Assembly: GCF_001654865.1 (NCBI RefSeq)
Contig: NZ_LXEO01000025.1
Span: 62,001-126,000 of the forward strand
Source of the DNA: Buttiauxella noackiae ATCC 51607
GTDB taxonomy: Bacteria > Pseudomonadota > Gammaproteobacteria > Enterobacterales > Enterobacteriaceae
Length of the DNA stretch: 64,000 nt
Reading direction: 5' to 3'
In this document: positions 1-64,000 of the stretch, in pieces
How the letters are laid out: every line of letters starts with the position of its first letter
Numbering within the stretch: position 1 is the first letter of the stretch
Notes under the pieces: model-generated
The model's input: the letters and a program-made list of their open reading frames with translations, nothing else
Database searches by the model: none
Told to the model about the DNA's origin: nothing
Translations under genes and position numbers: made by a program

Positions 1-519
1 ATCCATACTGGCTTGCCAGGTTAAAAATGCCCCGCTTAAACTAAGTGCTAGCACCATTGCACTGATACCAAACCATCCCCTGATGAGCGAAGAAGACAAA
101 CGGCGCACAACCTTACGCGGCTGTGTTCGTTCAGGCGCAGAAGGTTGTGGTAGCTCCGTAGCAATGTTTTCGCCTTCCTCACTGCAGGTTATTTTCAATG
201 TATTTTCAAGTTTGACCCCGACCTTCGGGACGGTGACGATATAGTCCTCATTAAGGCCAAATTCTTTAAATGCCCGGCGCAAAAGGGAAATATTTTGATA
301 GAAGGTATTATTGGTTACCTGGGCTCCATTACTCACCCAGACTTCATGGAAAAATCGCTCCCGAAGAACCACTTCCCCTTGATAATTAACCAACAACGCC
401 AGGCATCTGCTCGCAGGTATACTCAGTGATAGAGGTGGCTGGTCGCTATTAATAGCGATAATCCTGTGTTTTTCAGGTAGAAAGGCCGCCACGCCATTCA
501 AGATTATTTGTTTATTCAC
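1..519 (-). CDS. Membrane-anchored winged-helix transcriptional regulator (CadC/ToxR type), C-terminus beyond window
   Basis: Partial gene, 173 codons visible. The first ~105 residues fit an OmpR/CadC-type winged helix: an N-terminal beta part, the helix around 'FFHEVWVSNG', a recognition-helix region 'TNNTFYQNISLLRRAF', and a wing ending near 'YIVTVPKVGV'. After a Pro/Glu-rich linker a hydrophobic stretch at about residues 152-168 looks like a single membrane span, so the sensor part should be periplasmic and lies outside the window. The start is GTG at 519, preceded by AAGGA five bases upstream; no ATG lies in frame nearby. It follows the fimbrial operon by 53 bp on the same strand, so it is either the last gene of that operon or its local regulator. 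The function is inferred; the specific regulator is not recognised. Confidence 0.75.
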   Translation of the reverse strand, partial: MNKQIILNGVAAFLPEKHRIIAINSDQPPLSLSIPASRCLALLVNYQGEVVLRERFFHEVWVSNGAQVTNNTFYQNISLLRRAFKEFGLNEDYIVTVPKVGVKLENTLKITCSEEGENIATELPQPSAPERTQPRKVVRRLSSSLIRGWFGISAMVLALSLSGAFLTWQASMD

Positions 520-572
520 GCGATTCCTTACGTATTCAGATTCGGGGGGTATAAGAGACTTATTAGATCCGT

Positions 573-1274
573 TTATTTGATCGGCAAAGCATAACCCCAC
601 TGATTTCCCTCATCGTTTATTATGACAAATTTAACTACACCGTCCTGTAAATCTACCTTATTAAACGTAAAGAGCTGCTGCTGCGAAAAAGGGCTTAAAG
701 TTATTCCCGAAGCAGAGTGCCCGGCTATTTCCACCTCCGCCAAAGAGATATTCCAGGGTGTAGGGTTGGATACCGTCACGCCCTCACCCGAGCGCGCAAA
801 ACGTAATTGATGCCCCGCGTCCTCAGTTAGCTTCCCCACTCCAGATGGTCGCCAAAACACCTTTAATTGCGTACGAAATGCCAGCAGGATTTTTTCATTT
901 TGCGCCGCTGACTGATTAGGCGGGATCTCATATATATTTAGCCAAAACAGCGACTCACGGTCATTTGGTAAACCTTTACCGCTGGTTAGCAACCTGATAG
1001 AACGCTGCTCAAGCGGCGCCAGACGAAAAATGGGCGGCAATACTACAAACGGCGATTCGGCAGTTTGCGGGATACCCTGAGGGTCACCATCGTCAATCCA
1101 TGCCTGCACAATCACCGGATAATCGGCACTGTTAGCAAGCGTAATGGATTGGGTCGCCGCCGCCTTGTCAAAGACCACCCGCGTGGCACTCAGGTTAACC
1201 ACCGCCTGTAGGGGTAAGGCTAAACATAACCACAAAAACAGCATTCTACTGAAGGCGCATAAGGATTTGGGCAT
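573..1274 (-). CDS. Second periplasmic fimbrial chaperone (Stb-like operon)
   Basis: PapD/FimC-family chaperone of 233 residues. A signal peptide (MPKSLCAFSRMLFLWLCLALPLQA) precedes the typical first strand 'NLSATRVVFDKAAATQSITLAN'. The family positions are visible: 'ESLFWLNIYEIPP' in the G1 region and a basic stretch around 'AFRTQLKVFWRP'. It would cap subunits in the periplasm by donor-strand complementation and hand them to the usher. The start at 1274 was chosen because it gives a clean signal peptide; it overlaps the end of the adhesin gene by 29 bp, and a longer in-frame ORF begins upstream at 1358. It is the second chaperone of the operon; two chaperones flanking usher and adhesin match the layout of the Salmonella stb operon (stbE position). 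Confidence 0.85.
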   Translation of the reverse strand: MPKSLCAFSRMLFLWLCLALPLQAVVNLSATRVVFDKAAATQSITLANSADYPVIVQAWIDDGDPQGIPQTAESPFVVLPPIFRLAPLEQRSIRLLTSGKGLPNDRESLFWLNIYEIPPNQSAAQNEKILLAFRTQLKVFWRPSGVGKLTEDAGHQLRFARSGEGVTVSNPTPWNISLAEVEIAGHSASGITLSPFSQQQLFTFNKVDLQDGVVKFVIINDEGNQWGYALPIK

Positions 1275-2592
1275 GAGCCTGATATCTCCCTGCTTCCAGC
1301 TGATCACTTGCGAAACGTTCAAGACGCGCTTCAAATGTTTCGTGGTAACTATCAACACCGCTCTGGGTTCCAGTTTTTACCTGAGCGCCCCCCAGAACAG
1401 GCACCCAACCGGCGTTTGCGCCTGTTCCACCGACGTCGGTGGTCAAGAAGTTCATCGGGATACCATTGCGCAATATCCGGACGCCAACCCCCCGCGCATG
1501 ACCCGGTGCGCCATAAGCATCATCAAGTAAGTGAGTCACAGCGCTCCCGCTCGTCAGACCATATTTTTGTGCGGCCAGGACATTCGCCTCCGGAGCCAGA
1601 AATCCGAGTGCTACATTCTGCTTGTTGGTGACAACCCCTGAAACCACATTGGATTCGCAAGCAAACTCGAGTGAGAAAGGTGCACTGACGCTACGCCCTG
1701 CTCTGATATCCGCAGCACTTACTCGAGGTAATTGCACAAAAGGTGTGAAATGGGTCACCTGGCAAATCGCTCCTCGCCGCACGGTAATCCCATTATTGTA
1801 GAGGCTAATCACCGATGGCCAGTCGGCATACCAGCCAGCCCAGTTGCTATTGCGATGCGCCTGGCCCACTTTGATGCCATTCGAGTCAATTCCTGGCCCG
1901 CGAAACACAACATAAGCGTTAGGGTTTACCCCAGCAAAAGTGTAAGTCGCAGCCGAGCTGATAAAATATCGCGTATCCGCTGTTTTCATCAGCTCCACTC
2001 GAATCGGCGAAAAGTTTTTGGCTTTAATTAAAAAGTTGCCATCTTTATCAGTATCAAGGTTAGTCATTGCGACCTGCTGCCAGATATCTGTGAATACCTG
2101 TCCGGTCGCTTCCAGCGTAATACGCATCGCCACATTTTTGGCAAACGTCAGATAAGCCCCCGGCACATCTTGCGCTTCATACCATCCGGCATAGGCATCA
2201 TCCCCGTTGGTGGAAAACGCCTGATAAAGTTGGCCCGCGGTATCCGGCGTACAGCGGAAAAACACCATTTCAGGATCCCACCCACCTTTGCGTGCATATT
2301 GGGTGAAAGGAATCCCCCCACCTGCTGCCAGTACCGTGCCCGGCGGTTGAAAAATATTATTGCTGCTGACATCAATTGATTTACTCACCCCGGTAAGCTG
2401 ACCGTTCCAACCATCTGCTCCACCATTACCGCGCCATGAACTCGTTTTGCCATCGCTTGCTGAGCTCAGGCGATGTGAGCCGAATTGACTGTTCGCACCG
2501 GTATATGGGTAGATAATGTATTCGCAGGCCGCCTGTGCCGTAGCGCTTAACATCATCAGTATGACGATCGCGAGTTTTGTCCTGGTTTTCAC
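1246..2592 (-). CDS. Two-domain fimbrial tip adhesin / minor subunit (Stb-like)
   Basis: 448-residue secreted protein with signal peptide MKTRTKLAIVILMMLSATAQA. It is about 2.5 times the length of a pilin, as expected for a tip adhesin: an N-terminal binding domain (about residues 22-240, Trp/Gly/Asn rich) followed by a pilin domain (about 260-448). The pilin domain has a cysteine pair ('AICQVTHF' and 'EFACES') and ends in 'YQAHAQILMRLQ', the beta-zipper pattern recognised by chaperone and usher. It lies 12 bp after the usher gene and overlaps the second chaperone. Its size and place match StbD of Salmonella. The receptor is unknown. The adhesin role is inferred from architecture. Confidence 0.75.
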   Translation of the reverse strand: MKTRTKLAIVILMMLSATAQAACEYIIYPYTGANSQFGSHRLSSASDGKTSSWRGNGGADGWNGQLTGVSKSIDVSSNNIFQPPGTVLAAGGGIPFTQYARKGGWDPEMVFFRCTPDTAGQLYQAFSTNGDDAYAGWYEAQDVPGAYLTFAKNVAMRITLEATGQVFTDIWQQVAMTNLDTDKDGNFLIKAKNFSPIRVELMKTADTRYFISSAATYTFAGVNPNAYVVFRGPGIDSNGIKVGQAHRNSNWAGWYADWPSVISLYNNGITVRRGAICQVTHFTPFVQLPRVSAADIRAGRSVSAPFSLEFACESNVVSGVVTNKQNVALGFLAPEANVLAAQKYGLTSGSAVTHLLDDAYGAPGHARGVGVRILRNGIPMNFLTTDVGGTGANAGWVPVLGGAQVKTGTQSGVDSYHETFEARLERFASDQLEAGRYQAHAQILMRLQ

Positions 2593-2604
2593 TTTATGGT
2601 TTCC

Positions 2605-5124
2605 TTACGCAGCCAAACACTGGGCAGTTAGCGCGATCATCGCCTGCTGAGGGTGGTCATCTGTTAACTGATATTTAAATGCGCATCTTTCCTTAGGACC
2701 TTCGCCCCAGCGCACCGTTAGCTCTCCTTGCGTTGCCGGTAAACGGGCATAAACCTGGTTTGCCTGCCCCACCATCCCAACAACCTGATTGTGTTCATCA
2801 AAGACTTCCGCTCCTGCAGGAAGCGAGCCGCGGCGTGGAGTGACATCAATCAGCGCCGCGGTTCCTTTTGTCGTTGAGAAAGATAATTTCACTGCGGCTC
2901 CGGCATACGGTGCAACGCGTTGTTGGTTATCCTCAAGCTCAATGTCTGCCGCCATGTTACGTGTGTCTAACTGAACATTATTAAAACGATAGGGTGTTAG
3001 CGACGGCACGAGAGCGAAGCCTTGAGCATTGATGGCTGCCCCCTGGCCATTATTCACGCGAGCCCCTTCGGCTCCCTTAGCCTCTACCAGCGCAAAGGTG
3101 TCACCAAGCCAGGGCCCAGGCGTAACGCCGCCGCGGTGCACAACCACTGCACCACGCATTCCGCCCGACCATTGCTTATAGTTTTCTGCTTGCGAATAGC
3201 TGCCATTCAGGGTGCCAAACGAGGTCATTTTTTGCAGCGAGGCGCTCCAGTTCTTTTGTGCAGCCTCGCCCGATGCGTTCTGGTATCCCGCAGAAACGGC
3301 ATAGCTTGCGCTATCATCCTCACTGACAGAACCCGCCAGCGATGCCTGATAACTCGTGCCGCTGGTTTTACTATGGCTAGTTGAAAGCGAGAGATAATCT
3401 TCACCCTTACCAAACCTCAGCGGTACGGAGAATGTCAGCGTGACAATATTTTCCGTCTGCCCATGTCTGGCATTCTGCCCTGGCTGCCCATCTGCATGTC
3501 TTGAGTTATCACGCCAGAATGTTTGCTGGCGGCTCGCGGACAGGTTGTAGCTTATTTGTCGCCACTGATTGGCATAACCAAACTGAAGCTGTGTATTGCG
3601 CCCACGCTCTCCGTAGTAATCCATCACCGAACCGGAAAGCCATATCGAGCCATAGTCCCCCAATTGCTGGTTAACGGTGGCTGTAAACTGGTTGCGCTGC
3701 GAAAGCGTATCTGAACGCCAGATATCACTGTTTTTAGCGGCATTTCGTTCACCCAACACATCACTGAAATCACGGTATCCAGCAGTGGAATAGCGGTAGC
3801 CTGCCAGTGCCACGTTGGTACCGGTTCCGTTAAATGAACGGCTCCAGGATAGCTGGGTACGCCAGCCCGTTTGTTTACCTTCCGGGAGCTGCGCGGATGA
3901 CGCCGTCACATCCGCACCAATCGACCCAAGCTCTGAAGCCCAGACCCCACCCAGTACCGTGGAGGCGTACTCTTTCCCCAGGCGAATGCCACCGTTAGCC
4001 GTCAGGCTATTGGCAATACCGCGTTCAAGGGTTAAATCACCGAACCAGTTGTCATCCGTATCATAATCACGCGCTCGCCCTATAACTGCGTTATAGCGCC
4101 AGACCCCGGGACGCAAAGAGAGCGGTAGTGCTGAAAACGGAACCGTAAACTGGGTGCGGCTGCCATCGGCTTCAATCACATCAACCTGCAAATCCCCCTG
4201 CCAGGCCGTGCTGGCAAGGTCGTTAATCACAAACGGCCCCTGCGCAACGTTAGTTTGATACAAGGTACGCCCATTCTGACTGACCACCACACGCGCGGCA
4301 CTTGCCGCCGTGCCGCGAATTTCTGGTGCGTATCCTTGTCGGGATTGAGGCCACATCCGTTGGTCGGTTTCCAGTTTGACGCCAGTAAACGCCATACTGC
4401 TAAACAGGTTGCCACCACTATAACTTTGGCCTGCACTTAACGTACTTTGCAGCGCTGCGACCGGGCGTTGTAACCAGACTTGTAAGTTATCCCACTGGTA
4501 GCGTTTCTTATCCCCATAACGGCTATAGCTTGCTGAGGATTGCTGGCGCAGTTGCCATAAACCAAAGTTAATACCCGACGTCAGCCCCAACCAGCCATAT
4601 TCGCTCTGGCTTCCACCCGCATCACTGTAATAAAAGTTACTGTTGTAGTTGGTAAATAACAGGCTTTCCCCCGCCTGCCATTGCTCGGGGGCGACGTAAT
4701 CGTGTGGCACCTGCACCATTTCAGCCTGAGGAATGGCAACATCCAGCCGTAATAGTGCGTTATCAAATACATAACTTGCCCCTGCGACGCGTTTCGCGGG
4801 ACTTAAACAGCTTTCGCTGCCGGGCGTGCTTAATGCCAGCACACCATTTTGTTCATAAAAAACCAACGGCAAACAAGGCGCCACATCCTCGCCTTCACTA
4901 CGAAACATCACTCCTTCACGGGCGATAAAACGCCCGTTTAGCCAGATATCAACCAGATATTGACCCGGTGCCACCGAAGCCTCGCTGTTAAAGCGGGCAA
5001 GCCCTTGTCCGTATTCGCTCCCCAACAATAAGGCTTCATCGAAGGTGTAGTTTTCTGCCTGCGAGACGAATGGCAATGCCCATCCACCCAGCAAGCAAAG
5101 GCTCAGCCAGTGATGTTTTTCCAT
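2605..5124 (-). CDS. Outer-membrane fimbrial usher (Stb-like)
   Basis: 839-residue FimD/PapC-family usher. Signal peptide to about residue 23, then an N-terminal chaperone-binding domain ('YTFDEALLLGSEYGQGLARFN', 'APGQYLVDIWLNGR'), the 24-strand barrel with plug (about 140-660), and C-terminal domains. The barrel signature 'GYAPEIRGTAASAARVVVSQNGRTLYQTNVAQGPFVINDL' type sequence starts near residue 266. A Cys pair near the C-terminus ('ERCAFKYQL', 'LTAQCLA') is typical. It forms the secretion and assembly pore for subunits delivered by the flanking chaperones. It lies 25 bp after the first chaperone gene, with the adhesin gene directly downstream. Confidence 0.93.
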   Translation of the reverse strand: MEKHHWLSLCLLGGWALPFVSQAENYTFDEALLLGSEYGQGLARFNSEASVAPGQYLVDIWLNGRFIAREGVMFRSEGEDVAPCLPLVFYEQNGVLALSTPGSESCLSPAKRVAGASYVFDNALLRLDVAIPQAEMVQVPHDYVAPEQWQAGESLLFTNYNSNFYYSDAGGSQSEYGWLGLTSGINFGLWQLRQQSSASYSRYGDKKRYQWDNLQVWLQRPVAALQSTLSAGQSYSGGNLFSSMAFTGVKLETDQRMWPQSRQGYAPEIRGTAASAARVVVSQNGRTLYQTNVAQGPFVINDLASTAWQGDLQVDVIEADGSRTQFTVPFSALPLSLRPGVWRYNAVIGRARDYDTDDNWFGDLTLERGIANSLTANGGIRLGKEYASTVLGGVWASELGSIGADVTASSAQLPEGKQTGWRTQLSWSRSFNGTGTNVALAGYRYSTAGYRDFSDVLGERNAAKNSDIWRSDTLSQRNQFTATVNQQLGDYGSIWLSGSVMDYYGERGRNTQLQFGYANQWRQISYNLSASRQQTFWRDNSRHADGQPGQNARHGQTENIVTLTFSVPLRFGKGEDYLSLSTSHSKTSGTSYQASLAGSVSEDDSASYAVSAGYQNASGEAAQKNWSASLQKMTSFGTLNGSYSQAENYKQWSGGMRGAVVVHRGGVTPGPWLGDTFALVEAKGAEGARVNNGQGAAINAQGFALVPSLTPYRFNNVQLDTRNMAADIELEDNQQRVAPYAGAAVKLSFSTTKGTAALIDVTPRRGSLPAGAEVFDEHNQVVGMVGQANQVYARLPATQGELTVRWGEGPKERCAFKYQLTDDHPQQAMIALTAQCLAA

Positions 5125-5149
5125 AGTATTTTGCTTCCCTGCAAAGCCG

Positions 5150-5854
5150 CTAATGCTTCAGTGGAAGTGCTCCGCTCAGATAAGCGCCCTGGTCGTTAAT
5201 CCATGTCATCTGCACGCTGTCACCCATCGGTGTGCCGACTAAGGGCCATGCTTTTGTCGCACCGGGGGCAATCATCTCGCCACCCAGCTTCACGGGTTTA
5301 TTGGCAATCGTCACCACCACATGGGCAATCGATGCGTAATAGCCGCTGTTGTTGGTGAGACTCAGTTTGCGGCCTGAAACCGAAGCGGTTGTCGTTTTGT
5401 TCATCTCGTTCGGTGAACCTTGTAAACCAGCGGGACGCCAGAACACTTTCATACGACTGCGCAGCATCACGATCATCTGATTAGATGCTTCACTTCCTTT
5501 AGCCACTGGCGGGATTTGCAAGATATTGAGCCAGAACACCGACTCTTTATCTTTTGGCAAATCCGCGCCAGTAAACTGTAAGCGCAAGGTTTGGCCGCTG
5601 TGCGCGGCCATGCGAAACATAGGAGGAGTCAGCATAAAAGGTGCTCGCGCGGTTTGTGGTGTTGACTGCTCATCGCCGCTGTCCAGCCAAGCCTGCATGA
5701 CATTCGGAAAGTCATCCTGATTGGTTAACTGCACGCTAACTTGCTTAGCATCCGCTGGATACACCACACGATTGCCGGTCATCACCACACTTGCCTGGCT
5801 GCTTAAACAGGTACCGACGAGTGCAAACGTAAGCAAACTTCTCCCTAAACTCAT
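5150..5854 (-). CDS. First periplasmic fimbrial chaperone (Stb-like)
   Basis: 234-residue PapD-family chaperone with signal peptide MSLGRSLLTFALVGTCLSSQAS. The mature N-terminus 'VVMTGNRVVYPADAKQVSVQLTNQ' and the central 'KESVFWLNILQIPP' are family hallmarks; 'MLRSRMKVFWRPAGL' supplies the basic anchor region that clamps the subunit C-terminus. It lies 25 bp downstream of the major subunit and 25 bp upstream of the usher, so it probably serves most subunits, while the second chaperone at 573-1274 may be specialised for the adhesin (inference). It corresponds by position to StbB. Confidence 0.92.
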   Translation of the reverse strand: MSLGRSLLTFALVGTCLSSQASVVMTGNRVVYPADAKQVSVQLTNQDDFPNVMQAWLDSGDEQSTPQTARAPFMLTPPMFRMAAHSGQTLRLQFTGADLPKDKESVFWLNILQIPPVAKGSEASNQMIVMLRSRMKVFWRPAGLQGSPNEMNKTTTASVSGRKLSLTNNSGYYASIAHVVVTIANKPVKLGGEMIAPGATKAWPLVGTPMGDSVQMTWINDQGAYLSGALPLKH

Positions 5855-5879
5855 GTTTCATCCCCTACGCCGTGCACTA

Positions 5880-6416
5880 TTAAAGATAAGAAATCGCGTA
5901 CTGCACTGCGGCGACGACATCACCCGCGGTAGCATTGCCGGTTGGCGAGAAGTAGCGCACGGCGTAGTCGTGTTCACCGGACTGTTCCCCTGCCGGGATA
6001 GATATCCCGGCAACAGCCATTGGGTTACTTAGGTCGATAATCGTGCTGCCCGAGGCATCTGTTAGCAATTGCAGCTCAACGTTAGTAGCCGAACCGCTGG
6101 TTGCAAGGTTTCCACTACTGGTGACGTTAGTGCCAATAAATAAGGTTTTAATCTCTAATGTGGAGCTGTCTACACTGCATCCACTAACGCCCATGGTGAA
6201 CGTGGTCAGCCCTGCCGAAGAAGCAGCGTCCTTAAGTTCACTTTTAGAGATGGTAGGCAACAGTACGACAGGGTGTGCATCTGAACCGTTAACGGTCACC
6301 GAACAGGTTTGTTCAGTGATCTCACCTTTAAAGGTAATGGTATTTGTTGATTCCGCGAAGGCCGCACCACTTAATAAAGCTGCCGTGCCGAATACTACGG
6401 GTAATAATGCTTTCAT
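5880..6416 (-). CDS. Major fimbrial subunit (Stb-like pilin)
   Basis: 178-residue pilin. Signal peptide MKALLPVVFGTAALLSGAAFA, then 'ESTNTITFKGEITEQTCSVTVNG', the usual N-terminal donor strand followed by the first cysteine. The second cysteine is in 'MGVSGCSVDSS'. The C-terminus 'AGDVVAAVQYAISYL' has the alternating hydrophobic pattern and penultimate aromatic residue used for chaperone binding. First gene of a five-gene minus-strand operon; a promoter should lie in the AT-rich upstream region. No terminator hairpin separates it from the chaperone gene, unlike the second fimbrial operon in this window. Confidence 0.92.
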   Translation of the reverse strand: MKALLPVVFGTAALLSGAAFAESTNTITFKGEITEQTCSVTVNGSDAHPVVLLPTISKSELKDAASSAGLTTFTMGVSGCSVDSSTLEIKTLFIGTNVTSSGNLATSGSATNVELQLLTDASGSTIIDLSNPMAVAGISIPAGEQSGEHDYAVRYFSPTGNATAGDVVAAVQYAISYL

Positions 6417-6423
6417 CTTGTAA

Positions 6424-6754
6424 TCCTTGTTGTGTTGCTTTCGTCCTTATCGTGCAAAGCGGAATCCCAGAGCAAATAAGTCTGTTACTGATAAATAAAC
6501 AGATAAGGTTAAGCAGTTGAGAATGAGATATATAACCCTAAGCAGAAACATTGCAGAAGGTATGGTCATATTATTGCTTCTTAGGAAAATTCCTAGATTT
6601 GTTTTCTGAATAATCTTTTACACCTTTCCCATATAAGGAAAATATCTTATATAATAATCAATGATTACATAAAATTCATTCAGTTATGGGAGGTTATGAG
6701 AACTGAGTGCGGGGATTGAAAGGTGCAGAATTATTAATCTTAACAATATAAAAA
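6424..6754. other. AT-rich intergenic region: promoter of the Stb-like operon and 3' end of the ABC operon
   Basis: No gene is seen here. The region is strongly AT-rich. It should carry the promoter of the fimbrial operon (reading left), which contains a 14-bp palindrome, and it ends in the terminator of the ABC-transporter operon. Confidence 0.7.
6582..6595. promoter_or_regulatory. Perfect palindrome resembling an RcsB-type (LuxR-HTH) operator
   Basis: TAGGAAAATTCCTA is a perfect 14-bp palindrome 166 bp upstream of the pilin start. It resembles the RcsAB-box pattern (TAAGAATATTCTTA-like) bound by RcsB and related LuxR-type regulators. This is a resemblance only; chance occurrence in AT-rich DNA is possible. 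Confidence 0.4.
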
Positions 6755-6777
6755 TGCGTCAGGGTTTGCCTGACGCA
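6750..6777 (-). terminator. Rho-independent terminator after the Opp-type ABC operon
   Basis: A 9-bp stem (TGCGTCAGG / CCTGACGCA) with a 5-nt loop is followed on the minus strand by a run of five T. It lies 26 bp beyond the stop of the last ATPase gene. Confidence 0.9.
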
Positions 6778-6802
6778 CGGTAATTCTGAAAGCAATTCTT
6801 AA

Positions 6803-7585
6803 TTAAAACTTCGCCACCTGGTTTGCCATTTCGCGGCTATATTGGCGGCTGGCATTAACCAGCATTTGCGTATAAGGCACCCGTGCAGCACCGCTGATTA
6901 ATTCATCGGTGCTTAATGCCTCAAGAATACGACCATGTTGCATTACCCCCACGCGATGGCATAAATGTGCAATGACGCCTAAATCGTGTGTCACCATTAA
7001 ATAGGTGAGTTTCGATTCCTGCTGTAAATCCGAAAGTAAATTGAGAATTTCCGCCTGCACCGAAACATCCAATGCTGAAGTAGGCTCGTCTAGCAGCAGC
7101 ACCTCCGGTTCAAGTATCAGCGCACGTGCAATCGCCACACGTTGGCGCTGCCCACCGGAGAGCTGATGCGGATAGCGACTACGAAACGCGCGGTTTAAAC
7201 CCACTTTATCCAGCATCATATTGATACGCCGGTCGCGATCAGTGAATCCCTGGATTTGTAGTGGCTCCTCCAGAATATCGCCGATGGTATGGCGCGGGTG
7301 CAAAGATCCATACGGATCCTGAAATACCATCTGTACCATCCGACAGCGTTCACGGCTGATACGATGTTCAAGCTCCGTCCCATCAATCACCAGTTTTCCC
7401 TGCCAGTGGGTAAATAGCCCTGCCAGGCATTTCAGCACCGTGGTTTTCCCGGAACCCGACTCCCCTACAAGACCAAAAATCTCACCCTCCCCAACGTTAA
7501 AATTCACATCGAACAACACCTGGTTAGTTTTCGCCCCTTCGCCAAAGGTTAAATTAAGCTGGCTGACTTCAATCATGGATGACAT
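6803..7585 (-). CDS. Oligopeptide/nickel-type ABC importer ATP-binding protein (DppF/OppF-like)
   Basis: 260-residue ABC ATPase. Walker A is GESGSGKT, the Q-loop lies near 'QMVFQDPYGSL', the signature is LSGGQRQR, Walker B is 'VLLLDEPTSALD', and the switch His is in 'VTHDLGV'. The 'QDPYGSLHPR' variant and short C-terminus place it with the DppF/OppF partner of two-ATPase importers. The ATG at 7585 has AGGAG six bases upstream. It is the last gene of the operon, 10 bp after the partner ATPase and directly before a terminator. It would energise uptake together with the gene at 7596-8471. Confidence 0.93.
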   Translation of the reverse strand: MSSMIEVSQLNLTFGEGAKTNQVLFDVNFNVGEGEIFGLVGESGSGKTTVLKCLAGLFTHWQGKLVIDGTELEHRISRERCRMVQMVFQDPYGSLHPRHTIGDILEEPLQIQGFTDRDRRINMMLDKVGLNRAFRSRYPHQLSGGQRQRVAIARALILEPEVLLLDEPTSALDVSVQAEILNLLSDLQQESKLTYLMVTHDLGVIAHLCHRVGVMQHGRILEALSTDELISGAARVPYTQMLVNASRQYSREMANQVAKF

Positions 7586-7595
7586 ACGTTGCTCC

Positions 7596-8471
7596 TTATT
7601 CCGTTAGCCAACTAGCCTGGCGCTGTAGAACCGGTAGATGTGCCCGGCGCATATCCATATCCGGCAATGCGCTGATAAGCCCCTGGGTGTAAGGATGCTG
7701 CGCCTTATCCAGGTCTTTCGCGGCGATAGATTCCACAACACGCCCGGCGTACATCACCAGCACGCGGTCGCAGAAACTGCGCACCAGGTTAATGTCATGG
7801 CTGATGAAAATCAGCCCCAGTCCACGGGATTGCACCAGATCGTCGAGCAGCGCCAGCACCTGCAAACGCACCGAAACATCCAGCGCGGACGTCGGTTCAT
7901 CGGCAATCACCATTTCCGGGTCGGTGATCAGCATCATGGCAATCATGATCCGCTGCCCCTGGCCGCCGGAAACCTCATGCGGATAGAGGTTGTAGACGCG
8001 TTCTGGCTGGCGAATACGCACCACTTCCAGCATCTCCAGCACCTTCTGTTTCGCCTGTTTTTGCCCGACACGATGGTGAGTCAGCCATGCTTCAGCAATT
8101 TGATCGCCAACGCACATCACCGGATTTAGCGAATATTTCGGGTCTTGCATAATCATTGAAATACGTTTGCCACGCACATTACGCATTTGTGCGTCAGTAG
8201 CATTGAGCAGATCAACATCACCAAATTGCATACACTCGGCGGTGATTCGCGCTTTTTTAGGGTGGAGCTGCAATAACGCACGGCCCACAGTGGATTTCCC
8301 GGAGCCGGACTCGCCTACGATGGCGAGTTTCTCGCGCCCGAGCTGGAATGAAACGCCACGCACCGCGTGGGTTTGCTGGCGACCATTAACGAACGTCACA
8401 TTCAAGTCGCGCACATCAAGTAGTTGCGGCGAATTATTCGCTGCGAGGATCGAGGATGTCACGTAAGCCAT
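7596..8471 (-). CDS. Oligopeptide/nickel-type ABC importer ATP-binding protein (DppD/OppD-like)
   Basis: 291-residue ABC ATPase. Walker [10 protein letters not shown]-loop in 'MIMQDPKYSLNP', signature VSGGQGQR (an unusual Gly in place of the common Met/Arg), Walker B 'MVIADEPTSALD', switch 'ISHDINLV'. The C-terminal 'HPYTQGLISALPDMD' is the oligopeptide-transporter motif, but the cysteines of the DppD-type Fe-S domain are not seen. It overlaps the preceding permease gene by 38 bp. ATG 8471 is used; a GTG at 8462 is better spaced from the GGGAG sequence and could be the true start. Confidence 0.9.
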   Translation of the reverse strand: MAYVTSSILAANNSPQLLDVRDLNVTFVNGRQQTHAVRGVSFQLGREKLAIVGESGSGKSTVGRALLQLHPKKARITAECMQFGDVDLLNATDAQMRNVRGKRISMIMQDPKYSLNPVMCVGDQIAEAWLTHHRVGQKQAKQKVLEMLEVVRIRQPERVYNLYPHEVSGGQGQRIMIAMMLITDPEMVIADEPTSALDVSVRLQVLALLDDLVQSRGLGLIFISHDINLVRSFCDRVLVMYAGRVVESIAAKDLDKAQHPYTQGLISALPDMDMRRAHLPVLQRQASWLTE

Positions 8472-9339
8472 CTCCCAAGAAGTTGAATGCCAGACTGTTG
8501 ATTAAAATTGCCAGCCCCGGAATCGTTACTACCCACCAGCACTCCATCATGTAAGTGCGCCCGCTGGAGATCATCGCCCCCCACTCTGGCTCTGGCGGTT
8601 GTGCACCAAGGCCGAGGAAACCAAGCCCGGCGGCGGTCAGGATAATGCCCGCCATATTCATAGTGATGCGGATAATCACCGACGGCATGCACAGCGGCAC
8701 AATGTGGCGCCACAGCACACGCAGCGGCGAAGCACCTTGCAGACGAACAGCAGAGATAAAGTCGGCTTGCCGTAAAGAGAGGGTTTCCGCGCGTGCCAGA
8801 CGGGCAATTGGCGGCCAGGCCGTGAGCGTAATGGCTATCACAACATGCTCAAGGCCGGGGCCGAGTGCTGCGACAAACGCCAGCGCCAGTACCAGACTTG
8901 GGAACGAAATGAAGATGTCGGTTACACGCATCAATACCATATCGACTTTGCCGCCAAAATATCCGGCGGTCACACCGAGCAGTAAACCCAGCGGGCCAAC
9001 GGTTATCGACACCAGTAGCACGATGTAGAGCGTAATGCGTGAGCCATAAACCAGGCGGCTAAAAATATCGCGGCCAAACTCATCGGTGCCAAACCAGTGT
9101 GTGGCGTTTGGCGCAGTGAGCGCGCGATTGAGATCCTGCACCAGCGGGTTATAAGGTGCTATCCACGGGGCAAAAATTGCCACCAGCAACAACAGGAAAA
9201 CAATCCCTCCACCAATTGCCGTCAGCGGGTTACGTGCCATTTTGCCAATAAACCCAACCGCTCGTAGACCGGCTCGTTTAAAGCGTAATGAACGCTCATC
9301 GGCAGCGGTGAGTTGAGGTGTTCCAAAGGAGACAGTCAT
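8434..9339 (-). CDS. ABC importer inner-membrane permease (DppC/OppC-like)
   Basis: 301-residue permease with an N-terminal cytoplasmic tail, a first span near 'NPLTAIGGGIVFLLLLVAIFAPWIAPYNP', and five further spans. The segment 'FGTDEFGRDIFSRLVYGSRITL' is characteristic of the DppC branch. The coupling-helix EAA-like motif lies near 'AVRLQGASPLRVLWRHIVP'. Its start overlaps the previous permease stop by 4 bp (ATGA), indicating translational coupling. It pairs with the DppB-like permease to form the channel. Confidence 0.93.
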   Translation of the reverse strand: MTVSFGTPQLTAADERSLRFKRAGLRAVGFIGKMARNPLTAIGGGIVFLLLLVAIFAPWIAPYNPLVQDLNRALTAPNATHWFGTDEFGRDIFSRLVYGSRITLYIVLLVSITVGPLGLLLGVTAGYFGGKVDMVLMRVTDIFISFPSLVLALAFVAALGPGLEHVVIAITLTAWPPIARLARAETLSLRQADFISAVRLQGASPLRVLWRHIVPLCMPSVIIRITMNMAGIILTAAGLGFLGLGAQPPEPEWGAMISSGRTYMMECWWVVTIPGLAILINSLAFNFLGDGLRDILDPRSE

Positions 9340-10373
9340 GATTTTGTCCTCGGATCAAAGAGTTGGTACAGCATGTCGGACAGCAGATTCAGCAACACAA
9401 AGATCACCCCAACCACCAGCACACAGCCCATCACCGCATTCATATCACCCAGCAGCAGACTGCCGGTGAGATAGGACCCAAAGCCCGGCCACGAGAAGAC
9501 AGTTTCAATTAGCACCGCGCCTTCCAGCAGCGAGCCATAGGCCAGTGCGACCACCGTCAGCAACTGCACGAGGATATTGCGGAATGCGTGATTCCAGATA
9601 ACCAGGCGTTCAGTTAGTCCCTTCACCCGGGCAGTAATAATGAATTCCTGCGACAGCTGCGCCAGCATAAAGCTGCGCGTCATTCGGCTGATGTAGGCCA
9701 GCGAGTGGAAGCCCAAAAGAGAGGCCGGAAGAATCAGGTGATTGAGTGCGTTAAAGAACACCGCGCTGTTGCCCGCCAGCAATGAATCGACCAATAACAA
9801 CCCGGTGCGACGCGGCACTAAACCATCCAGCCCTAAATCAATACGCCCCGCGCCGCCCACCCAACCGAGCCAGGCGTAAAACAGCAGCAATCCCATCATC
9901 CCTACCCAGAAAATCGGCGTGGAATACCCGGCCAGGCTGATAATGCGCACCGCGTAATCCACCACGCTGTTACGACGAGCAGCAGCCCAAACGCCCAGCG
10001 GAATGCCCAGACCCGCACCGACAATTATCGCCACCGTCGCCAGTTCAAGCGTCGCCGGGAACACGCGCAGAATGTCGTCTACCACCGGTTTCCCGGTCAG
10101 CAGCGCATTGCCCAAATCACCATGCAGCAGGCCGCCGAGGTAAATCCAAAACTGCGTTGCCAGCGATTGGTCAAAGCCAAGCTGGTGGTAAACCTGCTGG
10201 TAAGTACTTTGGTCAGCATCCGGGCCGACAATCGCCAGCACCGGGTCGATTGGCATAACACGGCCAATAAAGAAGGTCAGCAATAGCAGACCAAACAAAG
10301 TGACGACGACCTGGCTTAATCGTTTTGAGAAACGCCGGGCACGACCACCTGGCGCTAACAGGATCATGCTCAT
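9336..10373 (-). CDS. ABC importer inner-membrane permease (DppB/OppB-like)
   Basis: 345-residue permease with six predicted spans. The first one is 'QVVVTLFGLLLLTFFIGRVMPIDPVLAIVGPDA', the standard DppB opening. The EAA-like coupling segment is around 'ITARVKGLTERLVIWNHAFRN'. The C-terminus 'LLNLLSDMLYQLFDPRTKS' is typical. The ATG overlaps the stop of the substrate-binding protein gene by 4 bp. A large insert near residues 170-205 ('GWVGGAGRIDLGLDGLVPRR') is a usual feature of the family. Confidence 0.93.
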   Translation of the reverse strand: MSMILLAPGGRARRFSKRLSQVVVTLFGLLLLTFFIGRVMPIDPVLAIVGPDADQSTYQQVYHQLGFDQSLATQFWIYLGGLLHGDLGNALLTGKPVVDDILRVFPATLELATVAIIVGAGLGIPLGVWAAARRNSVVDYAVRIISLAGYSTPIFWVGMMGLLLFYAWLGWVGGAGRIDLGLDGLVPRRTGLLLVDSLLAGNSAVFFNALNHLILPASLLGFHSLAYISRMTRSFMLAQLSQEFIITARVKGLTERLVIWNHAFRNILVQLLTVVALAYGSLLEGAVLIETVFSWPGFGSYLTGSLLLGDMNAVMGCVLVVGVIFVLLNLLSDMLYQLFDPRTKS

Positions 10374-12007
10374 GATTTTTCCTCCCCAACAGACGTTTTA
10401 TAAACATCACGCAGGAAAGTAGTGGCCGACGGATGCGGCTGGTAGTTCTGCACTTCGTTGCGCACCACCACCGAATCCACCATTTGTGAAAGCGGCAATA
10501 ATGCCGGGATCAACTCGTCGTAACGGGTCTGAATCGCCTGATACTCTTCACGCTGCTTAGTTGGGTCACGCTCCACCAGCGCTTTGTCGATTTGCTGGTT
10601 CAGCGTTTTGTCATAGAAGCTGGTACGCCAGCCCTGGAAGTTAGTCAGACGCGCAGCGTCACTGTTATCCGGATTGTAAACCAGTGCCCGTAGGCTGGAA
10701 TGCGGATGCGGTTCTACGCCACTGCCGCCGCGCCCGACCAACATGTCGAACTTACGCTCGCGCATTGCGCCGTAAATCTGGTTGCCCGTTCCGGTGACGA
10801 TTTTCGCGTTAATTCCCGCCTGCATCAGCGTGGACTGCACCGCAATGGCGATGTTAAGGAATGGTTGATCCGCAAGCACACGTAGCGTGGTATCAAATCC
10901 GTCCGGATAGCCCGCTTCCGCCAGCAGTTTTTTCGCCCGTGGAATATCCAGTGCATAACCAGGATTTGGCAGCGTTGCAGGCATTCCTGATTGAATTGGA
11001 CGCTGATGCAACACGCCATATCCCGGCATCAATGCTTTATTGATACCCTGATAATCAATCAGATAACGCACCGCTTCACGCACTTTTGGGTTGGCGAAAT
11101 GCGGCTCTTTCATGCTCATGGCGACATAATAAATCGTGCCTTTCTTAACTGCATCGACGGTCAAATCGGGATCTTTTCGCAAGGCGTTCACGTCAGATAC
11201 CGCCATGTTGCTGGCAATATCCAGATCGCCCTTGGCAATCATCAGGCGTAAAGTTTGCGATTCCTGGAAGTGACGGAATACCACGCGGGAGAGTTTAGGG
11301 GCACCACGCCAGTAATCCGGATTGCGCTTCATACGCAATACATCTTTGGCCTGCCATACCTCAAGGCTAAATGGCCCGGAACCCGCTTCGTTAGTCGTCA
11401 GCCAGCGGTTGCCCCAGTCGTCATTTTGTACATGCTGTTCTACCGTTTTACTGTCCAGTACAACAACACTTCCGAGTGCCGCCAGGGAATAGATAACCAG
11501 CTGCGGGTCATTCGCTTTTGGTAGCGTGATTTCCACCGTTGAATCATCGAGCGCTTTCACATGCTCATCGATGTCCTTTTTGCTAAAACCGTAGGATTTC
11601 CATACTGATGCCTGTGCCAGATTGAGATGCAAAACGCGGCGCATTGACCACACCACGTCGTCTGCGGTGAGTAGATTACCGGAGTGAAATTTCACGCCAT
11701 CGCGCAGATGGAACGTCAGGCGGTTGCCGTCCTCCGAGATATCCCAGGAGGTTGCCAGTGCCGGGCGCACGTTGGTGAGTTTCGCCGGATCTAATTCCAC
11801 CAGCGGGTCATAAAGATTGACGACCAGCCCCACCACTTCATTACCGGTCATTGCAGCCGGGTCGAGGGTAAGCAGGTTATTCATATTCATGCCGATGATC
11901 AGCTGGTCAGGTGGCGTTTTCGCCACAGCCGAGCCACTACCGAACATGAAAAGGAGCGTGAGAATCCACGCCCCCAGTCGGGAGCTTCGATTCATGATAG
12001 ATACCAT
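10370..12007 (-). CDS. Periplasmic substrate-binding protein, family 5 (Opp/Dpp type)
   Basis: About 541-545 residues, SBP family 5. Signal peptide 'MNRSSRLGAWILTLLFMFGSGSAVAK', then the typical 'LIIGMNMNNLLTLDPAAMTGNE', 'LATSWDISEDGNRLTFHLRDGVKFHSG' and 'VREAVRYLIDYQGI' segments. ATG 12007 is listed; ATG 11995 gives a more ordinary signal peptide, and neither has a strong ribosome site. The ligand cannot be read from sequence. Because the gene upstream encodes a sugar-acid-type dehydratase, a sugar acid or its conjugate is as likely as a peptide (inference from context). It opens the transporter part of the operon. Confidence 0.9.
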   Translation of the reverse strand: MVSIMNRSSRLGAWILTLLFMFGSGSAVAKTPPDQLIIGMNMNNLLTLDPAAMTGNEVVGLVVNLYDPLVELDPAKLTNVRPALATSWDISEDGNRLTFHLRDGVKFHSGNLLTADDVVWSMRRVLHLNLAQASVWKSYGFSKKDIDEHVKALDDSTVEITLPKANDPQLVIYSLAALGSVVVLDSKTVEQHVQNDDWGNRWLTTNEAGSGPFSLEVWQAKDVLRMKRNPDYWRGAPKLSRVVFRHFQESQTLRLMIAKGDLDIASNMAVSDVNALRKDPDLTVDAVKKGTIYYVAMSMKEPHFANPKVREAVRYLIDYQGINKALMPGYGVLHQRPIQSGMPATLPNPGYALDIPRAKKLLAEAGYPDGFDTTLRVLADQPFLNIAIAVQSTLMQAGINAKIVTGTGNQIYGAMRERKFDMLVGRGGSGVEPHPHSSLRALVYNPDNSDAARLTNFQGWRTSFYDKTLNQQIDKALVERDPTKQREEYQAIQTRYDELIPALLPLSQMVDSVVVRNEVQNYQPHPSATTFLRDVYKTSVGEEKS

Positions 12008-12080
12008 TTTGTAGGGTAAGAATGACCCAGCGTCTTGCGCCGGGCTTATTATTGTTCAGCGATGAAAAGACCCTGACGGG

Positions 12081-13235
12081 TCAGTCGCGGCTGATGGTAT
12101 GTGTTTCTATATATTCAAAATTGATATCTTCACCAAGCCCCGGCCGCTGCGGCAAATGCACAAAACCGTCGGCATCCATCGGGTCAACGATACTGTTCAG
12201 GTATGCGGCAGGTTCGTCATATTCGAGGAACGGGTGCAGTAATCCGCGCTCATACCAGCGGCAGTTACGTATCGCCCCGACTACAGCAAGGCTTGCCGCG
12301 CCGTTGCCGTGAACTTCGCAATCCATGCCGAAAGATTCAGCCAGTGCCGCCACTTTCATGGTTGGTGAAATACCTCCAACGCCATTGGCACCGGCGCGCA
12401 GAATGTCGCACGCGCCTGCTTTCACCCAGTCCGCGCGGCTGTGATGCTTGCCACCAAGGCTTTCAGGCCCAACAACGTCAATAGATAAGTTCTCAGAAAG
12501 CCAGACGTAGGACGCCATGCTCTCTTCTTCCATGGGTTCTTCGAACCAGGCAAAGTTGAGTTTTTCAAGCTCCTTGCCGATGTACAGCGCCTGACTACGG
12601 CTGTACCAGTGGTAGCCATCGAGCATTAAATCGATGTCTGGTCCCACGGCTTCGCGCACGGCGGCACAGGCTTTGACGTCCATTTTTGGGTCTGGTGCAA
12701 AGGCAACCGGCGGCATCCAGGTGTGAAGTTTGATGGCTTTATAGCCGCGAGCAACCAGCTTTTCTGCGAACTGGCCGAATTCGTCTGGCGTGGATAATCC
12801 CCCTTCCAGTTCATCACCGCACATGGTGCTGCCATAAGCTGGCACTTTGTCGCGGAAACCGCCAAGCAATTTGTAGACCGGCACTTTCAGTTTGCGGCCA
12901 ATTAAATCCCACAATGCTTGCTCAACAAACGAGAGTGCGCGCTCGGTGAGTTGGTGCGCACTACCGCGCTGCCAGTGCACCAGATCCTGCCAGATGCGTT
13001 CGCGGTTAAATGGGTCTTGCCCAACCAATACCTTGCGGAAGAATGCATTTACTACATATGGGCGCACCACTTCTGGCGGCGCGAAAGAGTAGCCGCAGTC
13101 CCCTTCATCTGTGGTAATGGTCAGCATTGCCATTTTCGCAAGGCTTTCCGGGCCAGGATGAGAGTGGCCTGCACTGTCAGAAACTCGGCGGGTTGGGTAA
13201 GTAAAAACGGTTACGTTCACGGATTCTATTTTCAC
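12081..13235 (-). CDS. Enolase-superfamily dehydratase, mandelate-racemase subgroup
   Basis: 384 residues. Three metal ligands are visible with the spacing of mandelate racemase (26 residues each): D206 ('LMLDGYHW'), E232 ('WFEEP') and E258 ('GPES'). The acid/base dyad is probably D277 and H309 ('CEVHGNG'). The other catalytic position is K169-x-H171 ('KAIKLHTW') instead of the usual KxK. Members of this subgroup dehydrate acid sugars by abstracting a proton alpha to a carboxylate. Substrate unknown. It lies 73 bp upstream of the importer genes on the same strand with no terminator between, so it probably acts on the imported compound. Upstream is a 14-bp palindrome that may be an operator. 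Confidence 0.85.
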   Translation of the reverse strand: MKIESVNVTVFTYPTRRVSDSAGHSHPGPESLAKMAMLTITTDEGDCGYSFAPPEVVRPYVVNAFFRKVLVGQDPFNRERIWQDLVHWQRGSAHQLTERALSFVEQALWDLIGRKLKVPVYKLLGGFRDKVPAYGSTMCGDELEGGLSTPDEFGQFAEKLVARGYKAIKLHTWMPPVAFAPDPKMDVKACAAVREAVGPDIDLMLDGYHWYSRSQALYIGKELEKLNFAWFEEPMEEESMASYVWLSENLSIDVVGPESLGGKHHSRADWVKAGACDILRAGANGVGGISPTMKVAALAESFGMDCEVHGNGAASLAVVGAIRNCRWYERGLLHPFLEYDEPAAYLNSIVDPMDADGFVHLPQRPGLGEDINFEYIETHTISRD

Positions 13236-13342
13236 GGCTGTTATTGTCCCTTTGTTAATTTAAAACAGCGTTTCAGCACTTACTGTATGCGTAAAAAATC
13301 ACCTTCGCCTCGTTCAAAGGTGCTTAAATACGAGTCATTATT

Positions 13343-13356
13343 TGGACATATGTCCA
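13343..13356. promoter_or_regulatory. Palindromic candidate operator of the dehydratase/ABC operon
   Basis: TGGACATATGTCCA is a perfect 14-bp palindrome 108 bp upstream of the dehydratase start, in its promoter region. The symmetry suits a dimeric HTH repressor. No regulator gene is seen next to the operon. Confidence 0.45.
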
Positions 13357-13429
13357 GGAGGGCGTGATGCTTTTCACAAAATGTTATGGAATTGTGATGA
13401 AGATAACTGATGGAGGCGGGGAAGTTTTT

Positions 13430-13456
13430 GGCGGGTGTCGCATGTGCTAACCCGCC
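13430..13456. repeat. REP-like palindrome
   Basis: GGCGGGT and ACCCGCC arms flank a 13-nt loop that resembles the loops of the other REP units in this window. It lies between fbaB and the dehydratase operon. No T-run follows on the minus strand, so it is not a classical terminator. Confidence 0.6.
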
Positions 13457-13472
13457 AGGAATACGCAGAAAA

Positions 13473-14525
13473 TCAGGCGATAGTGACTTTGTTGTTCAGA
13501 TACACGTCTTGCACAGCGTTAATCAACTTAACCCCCTCAGACATGGATTTCTTAAAGGCTTTGCGGCCCAGAATTAACCCCATGCCGCCCGCACGCTTAT
13601 TAATAACTGCGGTACGCACAGCATCTGTCAGATCGGTTTCACCTCCAGCGGCACCACCCGAGTTAATCAACCCTGCGCGGCCCATATAGCAGTTGGCCAG
13701 TTGGTAACGCACCAGGTCAATCGGATTATCGCTGGTCAGTTTGGTGTACACACGGTCATCGGTATAACCAAAGTTTACCGCCTTGTAGCCGCCATTATTT
13801 TCCGCCATTTTCTGCTTCACGATATCCGCGCCAATCGTGGCGGCCAGATGGTTTGCCTGGCCAGTTAGATCGGCGCTTACGTGGTAATCCACACCGTCTT
13901 TTTTAAAGTCCGGGTTACGTAGATATGCCCAAAGCACAGTGACCAGCCCCAGTTCATGTGCGCGCTCAAACGCCACTGAAATCTCTTCAATCTGGCGACG
14001 TGACTCTGGCGAACCAAAGTAAATGGTCGCCCCTACTGCCACCGCCCCCATATTGAAAGCCTGCTCGACGCTTGCATATAACGTCTGGTCGAAAGTATTT
14101 GGGTAACTGAGCGTTTCGTTGTGGTTAAGTTTGACGAGGAAAGGAATGCGATGCGCGTAACGTCGTGATACCGATGCCAGCACACCATAAGTTGAAGCGA
14201 CACAGTTGCAGCCAGCTTCAATCGCCAGCTCAACAATATTTTTCGGATCAAAATAGAGAGGGTTTGCCGCAAAAGATGCCCCGGCGGAGTGCTCCACACC
14301 CTGATCGACCGGTAAAATAGAAAGGTAACCAGTGCCAGCAAGCCGCCCGGTGTTATACAGCGTTTGCATGTTTCGTAGCACCGCAGGCGGGCGGTTGTTA
14401 TCCACCATAACGCGGTCTACATAATCCGAACCAGGCAGATACAACTGGTCTGCCGGAATAGTCATACAACGATGCTGTAACAAGCTGTCGGCATCTTTGC
14501 CAAGCAGCTGTGCAATATCAGTCAT
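13473..14525 (-). CDS. fbaB: Class I fructose-bisphosphate aldolase
   Basis: 350 residues, the same length as E. coli FbaB (DhnA type) and very similar throughout. It cleaves fructose 1,6-bisphosphate to dihydroxyacetone phosphate and glyceraldehyde 3-phosphate through a Schiff base; in E. coli it serves mainly gluconeogenic growth. The opening '[22 protein letters not shown]', '[13 protein letters not shown]', '[14 protein letters not shown]' and '[19 protein letters not shown]' segments are family signatures. The Schiff-base lysine is probably in '[12 protein letters not shown]'. It is separated from thiD by 178 bp and probably has its own promoter there. In E. coli fbaB is also near thiMD. 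Confidence 0.96.
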
Positions 14526-14703
14526 AATACGCTCCCGTAAATTCAGCGAGCACCCTGCCCGCTGAGGATGGATTCTCCTAGCCTGCTTTCATTAAAACAG
14601 GCAGACATAATCCTGGCCGTGACTGACAGTATTCGCCACCTACGGGAGCACTTTCGGTTTGTTTTGTGGTGTAACGTTTTATACCCGGCGGAGATTTACT
14701 CCA

Positions 14704-15513
14704 TTACCACCACTCGTGAAAATGATGCACTGGCCCAATTCCTTGCCCAACCTCCAGCGAATCCGCCTGTTCTAATGCCTGAGACAGCCACTTTTTCGCC
14801 GCTGTGATAGTTTGAGGCCAGTCGTTGTTGCGTGGATAAAGTGCCGCAAGAGCTGCGGATAATGTGCAACCCGTACCATGCGTATGACGCGTTTGCACAC
14901 GTGGCGCAGTAAAACGTTGTGCTCCACTTTGGGTAAACAACCAATCAGGGCTTTCAGCATCATCAAGATGGCCGCCTTTCATCAGCACGGCCTTGCATCC
15001 CATTCCTAGCAATGCATCTCCCTGCTCTTTCATTTCACGTTCATTACAAGCTTGCGCCGTATTCAACAGAGCTGCCGCTTCGGGTAAGTTCGGGGTAATC
15101 AATGCCACCTGCGGTAATAACCTGCGGCGTAAACTTTCTACCGCCGAAGGGGCAAGCAACGGGTCGCCACTTTTCGCCAGCATTACCGTATCAAGCACCA
15201 CGTTTTTCACTTTGTAAAATGCCAACCTTTCGGCCACAGCATCAACAATATCTGTTTCTGCCAACATGCCAATTTTGACGGTGTCGATGCGAACATCGCT
15301 CAGTACAGAGTCAAGTTGGGCTGCGACAAATTCAGGTTCGATACGATAAACCGACTGCACTCCTCGCGTATTTTGTGCAACCAGCGCGGTAATGACACTA
15401 GTGCCATACGCACCCAATGCCGAGAACGTTTTAAGGTCGGCCTGGATACCCGCACCACCACTCGGGTCGGTTCCAGCAATAGTGAGCGCATTAATGCGTT
15501 TTACTCCTTTCAT
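14704..15513 (-). CDS. thiD: Hydroxymethylpyrimidine kinase / HMP-phosphate kinase
   Basis: 269 residues, ribokinase-fold enzyme that phosphorylates hydroxymethylpyrimidine twice to HMP-PP for thiamine synthesis. The substrate site '[22 protein letters not shown]' and the anion-hole signature '[18 protein letters not shown]' are clear, and the C-terminus '[12 protein letters not shown]' matches E. coli ThiD. The start ATG at 15513 overlaps the thiM stop (ATGA), so the two are translationally coupled and both controlled by the upstream TPP riboswitch. Compared with E. coli the N-terminus carries two extra residues (MKGVKRINA). Confidence 0.97.
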
Positions 15514-16298
15514 ATCAGGGCCTCCGCATTAAGTGCGTAAAGCGCGTCCAGAAAGGCTGGAATGAAACTACCGGGCCCACGGCTTGCAGCAATTGCCTGC
15601 TCGCCAGCACATTTCATAAACTGGCAGGCGGAAGCAACATTATCTAGCCGGGAGCCAGGCAATGAACAACAGGCAGCCACAACCGCAGAAAGTGCGCATC
15701 CGGTGCCGACAACACGCGTCATCAACGCACCACCACCGGCAACGCTCCAGGCATTCTCGCCATCGGTGACATAATCTTCTTCACCTGTAACTGCAACAAT
15801 TGCACCAGTCATCTGCGCAAGTTTGAGAGCGGCGGGTAGTGCGCAAAGCGCCTCTTCAGTGCTGTCCACACCTCGTCCGCCACCAGTTTCACCTGCAAGA
15901 GCCATGATTTCCGACGCATTACCACGAATGGCGGCCGGTTTTAATTCAAGAATGGTGCGTGCAAATTGTGTACGAAAATCCAGGCCGCCGACGGCTACGG
16001 GATCCAGAACCCAGGGGGTTGAAGATTGGTTAGCGGCATGAATAGCTGCAAGCATCGCAACGCTACGCTCAGAAGTAAGTGTGCCGATGTTGATGAGTAG
16101 AGCGCAGGCTATAGGGCTAAATTGTGCGGCTTCTTCTGGCTCAATGACCATCGCAGGAGCCGCACCAATAGCGAGCAAAACGTTGGCGGTAAAACTCTGC
16201 ACCACATCGTTAGTCATGCAATGAACTAAAGGAGAGACTTGACGTAAATTATGTAAAACCGACGCGGCAAGGTGGCCGGGTAGCAGGTCAGGCTGCAT
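15510..16298 (-). CDS. thiM: Hydroxyethylthiazole kinase
   Basis: 262 residues, salvage enzyme phosphorylating 4-methyl-5-(2-hydroxyethyl)thiazole. Signatures: '[28 protein letters not shown]', '[15 protein letters not shown]', and the catalytic '[17 protein letters not shown]' containing the Cys. AGGAG lies eight bases before the ATG. It is the first gene downstream of a canonical TPP riboswitch, whose 3' end is about 50 bp from the start, so translation or transcription should fall when thiamine is plentiful. Confidence 0.97.
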
Positions 16299-16348
16299 AT
16301 TGAAAGCTCCTGCCCGGCGTGAAGAAGGGATGCCATGGCAGGCATCTG

Positions 16349-16424
16349 ACTTCCCTACGCTGGCATTATCCAGATCAGGTGGTACGGGTATTTCTCAGCC
16401 TTCACAAAGAAGGGCACCCCGAGT
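16349..16424 (-). promoter_or_regulatory. TPP riboswitch (thi-box) upstream of thiM
   Basis: Read on the minus strand it contains all conserved parts of the TPP aptamer: ACTCGGGGTGC, the P3 hairpin, GCTGAGAAATACCCGT, ACCTGATCTGGATAATGCCA, and GCGTAGGGAAGT closing P1. Downstream, before the thiM ATG, TGCCTGCCATGGCA can form an expression-platform hairpin, followed by the ribosome site AGGAG. Confidence 0.97.
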
Positions 16425-16905
16425 CATTTAAATCAAAATCAACTACTTGCGAGTAACATCCCGTTAATAGCTGTTCAGGATAATGCCAGCGGAAAGTCTG
16501 ACAGACAAGTTCTTAATGTCCGTGACCCCAGTGAAATGATGACCAACTTTCCCTGGCATCATCTTTATCAGGATTTGACTATTAATGAGAATACTCTCTC
16601 AAAACCTATTAACATAAATCTAAAAAATTAATTTATTATAGTTAACAAATTCACCAGTCGTTATTTTTGACCAACCAGTCAAAATTATTTCTATGGAGCT
16701 TTTAATTTTGCCAATAGCTGTTAATACACTGAAACAACTTGATCATTAAATGATCGCAATGTATTTAAAATATACTGAAAAAAACATCAACTCTACCTTG
16801 TTCGATATAATGAAATTGGCAACAGCATGCTTTATGTGTATAACTAGCAACAAATATTTGCCTTTGATCTTTTCTTATAAAAAAAACATAAACCCAACAT
16901 CCTGT
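16425..16905. other. Intergenic region between thiM leader and the orphan binding protein; inverted thi-box-like sequences
   Basis: No gene is seen, although an in-frame extension of the next CDS begins at 16750. Besides the thiM promoter this region holds two degenerate copies of the TPP thi-box core in opposite orientation (plus strand about 16450-16498, minus strand about 16547-16576), which together form a long imperfect inverted repeat. A further inverted repeat, TTTTGAC-N6-GTCAAAA, lies at 16665-16684 and could be an operator. Confidence 0.6.
16478..16576. repeat. Imperfect inverted repeat of degenerate TPP thi-box cores
   Basis: Plus-strand GGATAATGCCAGCG (16478-16491) is the exact reverse complement of 14 bases in the intact aptamer (16358-16371), and it is preceded by CATCCCGT and followed by AAAGTC, as in a thi-box. 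Minus-strand 16576-16547 reads CCTGAT, then GATGATGCCAG, then GGAAAGT, again a thi-box order. The two arms can pair over about 17 bp. Both lack a good 5' GGGGTGC half. Confidence 0.5.
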
Positions 16906-17856
16906 ATGAATATCGAAAACAAAATTTCAACTAATAAAAACAGTATTGCAAAAATATTCAATTGGTTAATTACATGTGTTTTTATTGTTTCTGGTCTGTT
17001 TGTCTCTGTGGCTCAAGCCCAACAATCAAAGACGATAGAGAGCATCACAAAAACTCATCAAATAAACATCGCCTATCGTGATGCTCCACCTTTTTCTTAT
17101 GCAGCATCGGATGGCAAAGTTGTTGGGTATGTCATTGATTTATGCAACGTTATTGTTAGTGATATTAGTAAACATCTGAATATACCTGACTTAAAAATTA
17201 ATTATATTGATAACAAATATCTACCAGACAGAGATGCTTTATTGCGTGAAAAGAAGGTAGATATGATCTGTTCCGTTAATGCTAACGTCATTGAATGGAA
17301 AACGATTGCAGACTATTCAATCCCCTATACTTATTCATACACACGATTCGCAACGTTAAAGAACAAAAATATATCATCTATTGATCAATTAGCCGGGCAC
17401 ACTGTTAGTGTGACATCGGGATCGGTTGATGCCCTTGCTGTTAACCAGGCCAATCGTGAGTTGGGTCTCAATTTATTCGTCATTACTACTCCGACCATGG
17501 AAAAAGCTTTTGAGCTGATGCGCAATGGAAAAACATCCGCTGCCTTTATCAACGACATTTCATTAAAAGAAATCATTGAGGCTCAGAGCGATAAAACTTC
17601 ATTTTCAATTAGTGATAAAGGGGTTGGAAAACCACAATTCTTTGTCATATTACTACCGCACGATGACCAAGAATTTAAGTCACTGGTAAATCAGAGTCTT
17701 TGTAAAATAAGAAAATCACCTGATTTTGGAAAAATTCATGACATCTGGTTTAATAAACCAATTCCTTATTTAAAGTTAAACTTACAAAGCCCTTATTCAC
17801 AAGAAATGGATAAAGCCTTAACGCAATTTGATGATTGTTCAAGTGCAGAACGATAA
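16906..17856 (+). CDS. Orphan periplasmic solute-binding protein, family 3 (amino-acid type)
   Basis: 316 residues from the chosen start. The signal peptide 'NSIAKIFNWLITCVFIVSGLFVSVAQA' ends before QQSK, then comes a family 3 binding fold: 'INIAYRDAPPFSYAASDGKVVGYVIDLCNVIV' at the opening, 'LREKKVDMICSVNANVIEWKTIADYSIPY' in the middle, and 'LAGHTVSVTSGSVDA'. No permease or ATPase gene is nearby, which is unusual for a transporter component. The start is uncertain: ATGs at 16750, 16810 and 16906 all lack a good ribosome site; 16906 gives the most normal signal peptide. Two c-di-GMP genes follow on the same strand, so a sensory role for a periplasmic ligand is possible (inference). Codon use is AT-rich, unlike the flanking housekeeping genes. 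Confidence 0.75.
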   Translation: MNIENKISTNKNSIAKIFNWLITCVFIVSGLFVSVAQAQQSKTIESITKTHQINIAYRDAPPFSYAASDGKVVGYVIDLCNVIVSDISKHLNIPDLKINYIDNKYLPDRDALLREKKVDMICSVNANVIEWKTIADYSIPYTYSYTRFATLKNKNISSIDQLAGHTVSVTSGSVDALAVNQANRELGLNLFVITTPTMEKAFELMRNGKTSAAFINDISLKEIIEAQSDKTSFSISDKGVGKPQFFVILLPHDDQEFKSLVNQSLCKIRKSPDFGKIHDIWFNKPIPYLKLNLQSPYSQEMDKALTQFDDCSSAER

Positions 17857-18232
17857 ATAGTTAGTCGCCCACTACATTGGGTGGCTTGAAGAATGTATTG
17901 AACTACAAACCTTCCAGCATAGACTCCTATTACGAGATACATTTCCAATTTCCTGACTTATACACACACTATCACCCAATGCAAATACAACGATCGATTT
18001 TTAAACCATAAACAAACATGAGAACACCATAAACAACATTCATAGCATGTTAATAACATATTGTTTTTGTCTAATCATACATTTCATTTGACTCGTCACT
18101 AAAATCCATATGAAAATTAATAGCAAATTATTGGTTTAGTGTTTGTTGGATGAATCACGGATAAGATTAAAAACCTCATGGCTATCATTAGACTTTATAT
18201 AAACGAAAAGTAAACCATTGTGAGTAAGTAGC
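17857..18232. other. Intergenic region upstream of the phosphodiesterase gene
   Basis: AT-rich stretch of 376 bp without a recognisable gene. It should hold the promoter of the next gene. A short palindrome TGTTAATAACA lies near 18047. Nothing else was recognised. Confidence 0.6.
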
Positions 18233-20539
18233 ATGGGGCTTAGAAGTTTTCTTGAAAAAATGTACAAACCTGTGGTCATGGAAAATGAGTTAGCTAACAG
18301 AAACTCCAGGATCAACAAAAGTACAGTGGTTAATCAGTGGCGGAATTTTCCATTGATGTATTTAGCTCGCCCTAAAAACCTAAAAAAGTACATCACACTC
18401 TGCTTTTCATTTGTTCTTCTGTACTCATTTGCGGATAAACTGAGTAATAGCATTGAGATTTCTGGTACAACTATCAGGCTCTACGACCTCACGTTGCCCG
18501 TAATTTCCGCATTACTTATTTTGTACAACAAAAAGGCAATTCCGGTTCTTATTCTGTTTGCCCTGTATCGTGTTCATACACAGCCTTTACCCCAGGTCCT
18601 TGATACAATATCTCAACTCACAGCGGCTTTAATCAGCACAAAAGTCTATTTCTACGCCACTGGTAAGCGTGGGGCCGTCAGTTTCGGACGTAGTAGCCTC
18701 AGCGCCCAGCGCATACTGTGGTTGATATGTTTTAACACCCTTATTTTTACACTCTTTCAACAGTTTTTATTACTAAAGTTTAATTTTATATCAGAAATAA
18801 ATATTTTAAGTATCCCCACTCTCATTAATATTCAATGGATGTTGACATCCTGTATTACAGGCACTCCATTTTGCTATCTCATTCTCAGAGCTTGTTACCA
18901 GCCACTATGGTTTTTCAACTACCTGAAAAAGTTGAAAGAATTAATTGTTTCTGGGCCACGTGCAATTTATCAATTACTCTGGGCAATGTTAGTAATCGGA
19001 ATTATGTATTGCCTGATTTATGTACATGGCGATAGCTTAATATATACAGATTACACTATCGTATGGCTTTTACCGGTGATGCTCTGGGGAGCAATCTGTC
19101 TCGGCCATGCACTAATGTCCCCTCTTTGGGTAGTCATGCTCATTTTATTGAGTGACTACATTAATAATTATATATCAATAGATCATGAATTTACTTTTAA
19201 CCATTATGTAAGCCATTTGGCTTTAACGTGCTCTATGATTTTTACCTTTTCCCTGACAATTGTTATTGTTGGGGTATTGGTTACGCGCATTCTAAAGCAT
19301 ATCAGAAGCCTCAAACGAATTTCTTTATCAGAACCACACACAGGGCTACCTAATCTTCTTGCTTTAAAAAATGATATCATTCGTTACCCACACGCTGGGT
19401 TGTGTATTATTCAATGCCCTGAGTTAAATACTCTAACACAAACCCATGGGATAATATTTCGCTTCGAATTCGTTAAAGCTGTTTTTTCTTATTTAAGCCC
19501 ATTGCTTATGGATAATGAAAAAATGTATTACAGCCCAGGGTATGGACTTCTTCTACGCCTGAATAAAGTCGATGACGATATTATCCACCCTTACTATAAA
19601 GCGATGTCATCTTTTCGTTTTTCGTGGGAAGAAATGGAGCTGGGTCTCAATTTTGGCATGGCGTACATGGCATACGGAAAATGTATCAATAATCTCTCTT
19701 ATGTCGTGGGCCAGCTTAATGCACGTACTTATGAATCGCTAAAGCAAGGTAAAGCAAAAGCACTTAATGTCTCGCATCACGGCGATCAGGCCATCAGTTC
19801 AGGTGCTATACGCCATCTTCTGCAAAAGTCGATAGATCGTAAATCATTTATGCTCGTTGCCCAGCCAATAGTTTCAACTAAAAACAGCAGCCAGTATTAT
19901 GAAATTCTTATTCGCATGAAGACTATCAATAACAAAATATTCTTCCCGGATACTTTTTTGCCAGTGGCTGAAGAGGCAGGACTGCTTGCGGAAGTGGATC
20001 TGACTGTCATTGAGCAAACATTTCAATTTATGCAATCCCTCGATCAATCTAAATCTGATACTCGTTTTTCCATCAATTTGACACCTCAGTCCCTAAGCAG
20101 AAAAGATTTTCTGGATAGGCTGAATACTCTTTTAAAGAACTACTTAATACGTCCTGATCGCATAATATTTGAAATTATAGAATCAGATATTATCGATAGT
20201 ATTAATGCATCCAGTGTATTGCAAGAGCTACGCAGATTAGGATGCCAAATTGCGATTGATGATTTTGGTACAGGAGCATCCAGTTACTCTCGTCTAAAGA
20301 CATTAGAAGTCGACATACTGAAAATAGATGGATCCTTCATTCGTAATGTTGTTAACGATAAGTTTGATCGACTAATAGTCATGTCATTTTGTGAAGCGGC
20401 TAAATTTAAAAGTCTGCAAGTTGTCGCAGAATTTGTTGAAAATGAAGAAATAAAACAGATGCTTATATCGATGGAAGTAGAGTGGTTACAGGGATATCAT
20501 ACCGGGAAACCGGTCCCAATTGAGTCACTGTGGTCGTAA
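18233..20539 (+). CDS. c-di-GMP phosphodiesterase, MASE1-like membrane domain + degenerate GGDEF + EAL (PdeF-like)
   Basis: 768 residues. Residues ~40-350 hold about eight to ten membrane spans whose segments ('AQRILWLICF', 'TLINIQWMLTSCITGTPFCYLILR', 'LLPVMLWGA') resemble the MASE1 domain of E. coli PdeF (YfgF). A GGDEF-like domain follows (~365-510) with 'SPGYGLLLR' where the GGDEF signature should be, so it is not a cyclase. The EAL domain (~525-765) keeps the catalytic set: E557 in EIL, 'SINLTPQSL', 'FEIIESD', DDFGTG at 676-681, 'LKIDGSF', 'FVENEEI' and 'LQGYHTGKPVP'. It should hydrolyse c-di-GMP to pGpG at the inner membrane. It sits beside a cyclase gene and fimY/fimZ, the place where Salmonella has an EAL gene (STM0551) that affects type 1 fimbriae. 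Confidence 0.9.
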   Translation: MGLRSFLEKMYKPVVMENELANRNSRINKSTVVNQWRNFPLMYLARPKNLKKYITLCFSFVLLYSFADKLSNSIEISGTTIRLYDLTLPVISALLILYNKKAIPVLILFALYRVHTQPLPQVLDTISQLTAALISTKVYFYATGKRGAVSFGRSSLSAQRILWLICFNTLIFTLFQQFLLLKFNFISEINILSIPTLINIQWMLTSCITGTPFCYLILRACYQPLWFFNYLKKLKELIVSGPRAIYQLLWAMLVIGIMYCLIYVHGDSLIYTDYTIVWLLPVMLWGAICLGHALMSPLWVVMLILLSDYINNYISIDHEFTFNHYVSHLALTCSMIFTFSLTIVIVGVLVTRILKHIRSLKRISLSEPHTGLPNLLALKNDIIRYPHAGLCIIQCPELNTLTQTHGIIFRFEFVKAVFSYLSPLLMDNEKMYYSPGYGLLLRLNKVDDDIIHPYYKAMSSFRFSWEEMELGLNFGMAYMAYGKCINNLSYVVGQLNARTYESLKQGKAKALNVSHHGDQAISSGAIRHLLQKSIDRKSFMLVAQPIVSTKNSSQYYEILIRMKTINNKIFFPDTFLPVAEEAGLLAEVDLTVIEQTFQFMQSLDQSKSDTRFSINLTPQSLSRKDFLDRLNTLLKNYLIRPDRIIFEIIESDIIDSINASSVLQELRRLGCQIAIDDFGTGASSYSRLKTLEVDILKIDGSFIRNVVNDKFDRLIVMSFCEAAKFKSLQVVAEFVENEEIKQMLISMEVEWLQGYHTGKPVPIESLWS

Positions 20540-20605
20540 TTAATAAATTATCGAATTTATATGTAGCTCTATTTCATTGATAGTTAGATTAGGGTGTGGC
20601 TTGGT

Positions 20606-22045
20606 ATGATACTTACGTTGAAGAACTTTTTCTATAAATTTTATCCAATGATAACTTTATTTATAGTCACTACACTGACAACCGTCATAGGTATTATTGA
20701 AAGAGTTCACGGCCCATTCTCTTTAGTTTGGCTGACCAATGCTATAACCATTGGCGTATTATTACGCTTTTATGAAAATGTTAACTGGCGGCATTATTTA
20801 ATTTGTTGCGCCGGTATGGTATTGCCAGATTTATTAATCGGTACAAACCTTAATCAGGTTTTGCTAATGACCACTGCCAACATCATAACAATTTCAATAG
20901 GTTATATAACACTACAGCGTTTTGCAATGCGTACAGAAGAAGGCGAATGGCTTGGTAGCTTGCATAGCGTCCCGCAATGGTTATTACTCTGCCAACCCGC
21001 TCTTATTATAGGATCTTTAGTAGGCTCGCTGGCATTATTTACTCTGTATGATAATGCTTTTTTACAAACAGCATTTTACTGGTATTTAAACGAATCTCTT
21101 GATTTCATTGTGTTTTTACCAGTCATTTTGGCGGCGCCGAGAATACTTAAATCTTTCGACAAGGATTTGCTAGATGTATTTCTACATATTATCCCGTCTA
21201 TTTTGTTATTATTCGCCTTCATTTTTATAAAGGATAAGATATATTTCTTGATGGCATCAATACTGATTATTCCAACCATAATATGGCTGGCGCTTTCAGG
21301 AAATCTATTTCTAACAACATTTGGTATTAGTATGAATGGTGCATTCTTTTTTATGTGGATCATTCACTCTACCCATGGTTATCTCCATTTTTCAGAGAAT
21401 ATCTACATCTCTGCTGTCAGGACGATTGTTGCAGTGCTGGCGCTTTGTGCGCTTACCATTGCGGTTGCTATTTCTGAACGAGATAAACTTTTTTCTAAAT
21501 TATCCCAACTTGCTAATCATGATGATTTGACCGGAATTCTCAATCGTCGGGCATTTACTAAAGCTGCTGAAGCTCTCACTTCGTCATTGAAGAAGGGAGA
21601 TATCTGTTCAATGGTTTTGATTGATATTGATTTCTTTAAGAAAATAAATGACGTATGGGGGCATCAAAAAGGCGATAAAGTTCTCGTTGCCTTTTGTAAG
21701 AGGTTAAAACAGGTTATCCCGGACAGTCAATTATTTGGACGCGTGGGTGGTGAAGAGTTTGCCCTGTTGCTCGCTAAAACTCCTGAGATAAACCACCAGG
21801 AATTAACGGCTACCATTGTTAATGAACTGTCCGAAAACCCGCTTACTATTGATAATGAGCCATTTCCGCTTACGATCAGCGCTGGGATGGTTACCTGGTC
21901 TGAAGGGCAGAAATATGAGACGTTGTTCAAATATGCTGACCTGGCTTTGTATCAAGCAAAAAATAATGGGCGCAATCAATGGCAGGAATACCTGTCTTGC
22001 CAAAAAATGAACCCTAAACCAAATTTCACGCCATCCTTATTATAG
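20606..22045 (+). CDS. Diguanylate cyclase with MASE1-like membrane sensor
   Basis: 479 residues. Residues ~10-295 form about eight hydrophobic spans of MASE1 type ('GPFSLVWLTNAITIGVLLRFY', 'ESLDFIVFLPVILAAPRIL'). The C-terminal GGDEF domain starts at 'LANHDDLTGILNRRAFTKAAE', with metal-binding Asp in 'SMVLIDIDFFKKINDVWGH', the signature GGEEF at 381-385, and 'FKYADLALYQAKNNGRN'. All point to an active cyclase making c-di-GMP from two GTP. The inhibitory RxxD site before GGEEF is absent ('VIPDSQLFGRV'), so product feedback through that site is unlikely. ATG 20606 is chosen; a GTG at 20594 is also in frame. It lies 66 bp after the phosphodiesterase gene and may be cotranscribed. Confidence 0.92.
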   Translation: MILTLKNFFYKFYPMITLFIVTTLTTVIGIIERVHGPFSLVWLTNAITIGVLLRFYENVNWRHYLICCAGMVLPDLLIGTNLNQVLLMTTANIITISIGYITLQRFAMRTEEGEWLGSLHSVPQWLLLCQPALIIGSLVGSLALFTLYDNAFLQTAFYWYLNESLDFIVFLPVILAAPRILKSFDKDLLDVFLHIIPSILLLFAFIFIKDKIYFLMASILIIPTIIWLALSGNLFLTTFGISMNGAFFFMWIIHSTHGYLHFSENIYISAVRTIVAVLALCALTIAVAISERDKLFSKLSQLANHDDLTGILNRRAFTKAAEALTSSLKKGDICSMVLIDIDFFKKINDVWGHQKGDKVLVAFCKRLKQVIPDSQLFGRVGGEEFALLLAKTPEINHQELTATIVNELSENPLTIDNEPFPLTISAGMVTWSEGQKYETLFKYADLALYQAKNNGRNQWQEYLSCQKMNPKPNFTPSLL

Positions 22046-22319
22046 GCATTTATATCCAGGTGGTAACCGCCTGGATAAATAACAGCCTCCCTTCCCTTGG
22101 TTATTATTTTAAGAAACCCCTTATATTTATTTAAGTTAATTCTAATATCTAGCCTAATTTTTTCATGTCAGTATTTATTACAACAATATAATCGTAAGCT
22201 ATATAAAATTAACTTACGATTATCAGTAGTATTGACAGAGAGTCTATTTGGCACTGACAGGTGCTGTTGATGAAAAAATATGGAAATTATGATTGATGCA
22301 CCACTGACTCACGCCCGAA

Positions 22320-23111
22320 TTGCTATTCACAGACCTTTTCTTCGCGCTGCGGGTTAATGAAGATTTGTACATAGCCGCGCGCAAACGTAGATTTCGACGC
22401 ATCAGAAATGGCGATCTAACACATTTTCATAGCCGGTTGGCCCCGATTGTCTTTGATCGCATTGAGTCTCTACAACAAAAAATGTATGCAAAGCAGTTGC
22501 CGGAACCACTCGATATTATCCTCGTGACCAATGACTACTACTTATCACTGGCACTGACTGAGTACTTTTTTAAGTTCCAGCGAACTCACGTCTGCGCAAA
22601 CCTGGAGGAAGCTGAAGCGATGCTTAAACAAACCCCACAACCGCGAGTGTTCATCGATCTCGATGGCGTAAACGAGCCAGCAATTGATGTGCTAAATATG
22701 ATCAGGCAATGGCAAAAAACCTGGCCACACCTGAATATGATCCAACTGACTGCCTGCCGTTGTATTGAAGTCGCCCGACTGATCGATGCGGCATCAATCT
22801 TCCCTGTGGTGGAGCGGCGACTGAGAATTAGCGATCTGCTTGTTCTGCTGACTCAGAAGCGAGCCAGGCAGGATTGGTCCATTGCTCAGGATGGGTCGCC
22901 CTCAGTCCCATTTTCAAAGCGTGAATGGAATATTCTGCTGGCAGTAGCAAAGGGAGAGTCGCTGAAAAGCATTGCCGCTTCATTTAACAAACCCTACCAC
23001 ACTGTGGTTTACACCCTTGGGCGGATTGCCGCTCGTATTGGCGTCGGAAACAACAAGTCACTGATACATTTGCTGAATAAATTGTCCTGTGCGTCATCCG
23101 GTAAAGTGTAG
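22320..23111 (+). CDS. fimY: Fimbrial transcriptional regulator FimY
   Basis: 263 residues, matching Salmonella FimY from 'EDLYIAARKRRFRRIRNGDLTHFHSRLAPIVF' onward. A receiver-like region (~60-180) precedes a LuxR-type HTH at ~200-255 ('FSKREWNILLAVAKGESLKSIAASFNKPYHTVVYTLGRIAARIGV'). In Salmonella, FimY acts with FimZ to activate fimA and the other fim genes. An in-frame TGA at 22305 leaves TTG at 22320 as the only start that keeps the conserved N-terminus; no ribosome site is visible. Codons 24 and 29 are the rare arginine codon AGA, the feature that makes Salmonella FimY depend on the tRNA encoded by fimU. No fimU-like tRNA gene was found in the window. Confidence 0.88.
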   Translation: MLFTDLFFALRVNEDLYIAARKRRFRRIRNGDLTHFHSRLAPIVFDRIESLQQKMYAKQLPEPLDIILVTNDYYLSLALTEYFFKFQRTHVCANLEEAEAMLKQTPQPRVFIDLDGVNEPAIDVLNMIRQWQKTWPHLNMIQLTACRCIEVARLIDAASIFPVVERRLRISDLLVLLTQKRARQDWSIAQDGSPSVPFSKREWNILLAVAKGESLKSIAASFNKPYHTVVYTLGRIAARIGVGNNKSLIHLLNKLSCASSGKV

Positions 23112-23703
23112 CCCCGCAAACTAACCGCCTTCCGAGTGAAAGCCAGGAAACGGCTTATTTTCAATGCTACAATTTTGTTAAATTAGATCGGCCTGTTAAC
23201 AATTACAACTATTCCTGGATAATCAGTTTCCCACAAGCTATGCCTCTTTCCGACGATTAATCACGCAATCATTCTGCGCCATGGGTAACAAATAAGAAAC
23301 ATTCGAGACTTCACACTATTCTTCATGTTCAAAACAATCTTTTTTCCCGAATATTTCGCTTAACACAGGTGCATGCCCCAAATAACAATTAATTAACCAT
23401 TTTAATTAGAATTTAATCACAGCATTATTCCCTGAGCATAACAGTGGTCTTTTTCTCAAATAATATGGCTGTATAATCAACCTGGTCATTTATCTAAAAT
23501 GAACAGGTTGATTTTCTTATTGAAATAATTATTTTCACTTTACCCACAGCCATTAGAAAATAGTACATATGAAGGAAGTTTTTAAGTTCAAGGGAGCATC
23601 TTGCATACATTATAAAATACGAAATAGTGAAACACCTTTTCACTTTCGCCGCCAGTGACTTTACGTCAATGCGATATGTTCCTCAAAAATTAGAGGCAAG
23701 AAT
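23112..23703. other. Long fimY-fimZ intergenic region
   Basis: About 590 bp without a recognisable protein gene. It must contain the fimZ promoter. A long hairpin is present at 23475-23513, listed separately. No tRNA gene was recognised. Confidence 0.6.
23475..23513 (+). terminator. 15-bp hairpin followed by a T-rich tract (possible terminator)
   Basis: Left arm AATCAACCTGGTCAT and right arm ATGAACAGGTTGATT pair with one mismatch around a 9-nt loop, followed by TTTTCTTAT on the plus strand. It may end a transcript from fimY or an unannotated RNA, or be an operator for fimZ. It lies 190 bp before the fimZ start and 364 bp after the fimY stop. Confidence 0.45.
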
Positions 23704-24336
23704 ATGAAACCTGCATCCGTAATTATTATGGACGAACACCCTATTGTCAGAATGTCGATAGAGGTACTGCTACAGAAAAATAAAAATATTGATGTGGTGA
23801 TGAAAACCGACGACAGCCGGGAGGTGGTTAACTACATGCACTCCAATCCTGTCGATTTGGTGATTCTCGACATTGAACTGCCGTCCATTGATGGCTTCAC
23901 TTTATTAAAAAGAATCAAGAGCATACAGGCCGACACTCGCATACTGTTCTTATCTGCAAAGTCTGAGAGATTTTATGCGGGCCGTGCTATTCAGGCCGGG
24001 GCAAATGGGTTTGTCAGTAAAAGGAAGGAGCAGGAGGATATCTATCATGCGGTGGAGATGTTGCTTTCAGGGTATTCATTTTTCCCCTCTGAAACGCTGG
24101 AGTTAATCAGTAATCCGGGTTCACGCAACGGAGTTACTGACGATACGCCATTATCAAACAGAGAGATAACCGTATTACGTTACCTGGCGAATGGTTTATC
24201 CAATAAGGAAATTGCCGAACAACTTCTGCTGAGTAACAAAACCATCAGCGCGCATAAATCTAATATATTTTCCAAGCTGCATGTCTCATCGATTGTCGAA
24301 CTTATCGATTACGCCCGAGTAAAAGGATTATTATAA
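23704..24336 (+). CDS. fimZ: Response regulator activating type 1 fimbriae, FimZ
   Basis: 210 residues, very close to Salmonella FimZ ('MKPASVIIMDEHPIVRMSIEVLL' start). The receiver domain has its phosphoacceptor Asp in 'VDLVILDIELPSIDGFTLLKR', a conserved Ser/Lys region 'LFLSAKSE' and 'GANGFVSKRKE'. A LuxR-type HTH follows ('LSNREITVLRYLANGLSNKEIAEQLLLSNKTISAHKSNIFSKL'). In Salmonella, FimZ binds the fimA promoter, activates fimbriae and represses motility genes. A GAGG sequence precedes the ATG. The gene converges on fimF and shares a bidirectional terminator with it. Confidence 0.96.
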   Translation: MKPASVIIMDEHPIVRMSIEVLLQKNKNIDVVMKTDDSREVVNYMHSNPVDLVILDIELPSIDGFTLLKRIKSIQADTRILFLSAKSERFYAGRAIQAGANGFVSKRKEQEDIYHAVEMLLSGYSFFPSETLELISNPGSRNGVTDDTPLSNREITVLRYLANGLSNKEIAEQLLLSNKTISAHKSNIFSKLHVSSIVELIDYARVKGLL

Positions 24337-24363
24337 CTGCGCACCCCATCACTATTTTAAATT

Positions 24364-24390
24364 AAAAAACCGGGTTGGTGCCCGGTTTTT
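24364..24390. terminator. Bidirectional terminator between fimZ and the fim operon
   Basis: AAACCGGG / CCCGGTTT stem with a 6-nt loop, a T-run on the plus strand and a run of six T on the minus strand. It is placed between the convergent fimZ and fimF genes. Confidence 0.93.
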
Positions 24391-24419
24391 ATTTATTTTA
24401 ACGATGCCGAATAGGCTTT

Positions 24420-24938
24420 CTAATAATAATTAATCATAAACGTGGCATCGGCGTCGGCTTGCCCGGCTTGTGGGTTATCGGCGAGCGCGATGTAATTTGC
24501 AAAAAAGGTTAATTCCGCATTTCCGTTGGCATCGACTGGCACATCCTGGCTTGCCTGCTTAAGGGGCAGGCGGGTTTTATCTTTATCGCGCAACTCTACG
24601 GCCACATTTGTCGCCCCACTCGTGTTATTAAGCCCCAGTAAACCGGCGTTGCCTGTGGCTTGCTTTCCAGAAAAGGTGATTGACGCAGCACCCTGTGGGC
24701 AGCCGTTAAGCTTCAACGTGAACGGTATGCTTTGCGTAGTGCTGCCTGCGGTACGCAGTTGTTTGGTCGGCCAACGCCCAAGCTGCACTGTTTTATTGTC
24801 ATCCCCCATTTCGACGTAGCAGCTGAAATCCACCACGTTGCCACGCAGTTCTATATTGATAGCGCCGAGCGAAGTGTCGGCCTGAGCATGACTCGCCAGG
24901 CTTGCTGCCAACCACAGCAGCATCGCAATTTTAGTCAT
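24420..24938 (-). CDS. fimF: Minor fimbrial subunit FimF
   Basis: 172 residues from ATG 24938. Signal peptide MTKIAMLLWLAASLASHAQA, then a pilin fold with cysteines in 'NVVDFSCYVEMG' and 'LKLNGCPQG' and the C-terminal chaperone-binding strand 'GQADADATFMINYY'. The start overlaps the fimH stop by 8 bp (ATGACTAA), so translation is coupled. It sits at the end of the operon, as fimF does in Salmonella, and probably forms part of the tip adaptor between FimH and the FimA rod. Confidence 0.9.
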   Translation of the reverse strand: MTKIAMLLWLAASLASHAQADTSLGAINIELRGNVVDFSCYVEMGDDNKTVQLGRWPTKQLRTAGSTTQSIPFTLKLNGCPQGAASITFSGKQATGNAGLLGLNNTSGATNVAVELRDKDKTRLPLKQASQDVPVDANGNAELTFFANYIALADNPQAGQADADATFMINYY

Positions 24939-25935
24939 AATCCACCCGCAAATAGCCCCGCGCACTAAATGGCCCTTCTGCCGGTTTGTTCCCTGTCACG
25001 CTTACCGGCCAGGCCCGAATCCCCACTTGCGCTGCAGCTGCATCGTCGAGACGGAAATTGATTTTACTGCCCACGTTATTAGGAATAAATGGCGTTCCGC
25101 CGCTATCGGCGACGATAAACCCGAGATCGTTATTATTGGAAACCATCATATTACCGGACGCTTTCTCCGCTTCTAACCGCAGAGAAAGATAGGCCTGCGC
25201 CGCCACATTGGTGCATTTAATAGCGATGGTTTTGGTTTGCGGTGTTACACCTTGCGGTCGATTCCCGGCTCCGGCCTGGCTGAATAGCGCAGCACCAATG
25301 TCGCCAAAATCAAATTCAACGATTTGCCCTGCGTTGATTTCACAGCTTTGTGGCACTTCAATTTTGCCGCTGTAGCTAATGGTATAAACCGGAGTGGTGA
25401 GCGGGTCGGTGTTTCGCGTCGTCACATATACCGTAAACATGGTCTGCCGTGGAATTGGCACCATATTGATAAAGCGCCGTGTCACTTTGAGTTTAAAAAT
25501 CAGCTTAGAATCCTCAACCGGAAACGGCTGCTGTCTGGATACGTTGTCATGGATTCCCATCTGAATATAGTTGCGCGGTGGGTAAAATTGTCCGGCGTAG
25601 CTGTCCGTGATGCTCATCGCCCCTTCGAGATAATCATTGAGCTTGATGTACTGGTAATCGCCGATCACTTCTTGCACCGGCAAGGTACTCACGTAACTGC
25701 GCATCGTGGTATCTCCGGTGGTTCCTTGCGGGCAAGTGGCATTGACACCGATCCAGCCCGACTTTTCCGCGAGGGTGATGATTTGCCCGACGTTATTGTT
25801 TGCGCTGGTGAAGACGTCAGACAGATCGTAAAAAATGTCCGCTGGCACGCCATTGCTGTTTTGGCAGACTGTGGCAAACGCCGGGAGCGCGCATACCCAT
25901 AGCGCCACCCCTGCTAAAGATGTCATCAATTTCAT
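24931..25935 (-). CDS. fimH: Type 1 fimbrial tip adhesin FimH (Salmonella type)
   Basis: 334 residues. Signal peptide to about residue 21, then 'TVCQNSNGVPADIFYDLSDVFTSANNNVGQIITL', the opening of the Salmonella FimH lectin domain, with Cys23 and the second Cys in 'WIGVNATCPQG'. A linker leads to the pilin domain starting near 'VPQSCEINAGQIVEFDFGDIGAALFSQAGAGNR', which is almost identical to Salmonella FimH through to the C-terminal 'ARGYLRVDYD'. By analogy it binds mannosylated glycoproteins. The lectin domain is clearly more diverged than the pilin domain, the pattern expected when receptor specificity differs. Confidence 0.94.
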   Translation of the reverse strand: MKLMTSLAGVALWVCALPAFATVCQNSNGVPADIFYDLSDVFTSANNNVGQIITLAEKSGWIGVNATCPQGTTGDTTMRSYVSTLPVQEVIGDYQYIKLNDYLEGAMSITDSYAGQFYPPRNYIQMGIHDNVSRQQPFPVEDSKLIFKLKVTRRFINMVPIPRQTMFTVYVTTRNTDPLTTPVYTISYSGKIEVPQSCEINAGQIVEFDFGDIGAALFSQAGAGNRPQGVTPQTKTIAIKCTNVAAQAYLSLRLEAEKASGNMMVSNNNDLGFIVADSGGTPFIPNNVGSKINFRLDDAAAAQVGIRAWPVSVTGNKPAEGPFSARGYLRVDYD

Positions 25936-25952
25936 AAACAGATCCCTGAATC

Positions 25953-28520
25953 CTATGAACAGGTCGCACTCGCCACGACGATCGCCTGAGTCAGGCTTTC
26001 AGGCGGTAAGGTAAATGGTGCGAAACACTGTGATCCTTTGCCCTCGCCCCACTGAATCAGCAGCTTTCCCTGGAGTGGCAAGCCGCTGAGGTAAATTTGC
26101 CCGTCATCGCCGACCATACTGGTGATGCCCGTGGTTTCTTCGCGCACCACAGAGCCGAACGGTACCGCTCGCCCACCACGAGTTACGGTGATGATTGCCC
26201 GCACGCCCACGTGCGCCTTAAATTCCGCACGCACCAATGCGCCTTCCGTAGGCACCACACTGCTGACGTTGTTTTCAATGTCGGTGTGGTTATCCATGGT
26301 GTTGGTATCGAGAGCGATACGGTTGTGGCGATATACCGTGGCGTAAGGCATTACCGCGTATCCGCGCCAGTCGGTTTTCACCCCGGTCTGGTTTTCGACG
26401 CCAACCCCGCTTGCTCCCGGCGCTTTGATTAACACGTTGGTGTCACCAAGCGGCTGGCTAAACGTGATGCCATCGGCGTGCCCCACCGCGCCGCCCGAAG
26501 CCTGCCAGTTGTAGTCGTGTTGGTCGCGGTCGTAGTTGTAGCCCAGCCCCAATGTGCCGTAAGTAGCCTGCCAGTTAGCCGTGACACTTCCGCTGTAACC
26601 GTTAGTGTTGCTGTGACCTTGAGTGACGCTGTAATTAAGGTTTCGGTCTTCAAGTAATGTGCCGCCGATACCTGTTTGCACGGTGGCATCGCCATTGGCG
26701 TTGTTACTGGCAGCAAAAGTGGCGTAAGCGCGGTCGATGGTGCTTGTGCGCGAATAACCATGCCCCAGCAAGGTGCTAAATGGCACCGAAAGGTTAAAGG
26801 CCATAATGCGATCGCTATCGGCGATCCCGACGGATTTGCTCCACGACATCGAGAGTGAGTAGCTGATCCCGCGCCAGCCGCTGGCATATCCGGCCTGATA
26901 CCAGGTGTTGTTCTGGCTGGTTTCCCAGTAAGTTTGCTGGCTGCCTGAAACATAGAGTGACCCGTAATCACCCAGTGATTGAGAAACGTTGATTTGAAAT
27001 CGCCCGCGCTTGCTGTAACGCAAGTTGTGGTAGCTCTGCACAACCGGTTCATCTTTGCGTCCACCATCCGTTTCGTCTGCGTATTCGTAGCCTTCGATAT
27101 TTTTGTATGCCACCTCATCAAGCGTATAAAAACCACGCGTGGAATAGCGGTAACCCAACAACTGGAAGTTAGTGCCATAACCGCTGAGGGATTTGGCGTA
27201 CAGGAATCGTAGCGACTGGCCTTGATGCTCGCTGTCATCTGCAAGTCGGCTGCGGGCGTGGGTAATATCCATTGAAAGCGCCCCCCACTCCCCGAGGTTT
27301 TTCCCGGCCCCCAGCGCAACGGAGGTGTAGTCTTCGGCAAGCTGAGTGCCACCATAGGCGGTAAAACCGTAGGGTAAACCCGCATTCAGCGTGGCCTGGG
27401 TGAAGAATGGCGTATCCTGCTGGTTGCTTCCGCTACGGAAATCCCCGGCTACCAGGTCGAACTTCAGCCGCCCTTCCCGTTGCAATAACGGAACGGTGGA
27501 ATAAGGCACAGTGTATTTTTGCTGGGTACCATCTTTTTCTTCGACAGTGACCTCCAGGTCGCCGCTGGAAGAGGTGGAATTCAGGTCACTGATGGTAAAT
27601 GCACCCGGTGAAACGTAGCTTTGGTAAATCACAAAACTGTTCTGGCGAATGGTGATTTTGGCGTGGGTACGCGCTATACCGCGTACCGTTGGCGCGTAAC
27701 CTTGCTGACTGTCGGGGTACATACTGTCAGCCGAATAGATGCGCGCCCCGCGAAATCCCAGACTGTCGAACACATCGCTACCCGTGTTGCTGTCGCCTAA
27801 TACCAGCTCGCTTTTGAGTGGAATAATCGTCCGTTGCGCATAGGTGCTAATGTTGTTCCAGCTGTTAGCGTGGTAGCCATCTCCACGAGTGTAGTTCCAG
27901 GCACCGCTGTTACGCAGCCGCCAGGCTCCGTAGTTCAGGCCACTTTGCAGGCTTAAATAATAGTTATCGTCGTCGCTGCCATGGTTGCCGGTAAAGCTGT
28001 AATTGAGCAGCGCAGCCGGAATCCCTTCGTCCCACTCCTGCGGCGGTATATAGCCCCGGGCGCTGTTAAGCAGCGATGCCTGCGGCAAGCTGATATCCAG
28101 GCGTAGTTTGGCAAAATCAAAATTCGTCTCAGAATCAGGGATCAACAACGCGAGCGGCACACATTCCCCGGACTTAAACTTCGCAAGCGCCGGATAAGCG
28201 AGCATGTTCAGGCCCAGGCGCTTCAACCAGTCAGTGTCCAGGCACGGCACCAGGCCGCTCGATTTTGCTTTTCCGCCACTGGCATCGCTGGCAATAAAAC
28301 GGAGATCCTGGGTCGAGATAAATTCAACGTTACGCCAGATGTCCACGCGATAAACACCCGGTGCCTGATGGCTGCCTTTTTCAAAACGCGACAAATCCGC
28401 CATCGCAGCATCTTCTACCGACAAAAACCCAGGGTTAAAGTAGCTTTCCCCGGAGCTGATTACTGGCCACAGCGCGGCCATTATCATCGCTGCAAGCGGG
28501 GTGACTGACTTGTTGATCAT
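25953..28520 (-). CDS. fimD: Outer-membrane fimbrial usher FimD
   Basis: 855 residues from ATG 28520, which has AAGGA ten bases upstream; an in-frame TTG at 28544 would extend it by eight residues. Signal peptide, N-terminal chaperone-binding domain ('[23 protein letters not shown]'), barrel and plug ('[23 protein letters not shown]'), and two C-terminal domains ending with a Cys pair ('[12 protein letters not shown]', 'VASATCS'). It exports and polymerises FimA, FimF and FimH. It lies 34 bp after fimC and 17 bp before fimH on the same strand. Confidence 0.95.
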
Positions 28521-28554
28521 CTGCCAGATATCCTTATTGCGCAAATTACCTGCA

Positions 28555-29250
28555 TTACAACATTACGCCCGCTTGCACAGGTGTCACCGCGCCATAGTCA
28601 TTGACGGTCTGGAAGTAGATAGCACCTTTTAGCGCGGGCGAAACCGCCACTTGCGACACACTTTTTGGCGCCACCAGGGTATTAGCCAGTTTCTCGTTGC
28701 CAATTTTAAGATTGACGGTGCTGACATAATAAGGAGACGCGTTGTGAATGCTCAGTAGCTTGCCGTTGCGACTAAAGCGCAGTTGCTTCAGCGCCTCTTC
28801 TGGCTGCATTTGCAGGTTTTTAGGGCGCACAAACAGCTTGATGCGCGACAAAATTGCCAGTTGCAGTACGTTGCTGCCGTCGAGATTATTTTTATCGACC
28901 GAAGGAATCGCTTTCACGTTCACCCAGAAAATAGTTTCGCGGTCTGTTGGCAACGGTGGCCCGGCGTAAATAATACGCAGTGTGTTCTCGCTCGATGGCT
29001 CACTAACAAAAAGCGGAGGCGTGACAATAAAACTTTTATCTCTGGCACCTGCACTATTTTCAATCCACGAGTTCACCAGAAAACGCTCTTTATTATCGCT
29101 ATTATTAATTGAGAGCGAGGTTTGTTTTGCCTCGGCAGGATAAATAACCCGTGTCGCACCCAGAGCAACGCCCCCGGCAGCTTGAGCATTAAAGCACAGC
29201 ATTAACAGGCACAACATTATGGCCGAGCCTTGTTTAAATAAAGTCGTCAT
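28555..29250 (-). CDS. fimC: Periplasmic fimbrial chaperone FimC
   Basis: 231 residues, matching Salmonella FimC ('[27 protein letters not shown]', '[22 protein letters not shown]', '[15 protein letters not shown]', '[13 protein letters not shown]'). It captures subunits as they enter the periplasm and lends its G1 strand. ATG 29250 is chosen; the codon before it is GTG and no strong ribosome site is seen. It follows fimA after a 117-bp gap that contains a terminator-like hairpin. In Salmonella a fimI gene lies at this position; none is present here. Confidence 0.94.
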
Positions 29251-29325
29251 CACACCGCACCATCATTATTACTATTATTAAAATGTTCAATTCAGGAATA
29301 ATAAATTTCTGTTCGTCAATAAAAG

Positions 29326-29345
29326 AAGCCTCATTTCTGAGGCTT
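29326..29345 (-). terminator. Attenuator-like hairpin between fimA and fimC
   Basis: AAGCCTCA / TGAGGCTT arms with a 4-nt loop, followed on the minus strand by CTTTTATT. It lies 22 bp after the fimA stop inside the operon. A partial terminator here would give much more FimA message than assembly-protein message. Confidence 0.75.
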
Positions 29346-29367
29346 GCGTTATCCCTACAAAATTTGA

Positions 29368-29919
29368 TTATTCGTATTTCATTACAAATGTCGCATCAGC
29401 GTTGGCCTGGCCTGCTGTTGCGATGGCTGCAGTAGATTTATAGCGTGCGGTGAACGGCAAGGTGTTCGTCCCGTCAATCAGTGTCTGCGCGGTGGAGAAG
29501 ACAGAACCATCCGGGGTCAACACTTTCGATTTGCTATCGAGGATTTCGATACCGACGCCGCCTGCCGTGGTGCTGTTGTCACTCGAGTTAACCGCCAGAA
29601 GCGTAGGGTCGGTGCCGTCTGTCTGGCCTGAGAATGAGACAGAAGCCAGGGTGGAGACCGTGGTGTCACAATCGTTAAGCACAATGGTGAATGGGATCTG
29701 CGCGGAGGTGTCACCCACTTTAGTAAACGCCGCCGTACGGTATTGGCCCAGTTTCACCGTTTGATCGGAAGACTGCGTGCTCACCGCACAGGCCGCATTC
29801 ACCAGCTCACCTTTAAAGTGAACCGTACCGCCATTTACAGTGACTACATCGGCCTGTGCTGCACCGCTTACTAATGCAATACCTGCAACCAAAGAGGACG
29901 CAATTTTGCTGAATTTCAT
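29368..29919 (-). CDS. fimA: Major type 1 fimbrial subunit FimA
   Basis: 183 residues, close to Salmonella FimA: signal peptide [23 protein letters not shown], then '[38 protein letters not shown]', '[20 protein letters not shown]', and the C-terminal '[14 protein letters not shown]'. The two cysteines form the pilin disulfide. AAGGA precedes the ATG by seven bases. It is the first gene of the operon; the promoter in the AT-rich region upstream is the expected target of FimZ. Confidence 0.95.
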
Positions 29920-30344
29920 CGAGATTCCTTTAATTATTTAATTACCCTTTTTGAATAATGCATCCTTCATTATTCCAGTGAATAACCAGGGCCGTAGATA
30001 GTCAACCCCCTCCCCTCAATCCTTAAGGAGACATTTATTTATCGTCATCAATGAAGTCTAAATTAATATTTAAAACACCATCTCCTCGACGATGAATAAT
30101 TTAAGTTAAATAAATATTTAATAACATGTGAAAAACCTTTATCTCATCTCAGTAATGTCCTATTAAGTTCTAAGATATCGGCCTGTGACTTTCGGATCGG
30201 TGAGTGATGCCAACGAAGAAGCACCATGAAGAGTGCTCCTGGTGAATGAAGCAGATAAAACCTGGTACACTTAGCGCCAATTCAAGATATTCTTAGCAAA
30301 TTGTTTTTAAGCCGCTAATTTAATGATTCACTGGATCTGCCCTG
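29920..30344. other. Divergent promoter region of fimA and the MscS-family gene
   Basis: 425 bp without a gene. It is AT-rich near fimA. A palindrome TCCTTAAGGA lies at 30020-30029, and a short AGCAC/GTGCT hairpin lies near 30221. No invertible element with obvious flanking repeats, as in E. coli fimS, was found, which fits the FimZ/FimY type of control. Confidence 0.6.
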
Positions 30345-32765
30345 ATGATACCAAAAATGTTAAAAATGCCGCTGCTGCTGGCATTACTGTCTTGTTTAAT
30401 GGTGATGCCTTTTACGTCTCATGCGGATGACTCTACCGGGCAAACAGCCACTGAAGAACCGGTTAAGATCAATGCCAGCACGGTAATTCCCGCGTTGCAA
30501 AAGCGCCTGGATTCACTCAAGCAGCGAGTATCCACGGCAAAAACTGATAAACAATTCACCAGTCTAAATGACGATTCACAAAAATTGGTGAGTGAAGCCG
30601 ATAAGCTTGCCGTTGCACTGGCACCGCAATTAACGCAGGTACAGGCACAACTGGATGTTCTTGGGCCGGCACCGGCGCCAGGGGCACTGGCTGAAACGCC
30701 GCAAGTTGTTAGTCAACGCAAACAACTAAACAGCAGTAAAACCTTGCTCACCACACAAATCGAGCAAACCAAAGCCATTGCAGTTGCCGCGCAAAACCTC
30801 TCTTCGCAAATCTCTGGATTGCGCCGTGATGCGCTAAAAACACAAATTGCCCTAAATACCGGCAGTATTCTTGGTGAAAAATTCTGGTCACCCGTTTTTG
30901 AACCCAACGACAAAGACGCTGCACGCTTCGGTGAATTTGGCACTCAGATCAGTGATGCATGGGACCAGGCCTGGAGCGAGGGATGGCGACCAGGTACCGC
31001 TATCTATCTGTTATTAGCGCTGGGGATTGGAGTATTTGGTCGTTTCGGGCTGGATAAACCAATGAACTGGGTTCTGCCACGCTGGCTGCCGCAAGGCCGT
31101 TTTCGTCGCAGTTTCCTCGCCTGCTTCACAACCTTAAGTACCACACTGACGCTGGGTATCAGCATGCAGTTGCTGTGCTACACCTTCACGCGCCTGCCTG
31201 ATACCTCACCCTGGGTTAATGAGTTTGCCGGACAACTGGTCGAGTTGACCTATTTTTCCGCGGTGATTGCCGGTCTTGGCATCGCATTACTCTCTAATAG
31301 CCATCCTTCATGGCGTCTGCCGGGTATTGCCGACCCGCTGGCAAAAACGCTTGCGTCATTCCCGATTTTACTGGCAGCCTTCATATTTATCTTCGGGATC
31401 ATCGAGCAGTTGAACTCGTTGGTTGGAGCGAGCATCGATGCCACATTATTTGGTAATGGCCTGGCCGCTTTACTGGTTGCGCTCAACTGCCTGATTGCAC
31501 CTGTTCGCGTCAACCGGATACGCAGGCAAATGCGTGCTGAAGGTGAACAAACAGAAGCGCGTTCTACCGTTGCTGGCCTCATTCATCTCGTCATCAGCCT
31601 TACCGCTTTTGTTATCCTGCTGGCACTGTTGATTGGCTACATTCCACTGGCCCGTTTCGTCACCTTTGAATTGTTGTGGATTGGCCTGGTGGTTTGCAGC
31701 CTGTATCTGCTGATTCACTTTGTAGTGGACTTGTGTGAAGCGGTCTTCTCCCCGTCAACACACAGCGGGAAAATCCTTAAAAGCACGCTGAGTCTCAACG
31801 ATCGCCATCTGTCACTTGCCGCAACGTTGTTCTCAGCGGTTGGGAAAACATCACTGCTGGTGATGGCTGCGGTAGCCCTGCTTAACGGCACCTTCGGTAC
31901 CACAACGCCGATGGAACTGCTGACGAAAATCGCGGATATGTGGGGCGGCAAAGGCCTCGAAGGGATGAACATCATCCCGGCACATGCACTTAATGCGGTG
32001 CTGTGTCTGGTGGTGGGCTGGTATGTACTCCGTTCCACACGCCGCTGGCTCGATAACGATTTCCTGCCAAAAACAAATATGGACCGTGGCCTGCGTGCTT
32101 CGCTGGTCACACTGTTCACCAACGTCGGTTACGTGCTGATTATTATGCTCACGTTGTCGATGCTCGGTATTGAATGGAACAAACTGGCATGGATAGTCAG
32201 CGCCCTGTCGGTCGGTATCGGTTTTGGCTTGCAGGAAATTGTGAAGAACTTTATTTCCGGTTTGATTCTGTTGACCGAGCGTCCGGTAAAAGTGGGCGAT
32301 CTGGTGAGTATAAGCGGCGTGGAAGGCGATATTCGCCGCATCAACGTACGTGCGACCGAAATTCAATTAGGCGACAAATCCACGGTTATTGTGCCGAATT
32401 CACAGCTAATTTCGCAAAACGTCCGTAATGCCACGATGGGAAATGCGCAGGGTGTAGCAACGATATCTCTGACTTTCCCATTGGATATCGACCCTGAGCA
32501 GGTGCGTAATTTACTGCTCGAAGCGTATAACCTGCATGAATCAATTCTGGAAAACCCTCAGCCCTCAGTCAGCTTTAAAGAACTGGGGCCTACCGGGATT
32601 GTGCTGAGCGTTACCGGTTATGTGAATAGCCCGCGAATGGTGAGTTCAACGCGCAGCGATTTGCTGTATGAGATCCTCAAAATGCTGCGCGCGGCAGGCA
32701 TTAGCCTTAGCCAGACGCAAACAATGATCCTTGAGCAGCCAGCGAAAGTGGCGGTAGCGGAATAA
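30345..32765 (+). CDS. MscS-family mechanosensitive channel with N-terminal DUF3772-type domain
   Basis: 806 residues. A signal peptide (~1-27) leads to a periplasmic coiled-coil region (~40-190) rich in Lys, Gln and Ala ('LQKRLDSLKQRVSTAKTDKQF'), then several membrane spans (~215-600). The MscS pore and beta domain are at the C-terminal end: 'LAWIVSALSVGIGFGLQEIVKNFISGLILLTERPVKVGDLVSISGVEGDIRRINVRATEIQLGDKSTVIVPNSQLIS' type sequence starts near residue 614. It probably opens under hypo-osmotic stress. It is far longer than MscS (286 residues) and is not one of the six E. coli paralogues that I recognise. Confidence 0.88.
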   Translation: MIPKMLKMPLLLALLSCLMVMPFTSHADDSTGQTATEEPVKINASTVIPALQKRLDSLKQRVSTAKTDKQFTSLNDDSQKLVSEADKLAVALAPQLTQVQAQLDVLGPAPAPGALAETPQVVSQRKQLNSSKTLLTTQIEQTKAIAVAAQNLSSQISGLRRDALKTQIALNTGSILGEKFWSPVFEPNDKDAARFGEFGTQISDAWDQAWSEGWRPGTAIYLLLALGIGVFGRFGLDKPMNWVLPRWLPQGRFRRSFLACFTTLSTTLTLGISMQLLCYTFTRLPDTSPWVNEFAGQLVELTYFSAVIAGLGIALLSNSHPSWRLPGIADPLAKTLASFPILLAAFIFIFGIIEQLNSLVGASIDATLFGNGLAALLVALNCLIAPVRVNRIRRQMRAEGEQTEARSTVAGLIHLVISLTAFVILLALLIGYIPLARFVTFELLWIGLVVCSLYLLIHFVVDLCEAVFSPSTHSGKILKSTLSLNDRHLSLAATLFSAVGKTSLLVMAAVALLNGTFGTTTPMELLTKIADMWGGKGLEGMNIIPAHALNAVLCLVVGWYVLRSTRRWLDNDFLPKTNMDRGLRASLVTLFTNVGYVLIIMLTLSMLGIEWNKLAWIVSALSVGIGFGLQEIVKNFISGLILLTERPVKVGDLVSISGVEGDIRRINVRATEIQLGDKSTVIVPNSQLISQNVRNATMGNAQGVATISLTFPLDIDPEQVRNLLLEAYNLHESILENPQPSVSFKELGPTGIVLSVTGYVNSPRMVSSTRSDLLYEILKMLRAAGISLSQTQTMILEQPAKVAVAE

Positions 32766-32768
32766 CGC

Positions 32769-32804
32769 GAAACGCCGCTGATTGTTAGCAGTCAGTGGCG
32801 TTTC
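32769..32804 (+). terminator. Hairpin after the MscS-family gene
   Basis: A 13-bp stem (GAAACGCCGCTGA / TCAGTGGCGTTTC, one G-T pair) with a 10-nt loop begins 4 bp after the stop. No clear T-run follows, so it may act as an mRNA-stabilising or weak terminator structure. Confidence 0.55.
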
Positions 32805-33002
32805 ATGCGTAAGCGCCTCCATCAAAGAGAGCACAAAACATAATCACACTAAATAACTCAGCTTTATCTCATTCAGTAAATTGATTTAAGTCAACATTAT
32901 GGAGGCTCGTCGGTCGCATTATCTCGCTCCGTAGATATTCCACTTCGTATATTCACAATCAGTGAATAGTGTGAAGGTAATTATTCAATAAGAGAGTTAA
33001 TG

Positions 33003-33494
33003 ATGAGCAAAATCAGCGTAATCGTAGCAGCCCTGGTGGGCGGTTTAGTATTATCCCCGGCAGCAATGGCGCTGGATCTGTCCAACGGCAACTGGCAAGG
33101 CGCAGGCGCTCCAGTAAAAGTGGCAGTAAAAAATAACCAGGTCACCATCAACGGTAAGAAAGCTACCCGCACTATCAACAATCCTGATTTCGCTGAGTGG
33201 AAAGGCGCGGGTTATACCCTGAGCTTTACCCGTTCAGAAAACCAGGTTTCCGCTGAATGGGCTAAACAACATGCGCATGGTGCGCTTGTACAAGCTGCAA
33301 GCACTGCAACAACCAACAGCAAACAAGCGTTGAAAGCTCAGGATCTTAAAGGCCTGAACACCTCTGGCGTAGAAAAGAAATTGCTGGCTGAAGGCTGGAA
33401 AGAGGTTTACCCGTACACCGAATATACCCGCGACGGCAAACGTGTAAAAATTCAGTACCGTGCAGATTACGTTTCTTCTGTAACAGTAGAATAA
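33003..33494 (+). CDS. Uncharacterised secreted protein
   Basis: 163 residues, not recognised. Signal peptide MSKISVIVAALVGGLVLSPAAMA, so the mature protein of ~140 residues should be periplasmic. It is Lys/Ala/Asn-rich, has no cysteine, and contains 'WKGAGYTLSFTRSENQVSAEW' and a C-terminal block 'GVEKKLLAEGWKEVYPYTEYTRDGKRVKIQYRADY' that looks like a small beta-rich domain. The second of two adjacent ATGs is used because AAGAGAG then lies six bases upstream. It is monocistronic, between a channel gene and a convergent transporter gene, and ends in a shared terminator. Function unknown. Confidence 0.75.
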   Translation: MSKISVIVAALVGGLVLSPAAMALDLSNGNWQGAGAPVKVAVKNNQVTINGKKATRTINNPDFAEWKGAGYTLSFTRSENQVSAEWAKQHAHGALVQAASTATTNSKQALKAQDLKGLNTSGVEKKLLAEGWKEVYPYTEYTRDGKRVKIQYRADYVSSVTVE

Positions 33495-33518
33495 AAAAAA
33501 CCGGTCACGGAGGACCGG
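33493..33518 (-). terminator. Terminator of the CstA/BtsT-type gene
   Basis: CCGGTC / GACCGG stem with a 6-nt loop is followed on the minus strand by eight T. On the plus strand it may also serve the gene ending at 33494. Confidence 0.88.
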
Positions 33519-33536
33519 CTTTCAGAACATCGATAA

Positions 33537-35336
33537 TTACGACAGCAATTCAATCGGCTCATCATTCCCGCGAGCGCGCCATAGCACAAACCAGCGTTGA
33601 ATCGACGCCACCATAATCACCAGCCCCAACAGCACCATCACTATTGAAATCGTCCCGTTGAAGATGTTGAAGCCTTTGGCTGCACTGTTGAAATAGACGT
33701 TTTTCACCATCCAGTAAGCTGCGTAGTTTACCGTCACATACAGATAAGACAGTGGCACCAGGCAGGTCAGCACGTACCAGCGTTTTTCTGACATACGCAG
33801 AATAATGGTTGCACCAATCATCAGACCGATTGAAGCCATTAGCTGGTTAGATACGCCAAACAATGCCCACACTGAGTTGATATCGCCTGAGTTCAGCAGA
33901 TAGCCCCACAATAGACAAGCGACGATACTGCAACCAATGGCACCAGGCATCCAGTTAGTGCGTTTGAGCGGAGGCCAAATATCGCCGAGGAAATCTTGCA
34001 GCAAGTAACGCGCAACGCGAGTACCGGAGTCTACGGCTGTCAGAATAAATACCGCTTCAAACATTACTACAAACTGGAAGAAGTAGGATGCCAGGTGGCT
34101 GAACCACGGAATACGCGTAAAGATATCGGCCATACCAACAGCAAGTGTTACCGCCCCACCAGTACGCCCATAGAGGTCAAGACCGATAGATTCGCTAAGT
34201 TGCGGCAAATTCACCACATCCATACCAAGGCCAGCAAACACTTCACGCGAGGAGTTAATGGCAAAGTAGTCAGCAGGATGTAACGAGGTGGCAGCGATGA
34301 GCGCCATCACGCCGACAACACATTCCGCAAGCATCGCACCAAAAGCAACGGGCAGAATATCGTTCCATTTGTCGATTTGCTTAGGCGTCGTACCGGAACC
34401 GATAAATGCATGGAAACCGGAAATTGCGCCGCAGGCGATGGTGATAGAGATAAACGGCCACACCGGACCTGCCAGCACAGGGCCATTACCATGGATAAAC
34501 TGCGTTACCGCCGGGAACTGAATTTCCGGGTTAATGAAAACCACACCCACGACCAGCGCACCGAACACGCCGATTTTCATAAAGCTTGAGAGATAACCAC
34601 GTGGTGTCAGCAGCATCCAGACAGGCAGCGCGGTGGCAAAGAATGCGTAGAAAGGCAGGACCAGGCTTACTGTTGAGGCACGCAGGCTCAGCCACTCACC
34701 AAATGAAGATTCCTGAATATACGGGCCAATTATCACGCAAGCGAAAATAACAATAATCCCCACCCAGGTCGCACCACGCATACTGCCGGTATAACGCTCC
34801 CAAAGCCCGACGCAAATCGCCACAGGAATAGTCATAAACACCGCGAAAGTACCCCATGGGTTACGTTCGAGTGCATGCACTACCACCATCGACAAACCCG
34901 CCATGGTAATGGTGATGATGAACAGCATCGCAAGCCCGGTACACCAGCCTGCCACCGGGCCAAGCTCCGCTTTTGCCACTTCTGAGAGTGACTTCCCGCG
35001 GTGTTTCATCGAGGCGAAAAGCACCACGGTGTCATGCACCGCGCCGCCCACCACACAACCGATAAGCAACCATAAGAAGCTCGGCAGATAACCGTATTGT
35101 GCCGCCAGAACCGGGCCGACTAACGGCCCCGCCGCCGCGATTGCAGCAAAGTGGCTGCCGAAGTTAACCCATTTTTTTGTCGGGACGTAGTCTTTGCCGT
35201 CCTCAAGAATATGTGACGGTGTGATTTCTGAGTCATCAGCATTCAGAACTTTACGGACGAAAAACACCCCGTAAAGACGATAACAGATGGTCAGAATACA
35301 CAAAGTCGCGATAACAAAAGTTAGTGCGTGTTGCAT
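33537..35336 (-). CDS. CstA/BtsT-family transporter, predicted BtsR target
   Basis: 599 residues with about 16 hydrophobic spans. Hallmarks of the carbon-starvation family: 'YVPTKKWVNFGSHFAAIAAAGPLVGPVLAAQYGYLPSFLWLLIG', 'CGAISGFHAFIGSGTTPKQ', 'FEAVFILTAVDSGTRVARYLLQDFLGD' and 'LFGVSNQLMASIGLM'. CstA and BtsT of E. coli (about 700 residues) import pyruvate with protons and have been linked to peptide use. This protein is about 100 residues shorter, mostly at the N-terminus and in one loop, so it is a distinct paralogue. ATG 35336 is chosen because GGAG lies six bases upstream; upstream TTG/ATG codons at 35354/35348 lack one. Three BtsR-type boxes lie 79-127 bp upstream. Confidence 0.9.
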   Translation of the reverse strand: MQHALTFVIATLCILTICYRLYGVFFVRKVLNADDSEITPSHILEDGKDYVPTKKWVNFGSHFAAIAAAGPLVGPVLAAQYGYLPSFLWLLIGCVVGGAVHDTVVLFASMKHRGKSLSEVAKAELGPVAGWCTGLAMLFIITITMAGLSMVVVHALERNPWGTFAVFMTIPVAICVGLWERYTGSMRGATWVGIIVIFACVIIGPYIQESSFGEWLSLRASTVSLVLPFYAFFATALPVWMLLTPRGYLSSFMKIGVFGALVVGVVFINPEIQFPAVTQFIHGNGPVLAGPVWPFISITIACGAISGFHAFIGSGTTPKQIDKWNDILPVAFGAMLAECVVGVMALIAATSLHPADYFAINSSREVFAGLGMDVVNLPQLSESIGLDLYGRTGGAVTLAVGMADIFTRIPWFSHLASYFFQFVVMFEAVFILTAVDSGTRVARYLLQDFLGDIWPPLKRTNWMPGAIGCSIVACLLWGYLLNSGDINSVWALFGVSNQLMASIGLMIGATIILRMSEKRWYVLTCLVPLSYLYVTVNYAAYWMVKNVYFNSAAKGFNIFNGTISIVMVLLGLVIMVASIQRWFVLWRARGNDEPIELLS

Positions 35337-35414
35337 AACCCACTCCATTGCCAAAGATAAAAAGTTCAGCGCTATGCTGGCATGGGTTTAAGAAGCAACA
35401 GGTGGGAGTTTTAG

Positions 35415-35463
35415 TGAGCGGTTAAATGGGGAGTTAAGCGGTTCGATTGCTGGGGTGAGCGGT
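35415..35463 (-). promoter_or_regulatory. Three BtsR-type binding motifs upstream of the CstA/BtsT-type gene
   Basis: On the minus strand: ACCGCTCA (35463-35456), ACCGCTTA (35442-35435) and ACCGCTCA (35422-35415). All fit the published BtsR (YehT) motif ACC(G/A)CT(C/T)A found as direct repeats in the btsT (yjiY) promoter. The first pair is separated by exactly 13 bp, the known spacing; the second by 12 bp. Confidence 0.85.
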
Positions 35464-35478
35464 TTTACTTTTCAAAAT

Positions 35479-35554
35479 ATCGGGTAGAGGCTTACGCCTT
35501 ACCCGATCTACGGCAACTGAATGTAGGGCGGATAAGCGAAAGCGCCATCCGCCG
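35479..35554. repeat. Pair of REP-type palindromes
   Basis: Two imperfect palindromes, 35479-35507 (ATCGGGTA / TACCCGAT arms) and 35523-35554 (GGCGGAT / ATCCGCC arms), lie between the transporter promoter and the end of the cytochrome c gene. Confidence 0.8.
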
Positions 35555-35561
35555 CATTACA

Positions 35562-36803
35562 TTACTTCTCTGGACGCAGCGCTTTCACCTGCTCGGCTGT
35601 CACATCCCCCGGTAAACCACCCCATGTTACGCGCAGGTAATTCACCAGTTCGGCCACTTGTTCGTCGTTCAGACGCTCGCCAAAGCCCGGCATGCTTTGC
35701 ATACTTTCTCCATTCGGGAAGTTCTGCGCAGGTAGGCCATCAAGTACCGAAACAATCAGGTTTTTAGCATCCGGTTGGCGCAGCGTTGCGTTGTTCAGCA
35801 TCGACACTGCAACGTGCGGTTTGCCCTCACCTTCGCGAGCATGACAACCAGCACACTGGTCAAGATATGTCATTCGCCCGGCTTCGTTACCCTGGCCGAG
35901 TTTCGCTGGGGTTGCCGCCGGAGGTGCTTCGCCCATCAAATATGTCGCCATCGCTTTTTGATCGGCAGGCGTCAGATGCTGAGTACTCAGATCAACCACC
36001 ATATGCATTTCGCTAAACGCGCTGCCCTGCGGTGCAATTCCAGTGGTAAGGAATTGCTGTACATCCTGCGGCGTCCAACCACGTTGCGCTAACGCTTTTG
36101 GTGTGATGTCAGGTGCCATAAAGCGCCCTAACTCCCCGCCCTGCATCGCTTTATCGAGCTTCATTTGACCCAATAACCCGCGTTCAGTATGGCATTCGCC
36201 ACAGTGCCCAAGCACATCAGCCAGGTAACGCCCACGATGCCAGTCGGCTGAGTTGCCGGTAGAAATCGCCGGAAGCGGATCTTTGTCATGGAACATAATA
36301 TTCCAGCCAATCAATGCGATACGCTGGTTAAACGGGAAACTCATTTCGTTATCAGGCGTCTTAACATCTACTGCCGGTCGCGTCATGAGATAAGCATAAA
36401 TATCGTCGGAATCCTTGCGCGAAATATTTTTATACGAGGTGTACGGCATGGCCGGGAACAGGTGACGCCCGGTTGGGGTAACGCCTTCGGTCAGCGCTTT
36501 GTAGAAATCATCTTTCGTCCAGCGGCCAATACCGTAATCGGCAGAAGGCGTCAGGTTGCTGCCGTAAATCGTGCCATATGGGGATTCCAGCGGATAGCCC
36601 CCCGCCAGCGGAGCACCGCCAGAAGCTGTGTGGCAAGCTGCACAGTCGGCAGCTTTTGTCAGATAACTGCCGCGTTCGATTTGCTCCTTGCTGGCGGTTA
36701 CTTTTTGCACCGGCCCGTCATACGTGCGGTATTCTCGCCAGTACAAAATGGCGACAATGATGACCACAATAGCCAGCACAATCAGCGCGAGACGCTTTTT
36801 CAT
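35562..36803 (-). CDS. Membrane-anchored three-heme cytochrome c subunit of a molybdenum dehydrogenase
   Basis: 413 residues from ATG 36803, whose first bases overlap the preceding gene stop (ATGA). An N-terminal membrane anchor 'LALIVLAIVVIIVAILYW' is followed by three class I cytochrome c domains with CAACH, CGECH and CAGCH heme motifs and distal Met candidates ('FPAMPYTSY', 'SMPGFGERL'). It resembles the cytochrome subunits of membrane alcohol and aldehyde dehydrogenases. It would pass electrons from the molybdenum/Fe-S subunits in the periplasm to the respiratory chain. A longer ORF begins at 36890 but lacks a membrane-anchor start. Confidence 0.92.
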   Translation of the reverse strand: MKKRLALIVLAIVVIIVAILYWREYRTYDGPVQKVTASKEQIERGSYLTKAADCAACHTASGGAPLAGGYPLESPYGTIYGSNLTPSADYGIGRWTKDDFYKALTEGVTPTGRHLFPAMPYTSYKNISRKDSDDIYAYLMTRPAVDVKTPDNEMSFPFNQRIALIGWNIMFHDKDPLPAISTGNSADWHRGRYLADVLGHCGECHTERGLLGQMKLDKAMQGGELGRFMAPDITPKALAQRGWTPQDVQQFLTTGIAPQGSAFSEMHMVVDLSTQHLTPADQKAMATYLMGEAPPAATPAKLGQGNEAGRMTYLDQCAGCHAREGEGKPHVAVSMLNNATLRQPDAKNLIVSVLDGLPAQNFPNGESMQSMPGFGERLNDEQVAELVNYLRVTWGGLPGDVTAEQVKALRPEK

Positions 36804-37354
36804 TTCACCGCCTCCTTCACCAGCCCCGGTGTTTTCAGCACCACGTCGCGCACCGCTTCGTAATAACGCACGTAGCCTGTGCAGCGGCAAATGTGATTTT
36901 CCAGCGCATGTGAAATCGCCCCTTCTAATTCGTCACGTTCGATAGGCTCACGTTTGAGTTTCTCAACGAAAATCGTCGCTGCGTTCACAAAGCCCGGCGT
37001 GCAGTAGCCGCACTGAAAGCTGTAGTGGTCGAGGAATGACTGCTGAATGGGCGACAGTTCAACCACTTCGCCCTGATCATCGACTTTAGCGTGGCCTTCA
37101 ACGGTGCGGACTTTTTTACCGTTAAAGAAATGAGCTCCGGTGATGCAGGTGCGCACTTCTTCACTGGTGCCGCTTGGGTTATCAACAATCGCTACACACG
37201 CGTGGCAAATGCCCTGCCCGCAGCCCAGACGTGATCCAGTCAGATAGACATATTCGTGCAGGAAATCGATCATCATCAACCCTTCTGGCACATCAATTGG
37301 GCCATACGGTTTGTTATTGATGGTCAGGGTCATTGGTTTAGTTTTGATGCTCAT
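36800..37354 (-). CDS. [2Fe-2S] subunit of a molybdenum hydroxylase (IorA/aldehyde dehydrogenase type)
   Basis: 184 residues. Two [2Fe-2S] clusters are visible: the plant-ferredoxin type in 'RLGCGQGICHACVAIVDN' with 'RTCI', and the helical one in 'QCGYCTPGFVNAA' with 'HICRCTGYVRYYEAV'. It carries electrons from the molybdopterin subunit to the cytochrome subunit. GAGG lies seven bases before the ATG. The gene overlaps both neighbours by 4 bp, so the three subunits are translationally coupled. No signal peptide is present; it is presumably co-exported with the Tat-bearing large subunit. Confidence 0.93.
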   Translation of the reverse strand: MSIKTKPMTLTINNKPYGPIDVPEGLMMIDFLHEYVYLTGSRLGCGQGICHACVAIVDNPSGTSEEVRTCITGAHFFNGKKVRTVEGHAKVDDQGEVVELSPIQQSFLDHYSFQCGYCTPGFVNAATIFVEKLKREPIERDELEGAISHALENHICRCTGYVRYYEAVRDVVLKTPGLVKEAVK

Positions 37355-40140
37355 GGTAATACCTCACGAATTTTTTCAGCACGGACGGGCAAATCACGGA
37401 AACGATGGCCTGTGGCATCAGCAATCGCATTCACAATCGCGGCAACAACCGGGATCATCACGACTTCAGCCATGCCTTTTGGTGGGTCGGTTTCCGAAAG
37501 CGCGGGCAGGATATCGCCAGTCTGTTTCCAGACTGCCACATCACTGGCACGCGGCAGGTGATAACGGTTGAAGTTCCATGTTCCGTTACCGGGTCCGTCT
37601 TCGTAGAGAGGTAAATATTCATGTAACGCATGGCCGATACCCATCGCCAGGCCGCCTTGCAGCTGCCCGGAGACCAGTTCCGGTACAATTAAATTGCCGC
37701 ACTCCATAATTGAGTGATGGTTGAGCAGTTCCACTTCGCCGGTGGAGAGGCTTACCGCTACTTCCGCCAGCGTGCCGACGGCGCTGTAGTAGGTCACCGC
37801 AGCATTGTTGCGCTGCGTTGGCGGGTAATAAACATGTGTGCGCGAAAGTGTGGCGAAATCACCATTGCCGTAGCGCACCGCCAGGGCATCAATCGGCAGG
37901 CGTTTGCTTTGCTGGTTAAAGGTGAAATCGGCTTCCGCCCACTGCCAGCGGTTAAAGACATGGACTGCGGCGCCAGTCATTAACCCCATTTCATGGGCTT
38001 TTTTCGCCACCTGTTCAAGGCTTAAAATTTCCATACCAGCAGCGGTTAAACCACCTTCCACCCAACGAGCATCTTCAATGCGCACCACCAGCGGTGCAGC
38101 CTGGCCACCACCGATGCCGGTGGACCAGATAGCCATTGCCGCCGGCCATAAGCCTTGTTCAAACACTAAACGTGCCGCTTCGCGCGTGCTGTGTGAGAAG
38201 TAATACGCCGAGTTACTGGCACTTGATGGCGAGCAGTACGACGGAGACCAGGATGGATTAGCAGCCAGTTTGTCCTGCTCTTCCTGAGACATAATGTACG
38301 GGTCGCCGCTGGTAACAACTGGCAGAGAACTCCAGTCGGTGACGGAGAAATGCGCTTCGTCTGCCGGTCTACCCAACCATTGTGCACAGAGCACCGATTG
38401 TGATGTTGACATACCAGTGCCCATTTCAGCACCGCTGTGGTACAGCGAAATACGCCCGTCAGCCGCCACTTCCACACGCGCAAAGGAGGTTTCAGCACCG
38501 GTACCAAAGTCTTTTTGCACGCAGCCAAAGCCCACACCGTAACGCTTACCTGGGTTTTTCATTTCAAATTCGGCTTTACGTTCAGCACGTTTGAGCCAGA
38601 TTTCATTTTTCGCCGCTTTCGCCAGCACTTCATCTACACGTATCGCACCAGCAGGAATCGCACCCTGGGTGTTTTTCATGCCTGATTTCAGCGCGTTGCG
38701 CATACGGAATTCAATCGGGTCAATTCCCAGCTTTTCAGCAATTTCATCCACCATCATTTCGGTGGCGGCCATACTTTGCAGCGTGCCGTAACCGCGAGCT
38801 GAACCCGCATCGATAGCGCGGGACGCCACACCGACTGCCGACAAATCGCTTTTCGGGAAGTAATAAATGGATTGTGCAGCCGTTGCGCCCACCATTGAAA
38901 CCGACGGGGTAAAGTTGCTGCGTCCGCCGCCGTTAGCGGTCATATCACCTAAAAATGATTGCAGGATGCCGGTCTTTTTATTTACCGCAATGGTGTAATT
39001 CATGTCGAACGCATGGCGTTTGAGTGCGCTCTGGAACTGCTCGTAACGGTCGTTCGCCAGGCGCACCGGGTGACCGTCGCCATACATCGCGGCAACCGCG
39101 CCATAATACGGGAAGTTGTAGTGATCTTTGGAGCCATAACCCACGGTGTAACATGGATGGAGAATAAGTTGTTTTACCGGCTGCGTGCGTTTTGCCAGCA
39201 TACGCGGCATTTCGTCAGCCACTTCCTGCGGGGACTGCGTCGGCACCACCATATGTAGCGTTTGCGTGGCTTCATCGAACCAGCCGTTGGCGTTATCCGG
39301 CTCAAGGGCAGCGGTGTCGATAGATTGTGTGGTGTAGCGGCGTTGAAGCACCAGCCAGTCTTCCGGCGGGTTCTTAAGTTCATCGGCAATCATGCCTGCG
39401 TAATACATACCTTCCTGATCCAGCTTGCCGCCTTCGCGCCCTTCAGGCCAAACGGGCAAATGCTTTCTCATCGACACCGGGAAAATCGGCATGTCTTTCA
39501 GGCTGGAGAAATGATCGTCGTCTTGTGACGTCGCGCCGCCGACGCGCACAAAGCGGAAGGTGCCCCACGGGTCACGCTCCAGCGGGCCGGTTTGCGCACC
39601 GTACTGAATCACTTCGTCTTTAAATTTCAGTTTATCTTTGGCAAAGCGGAAACGGGCAAAATCGTGGTAAATCAGAATGGCAACCGCCTGGCCGAGATAG
39701 GCCGGCGTTTTACCGGTTGGCAGCAGCATGTCTTCGCCGTAGAACGCCGGGAATGCCAGGCCATCACGCGCCAGATCTTCGGCGGTGACGATGCGATCCG
39801 GTTTCAGGTTATCACCCAATAAAGAAAGATCGATACCGCTAAATAGCCTGTCGGCTTTTGTGGTGCGCAGAATAAAGGCGTGAGCCTGTTTCTGCGGCCA
39901 GTGAGGCATGTCTACCGCGCGAATATCGCGGGCAAAGACTTTCTGCCCCATCACTTTTGATTTGCCGTCGATTCGGAAACGGATGCGCTTGTTTTTGGCA
40001 TCCCAGTTCGGTGAGTGAAGGATTTTTTGTTCAAACAGCGCGGCATAAGCACGGCTATAGAGAGGGGCAAGATACACCGCGACTCCGGCGACCACCGCGC
40101 GTTTAATAAAACTGCGCCGTGATGGATTAAAATTGCTCAT
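37351..40140 (-). CDS. Molybdopterin-binding large subunit, xanthine dehydrogenase/IorB family, Tat-exported
   Basis: 929 residues from ATG 40140. The twin-arginine signal 'SRRSFIKRAVVAGVAVYLAPLYSRAYA' directs folded export. The family architecture is visible: an N-terminal 'KVMGQKVFARDIRAVDMPHWPQKQAHAFILRTTKA' part, central cofactor-binding repeats ('TANGGGRSNFTPS', 'RGYGTLQSMAATEMMVDEIAEKLGIDPIEFRMRNAL', 'GAEMGTGMSTSQSVL'), and the C-terminal 'QGGLAMGIGHALHEYLP' holding the likely catalytic Glu. The substrate is probably an aldehyde or N-heterocycle; it cannot be fixed from sequence. Divergently placed genes encode cofactor maturation proteins. Confidence 0.93.
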   Translation of the reverse strand: MSNFNPSRRSFIKRAVVAGVAVYLAPLYSRAYAALFEQKILHSPNWDAKNKRIRFRIDGKSKVMGQKVFARDIRAVDMPHWPQKQAHAFILRTTKADRLFSGIDLSLLGDNLKPDRIVTAEDLARDGLAFPAFYGEDMLLPTGKTPAYLGQAVAILIYHDFARFRFAKDKLKFKDEVIQYGAQTGPLERDPWGTFRFVRVGGATSQDDDHFSSLKDMPIFPVSMRKHLPVWPEGREGGKLDQEGMYYAGMIADELKNPPEDWLVLQRRYTTQSIDTAALEPDNANGWFDEATQTLHMVVPTQSPQEVADEMPRMLAKRTQPVKQLILHPCYTVGYGSKDHYNFPYYGAVAAMYGDGHPVRLANDRYEQFQSALKRHAFDMNYTIAVNKKTGILQSFLGDMTANGGGRSNFTPSVSMVGATAAQSIYYFPKSDLSAVGVASRAIDAGSARGYGTLQSMAATEMMVDEIAEKLGIDPIEFRMRNALKSGMKNTQGAIPAGAIRVDEVLAKAAKNEIWLKRAERKAEFEMKNPGKRYGVGFGCVQKDFGTGAETSFARVEVAADGRISLYHSGAEMGTGMSTSQSVLCAQWLGRPADEAHFSVTDWSSLPVVTSGDPYIMSQEEQDKLAANPSWSPSYCSPSSASNSAYYFSHSTREAARLVFEQGLWPAAMAIWSTGIGGGQAAPLVVRIEDARWVEGGLTAAGMEILSLEQVAKKAHEMGLMTGAAVHVFNRWQWAEADFTFNQQSKRLPIDALAVRYGNGDFATLSRTHVYYPPTQRNNAAVTYYSAVGTLAEVAVSLSTGEVELLNHHSIMECGNLIVPELVSGQLQGGLAMGIGHALHEYLPLYEDGPGNGTWNFNRYHLPRASDVAVWKQTGDILPALSETDPPKGMAEVVMIPVVAAIVNAIADATGHRFRDLPVRAEKIREVLP

Positions 40141-40342
40141 AAAACATCCCATTTAAAATTATTATTGTCTTTTTTTCAAACAATTATGCGTAGATTTTAT
40201 ACATTTCCGTAGTGAATATAAGTATATATATTTAAGCTAAATCATGTGAGAATTAACATCTCATTTTCATAAAAAAAACATTGTTGCGCAAATTACTCAT
40301 CATATTGCGTAATCAAGAAGGCAGTGAGGAATCCCCCTGAAC

Positions 40343-40915
40343 ATGAAAGCGGGCATCATTATTGCCGCCGCAGGCTGTGCAAAACGCTTCACAGAAGCGG
40401 GCGGCGAAGGCAATAAACTTAACGCGTTGCTCAACAACAGCAGCGTGTTTGCGCAAACGCTATGTAATGCGCTGACTTCCGGCCTGCAAGTGCATGTCGT
40501 GACGCGCCCGGAAAACAGCCAGGTTCAAGCGTTGTGCCGCGCGCAGCAGATTCCCGTCACACTGATTGAAAGTTCTGGATTGGGTGAGTCAATCGCTGCC
40601 GGTGTTCGCGCAACGTCGAACTGGCAAGCCTGGCTGATTCATCTGGCGGATATGCCTTTTGTTCCACCGGCGGTGTTTGTGGCGGTGGCAGAGGCACTGA
40701 AATCTCACACGCTGGTGCGACCATGCGTTAGCACGCAGCCGGGGCATCCGGTGGCCTTCGACCGTAAGTGGTATAGCAAACTCAGTCAGTTAAACGGTGA
40801 CAACGGCGCGCGTGAATTGTTACGTGGCGAGTCAGTGCACCTCATCGAAATTGAAGATGCCGATTCCCAGCGCGATATTGATCTCCCATCACAACTGGTT
40901 CAAAGGAGTGAATAA
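40343..40915 (+). CDS. MocA-like molybdopterin nucleotidyltransferase
   Basis: 190 residues, a single NTP-transferase domain. 'AGIIIAAAGCAKRF' is the nucleotide-binding loop (with Cys in place of a usual Ser/Gly), 'LIHLADMPFVPP' the metal site, and 'QPGHPVAFDRKWY' plus 'LNGDNGARELL' the product-binding motifs. By homology to MocA it would add CMP to molybdopterin to make the cytosine dinucleotide cofactor used by xanthine-oxidase-family enzymes. It is divergent from the dehydrogenase genes and 2 bp upstream of the xdhC-type gene, so it is very likely dedicated to that enzyme. Confidence 0.88.
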   Translation: MKAGIIIAAAGCAKRFTEAGGEGNKLNALLNNSSVFAQTLCNALTSGLQVHVVTRPENSQVQALCRAQQIPVTLIESSGLGESIAAGVRATSNWQAWLIHLADMPFVPPAVFVAVAEALKSHTLVRPCVSTQPGHPVAFDRKWYSKLSQLNGDNGARELLRGESVHLIEIEDADSQRDIDLPSQLVQRSE

Positions 40916-40917
40916 TC

Positions 40918-41886
40918 ATGCAACACCTTGATATTAGTGTGATTAACCAGGCTCATGAATGGCTGGAACAACGACCCGTCTGGTTATGTACGGTTTTAAA
41001 TACCTACGGTTCTTCACCCCGCTCACCTGGAGCGTTAATGGTGGCAACAGCCGACAATCGCTTTTGCGGTTCACTTTCCGGGGGCTGTGTAGAAGAGGAT
41101 TTTTTACAACGGATTGCGCAAGGTGAATACCAGCAAGCCAGCCAGATTGTACGTTATGGCGAAGGTGGGCTGGAGCCGGGTATTGCGCTGCCGTGCGGTG
41201 GCGTGCTGGATATTTTGGTCGAATATCTCCCTGCCACCCCTGGCAATATTATGTATCTGGAAAAGATGGCCGCTGCACTGAATGGTCATTTTGCCTTGCA
41301 GAAACGCCTGACGCTTCCCGAGCCTTGCCGCCACCTGGAAGTTACCGAATTTGCCGATATCACTCAGGTTGAACGCAACGGGCAGCAGATTACGGTGCAT
41401 GTTGCCGCCGCACCGCGTTTACTGATTGCCGGGCTCTCAAGCGTTGCGTTGTACTGCGCCGATTTTGCCAGTGCGCTGGGTTTTGAAGTGTTGGTTTGTG
41501 AGAATCGACCCGACGCCTTAGAGAATTTCGCCGCCCAACTTAAACCAGGTATTACTCTGCTCAGGCAGTTCCCGGCAAATTATCTTGAGCAACATAGTTG
41601 CCACGCCAATACGGCGATTGTCGCGCTCACGCACGATCCGCGGATGGATGACCTGACAATGATGGAGGCGGTGAACACGCCTGCATTTTATATTGGCGCG
41701 ATGGGTTCGCAGAAGAACAGCGCGCGAAGGCTGGAACGATTGCAGAAAATAGCGGAATTAAACCCGACTCAGTTACAACGCATCCATGCCCCTATAGGCT
41801 TACCATTGGGGAGCAAAACTCCTGCAGAAATTGCGCTGGCGGTGATGGCAGATATTGTGAAGCAGAAGAATGAAGCGCGGGGATAA
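40918..41886 (+). CDS. XdhC/CoxI-family molybdenum enzyme maturation factor
   Basis: 322 residues. The N-terminal XdhC domain has 'LCTVLNTYGSSPRSPGALMVATADNRFCGSLSGGCVEEDFL' and 'ALPCGGVLDILVEYL'; the C-terminal Rossmann-like domain has 'PRLLIAGLSSVALYCADFASALGFEVLVCENRP' and 'YIGAMGSQKNSARRLERL' with 'IGLPLGSKTPAEIALAVMADI'. XdhC proteins bind molybdopterin, protect it and insert the sulfurated cofactor into the apoenzyme. It is coupled to the MocA-like gene and converges on yehS, with a REP element between. Confidence 0.92.
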   Translation: MQHLDISVINQAHEWLEQRPVWLCTVLNTYGSSPRSPGALMVATADNRFCGSLSGGCVEEDFLQRIAQGEYQQASQIVRYGEGGLEPGIALPCGGVLDILVEYLPATPGNIMYLEKMAAALNGHFALQKRLTLPEPCRHLEVTEFADITQVERNGQQITVHVAAAPRLLIAGLSSVALYCADFASALGFEVLVCENRPDALENFAAQLKPGITLLRQFPANYLEQHSCHANTAIVALTHDPRMDDLTMMEAVNTPAFYIGAMGSQKNSARRLERLQKIAELNPTQLQRIHAPIGLPLGSKTPAEIALAVMADIVKQKNEARG

Positions 41887-41891
41887 TTTTT

Positions 41892-41921
41892 GGGTGGATG
41901 TGCGCAAGCGACATCCACCGC
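41892..41921. repeat. REP-type palindrome
   Basis: Arms GGTGGATGT / ACATCCACC enclose a GCGCAAGCG-type loop. It lies between two convergent genes. Confidence 0.85.
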
Positions 41922-41929
41922 AATAAATC

Positions 41930-42400
41930 TTACTTCTTCGCTACGTGTACGCGTGAAGTCAAACCGCGCAGGAAATAACGCAGGAACTGGTCACCACATT
42001 CGCGGAAGTTTTTATTCTCTGGTGCGCGCATCATCGCGGTGATTTCTGGCATAGAGATACGGAATTCTTGTGAGGTCAGAATTTCCAGCACGTCGTCGGT
42101 TTTCAAATCAAACGCAATACGCAGTTTTTTCAGGATGATGTTATTGGTCATCTTGCGTTCAATTTTTGGCGCAGGCTTGCTTTCGTCTTTGCCACGTTTG
42201 AAATAGATCAGCCCGTTAAGGAAGTTGGCCATCAGAATGTCAGGGCAAAGTTTGAAGTTCTCTTCGTCTTCTTTTTTAGTCCAGCTAACAATTTGCTCAG
42301 TGGTAACGGCAGTGTCGGTCAGGGCGAAAATTTTCACCATATCGTCATTGCCCAAATTCAGCATGTAACGCACGCTGCGTAATACATCGTTATTCATCAT
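41930..42400 (-). CDS. yehS: DUF1456 family protein YehS
   Basis: 156 residues from ATG 42400, the same length as E. coli YehS and similar throughout. It consists of two DUF1456 repeats: 'DVLRSVRYMLNLGNDDMVKIFAL' and 'IILKKLRIAFDLKTDDVLEILTS', each followed by an 'E..ENFKLCPDILMANFLNGLIY' or 'NFRECGDQFLRYFLRGL' half. Cytoplasmic, function unknown. It follows btsR on the same strand, as in E. coli. A longer ORF begins at 42466 but has no family similarity in the extra part. Confidence 0.93.
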   Translation of the reverse strand: MMNNDVLRSVRYMLNLGNDDMVKIFALTDTAVTTEQIVSWTKKEDEENFKLCPDILMANFLNGLIYFKRGKDESKPAPKIERKMTNNIILKKLRIAFDLKTDDVLEILTSQEFRISMPEITAMMRAPENKNFRECGDQFLRYFLRGLTSRVHVAKK

Positions 42401-42471
42401 AGTGGTGATTCTCTCGTTCCAAATCTTGAAAGCGGGCAGTATATAGGGATGTGGCGGTAATGACATAAATA

Positions 42472-43200
42472 CTACACCGCTTTAAGCCCTAAAGCCTCTT
42501 TGAGACTCTTCAAGTAGCGACGACTTACCGGGACAGACTGCCCGTCGCGCAGCATCAACTCGGCTTGCCCGCCATCCTCAAAGCGGATCTCTTTGAGATG
42601 CACCATATTGACCAGGTATTGTCGATGGCAGCGAACCAGCGGCGTGCGGCTTTCAAGCGTGCGCAACGTCAGCTCAGTAAAACCTTCAGTTCCCTGCGCA
42701 TTGGTGACATATACCCCGCTCATACGGCTGCTGGCGTACATCACCTCTTCCATTTGTAGCAGGTAAATCCGGCTCTGCCCGGTACAAGGAATGAATTTAA
42801 GATCTTCCTGGTTTGGCTCAAGCAGTGTCATATCCTGATCGACGCGCTCATGGCGCAAACGTTGTAGGGTTTTCTCAAGCCGTTTGCTGTCAATTGGTTT
42901 AAGTAAATAGTCGAACGCATGTTCTTCAAAAGCCCGCACCGCGTACTCGTCAAAGGCGGTAAGAAATACGATGTAGGGGCGCTGTTCAGGATCAAGCATG
43001 CTTACCATTTCCAGCCCACTGATGCGCGGCATCTGAATATCAAGAAACACCACGTCCGGATGCAAGCGATGCACCGCGCCAATGGCTTCCACCGCATTGC
43101 CACACTCCCCCACGATGTCAATGTCTGGTTCGTTTTGCAGCATGATGCGTAAATTCTCACGCGCCAGCGGTTCATCATCGACAATCAGCACTTTTAACAT
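42472..43200 (-). CDS. btsR: LytTR-family response regulator BtsR
   Basis: 242 residues, E. coli YehT/BtsR type. The receiver domain has acidic residues 'VDDEP', phosphoacceptor Asp in '[19 protein letters not shown]', '[25 protein letters not shown]'. A LytTR DNA-binding domain follows (~140-240; '[51 protein letters not shown]'). In E. coli it activates btsT in response to extracellular pyruvate sensed by BtsS. The ATG overlaps the btsS stop by 7 bp. Its recognition motifs appear in front of the CstA/BtsT-type gene at 35.4 kb. Confidence 0.97.
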
Positions 43201-44882
43201 GGGGTTTCCTCCAGAGGTAAACGTAGGGTAATACGGGTAAATCGGTCTGACTCATAATCCACTTTAATACCGCAGGCATCGCCGTAACGGGCGCGCAGAC
43301 GTTTATCAACAAGACTCATCCCAAGCCCGCTGGATGTGTTTTTTTCCTGATATAAACCTGCGTTGTCTTCAATAGAAAGCTGCAAATACTCCCCATTCTG
43401 GCAGGCATTAATCGTCACCTCCCCGACACCAAGCAACTGCGAAGTGCCATGCTTGATGGCGTTTTCAACAATGGGTTGTAGCGTGAAAGCCGGTAACTGC
43501 ACTTGCGACAGCTCCTGAGGCACATTCAGTTGCACGCGTAATCGTGACTGAAAACGCGCCTGTTCGATTTGCAGATAAGCATTCACATGCTCAATTTCAT
43601 CGGCAAGAGTCACTATCTCGCTTGGGCGCTTTAAGTTTTTGCGAAAGAAGGTCGAGAGATATTGCACCAGTTGACATGCCTGTTCATTATCCCGACGGAT
43701 AACAGCCACCAGCGTATTCAATGCATTAAACAGAAAATGCGGGTTCACCTGCGCGTGCAAAAGCTTGATCTCTGACTGCGTCAGCATCTGCTTTTGTCGT
43801 TCATATTGCCCCGCTAAGATTTGCGCAGAGAGAAGCTGCGCGATGCCTTCACCCAGCGTGCGGTTAATCGAGCTAAACAAGCGGTTCTTTGCTTCATACA
43901 GTTTGATCGTGCCAATCACGCGGCTATTTTCACCGTAAAGTGGGATAACAAGCGTCGAACCCAGTTTGCAATGCGGGTGCAGCGAACAACGGTAAGGCAC
44001 TTCATTGCCGTCGGCATATACCACTTCACCGCGTTCAATTGCCTGCCAGGTATATTCAGAAGAGATTGGGCTACCTGGTAAATGGTGGTCGGCACCGATT
44101 CCGGTAAACGCCAGCAGCTTCTCGCAATCGGTAATAGCAACGGCTCCGATATCCAGCTCCAGATGGAGTACCTGCGCCACTTTCATACTGTTTTCCTGGT
44201 TAAAACCCCGGCGCAGAATCCCTTCTGTGGAGGCCGCGACTTTTAATGCGGTTGCCGAGAATGCCGAAGTGTATTTCTCAAACATCGCTCGCTTATCGAG
44301 CAAGATACGCATAAATAACGCGGCACCCACGGTGTTGGTAATCATCATCGGAGCAGCGATGCTTTTCACCAGATTCAACGCATCAGCAAACGGGCGAGCA
44401 ATCAGCAAGATAATGCCCATCTGGAAGAATTCCGCCAGCAGCGTAATGCCACCTGCGGTCAAGGGATTAAACAGCAAATCGCTACGCCCACGACGAATCA
44501 ACAAACGGTGCAACAGCCCGCCAAGCAGCCCTTCAACAATGGTGGAAAACATGCAACTTAGCGCCGTCATTCCCCCCATTGAATACCGATGCAACCCGCC
44601 GGTTAAACCCACCAGCCCGCCAACCAGCGGCCCACCGAGCAGCCCACCCATTACCGCGCCAATCGCACGTGTATTGGCGATGGAGTCGTCAATGTGCAGG
44701 CCAAAATAGGTGCCCATAATGCAAAAGATAGAGAAAGTAACGTAGCAAAGTAATTTGTGCGGTAAACGTACTGTGACCTGCATCAGCGGGATAAACAGCC
44801 GAGTTTTACTCATCAACCAGGCGATAACCAGGTAGACGCACATCTGCTGAAGGAGCAGTAACACCAGGTTAAACTCGTACAT
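43194..44882 (-). CDS. btsS: LytS-family sensor histidine kinase BtsS (pyruvate sensor)
   Basis: 562 residues from ATG 44882, matching the E. coli BtsS start [10 protein letters not shown]; a further ATG at 44894 is in frame. The N-terminal 5TM-5TMR_LYT domain (~1-200) is followed by a GAF domain (~220-350, '[55 protein letters not shown]'). The His kinase region holds the phosphoacceptor His in '[25 protein letters not shown]' and the ATPase N-box '[12 protein letters not shown]'. It senses pyruvate and signals to BtsR. Confidence 0.97.
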
Positions 44883-45012
44883 TGCGCTCGCCATTGAGTC
44901 TCAGAGGCGGCGTAACATACACGTTGGCGGCTTAACTTTCTTTGAAGGGTTTCAATAATTTTTGATTTAGTGGGGATGAAAGCAGAAATTAGGACAAGGA
45001 TGGGGGTGTGTT

Positions 45013-45041
45013 TGTCGGGCAGGCGTAAACCCCACCCGACA
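45013..45041. repeat. REP-like palindrome
   Basis: Arms TGTCGGGC/G and CCCGACA enclose AGGCGTAAACCC. It lies between the mrp 3' end and the btsS promoter. Confidence 0.6.
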
Positions 45042-45048
45042 TATTGAT

Positions 45049-46161
45049 TTACACGGCGCGGAACGAGATATCCGCAGGGATCACTTCACCTTCCCAGTAA
45101 AGCTGCGCTGCGACGCTACCCGCCAGTTGACGGTAGATCGCGGTGAACTCGCTTTCCGGACGATTGATCACCGTTGGCTTACCGGCATCAAGATCTTCAC
45201 GCAAAGTAATGTGCAACGGCAACTGGCCCAGTAATTTGGTGTGGTATTGATCCGCCAGTTTCTGCGCCCCGCCAGTGCCGAAAATTGGCTCATTGTGACC
45301 ACAGTTGCTGCAAATATGCATGCTCATGTTTTCAACGATACCCAGCACTGGCACATCGACTTTCTCAAACATCACGATGCCTTTACGGGCGTCGATCAAT
45401 GCAATATCTTGCGGCGTGGTCACCACAACAGCACCCGTTACTGGAATATTCTGCGCAAGCGTCAGTTGAATGTCACCGGTGCCCGGCGGCATATCCAGCA
45501 CCAGATAATCGAGATCCGGCCACATGGTTTCTTGCAGCATCTGCAACAGTGCCTTGCTGGCCATCGGGCCGCGCCACACCATGGCGTTTTCATCAGTGAC
45601 CAGATAACCAATTGAATTGGTCGCCAGGCCATGCGCCAGAATTGGGGTCATATGCGTGCCGTCAGGTGAAGTTGGGCGTTCGTGTTCTGCCCCCAGCATC
45701 GTTGGGATAGACGGGCCATAAATATCCGCATCCAGAATCCCGACTTTCGCCCCTTCGGCGATGAGCGCCAGTGCCAGGTTCACAGCAGTACTCGACTTGC
45801 CAACACCGCCTTTGCCTGAAGTCACCGCAATAATGTTTTTCACACCGTTAATGCCGGGGTGATTTTTCACACGCTTTAAGGTGGCAATGTTGTGGCTGAG
45901 TTTCCAGTCCACCGCTTTCGCCCCAGTAATGCGCAACAAATCCGAACTGCACTGCTCTTGCAGGGCTTCAAAACCACTGCGCCAAACGAATGGCATCAAC
46001 AGCTCAACATGCAGCGTGTCGTCTAACATTGCGACATGATGCAGTGCTTTAAGCGCGGTCAGATTATGTTTGAGGGTTGGGTGCTGAAAATTGGCCAGTG
46101 TCCCGGCGACCATAGCGCGTAGCTGCTCGGGGGAACGACTTGACGGGGATTGCGAATTCAT
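45049..46161 (-). CDS. mrp: Fe-S cluster carrier ATPase Mrp (ApbC)
   Basis: 370 residues, close to E. coli Mrp (369). An N-terminal MIP18-like domain ('LRAMVAGTLANFQHPTLKHNLTALKALHHVA') precedes a P-loop ATPase with deviant Walker A 'GKGGVGKSS', switch 'LDADIYGPSIP', and the CxxC cluster-binding pair in 'HICSNCGHNEPIFG'. It binds and transfers [4Fe-4S] clusters to apoproteins in the cytosol. It is divergent from metG, the arrangement found in E. coli. Confidence 0.97.
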   Translation of the reverse strand: MNSQSPSSRSPEQLRAMVAGTLANFQHPTLKHNLTALKALHHVAMLDDTLHVELLMPFVWRSGFEALQEQCSSDLLRITGAKAVDWKLSHNIATLKRVKNHPGINGVKNIIAVTSGKGGVGKSSTAVNLALALIAEGAKVGILDADIYGPSIPTMLGAEHERPTSPDGTHMTPILAHGLATNSIGYLVTDENAMVWRGPMASKALLQMLQETMWPDLDYLVLDMPPGTGDIQLTLAQNIPVTGAVVVTTPQDIALIDARKGIVMFEKVDVPVLGIVENMSMHICSNCGHNEPIFGTGGAQKLADQYHTKLLGQLPLHITLREDLDAGKPTVINRPESEFTAIYRQLAGSVAAQLYWEGEVIPADISFRAV

Positions 46162-46324
46162 CCCGGCTCCTTATTGTTTTTTTAACAGATGATGCAGTTT
46201 GTTAAGCATACCAGATGCCATCCGGCACGATAAAATTTCCTTGTTCAGCTTGTGTGGTTTACCACAAGGCGGCTCTCAGTTAACATCTAAGGCCCTTTTC
46301 TATTTAGAAGATGCAATTTCTACT

Positions 46325-48358
46325 ATGGCTCATACCGCGAAAAAATTATTGGTAACGTGCGCACTTCCGTACGCTAACGGCTCAATCCACCTTGGTCACA
46401 TGCTGGAGCACATCCAGGCTGACGTCTGGGTCCGTTACCAACGAATGCGCGGAAACACGGTCAACTTCATCTGCGCGGACGATGCACACGGTACACCTAT
46501 CATGCTGAAAGCACAGCAGTTAGGTATTACACCAGAGCAGATGATTGCCGAAATGAGTCAGGAGCATCAGACTGATTTTGCTGGCTTTAACATCAGCTAT
46601 GATAACTACCACTCCACGCATAGCGACGAAAACCGCGAGCTGGCATCGCTGATTTATGGCCGTCTGAAAGAGAACGGTTTTATTAAAAACCGTACTATTT
46701 CTCAGCTTTTCGACCCGGAAAAAGGCATGTTCCTGCCTGACCGTTTTGTAAAAGGCACCTGCCCGAAATGTAAAGCACCGGACCAATACGGCGATAACTG
46801 CGAAGTTTGTGGCGCAACTTACAGCCCAACCGAACTGATTAACCCGCAGTCTGTGGTTTCTGGCGCAACGCCGGTGATGCGTGATTCCGAGCACTTCTTC
46901 TTTGATTTGCCATCGTTTAGCGAAATGCTGCAAGCCTGGACTCGTTCTGGTGCGCTACAAGAGCAAGTGGCGAACAAAATGCAGGAGTGGTTCGAGTCTG
47001 GTTTGCAACAGTGGGATATTTCTCGCGATGCGCCATACTTCGGCTTCGAAATTCCTGATGCACCGGGCAAATACTTCTACGTCTGGCTCGACGCGCCAAT
47101 CGGCTACATGGGTTCATTCAAAAACCTGTGCGACAAACGCGGAGACACCGAGAGCTTTGACGAATACTGGAAGCAAGATTCCACCGCTGAGCTGTATCAC
47201 TTCATCGGTAAAGATATCGTTTATTTCCATAGCCTGTTCTGGCCAGCCATGCTGGAAGGCAGCGGTTTCCGCAAGCCAACCAACCTGTTTGTTCACGGCT
47301 ATGTGACGGTAAACGGCGCGAAGATGTCTAAATCGCGCGGTACGTTCATTAAGGCCAGCACCTGGCTGAACCACTTTGACGCCGACAGCCTGCGTTACTA
47401 CTACACCGCGAAGCTATCTTCCCGTATCGACGATATCGACCTGAATCTGGAAGATTTCGTGCAGCGTGTGAACAGCGACATCGTCAACAAAGTGGTTAAC
47501 CTGGCATCACGCAACGCAGGCTTTATCGCCAAGCGTTTTGATGGCCAACTGTCTGCTGAAATTGCTGACCCAGCACTGTACAAAACCTTTACCGATGCAG
47601 CACAGTCAATTGGTGAAGCCTGGGAAAGCCGTGAATTCGGTAAAGCCGTGCGTGAAATTATGGCGCTGGCTGACGTTGCAAACCGTTATGTTGATGAGCA
47701 GGCTCCATGGGTTGTGGCAAAACAGGAAGGCCGCGATGCCGACCTGCAAGCCATCTGCACCATGGGTATCAACCTGTTCCGTGTACTGATGACCTGGCTG
47801 AAACCGGTTCTGCCAACGCTTGCTGAACGTACAGAAGCCTTCCTGAACTGCGAGCTGACCTGGGACAGCATTAACACCCCGCTGCTGAACCATAAAGTGA
47901 ATACTTTCAAAGCGCTGTACAACCGCATTGAAATGAAACAGGTTGAAGCGCTGGTTGAAGCGTCGAAAGAAGAAGTGAAAGCGGCAGCTGCTCCGGTAAC
48001 TGGCCCACTGGCTGATGACCCGATTGGTGAAACCATCGCATTCGATGATTTCGCAAAAGTGGATCTGCGTGTGGCGCTGATTGAGAAAGCTGAATTTGTT
48101 GAAGGCTCCGACAAACTGCTGCGCCTGACGCTGGATCTTGGCGGTGAGAAACGTAACGTATTCTCCGGTATTCGTTCTGCTTACCCGGACCCAGCCGCAC
48201 TGGAAGGCCGTTTGACCATTATGGTGGCCAACCTGGCACCGCGTAAAATGCGTTTCGGCATCTCTGAAGGGATGGTGATGGCTGCAGGCCCTGGCGGGAA
48301 AGATATCTTCCTGTTAAGCCCTGATAGCGGTGCTCAGGCAGGTATGGCGGTTAAGTAA
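46325..48358 (+). CDS. metG: Methionyl-tRNA synthetase
   Basis: 677 residues, the same length as E. coli MetG. Start ATG 46325 gives '[38 protein letters not shown]', with the HIGH-type motif HLGH. The zinc knuckle cysteines are in '[21 protein letters not shown]', the KMSKS loop in '[13 protein letters not shown]', and the C-terminal EMAPII-like tRNA-binding/dimerisation domain begins near '[27 protein letters not shown]'. It charges both tRNA-Met species. A strong terminator follows. A longer ORF from 46199 is an upstream extension without similarity. Confidence 0.98.
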
Positions 48359-48378
48359 TCGCATATCAATAAAAGAGA

Positions 48379-48406
48379 ATACCCCGGCATGCCGGGGTAT
48401 TTTTTT
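48379..48406 (+). terminator. Rho-independent terminator of metG
   Basis: A perfect 22-bp palindrome (ATACCCCGGC / GCCGGGGTAT) is followed by seven T, 20 bp after the metG stop. Confidence 0.96.
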
Positions 48407-48428
48407 GCTTGTGATAGGGGGATAAGTT

Positions 48429-48458
48429 GTAGGTTGGATAAGCGAAGCGTCATCCAAC
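48429..48458. repeat. REP-type palindrome at the metG-mdfA junction
   Basis: Arms GTTGGAT / ATCCAAC with an AAGCGAAGCGTC loop. It lies between convergent metG and mdfA, at the point where E. coli synteny breaks. Confidence 0.8.
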
Positions 48459-48466
48459 AGATAAAG

Positions 48467-49687
48467 CTAGATGTCCGTCCGATTACCCACACTTTTATCT
48501 TTCAAGAATACAAACATTAAACCCAGCCAGATAACTCCGCCCAGCAAATTCAGCAGGCTAAACCAGCCATTACCACCAAGCAGATAAGCATGTTTACTGA
48601 CTTCAATGCCGATGGTGAAAATAAGCATCTGTAACATTCCCATCGCCGCTGAAACAGTGCCTTTGCTCATATCGCTCGCAAACAATGTCAGCCGCACCAG
48701 GCCTGCGTTAGCAAGGCCAATACCAAATGCGTAGATACTCAACCCGGCCGTCATCCACAAATAAGCATGTGAAGAAGCCACGGTCGCCACGGCGGCAACA
48801 ACCAGTCCAGGTACAATCCACCAGCCGCCAAGAATAATCAGCGAGCGTACACTACGACGAGACGTTAAACGTGCCAGTACCAGGTTACCCATAATCAGCG
48901 CACCAAAAATGGGGACCTGCAGCAATCCATATTCATAGGTTGAAAGCTTTTCACCACTAATGATGATAATCGGCGATTGCGCAATCCATGTCAGAATCGG
49001 CAAGCTAACAAAACCAATGGCCAGCGATCCGGCAACAAAGCGAACGTTCTTAAGCACCAGCTTGTAGTCATGACCTAAATCGCGCAGTGAGAGCTTTTCG
49101 CCTAAACGCGTTGCAGTTTCCGGCATCGCACGATGCAGACCGAAGAATGAGAAAGCTGCCAGTGCCGCGAACAACACAAACATCGTTTCCCACGGCGCGT
49201 AGTGAATCCATGCAGCCCCAACCAACGGGCCGAGCAATGGTGCAATCAGCGCAACGTTCGCCATCAACGCGGTGATTTTGATACACACCGCCTCTTCGAA
49301 AGACTCCTGAATTGCCGCGTAACCGACCGCGCCAATAAAGCACAGGCTAACGCCCTGCAAGAAACGCAGGATAGTGAACTGCTCAATGTTTTGTGCCAGA
49401 AGTGTTGCGAGACAAGTCACGATAAACCACACCACGCCGGTCAACATCACCGGACGGCGGCCAATACGATCCGACAATGGCCCCAACAGCCACTGCAAGA
49501 ACATACCTCCCGCCAGATACGCGGTCATGGAGGTCGGTACCCATTCGATTCCCGCGTTGTATTGTTCGACAACCGCCAGCATGCCTGGCTGGATCATGTC
49601 GTTGCCGATATACGTAGAAAATTCATAGAGCACCAGGCACAGCGGGAATAGCAGTGCCTGGCGACCCAGTCGTTTATTATTTTGCAT
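48467..49687 (-). CDS. mdfA: Multidrug efflux transporter MdfA (MFS)
   Basis: 406 residues, 12 spans, very similar to E. coli MdfA: '[60 protein letters not shown]'. The functional Glu and Asp of helix 1 (E26/D34 in E. coli) are both present in '[11 protein letters not shown]'. The motif A-like loop is '[14 protein letters not shown]'. It is a proton antiporter for chloramphenicol and lipophilic cations. It is divergent from ybjG, as in E. coli. Confidence 0.97.
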
Positions 49688-49887
49688 GAGTAACTCAAGA
49701 GAGAAGAAAAACGCAGGAAGTGTAATAAATTGCCTTCGCGGTAGATAGTGAATTGTTATTTAAGCAGAGCAATCGTTCGGTTGTTTAAGGTTTTCTTAAG
49801 AAGCTCAAAGTAGGCTGTCGTCCTATGGTCACGATGCAGGGTGTACGGCATCATTTCCAACCGGCTGATAAAGGAACCAAAGTAGAT

Positions 49888-50496
49888 ATGATCGAACAAC
49901 TCAATCAGGCACTTTTTTTGTTGATTAATGCCACACCTGATTCTCCTGCATGGTTGATTACATTTGCCATTTTTATTGCTAAAGATTTAATTAATATTGT
50001 GCCGTTGTTGATTGCCATTCTGTGGCTGTGGGGGCAACGCCGCCAGATGAGCGCCCAGCGCGCGGTGGTGATTAAGACTGCGCTGGCGATCCTCATCAGC
50101 GTTTCGCTGTCGTGGATTATTGGCCATAGCTTTCCGCATGACCGCCCGTTCGTGACAGGGTTCGGCTATAACTTCCTGCACCACGCGCCGGATGACTCAT
50201 TCCCAAGTGACCACGGCACGGTGATTTTCACCTTCGCACTGGCGTTTTTGTTCTGGCACCGCGTGTGGTCGGGTGTGGTGTTATTTGTAATTGGTTGTGC
50301 GATTGCCTGGTCACGTGTTTATCTCGGTGTGCACTGGCCGCTGGATATGCTCGGCGGTTTGCTGGTGGGTCTGTGTTCTTGTTTACTGGCGCAAATGGCA
50401 TGGAACTGGTTCGGGGTGCAACTTCACGCCCGCTTGCATCAGGCTTATCGATTCTGTTTTGCCCTGCCTATCCGCAAAGGCTGGGTGCGTGACTAA
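49888..50496 (+). CDS. ybjG: Undecaprenyl-diphosphate phosphatase YbjG (PAP2 family)
   Basis: 202 residues from ATG 49888, aligned with the E. coli start. Four to six spans and a PAP2 active site: 'HDRPF', 'DDSFPSDHGTVIF' with the catalytic His, and 'WSRVYLGVHWPLDMLGG' with the second His. It recycles undecaprenyl diphosphate for peptidoglycan synthesis. An in-frame ORF extends upstream to 49825 without similarity. A terminator follows the gene. Confidence 0.95.
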   Translation: MIEQLNQALFLLINATPDSPAWLITFAIFIAKDLINIVPLLIAILWLWGQRRQMSAQRAVVIKTALAILISVSLSWIIGHSFPHDRPFVTGFGYNFLHHAPDDSFPSDHGTVIFTFALAFLFWHRVWSGVVLFVIGCAIAWSRVYLGVHWPLDMLGGLLVGLCSCLLAQMAWNWFGVQLHARLHQAYRFCFALPIRKGWVRD

Positions 50497-50527
50497 CTGT
50501 TTTTGCAAAGGTAAGATGCGTTAATCG

Positions 50528-50550
50528 AAACCCGGCGATGCCGGGTTTTT
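50528..50550 (+). terminator. Rho-independent terminator after ybjG
   Basis: AAACCCGGC / GCCGGGTTT with a 2-nt spacer (GAT region), then five T. It lies 32 bp after the ybjG stop and 18 bp before deoR. Confidence 0.93.
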
Positions 50551-50567
50551 CATATTCAGAGGGCATC

Positions 50568-51332
50568 ATGGAAACCCGGCGCGACGAACGCATCAACCGC
50601 CTGATTCAGGCGCTTAAACGCAGCGACAAAATTCATCTTAAAGAGGCTTCCGCGCTACTCGGTGTCTCTGAAATGACCATTCGCCGCGATCTCAACAGTG
50701 AACCCGGTCCCGTGGTGTTATTGGGCGGCTATGTGGTGCTCGAACCGCGTAGCGTCACCGCCAACCATTATTTGTTAAGCGATCAGAAAACCCGCCGTAT
50801 TGACGAGAAACGCCATGCTGCGCGCCTTGCTGCAGCAATGGTTCGCCCACATCAGACGGTATTTTTTGATTGCGGCACCACCACGCCTTACATCATTGAA
50901 GCACTGGACGATGAACTGCAATTTACCGGGGTGTGTTACTCATTAAACACCTTTCTGGCGCTACAGGATAAACCCGGCTGCCGGGTGATTTTGAGCGGGG
51001 GCGAGTTTCATGCCAGCAATGCGATTTTCAAGCCTATTAACTTCCAGGAGTGTCTGAACAATTTCTGCCCGGATATCGCCTTCTTCTCAGCAGCAGGCAT
51101 TCATACTCGCCACGGAGCTACCTGTTTTAATCTCGACGAGCTGCCGGTAAAACACTGGGCATTAGCGATGGCGCAGCAGCGTGTGCTGGTCGTGGACGAC
51201 AGTAAGTTTGGCAAAGTACGTGCAGCCTGTATGGGGCCGCTTGCTGCTTTTGATTTGATTATCAGTAATCAACAACCCGATGCGGCATTTATTGAATTTG
51301 CCGCGTCGGAGAGTATTCAGCTCGAGTGGTAA
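50568..51332 (+). CDS. deoR: Deoxyribonucleoside operon repressor DeoR
   Basis: 254 residues. The HTH at ~20-45 ('KIHLKEASALLGVSEMTIRRDLN') and the sugar-phosphate-binding domain ('FFDCGTTTPYIIEAL', 'LSGGEFHASNAIFKPINF', 'VVDDSKFGKVRAACMG') match E. coli DeoR. It represses the deo nucleoside catabolic genes and is released by deoxyribose 5-phosphate. The METRRDER start is used. The N-terminal third is better conserved than the extreme C-terminus. Confidence 0.94.
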   Translation: METRRDERINRLIQALKRSDKIHLKEASALLGVSEMTIRRDLNSEPGPVVLLGGYVVLEPRSVTANHYLLSDQKTRRIDEKRHAARLAAAMVRPHQTVFFDCGTTTPYIIEALDDELQFTGVCYSLNTFLALQDKPGCRVILSGGEFHASNAIFKPINFQECLNNFCPDIAFFSAAGIHTRHGATCFNLDELPVKHWALAMAQQRVLVVDDSKFGKVRAACMGPLAAFDLIISNQQPDAAFIEFAASESIQLEW

Positions 51333-51352
51333 TAAATAAGCTCTGCCCAAAA

Positions 51353-51382
51353 TACTTCGAGCCGCAAATGCGGCTCGAAGTA
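51353..51382. terminator. Bidirectional terminator between deoR and dacC
   Basis: A perfect inverted repeat with 14-bp arms (TACTTCGAGCCGCA / TGCGGCTCGAAGTA) and a 2-nt centre. On the minus strand it is followed by TTTT, so it is best as the terminator of dacC. Confidence 0.92.
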
Positions 51383-51393
51383 TGAAGAAGGGA

Positions 51394-52599
51394 TTAAGAG
51401 AACCAGGAGCCGAACCATGAATGGAATTTCATCAACACAAAGTCCCACATCCGGCTAAAGAAACCACCCTCTTCCACTGCTTCCATTACCATCAATGGGC
51501 GCTGTTCGATTGATTTACCATTAAGCTGGAAATCGATGGTGCCAACCACCTGGCCTTTCTTCAACGGCGCGGTCAGCTGCGGTTCGGTCAGCGTGAAGCT
51601 TGCTTTCAGGTTCTTCAACTGGCCACGAGGAATCGTGACAGAGCCACCTTCACCGGCCCCCAGATTCACTTCGCTTTTATCCCCAAACCATACGCGTTGC
51701 GTGACAAAAGTGGCATCCGGTTTAATCGGTGTAACGGTTTCAAAGAAGCGGAAACCCCACGTCAGCAATTTCTCACTTTCATTGAAGCGAATACGATCGG
51801 TTTTAGTGCCCAGCACCACGGAGATCAAACGCATGTCACCCGAAGTCGCGGAAGCGACGAGGTTATAACCCGCTCCGGTAGTGGTGCCGGTTTTCATGCC
51901 ATCAACGTTAAGGTTTGAGCTCCACAGCAAGCGGTTACGGTTCGGCTGTTTGATGTTATTAAAGGTGAACTCTTTCTCTTTGTGGATGGCGTACTCTTCT
52001 GGCACATCATGAATCAACGCCTGGCCGAGCAGCGCCATATCGCGTGCGGTACTGAATTGCCCTGGTGCATCCAGGCCATGTACGGTTTTAAAGGTGGTGT
52101 TGGTCAGATTCAGTTTTTGCGCATAGTTGTTCATCAGGCTGACGAACGAATCCTGGCTGCCTGCCACATAATCAGCAATTGCAATGCTGGCATCGTTACC
52201 TGACTGAATGATGACACCTTTATTCAAATCTTCGACCGAGACTTTATCGCCCGGTTTCAGGAACATCAGCGACGAGCCACGCAGAGCCGGATTGCCGGTG
52301 GCCCAGGCATCTTTGCCGATGGTGACCATATCCGTCAGCTTGATTTTATCCGCCTTGAGCGCCTGCCCAACCACATAACTGGTCATCAGTTTAGTCAGGC
52401 TTGCCGGATCCAGTTGTAGATCGGCATTGCCTTCAGCCAGAACTTTGCCACTGGCATAATCCATTAAGATCCACGCTTTAGCATCTACTTGCGGTGCATC
52501 AGCAGTCTGTTCTGCACTAACCGCAGGCGCGGCTACCAACAGCAGGGTTGTTCCCGCCAGTAATGCTCGAAGCGAAGCAGGGATTTGCAAAGTTTTCAT
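51394..52599 (-). CDS. dacC: D-alanyl-D-alanine carboxypeptidase, penicillin-binding protein 6
   Basis: 401 residues from ATG 52599. Signal peptide, then the three active-site motifs: SLTK ('[13 protein letters not shown]'), SGN ('[18 protein letters not shown]') and KTG ('[16 protein letters not shown]'). The C-terminal beta domain and the amphipathic anchor '[19 protein letters not shown]' match PBP6. It trims the terminal D-Ala from peptidoglycan pentapeptides in the periplasm. It converges on deoR as in E. coli. Confidence 0.97.
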
Positions 52600-52846
52600 A
52601 ACACCACCCAGTATCCATTCTATAAAAGTCACGACGCACGCCGTTACTTAATCATCAAGTTGCCAGTAAGCTAACGTGTGAATCCGCTTAAAGAAACAAA
52701 GCATTGGTAAAGTTTTTTAAGTTTATTCGATAACTGCGTGACTTGCCGCCACGTTGTCGAGTTTTTTAGCTGCTGTTGAGCTTACGTGCTGTTTTCTTCA
52801 CCAGCGCACGGCATACTGAAGTGCAAACTAACAATGAGGAAACAAA

Positions 52847-53473
52847 ATGATCACAGTTTGGGGCAGAGACAATTCGACTAATGTGAAGAAAGTGCTGTGG
52901 TGCCTGGAAGAGTTAGGCGTGGAGTATCACTCAATTCCGGCAGGTGGGAAATTTGGTAAAACGCATGATGCTGAATATCTGGCGATGAACCCTAATGCGT
53001 TGGTGCCCTGCATTCATGATGATGCAACCAATCTGACATTATGGGAATCCAATACCATCGTGCGTTATCTGGCTGCGCAATATGGTAAAGAGTCGTTGTG
53101 GGTTGCTGAACCCGCCGCCCGAGCACGCGGCGAAAAGTGGATGGACTGGGCAGGAACCGCCCTCGCAGGCCCACATCGGGGCGTGTTTTTCAGCCTGGTA
53201 CGAACAGCGCCTGAATTACGCGATGAAAAATTGATAGCCGATAGCATCGCGCAGTGCAACACGCTGTTTGCCATGGTTGATGCCGAACTGGCGAAACAGC
53301 CGTGGCTAGGTGGTGATGAGTTCGGTGCCGGCGATATTGCGCTTGGTCCGAGCACTTACAACCTGCTTAATCTCGACATCCAATGGAATGATTTTCCCAA
53401 TCTGCAACGCTGGTATCAGCAACTGACCCAGCGCCCGGCATTCAAGAAAGTCGTGATGATTCCTTTGAGCTAA
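52847..53473 (+). CDS. gstB: Glutathione S-transferase GstB
   Basis: 208 residues, same length and arrangement as E. coli GstB (YliJ). The thioredoxin-like N-terminal domain starts '[37 protein letters not shown]', with the glutathione-binding '[15 protein letters not shown]'. The C-terminal helical domain has '[26 protein letters not shown]' and '[21 protein letters not shown]'. A cytosolic enzyme; the E. coli protein debrominates bromoacetate. AGGAAAC precedes the ATG. Confidence 0.93.
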
Positions 53474-53510
53474 AAACGCTAATCGGATGAGACTGCTGAT
53501 ATTGCTTTTT

Positions 53511-53586
53511 CGTAGGTCGGATTAGCGTAGCGACATCCGACTACCCTGTGTCAATGGTGGATGACGCTATCGCTTATCCACCCTAC
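53511..53586. repeat. Pair of REP-type palindromes (BIME-like)
   Basis: Two units, 53511-53542 (GTCGGAT / ATCCGAC arms) and 53556-53586 (GGTGGAT / ATCCACC arms), in opposite orientation between convergent gstB and yliI. Confidence 0.85.
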
Positions 53587-53598
53587 AAAACCTGTTTA

Positions 53599-54711
53599 TC
53601 AAGGGCTAATTTTTAGTAATTGCCCGTCAGATTCGTCGGTCAGGACATAAAGATAACCGTCCGGGCCGACGCGCACATCACGTATACGCGCCCCGTGGTC
53701 GTCCAGCAACCGCTTCTGTTCCGTGACCTTATCGCCAGCAAGCGTCAGCTCAATCAGGTTTTTCTCTTTCAACGCACCAATAAAGAGTTTTCCCTTCCAC
53801 TGTGGGAATTTGTCAGCGTTGTAAAACGCCATACCGCTCACCGCCGGGGAAACTTTCCAGTAATAAACCGGCTGTTCAGTGCCTGCCACAATTTCGCCTT
53901 TGGCTTCAGGAATCGGTAAACCACTATAATTAATGCCCCAGGTTGCCAGCGGCCAACCGTAGTTTTTACCGGGCTGAGATACGTTGATTTCATCGCCACC
54001 ACGTGGGCCGTGTTCATTGAGCCACAGCTCACCATTGGCAGGGTTAAACGCCAGCCCTTGTGGGTTGCGGTGCCCGTAAGACCATATTTCGCCACGAACT
54101 CCCTGCTTACCTGCAAATGGATTGTCCTGTGGCACCTCACCGTCTTGCGTCAGGCGTACTAATTTGCCCTGAAGTTTATCCAGATCCTGAGCGGTAGAGC
54201 GCTGGTTATTCTCACCGAGCGCGATAAACAGATAGCCTTTGCCATCAAATGCCATGCGCCCGCCAAAATGGTTGCCGGTTGAGAGTTTTGGAGTCTGGCG
54301 GAAGACCACTTTGAAATTCTCCAGCCGCTGCATATTGCTGCTCAACGTGCCATAACCCACGGCAGTACCCGCTTTGTCATCACTATTGCCTTCCGCAAAA
54401 CTCAGCCAGATACGGCGACTGTTTTCAAAGTCCGGTGCCAGAACCACATCCAGCAACCCACCTTGCCCATGCGCCCAGACCTTCGGCACACCAAAAATCG
54501 GGTCACTGAGCCCTTCACCCGGCTGCCAACGGCGCAATTGCCCATCACGCAGTGTGATAAGCATCCCCTTGTTGTCAGGCAAAAAAGCTAAAGACCATGG
54601 GTGGTCGAGCTTGCTTTGCAGCACCTCAACTTTGACCTCCGCAGCCCAACTGAAGCTTGCTGAAAATAATAATGTTGCGGCGATGAATGAGCGTAATGGC
54701 GACCGTGGCAT
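53599..54711 (-). CDS. yliI: PQQ-type soluble aldose sugar dehydrogenase YliI
   Basis: 370 residues from ATG 54711. Signal peptide MPRSPLRSFIAATLLFSASFSWA, then a six-bladed propeller: 'LDHPWSLAFLPDNKGMLITLRDGQLRRW', 'VWAHGQGGLLDVVLAPDF', 'STGNHFGGRMAFDGKGYLFIALGENNQR', 'IWSYGHRNPQGLAFNPANGELWLNEHGPRGGDEIN', 'YGWPLATWGINY'. The GNHFGGR and HRNPQG segments hold PQQ- and Ca-binding residues. It oxidises aldoses in the periplasm when PQQ is available. It is downstream of bssR on the same strand. Confidence 0.95.
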   Translation of the reverse strand: MPRSPLRSFIAATLLFSASFSWAAEVKVEVLQSKLDHPWSLAFLPDNKGMLITLRDGQLRRWQPGEGLSDPIFGVPKVWAHGQGGLLDVVLAPDFENSRRIWLSFAEGNSDDKAGTAVGYGTLSSNMQRLENFKVVFRQTPKLSTGNHFGGRMAFDGKGYLFIALGENNQRSTAQDLDKLQGKLVRLTQDGEVPQDNPFAGKQGVRGEIWSYGHRNPQGLAFNPANGELWLNEHGPRGGDEINVSQPGKNYGWPLATWGINYSGLPIPEAKGEIVAGTEQPVYYWKVSPAVSGMAFYNADKFPQWKGKLFIGALKEKNLIELTLAGDKVTEQKRLLDDHGARIRDVRVGPDGYLYVLTDESDGQLLKISP

Positions 54712-54813
54712 AACCTTCTCCTTATCGGTATACCCGATAAGGTTAGTCTTCCAGGATTGGTAGGATGGCAATTTTACAAAAACTTAAATTGGGGGAGTCT
54801 CCTCCCCCATATA

Positions 54814-55197
54814 TCACGACTCTACGGCCAGTTGGTGGCCCATAATATCTTTCAGGCTGGCAGAAAGTTCAGACAGACAGCTTTCCAGTTTTTCGGCATC
54901 GATGGCGATATATTGTGGGCAATCATGGCGCCCGGTCATCAGGCAAACTCCGGCAGAACACACCGCACTCATACCCTGATTAATACTTTCCATTTCTTGC
55001 GCTGCAAGGTGGAATTTGAGGCGTAAAGCCTTCTCACGATACTCAGAAGACAAGTCGAACAAGTTATCGCGCAGATGCTCAGTTTCAATCACAGACATAT
55101 AGCCTTTGGCTTTTCTCAAAGAGAGATAAGCGGCGATGTCTATTTTGGCGATAATCATCTTTTTCAAGAGATCTCGTTTGAGTGGCTCCCCAGTCAT
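54814..55197 (-). CDS. bssR: Biofilm regulator BssR
   Basis: 127 residues, the same length as E. coli BssR (YliH) and aligned over the whole length: 'IDIAAYLSLRKAKGYMSVIETEHLRDNLFDL', 'CLMTGRHDCPQYIAIDAEKLESCLSEL'. A small cytoplasmic, helix-rich protein that affects biofilm formation and indole/AI-2 signalling in E. coli by an unknown mechanism. Start ATG 55197 has GGAGG eight bases upstream; longer in-frame starts at 55212 and 55236 lack that support. Confidence 0.92.
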   Translation of the reverse strand: MTGEPLKRDLLKKMIIAKIDIAAYLSLRKAKGYMSVIETEHLRDNLFDLSSEYREKALRLKFHLAAQEMESINQGMSAVCSAGVCLMTGRHDCPQYIAIDAEKLESCLSELSASLKDIMGHQLAVES

Positions 55198-55339
55198 GCA
55201 TTTATCCTCCATGTGGTTTGAATCGATAACACACACTTATAGTATGGATAAATTTTAAGCTGACCGGTCTTTTTTGCCGTGTTTTTTGATCCCCGGCAAT
55301 AACCTTTACAATGGCTAACAATCGCGGTGAAACAAAGGA

Positions 55340-56548
55340 TTACGCAGCGGGATTGACACTACAGGTCGCAGCCTGGCGTTGTTCCTCAAGCATTTGTCGT
55401 AACACACTGTGCCCAAGGTTATTTTGCCAGGTGAAACTGTTTTGCAGCACCACAACAGCAAAATGATTCACGCGATCAATACCTATATAGCTGGAGTACC
55501 CACCAATATATCCCACCTGATAAGTGATGGATTGCTCGCCATAAGTATCTGTCACCCAGGCAATATTGGCGGCTTCTTTATCCCGTGGATAATAGATCTG
55601 CATCGTATCGTGAATCGCTTTATCAAGCGTAGCATCGCCAGTGCTGGCAAGATGCGCGGCGGCAAAAGTCAGTAAATCGGCAGTGTCAGTATACAAACCA
55701 CCCGCGCCAAGCATATTGCCGGTGAACTGCCAGTCAGGCACCACTTGCCCGCGTGGGATAAATTTCGGCTGGCTGCCCGCATGGCCAATAGCCCGTAGCG
55801 GATAGCTTTTCAGTTTTTGCGGGGTAAAACTGCTGTTATGCATCCCGAGAGGATCAAAGATGGCAGATTGCACCAGTTGGTCAGCTCGCTGCCCGGTCTG
55901 GTAGCGCAAAACATAATCGAGCACGGCATAACCCAGGTTTGAGTAACGCGGTTCGGCATTGCCCGGTTTGCTAAATCCAGCCAGGTCTGCGACAACATCA
56001 TCACTATCGAGATGTGAGTAGAAATTCTCACCGTTGCCAAGATAACGAATAAAAGCAGTCAGCATTGGCAAGTCCATGTTTTGCCGTGGCAAACCAGAGG
56101 TATGCGTCACCAGTTGAAGCAGCGTAATTTTTTTCGCATCACGGCTTAACGCCACCGATGGTGGCAGCAACGTTTCAAGCGTATCTGACCAGTGCAAGCG
56201 CCCTTGCGCCACTAACACCGCAGTCGCCTCTGCAGTCATCCCTTTACTTAACGAACCCACGGCAAACAAAGTATGTTCGTTGACAGGTTTATTGTGCCCG
56301 GCATCGGTGACGCCAAAATGCCAGTAATGGCGCTGATTACTGGCATCAATCACCCCCACCACCATGCCGGGTGATTGCTCTTCAACCATGGCAGGCAACC
56401 ATTGGTTGATATCACGCGTTGCGGGCTCACCGCAGGCTCGCTGGGCTTTTTGCGGCACTTCAGCCTCAGGAGCAACGTTCGACAGCGTTCCACATCCCGC
56501 CAACATAAAACCGAGCAGCAGCGTACTCAGGCGACGGGGCGAATTCAT
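55340..56548 (-). CDS. Lipoprotein serine hydrolase of the beta-lactamase/PBP4B-like fold
   Basis: 402 residues from ATG 56548 (a TTG precedes it). The lipobox 'LLLGFMLAGC' makes it a lipoprotein. The class C/serine hydrolase motifs are SxxK in 'VGSLSKGMTAEA', YxN in 'RYSNLGYAVLDYVL', and a possible third motif near 'VGYIGGYSSYIG' in place of KTG/HTG. 'LVTHTSGLP' is typical of this hydrolase family. It probably acts on a peptidoglycan-like or ester substrate in the periplasm. It is not the E. coli AmpC or AmpH, and no E. coli gene occupies this place. It starts 3 bp after the small lipoprotein gene, so the two form an operon. Confidence 0.85.
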   Translation of the reverse strand: MNSPRRLSTLLLGFMLAGCGTLSNVAPEAEVPQKAQRACGEPATRDINQWLPAMVEEQSPGMVVGVIDASNQRHYWHFGVTDAGHNKPVNEHTLFAVGSLSKGMTAEATAVLVAQGRLHWSDTLETLLPPSVALSRDAKKITLLQLVTHTSGLPRQNMDLPMLTAFIRYLGNGENFYSHLDSDDVVADLAGFSKPGNAEPRYSNLGYAVLDYVLRYQTGQRADQLVQSAIFDPLGMHNSSFTPQKLKSYPLRAIGHAGSQPKFIPRGQVVPDWQFTGNMLGAGGLYTDTADLLTFAAAHLASTGDATLDKAIHDTMQIYYPRDKEAANIAWVTDTYGEQSITYQVGYIGGYSSYIGIDRVNHFAVVVLQNSFTWQNNLGHSVLRQMLEEQRQAATCSVNPAA

Positions 56549-56551
56549 CAA

Positions 56552-56857
56552 TTAGTTTGCCGCCACACAAGGTTTTGCATCAAGACCAACGAGCATCGTG
56601 CGTTTTTCACCGACTTTTTTCAGGCCGAAATTACTGCTGTGGTAGCGATAAAATGCCTGCCCACCGCTCATACTTTGATAGGAGTAACGATCGCCGTTAT
56701 ACCAGGCGTAGTCGCCATCTATCGCGATTTTTTCACCGCCACAAACAAACTTTTGCGCCGTCGCAGGTGGTGTATTGAGAGGGGTTGGGATCACATTACA
56801 GGCAGAAAGCAATGCAACCGCAGCCAGCAGTCCGGTAAGGGCTAAAATCTTGCGCAT
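56552..56857 (-). CDS. Small lipoprotein, possible MliC-like fold
   Basis: 101 residues. Signal peptide with lipobox 'LLSAC' cleaved before Cys20. The mature part has two further cysteines ('FVCGGEKIAIDGDYAWYNGDRYSYQ' and 'DAKPCVAAN') that could form a disulfide. The Cys-Gly-Gly, Asp/Tyr-rich beta pattern recalls the MliC lysozyme-inhibitor domain, but this is only a resemblance. First gene of a two-gene operon with the serine hydrolase, divergent from rimO. Confidence 0.75.
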   Translation of the reverse strand: MRKILALTGLLAAVALLSACNVIPTPLNTPPATAQKFVCGGEKIAIDGDYAWYNGDRYSYQSMSGGQAFYRYHSSNFGLKKVGEKRTMLVGLDAKPCVAAN

Positions 56858-57050
56858 TAAATATTATCTCTATTAGTAGGGCGGATGTTTAAGGCGAGCG
56901 GGAAGATAATAGAACCAGCGCCTCAGGTAAGCAAAAACTAAGGCACTTCAATGATTCTGAAATTTCATCTTGTGTGCCGGGAAAAACAACCAGTAGAGCC
57001 ACGCCCAAAACCCGTGTAGAATCGGCCGGTTTTTATTTTCTGTTTACTTT

Positions 57051-58379
57051 GTGAGCGTACAACCCATGCAACAACCCCGTATTGGCTTTGTCTCCCTCGG
57101 CTGCCCAAAAAACCTCGTCGATTCTGAACGAATTCTGACTGAGCTGCGCACCGAAGGTTACGATGTAGTGCCTAGCTATGATGATGCCGATATGGTTATC
57201 GTTAACACCTGTGGCTTTATCGACAGTGCCGTACAAGAGTCGCTTGAAGCGATCGGTGAAGCGCTGAACGAAAATGGCAAAGTGATTGTGACCGGCTGTT
57301 TAGGGGCCAAAGAAGATCAAATCCGCGAAGTGCACCCTAAAGTTCTGGAAATCACCGGCCCGCATAGCTACGAGCAAGTTTTGCAGCACGTTCACCACTA
57401 TGTGCCGAAACCAAAACACAACCCGTTCCTGAGCCTGGTGCCGGAACAAGGCGTGAAGCTGACTCCGCGTCACTACGCTTACCTGAAAATTTCCGAAGGC
57501 TGTAACCACCGTTGCACCTTCTGCATCATCCCTTCTATGCGTGGCGATCTGGACAGCCGTCCGATTGGCGATGTGCTATCAGAAGCGAAACGTCTGGTTG
57601 ATGCGGGCGTGAAAGAGCTGCTGGTGATTTCTCAGGATACCTCAGCTTACGGCGTGGACGTTAAGCATCGTACCGGTTTCTACAACGGTGAGCCGGTGAA
57701 AACCAGCATGGTTAGCCTGTGTGAACAACTGGCTAAACTCGGCGTCTGGACGCGTCTGCACTACGTTTACCCATATCCGCACGTTGATGATGTGATTCCA
57801 TTAATGGCGGAAGGTAAAATCCTGCCGTATCTGGATATCCCTCTGCAACACGCCAGCCCGCGTATCCTGAAACTGATGAAGCGCCCTGGTAGCGTTGATC
57901 GCCAGTTGCAGCGCATTAAGCAATGGCGTGAGATTTGCCCGGATCTGACTTTGCGTTCTACCTTCATCGTTGGCTTCCCTGGCGAAACAGAAGAAGATTT
58001 CCAGATGCTGCTCGACTTCCTGAAAGAAGCGCGTCTGGATCGTGTTGGCTGCTTCAAGTTCAGCCCGGTTGAAGGTGCGACCGCCAACGAACTGGCTGAT
58101 CCTGTGCCAGAAGAAGTAAAAGAAGAGCGCTGGAACCGTTTCATGCAGCTGCAACAGCAGATCTCTGCTGAGCGCCTGCAAGAAAAAGTGGGTCGCGAAA
58201 TTCTGGTTATCGTTGATGAAGTTGACGAAGAAGGCGCAATTGGTCGTAGTATGGCTGATGCTCCGGAAATCGACGGCGCGGTTTATCTGAATGGCGAAAC
58301 CAAATTGAAACCAGGTGATGTGGTGCGCGTGAAGGTTGAAAACGCGGACGAATATGACCTGTGGGGTTCAGTGGTTTAA
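57051..58379 (+). CDS. rimO: Ribosomal protein S12 methylthiotransferase RimO
   Basis: 442 residues, nearly identical to E. coli RimO. The N-terminal MTTase domain has its three cluster cysteines in '[14 protein letters not shown]', '[10 protein letters not shown]' and '[10 protein letters not shown]'. The radical SAM motif is in '[20 protein letters not shown]', and a C-terminal TRAM domain ends '[12 protein letters not shown]'. It methylthiolates Asp89 of S12. The start is GTG 57051, which keeps the E. coli length; an ATG at 57066 is the alternative, and neither has a strong ribosome site. Confidence 0.97.
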
Positions 58380-58388
58380 TTTCTGAAT

Positions 58389-58460
58389 GTCGGATGGCGC
58401 TAAGCTTATCCGACCTACGAAATAGAGTTGTAGGGCGGATGAGCGTACGCATCATCCGCC
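58389..58460. repeat. Pair of REP-type palindromes (BIME-like)
   Basis: Units at 58389-58418 (GTCGGAT / ATCCGAC) and 58430-58460 (GGCGGATGA / TCATCCGCC) in opposite orientation between convergent rimO and gsiD. Confidence 0.88.
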
Positions 58461-58466
58461 TTTTTT
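58434..58466 (+). terminator. Terminator of rimO formed by the second REP unit
   Basis: The 9-bp stem GGCGGATGA / TCATCCGCC is followed directly by six T, so this REP unit can also act as a Rho-independent terminator. Confidence 0.8.
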
Positions 58467-58474
58467 CTTTGAAA

Positions 58475-59386
58475 TTACCCTTTTATCTTCGGATCAAGCG
58501 CATCGCGCAGCCCATCTCCCAGCAAATTAAACGCCAGCACCGTCAGGAAAATTGCCAGACTCGGGAAAATCGCGACGTGCGGTGCAATCACCATATCGGC
58601 GCGCGCTTCGTTCAACATTGCCCCCCACTCCGGCGTTGGCGGCTGTGCACCTAAACCCAAAAATGACAGGCTCGCGGCGGAGATAATTGAGGTGCCGATA
58701 CGCATGGTGAAATAGACCACAATCGACGAAACCGTCCCCGGCAGAATATGACGGAAAATAATGGTCGCATCCGAGGCACCGATACTGCGAGCCGATTCGA
58801 TAAAGGTTTGATGTTTAAGCACCAGCGTATTGCCTCGCACCAAGCGAGCAAAAGCCGGGATGCTAAAAATGGCGACGGCGATGATCACATTCGACATCCC
58901 GCTGCCCATCACCGCTACCACAGCAATCGCCAGCAAAATCCCCGGAAAGGCAAACAGCACATCGCAGATGCGCATGATCACCCTGTCCCACCAGCCTTCG
59001 TAATATCCCGCCAGTAAACCGAAGAAAGTACCAATCAACGCGCCGATTAATACAGAAAATACACCCGCTGCTAGCGAAATTTGCGCACCTACCAATACGC
59101 GGCTGAAAATATCTCGCCCTAACGAATCCACGCCAAACCAATGCATCACCGACGGGCCATCGTTGAGCCGGTCATAATCAAAATAGTTTTCCGCATCGAA
59201 TGGGGAAATCCACGGCGCAATCAGAGCAATAACAATCAAGAACAGTACGAACATCCCAGCAAACATTGCCACAGGTTGCTTACGCAAGCGGCGCAGAAAT
59301 TCGTGCCAGGGCGTGCGCACCTGGTTTGGCCGAACTACCGGCATCGTATTCAGTACCGCCTGGCGTCGCCAGTTAAAGAGTCGCAT
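58475..59386 (-). CDS. gsiD: Glutathione ABC importer permease GsiD
   Basis: 303 residues, the E. coli GsiD length. N-terminal tail, first span '[27 protein letters not shown]', then '[24 protein letters not shown]', the EAA-like coupling segment '[20 protein letters not shown]', and the C-terminal '[19 protein letters not shown]'. It pairs with GsiC in the inner membrane. It lies 2 bp after gsiC. In E. coli pdeI and dgcI lie between gsiD and rimO; they are absent here. Confidence 0.96.
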
Positions 59387-59388
59387 CC

Positions 59389-60309
59389 TTACTTATACCT
59401 GATAGCTGGGTTAATGGCGGCGTAGAGCAGATCCACCACTAAATTGATAACAATAAATTCCAGCGAGAACAGCAATACTTCCGCCTGAATCACCGGGTAA
59501 TCACGCATCTCAACCGAATCCACCAGCAGGCGCCCAAGGCCCGGCCAGTTAAATACCTTTTCGACCACAATTGAGCCGCCAAGCAGAAAGCCGAACTGTA
59601 GGCCCATCATGGTGACAACCGGGATCATTGCATTACGCAGCCCGTGTTTGATAACGACCAGCGTTTCACTCACGCCTTTAGCGCGTGCGGTACGCATGTA
59701 ATCTTCTTGCAGCACATCCACGAACGAGGCTCGCGTAAAGCGCGCCATCACCGCCGCCACCGCTGCGCCAAGCGTCACCGAAGGCAGAATGTAATGTTGC
59801 CAGCTTTCCGCGCCCACCGTCGGCAGCCAGCCCAGTTCGACGGAGAAAACCTGCATCAGCAACATGCCAAGTGCGAATGCCGGGAAAGAGATACCGGAAA
59901 CGGCAATGGTCATACTTAAACGGTCCGGCCAGCGGTTGCGCCAGACGGCAGCAATAATGCCGGTGAACAGGCCGAAAATAACCGCCCAAACCATACTGGT
60001 GATGGTCAGCCAGAAGGTCGGCATAAAGCGGCTGGCGATCTCTTCAGCAACCGGGCGGCGCGAAACCATTGATGTGCCAAAATCACCCTGCAAAATGTTG
60101 CCGATATAATGCAAAAACTGCTGCCACAGCGGTAGATCCAGGCCCAGTTGCTTGCGCACCATGTCGATAACGGTGGCATCAGCTTCCGGCCCGGCAATCA
60201 AGCGAGCCGGGTCACCTGGCAACATATGGACGAACAGAAACACCAGCACTGCGACGATGAGCAGCGTGGGAATCAGGCCCAGCAGGCGTTTGAGGAAGTA
60301 GTTAAACAA
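59389..60309 (-). CDS. gsiC: Glutathione ABC importer permease GsiC
   Basis: 306 residues when started at TTG 60309, exactly the E. coli GsiC length and N-terminus (M[15 protein letters not shown]). GGAG lies four bases before this TTG. Six spans; '[23 protein letters not shown]', '[48 protein letters not shown]', and the EAA-like '[26 protein letters not shown]' are visible. A longer reading from upstream (60357) would run into the REP element and has no similarity. It forms the channel with GsiD. Confidence 0.93.
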
Positions 60310-60363
60310 ATTCACTCCGTTAACGTAGAGCAGGTAAGCGCATGCGCCACCCGCCATATTCCC

Positions 60364-60394
60364 GGTGGATAGCGCGTACGCTTATCCACCCTAC
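60364..60394. repeat. REP-type palindrome inside the gsi operon
   Basis: Arms GGTGGATAGCG / CGCTTATCCACC-like, in the 101-bp gap between gsiB and gsiC. Such elements can protect the upstream mRNA from 3' exonucleases. Confidence 0.85.
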
Positions 60395-60410
60395 AACGAA
60401 AAACCTGCTG

Positions 60411-61949
60411 CTACTTCAAATCCGCGTCATCAAAACTAAACCCGGTATCCGGCATCACGTAAAAACCGCTGAGGTTTTTGCTATGTGCGGAAACCAGTTT
60501 TTCAACTACCAGCGGCACCCACGGAGACTCTTTCCAGATGGTGTCCTGCGCGTCTTTGTACAGCTTCGCTTTATCATCACGATTGGTGGTTTTCAGCGCT
60601 TCGACCAGGTCTTTATCCACCTGTGGGTTGCTGTAGAACGCGGTGTTAAACAGCGTTGGCGGCCAGTTGGATGAAGCAAACAGCGGCGACAACGCCCAAT
60701 CCGCTTCGCCCGTCGACGCCGACCAACCGGTGTAGAACATTCTCACACCGCTCTCTTTTTGCCCTTTGGCTTCCACTTCCGCAGCACGCTGCCCGGCATC
60801 CATCGCCGTGACCTTCACTTTAATACCCACCTGCGCCAGTTGCTGCTGAGTGAACTGCAACACTTTCTGCGCGGTGCTGTGGTTGTGCGATGACCACAAG
60901 GTGGTTTCGAAACCGTTCGGGTAACCCGCTTCTTTTAGCAGTTCACGCGCTTTTGCCGGATCATACGGCCAGGGTTTGTACTTCTGCGCAAAGTCGATAG
61001 ACGGCGGCACCACCCCTTCAGCTGGTGTGGCATATCCGGCAAACGCCACTTTCACCAGCGCCTGGCGGTTAATCGCGTAGTTAATCGCTTCACGTACTTT
61101 TGGGTTATCAAACGGCTTTTGCGTCACGTTCATGCTGAGATAACGCTGCATGATGGAGGGTGACGCCACCAGTTCCAGCTTGTCGTTTTTCTCAAGCACA
61201 CCCGCCTGCTCATAAGGGATTGGGAAGGCAAACTGCGCCTCGCCGGTTTGCAGCATGGCCGCACGGGTGTTGTTATCGACCACCGGACGCCAGGTGATGG
61301 TATCCAGTTTAGGCAGGCCCTGTTTCCAGTAACCGTCGAATTTCTTCACCTTCACAAAGTCAGTCTGGTTCCAGGTGTCAAACTGATATGGGCCAGTGCC
61401 CACCGGATGGAAGCCAATCTCTTTGCCGTATTTTTTCAATGCAGCCGGGGAAATCATCGCCGTTGCCGGGTGGGCCAGAATATTTATAAATGCAGAGAAC
61501 GGCTGTTTGAGGGTGATTTTTACCGTGTTGGCGTCAACCGCTTCGGTGCTTGCAATCGCTTTATACAGGTTATAGCGCTTGAGATGGTTTTCCGGATTGC
61601 TGGCGCGATCAAGGTTCACTTTTACCGCCTCGGCGTTGAAATCCGTACCATCCTGGAATTTAACACCTGGATGCAGTTTGATGGTGTATACCAGCCCATC
61701 GTCAGAAACGGTGTAGCTTTCTGCCAGCACATTTTGCAGTTTCATCTCTTTATCAAGGCCAAACAGCCCTTGATAAAACGACTTCGCCACTGCCTGCGAA
61801 AGCGTGTCATTGGCATCATATGGGTCAAGCGTAGTGAAATTGGATGCAACGGCAACCACCACATCTTTTGCCGCAAATGCCGGGGCCGCCATGACAGAGG
61901 TCGCAAGCCCTGCCGCCAACAGCCACTTTTTACTCTCGAATACGGTCAT
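60411..61949 (-). CDS. gsiB: Glutathione-binding periplasmic protein GsiB
   Basis: 512 residues from ATG 61949, the same as E. coli GsiB. Signal peptide '[26 protein letters not shown]', then '[52 protein letters not shown]', family SBP_bac_5. It delivers glutathione to GsiCD. The region '[38 protein letters not shown]' is nearly unchanged from E. coli. It lies 16 bp after gsiA. Confidence 0.97.
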
Positions 61950-61965
61950 TGTGTTCTCCTGATTA

Positions 61966-63816
61966 TTATTGTGGCCGGGCAACAAAGTGCCCAGGCCCGA
62001 CATTCACAAGCGTTGCAACGTGCGGTTCATATCCCAGCTTATGCGTGGTGCTGGGGATGTCATCAGAAAGCAAAACCGGTTTTGGACGACGATGTGCGGG
62101 ATCGGCGACCGGAACCGCTGCCATTAATTTTCGGGTATAGGGGTGTTGCGGGTTTTCAAACACCGCACGCCGTGGGCCAATTTCAACAATTTGCCCGAGA
62201 TACATCACCGCCACGCGATGGCAAATACGCTCCACCACCGCCATATCATGAGAAATAAACAAAAAGGCAATGCCAAATTCGCGCTGTAGATCGAGTAATA
62301 AGTTGATGATTTGCGCACGAATTGAGACATCCAATGCCGAGACAGACTCATCGGCAATCACTACTTTGGGATTAAGTGCCAGCGCTCGTGCAATGCAAAT
62401 ACGCTGGCGCTGGCCGCCAGAAAATTCGTGCGGATAACGCCAGGCATGTTCAGGCAGCAAACCAACACGCTCCAACAACCAGGCTACACGTTGCTGAGCC
62501 TGCTCTTTGGGCATCACGTTATGCACCAGTAACGGTTCCATAATCGAATAGCCCACCGTCAGGCGCGGGTCGAGAGAGGCGTACGGATCCTGGAAGATAA
62601 ACTGGATGTCTTTGCGTACATGCTGCATGTCTGCATTGGAAAGCGTGTCGATGCGCTGCCCGTTAAAGTGAATGCTGCCACCCTGGGTTTCCACCAGCCG
62701 TAATAATGCGCGCCCGGTCGTGGATTTACCGCTGCCCGACTCCCCCACCAGCCCTAACGTTTCGCCAGGCCATAAATCAAAACTCACTTTTTCCACTGCA
62801 TGAACCCGGCTGGTGACGCGGTTAAAAATGCCGCTGCGAATATCAAAACGCGTCACTAAATCACGGATCTTAAGGATTGGCACAGCCCCTGGCGCAACGG
62901 TGTCTTGCTCAGTTTCGGGTTCTTGTTGCTCTGGATTATCTGGATTGATCAGTGGGAACTTACAGGGTAAATCGCGCCCATTCATTGCGCCAAGACGTGG
63001 CACCGCAGCCAGTAATGTTTTGGTGTACGGATGCAGCGGCGCATTAAAAATCTGCGCGACAGTTCCCATCTCGACCGCATTACCGCGATACATCACCAGA
63101 ACGCGGTCGGCGATATCCGCCACCACACCCATATCGTGAGTGATAAAAATCACCCCCATTTGCATTTCATCTTGCAGGACGCGAATAAGCTGGAGAATTT
63201 GCGCCTGGATGGTGACGTCCAGCGCCGTAGTCGGTTCATCGGCAATCAGCACCGCCGGGCGACATGAGAGCGCCATGGCAATCATCACTCGCTGGCGCAT
63301 GCCCCCTGAAAGCTGATGCGGATAGCGCCCTAAAATGGCTTTCGCCTCTGGTATCCGCACACGTTCGAGCATACGGCGCGCTTCTTCCATCGCCGCGTGT
63401 TTATCAAGCCCTTGATGCAAACGAATAGATTCGGCAATTTGCTCACCGACCGGGAACACCGGATTTAGTGAGGTCATCGGCTCCTGAAAAATCATTGCAA
63501 TATCCGCACCGCGCACATGGCGCATTTGCGATGAGCTTAACTCTGCTGGTTCAATGACCAGGCCATTTCGGCGGCGCAACAGGACTTTTTCGCTTTCGAC
63601 AATACTCGAAGACTTGTCCAGCAAACGCATTAACGCCAATGCAGTGACGGATTTTCCTGAGCCAGACTCCCCGACAATCGCCAGTGTTTCACCGCGCTTT
63701 AGCGTAAATGACAGGCCAGACACCGCCTGGGTATCGACTTTTTCCTGGCGAAAGCTAACGTTGAGTGCACTGACAGATAGCACTTCATCATCGGGCAGTT
63801 CGTGACTATGGGGCAT
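61966..63816 (-). CDS. gsiA: Glutathione ABC importer ATP-binding protein GsiA (fused double ATPase)
   Basis: 616 residues holding two ABC domains in one chain. Domain 1: Walker A GESGSGKS (~50), LSGGMRQR, '[12 protein letters not shown]', 'ITHDMGVV'. Domain 2: GESGSGKS (~355), FSGGQRQR, '[12 protein letters not shown]' (Glu kept), 'ISHDMAVV'. Each is followed by the '[12 protein letters not shown]' or '[12 protein letters not shown]' motif of oligopeptide importers. ATG 63816 has AGGAG five bases upstream and overlaps the iaaA stop by one base (TGATG), so translation is coupled. Confidence 0.97.
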
Positions 63817-64000
63817 CAATGCTCCTGGCTGCTATAGATTCCGACGCTCGGAGCATCGCCTACGTAACCGTAGCCGCGATACATCCCTTCGCTGTTAAAA
63901 GGCAGTGCCACATTGCCCTCGCTGTCGATGGCAATCACTCCGCCGCTGCCTTCTAGCGCCGGGAGTTTTTCCATCACCACACGTTCTGTCGCCTGATGCA
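63816..64000 (-). CDS. iaaA: Isoaspartyl peptidase / L-asparaginase IaaA, 3' end only
   Basis: The visible 61 codons encode the C-terminus: '[48 protein letters not shown]', matching the end of the beta subunit of E. coli IaaA. The rest, including the nucleophile Thr, lies beyond the window. IaaA cleaves isoaspartyl and some beta-aspartyl dipeptides and can use glutathione-derived peptides. It is the first gene of the iaaA-gsiABCD operon. Confidence 0.93.

Follow-up and report, generated by a model that had tools for sequence, protein, structure and literature searches.

The window analysed here, a 64,000-nucleotide stretch of the Buttiauxella noackiae ATCC 51607 genome, holds a gene for a short transporter of the CstA family that is preceded by three copies of the motif ACC(G/A)CT(C/T)A. 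This arrangement raises the question of which regulator reads the repeats and what the protein encoded behind them carries into the cell. An earlier reading made from the letters alone (the sequence-only reading) had proposed that the repeats are BtsR boxes, that the btsSR genes located 7 kb away control the transporter, and that the protein is probably a pyruvate transporter. In E. coli, BtsR is described as binding two direct copies of this motif, 13 bp apart, at btsT. Based on the analysis below, we consider it highly probable (roughly 0.88) that the three boxes form a BtsS/BtsR operator, that their target is the short CstA-family gene downstream, and that its product would import pyruvate in the role of BtsT. 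The features on which this reading is built are collected in Table 1.

Table 1. Positions in the window of the proposed target gene, the box array and the btsSR genes
Feature	Position	Strand	Sequence	Basis or remark
Short CstA-family transporter gene, 599 aa (proposed target)	33537..35336	minus		PF02554; ATG 35336 as in relatives
Box 1 (distal)	35463-35456	minus	ACCGCTCA	Motif scan, genome-wide pair search
Box 2 (middle)	35442-35435	minus	ACCGCTTA	Motif scan, genome-wide pair searches
Box 3 (gene-proximal)	35422-35415	minus	ACCGCTCA	Motif scan, genome-wide pair search
Possible -10 region	35373..35379	minus	CAGCATA	43 bp after box 3 start; guess from pattern
btsR, LytTR response regulator (proposed activator)	42472..43200	minus		Response_reg and LytTR domains
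btsS, pyruvate-sensing histidine kinase	43194..44894	minus		5TM-5TMR_LYT, GAF and His_kinase domains

The three direct copies that had been placed 79-127 bp upstream of the gene are exact matches and do lie there when counted from its ATG, and both claimed spacers were found: in the direction of the gene, 13 bp separate box 1 from box 2 and 12 bp separate box 2 from box 3, with start-to-start steps of 21 then 20 bp. The motif itself needs only a minor correction, in that all three window boxes carry G at its G/A position. The array has the 13-bp spacer of the two-repeat BtsR operator used in the sequence-only reading, and it also has the form of a three-repeat LytTR operator, which the text of PMC11347149 defines by three direct repeats of 8 bp separated by 12-13 bp. 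Taken singly, the boxes carry no significance, since a motif scan found nine in the window against 6.3 expected; it is the spaced array that is significant. Between the boxes and the cytochrome c gene, a REP-like inverted-repeat sequence was seen by eye at 35480-35560.

Chance repeats were ruled out by genome-wide pair counts together with the triple scores of random pieces. The exact pair with a 13-bp spacer occurs once in the 4.8-Mb genome, and relaxing the pattern added no site with one mismatch and 31 with two, as compared with 71 sites (up to two mismatches) for a reversed-pattern control. The pair with a 12-bp spacer gave one site with no mismatch, one with one and 17 with two, and its control gave 60. 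Both exact pairs of the genome are those of the window array. When 1,492 random 400-bp pieces of the window were scored for their best triple, 1,489 reached at most 19/24 and three reached 24/24; these three are taken to overlap the true site, because the exclusion around it was loose. Furthermore, exact pairs were collected from 159 genomes of the family, and those on the same strand as a BtsT or short gene and no more than 350 bp upstream of it make up 56 of the 57 with a 12-bp spacer and 22 of the 30 with a 13-bp spacer. The frequent occurrence before unrelated genes that the sequence-only reading had named as contrary to its proposal was therefore not seen. The only 12-bp pair off target lies in the fossil operator of genome G060 described below. 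The eight remaining 13-bp pairs comprise two before an apparent BtsT pseudogene in a degraded genome (G028, outside the 70 genomes counted for BtsT), two that overlap in a tandem repeat of G050, one in the G060 fossil operator and three isolated cases. Promoters of cstA, for which gene starts are approximate, had no triple of at least 20/24 (0/17; best score, 18).

The genome contains orthologues of both BtsR and BtsS, as membership in a BtsR regulon requires. BtsR scores 404 bits against a cut-off of 246 with the NCBIfam BtsR equivalog and is 79.5% identical to its E. coli counterpart; BtsS is 83.4% identical to E. coli BtsS, and no NCBIfam model for BtsS gave a match to it. The residues reported to contact pyruvate in BtsS, Arg72, Arg99, Cys110 and Ser113 (text of PMC10653868), are kept in the window protein as R76, R103, C114 and S117. 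The residue matching the conserved His382, named in a passage of PMC3875573, is retained too. As claimed, btsSR lie 7 kb from the transporter, and the genes are on the same strand. The gap exists because a molybdenum-hydroxylase/cytochrome group lies between (35565-41886), with cytochrome c-like, 2Fe-2S subunit and molybdenum-hydroxylase subunit genes on the minus strand, whereas the plus strand carries NTP-transferase and XdhC-like genes. Buttiauxella genomes show a distance of about 7-8 kb, and one Buttiauxella MAG a distance of 2.4 kb. The cytochrome c gene was considered as a target of the boxes and rejected, because it shares their strand and is located upstream of them, and no listed frame diverges from the boxes.

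The short protein is a member of the CstA family by PF02554 (602.9 bits against a cut-off of 27) and falls below the CstA equivalog NF011590 (477 bits against 1188). It is 98-99% identical over 599 aa within Buttiauxella (99% to B. gaviniae) and about 42-46% identical to CstA and BtsT (about 46% to BtsT, over matched segments). In a tree of 46 proteins, rooted at the midpoint and returned with a long-branch warning from the tool, the short type forms a single clade with 100/100 support, far from BtsT and CstA, and BtsT clusters with three enterobacterial CstA proteins including the Buttiauxella genome's own. By its place outside the BtsT clade, the short transporter is not a BtsT (YjiY) orthologue. 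The earlier description of a short, ~600-residue CstA/BtsT-type paralogue was right as to size and family, and must be revised to a distinct subfamily in a separate clade. We conclude that the short gene probably represents a subfamily standing in for BtsT and not a shortened BtsT. A genome search for btsT, suggested in the sequence-only reading, found none in the Buttiauxella genome, where two CstA-family genes were found, the short gene and a cstA followed by ybdD. Searches of solved structures gave no sequence match to the short transporter up to E = 1, and an AlphaFold2 model based on 34 aligned relatives was discarded (mean pLDDT 39.7, pTM 0.30).

YbdD is reported in the text of PMC5847655 as required by CstA for pyruvate uptake. 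No yjiX-like gene adjoins the window transporter, where the next frame is convergent, and 79 of 80 loci (the best 80 of 245) have no YjiX/YbdD-like gene near the short gene at E 1e-5. The convergent frame in the window (33000-33494, plus strand, 164 aa) has no Pfam or NCBIfam match.

Relatives of the short gene were compared in the best 80 of 245 loci, which come from Enterobacterales, Aeromonadaceae, Chromobacteriaceae, Azospirillum and others, and in these loci the register of the boxes is kept, much of the DNA between them being variable. Together with the window and 12 family genomes they give 93 short promoters, a set that includes close kin (several Buttiauxella, Yersinia, Photorhabdus and Azospirillum). 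The steps are 21+20 in 62 of them and 21+21 in 17. Triple scores are at least 20/24 in 73, with 24/24 in 19, and below 20 in 20 (lowest, 17); in some G+C-rich loci, 1-14 of 100 shuffled versions reached the score. Of the best 80 of 245 loci, 60 have btsS as well as btsR in the examined flank and 19, mostly Yersinia and Edwardsiella, have neither; in 40 of the 80, btsR is on the transporter's strand and ends less than 1 kb upstream of it. This proximity, and the presence of BtsR in every sampled family genome with the short type, support the proposal that BtsSR would control the paralogue. Among 217 genomes drawn from the order, a close short-type match turned up in one genome outside the family of the window.

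Two plasmid-borne relatives were also noted. On a Burkholderia savannae plasmid typed as conjugative (NZ_CP013419.1; L169 5001-11773), the short gene has a triple of 20/24 upstream, and behind it, in the same orientation, come the genes pflB, pflA, acetate kinase and pta. A Priestia megaterium plasmid of the Bacillota (NZ_CP140268.1; L168 5004-6812) encodes a short CstA, about 71% identical, adjoining katA; it lacks the triple box (15/24) and branches outside the proteobacterial short clade.

The relation between regulator, operator and transporter was examined in one draw of 159 family genomes, with BtsT called at 80% identity or more, the short type at 83% or more and BtsR at E up to 1e-60. 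BtsT was found in 70 genomes, the short type in 13 and both in none. If the two were independent, zero overlap would have a chance of 2.6e-9 among the 96 genomes with any match, a figure that ignores kinship. BtsR is present in 81 of the 159, that is, in 68 of the 70 BtsT genomes, in 13 of the 13 short-type genomes, and in 0 of 13 genomes with a CstA-family match but neither type. The two BtsT genomes that lack BtsR (G111 and G154) are those whose btsT triples score 16 and 17/24. Their BtsT proteins are the most divergent of the set (80-81%), so regulator and operator may share a common cause of loss. Taken together, BtsSR and the three-box operator appear to be a conserved module, behind whose array stands one of two exchangeable CstA subfamilies.

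One genome of the draw carries an orphan array. G060 has a perfect 21+20 triple after btsS on contig C6 (L167 5095-5548), with no transporter behind it. In Budvicia (L035) the corresponding row is btsS, triple box, short transporter, and then DedA-like, rmuC-like and ubiE-like genes, the last three named by resemblance. The two align as far as the region where the transporter starts, and again from beyond its end, so that 351 bases in G060 stand against 1,923 in Budvicia, and this alignment detected no transporter remnant in the 351 bases. G060 has BtsT on another contig with a triple of its own (23/24), and BtsR on a third. The orphan array is the trace that replacement of a short transporter by BtsT would leave.

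From these observations we infer a mechanism in which BtsS would bind extracellular pyruvate and BtsR would then fill the three 8-bp direct repeats, which should lie on about one face of the DNA because the steps are 21 and 20 bp. BtsR would recruit RNA polymerase to a weak promoter downstream and so activate the gene, and the transporter produced would take up pyruvate, as BtsT does in E. coli. In Salmonella, deletion of btsSR is reported to abolish btsT expression (text of PMC9504724). A scan for the sigma-70 consensus found no promoter at the window array. The pattern CANNATA, to which the possible -10 region conforms, begins 43-44 bp beyond the box 3 start in 23 of the 93 short promoters, and among 31 btsT promoters 54-55 bp after it in eight and 42-43 bp after it in four; the remaining promoters, which are most of them, have no match, nor does the pattern recur at other distances. 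The offset differs between short and btsT promoters by about one helical turn. Upstream of the boxes, E. coli btsT has a CRP-like TGTGATATGAATCACA, seen by eye; a CRP site in the window was rejected, the pattern being at chance level with up to two mismatches and having no match in 25937-36628.

The third box is found in E. coli as well. In the K-12 MG1655 btsT promoter the boxes are GCCGCTCA (-184), ACCGCTTA (-164) and ACCACTCA (-143), with steps of 20 and 21; the 13-bp pair is the downstream one, and the extra box 1 departs from the consensus in its first letter only. One published binding oligonucleotide spans all three (text of PMC4847170). A test was performed in which each promoter was anchored on its best pair and a third box of at least 6/8 was required. 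Such a box occurs at one period, about a double helical turn, in 65 of 69 btsT promoters (68 family genomes plus K-12, with two from genomes lacking BtsR excluded) and in 82 of 93 short promoters, as compared with 2-10 of 69 and 6-20 of 93 at five control offset ranges. Mean scores of boxes 1 to 3 are 7.04, 7.3 and 7.11 in short promoters and 7.74, 7.9 and 7.81 in btsT promoters. Triples of at least 20/24 are present in 68 of the 70 btsT promoters of family genomes: all 30 taken from loci score at least 22/24 (31 with K-12), and 38 of the 40 fetched separately score at least 20. On this comparison of promoters, the third box thus appears to be a general feature of BtsR targets, among them btsT of E. 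coli, and not a local extra.

A fourth position, one period further upstream, scores at least 6/8 in 12 of 31 btsT promoters versus 4 of 93 short ones; its mean in btsT is 5.03 against a background of 3.98. In short promoters, positions one more period up or down stay at background, averaging 3.88 and 4.01 against 3.82. In K-12 btsT (L098) the fourth box is degenerate, GTCACTTA, and stands 20 bp upstream of box 1. At two loci the distance from the boxes to btsT exceeds that in K-12 by more than 100 bp: in L099 (G139) the downstream two are at -287 and -266, and in L175 (G064) box 1 is at -321.

Three other explanations of the array deserve consideration. BtsR might use only two boxes, in line with the E. 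coli description, which would leave the third as a spare or relic without effect. The passages of PMC4847170 and PMC4064291 present LytTR sites in general as pairs of repeats, and several Yersinia loci in which box 1 has decayed to 5-6/8 with boxes 2 and 3 perfect would suit such a scheme. However, the third box recurs in both classes of promoter far above the control offsets, the three boxes are alike in mean score, and the LytTR protein CoxC is reported to require all three repeats for efficient binding (text of PMC11347149). We therefore regard a two-box operator as rather unlikely. There is very little room for the idea that another LytTR regulator, for example YpdB/PyrR, is the main user of the boxes. 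The genome does encode a second LytTR protein (C29:14056-14346), but the YpdB site given in the text of PMC4847170, GGCATTTCAT, is unlike the boxes, and the array tracks BtsR, being absent in the two BtsT genomes that lack it.

It is also conceivable that BtsR controls the gene and that the transporter has another substrate, such as peptides or a different short acid. Peptide transport, too, has been discussed for CstA proteins, and family membership therefore does not settle the substrate. The modest identity of the short protein to CstA and BtsT speaks for another substrate, as does the lack of a nearby small partner gene in all but one of the best 80 of 245 loci. Against this, the short type takes the place of BtsT, one for one, in a system governed by a pyruvate sensor, and on the Burkholderia plasmid it precedes pyruvate formate-lyase genes; it is from this exchange and this context that we infer pyruvate as the substrate. 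We consider a different substrate improbable, and retain the reading of the array as a three-box BtsS/BtsR operator for a pyruvate importer.

Control of CstA-type genes by BtsSR is already known, beyond E. coli too (PMC5552118). The text of that study (Behr et al. 2017) names BtsR targets of CstA type in Yersinia, Xenorhabdus, Vibrio and Aeromonas, with motifs conserved in most species tested; figures aside, it mentions neither a split into two subfamilies nor a three-site operator. It leaves the motif unidentified in A. hydrophila, whereas the Aeromonas short loci here have degenerate triples of 19-23/24. The window shares with the E. coli BtsS/BtsR-btsT system (formerly YehU/YehT-yjiY) an orthologous sensor and regulator, the box sequence, the period, the place before a CstA-family gene and the three boxes. 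In contrast to E. coli, where the target is BtsT, the window target belongs to the short CstA clade and has no adjoining yjiX-like gene; the steps are 21+20 instead of the 20+21 of K-12, and btsSR, which lie far from btsT in K-12, are 7 kb away on the same strand.

Outside the BtsR systems, the operators of RcoM1 and CoxC (text of PMC11347149) likewise consist of three direct 8-bp repeats, spaced by 12-13 bp, to which a LytTR domain binds, as BtsR would bind the window array. They differ in their repeat, TTCNNGCA, and in serving carbon monoxide genes, and the three-repeat mode is presented there as unlike that of other LytTR factors. In Vibrio campbellii, BtsU is reported to be a pyruvate transporter and BtsS/BtsR the sole pyruvate sensor of the species (text of PMC10653868), a pairing that the short type would match if it carries pyruvate.

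The text passages and sections of the literature examined, figures aside, contain no report of a third BtsR site. As far as this literature goes, the three-site BtsR operator (E. coli btsT included), the short subfamily as an alternative target, the mutual exclusion of the two transporters and the fossil operator are new. We lean toward a wider proposal, made with moderate confidence, in which the true BtsR operator, in E. coli and here, would be a three-site unit, and BtsSR with its array would act as a socket for either BtsT or the short type, never both, the short type working without YbdD/YjiX; one genome would keep the operator of a lost transporter. A case described with two sites becomes a three-site one that is directly testable in E. 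coli, where box 1 of btsT, one letter off the consensus, lies within the published binding probe. The family offers a clear example in which a transporter is exchanged while sensor, regulator and operator are kept, and in which an operator is left where the old gene was lost. Finally, a likely CstA-family pyruvate transporter that lacks the small partner reported as needed by CstA may provide a handle on the role of that partner.
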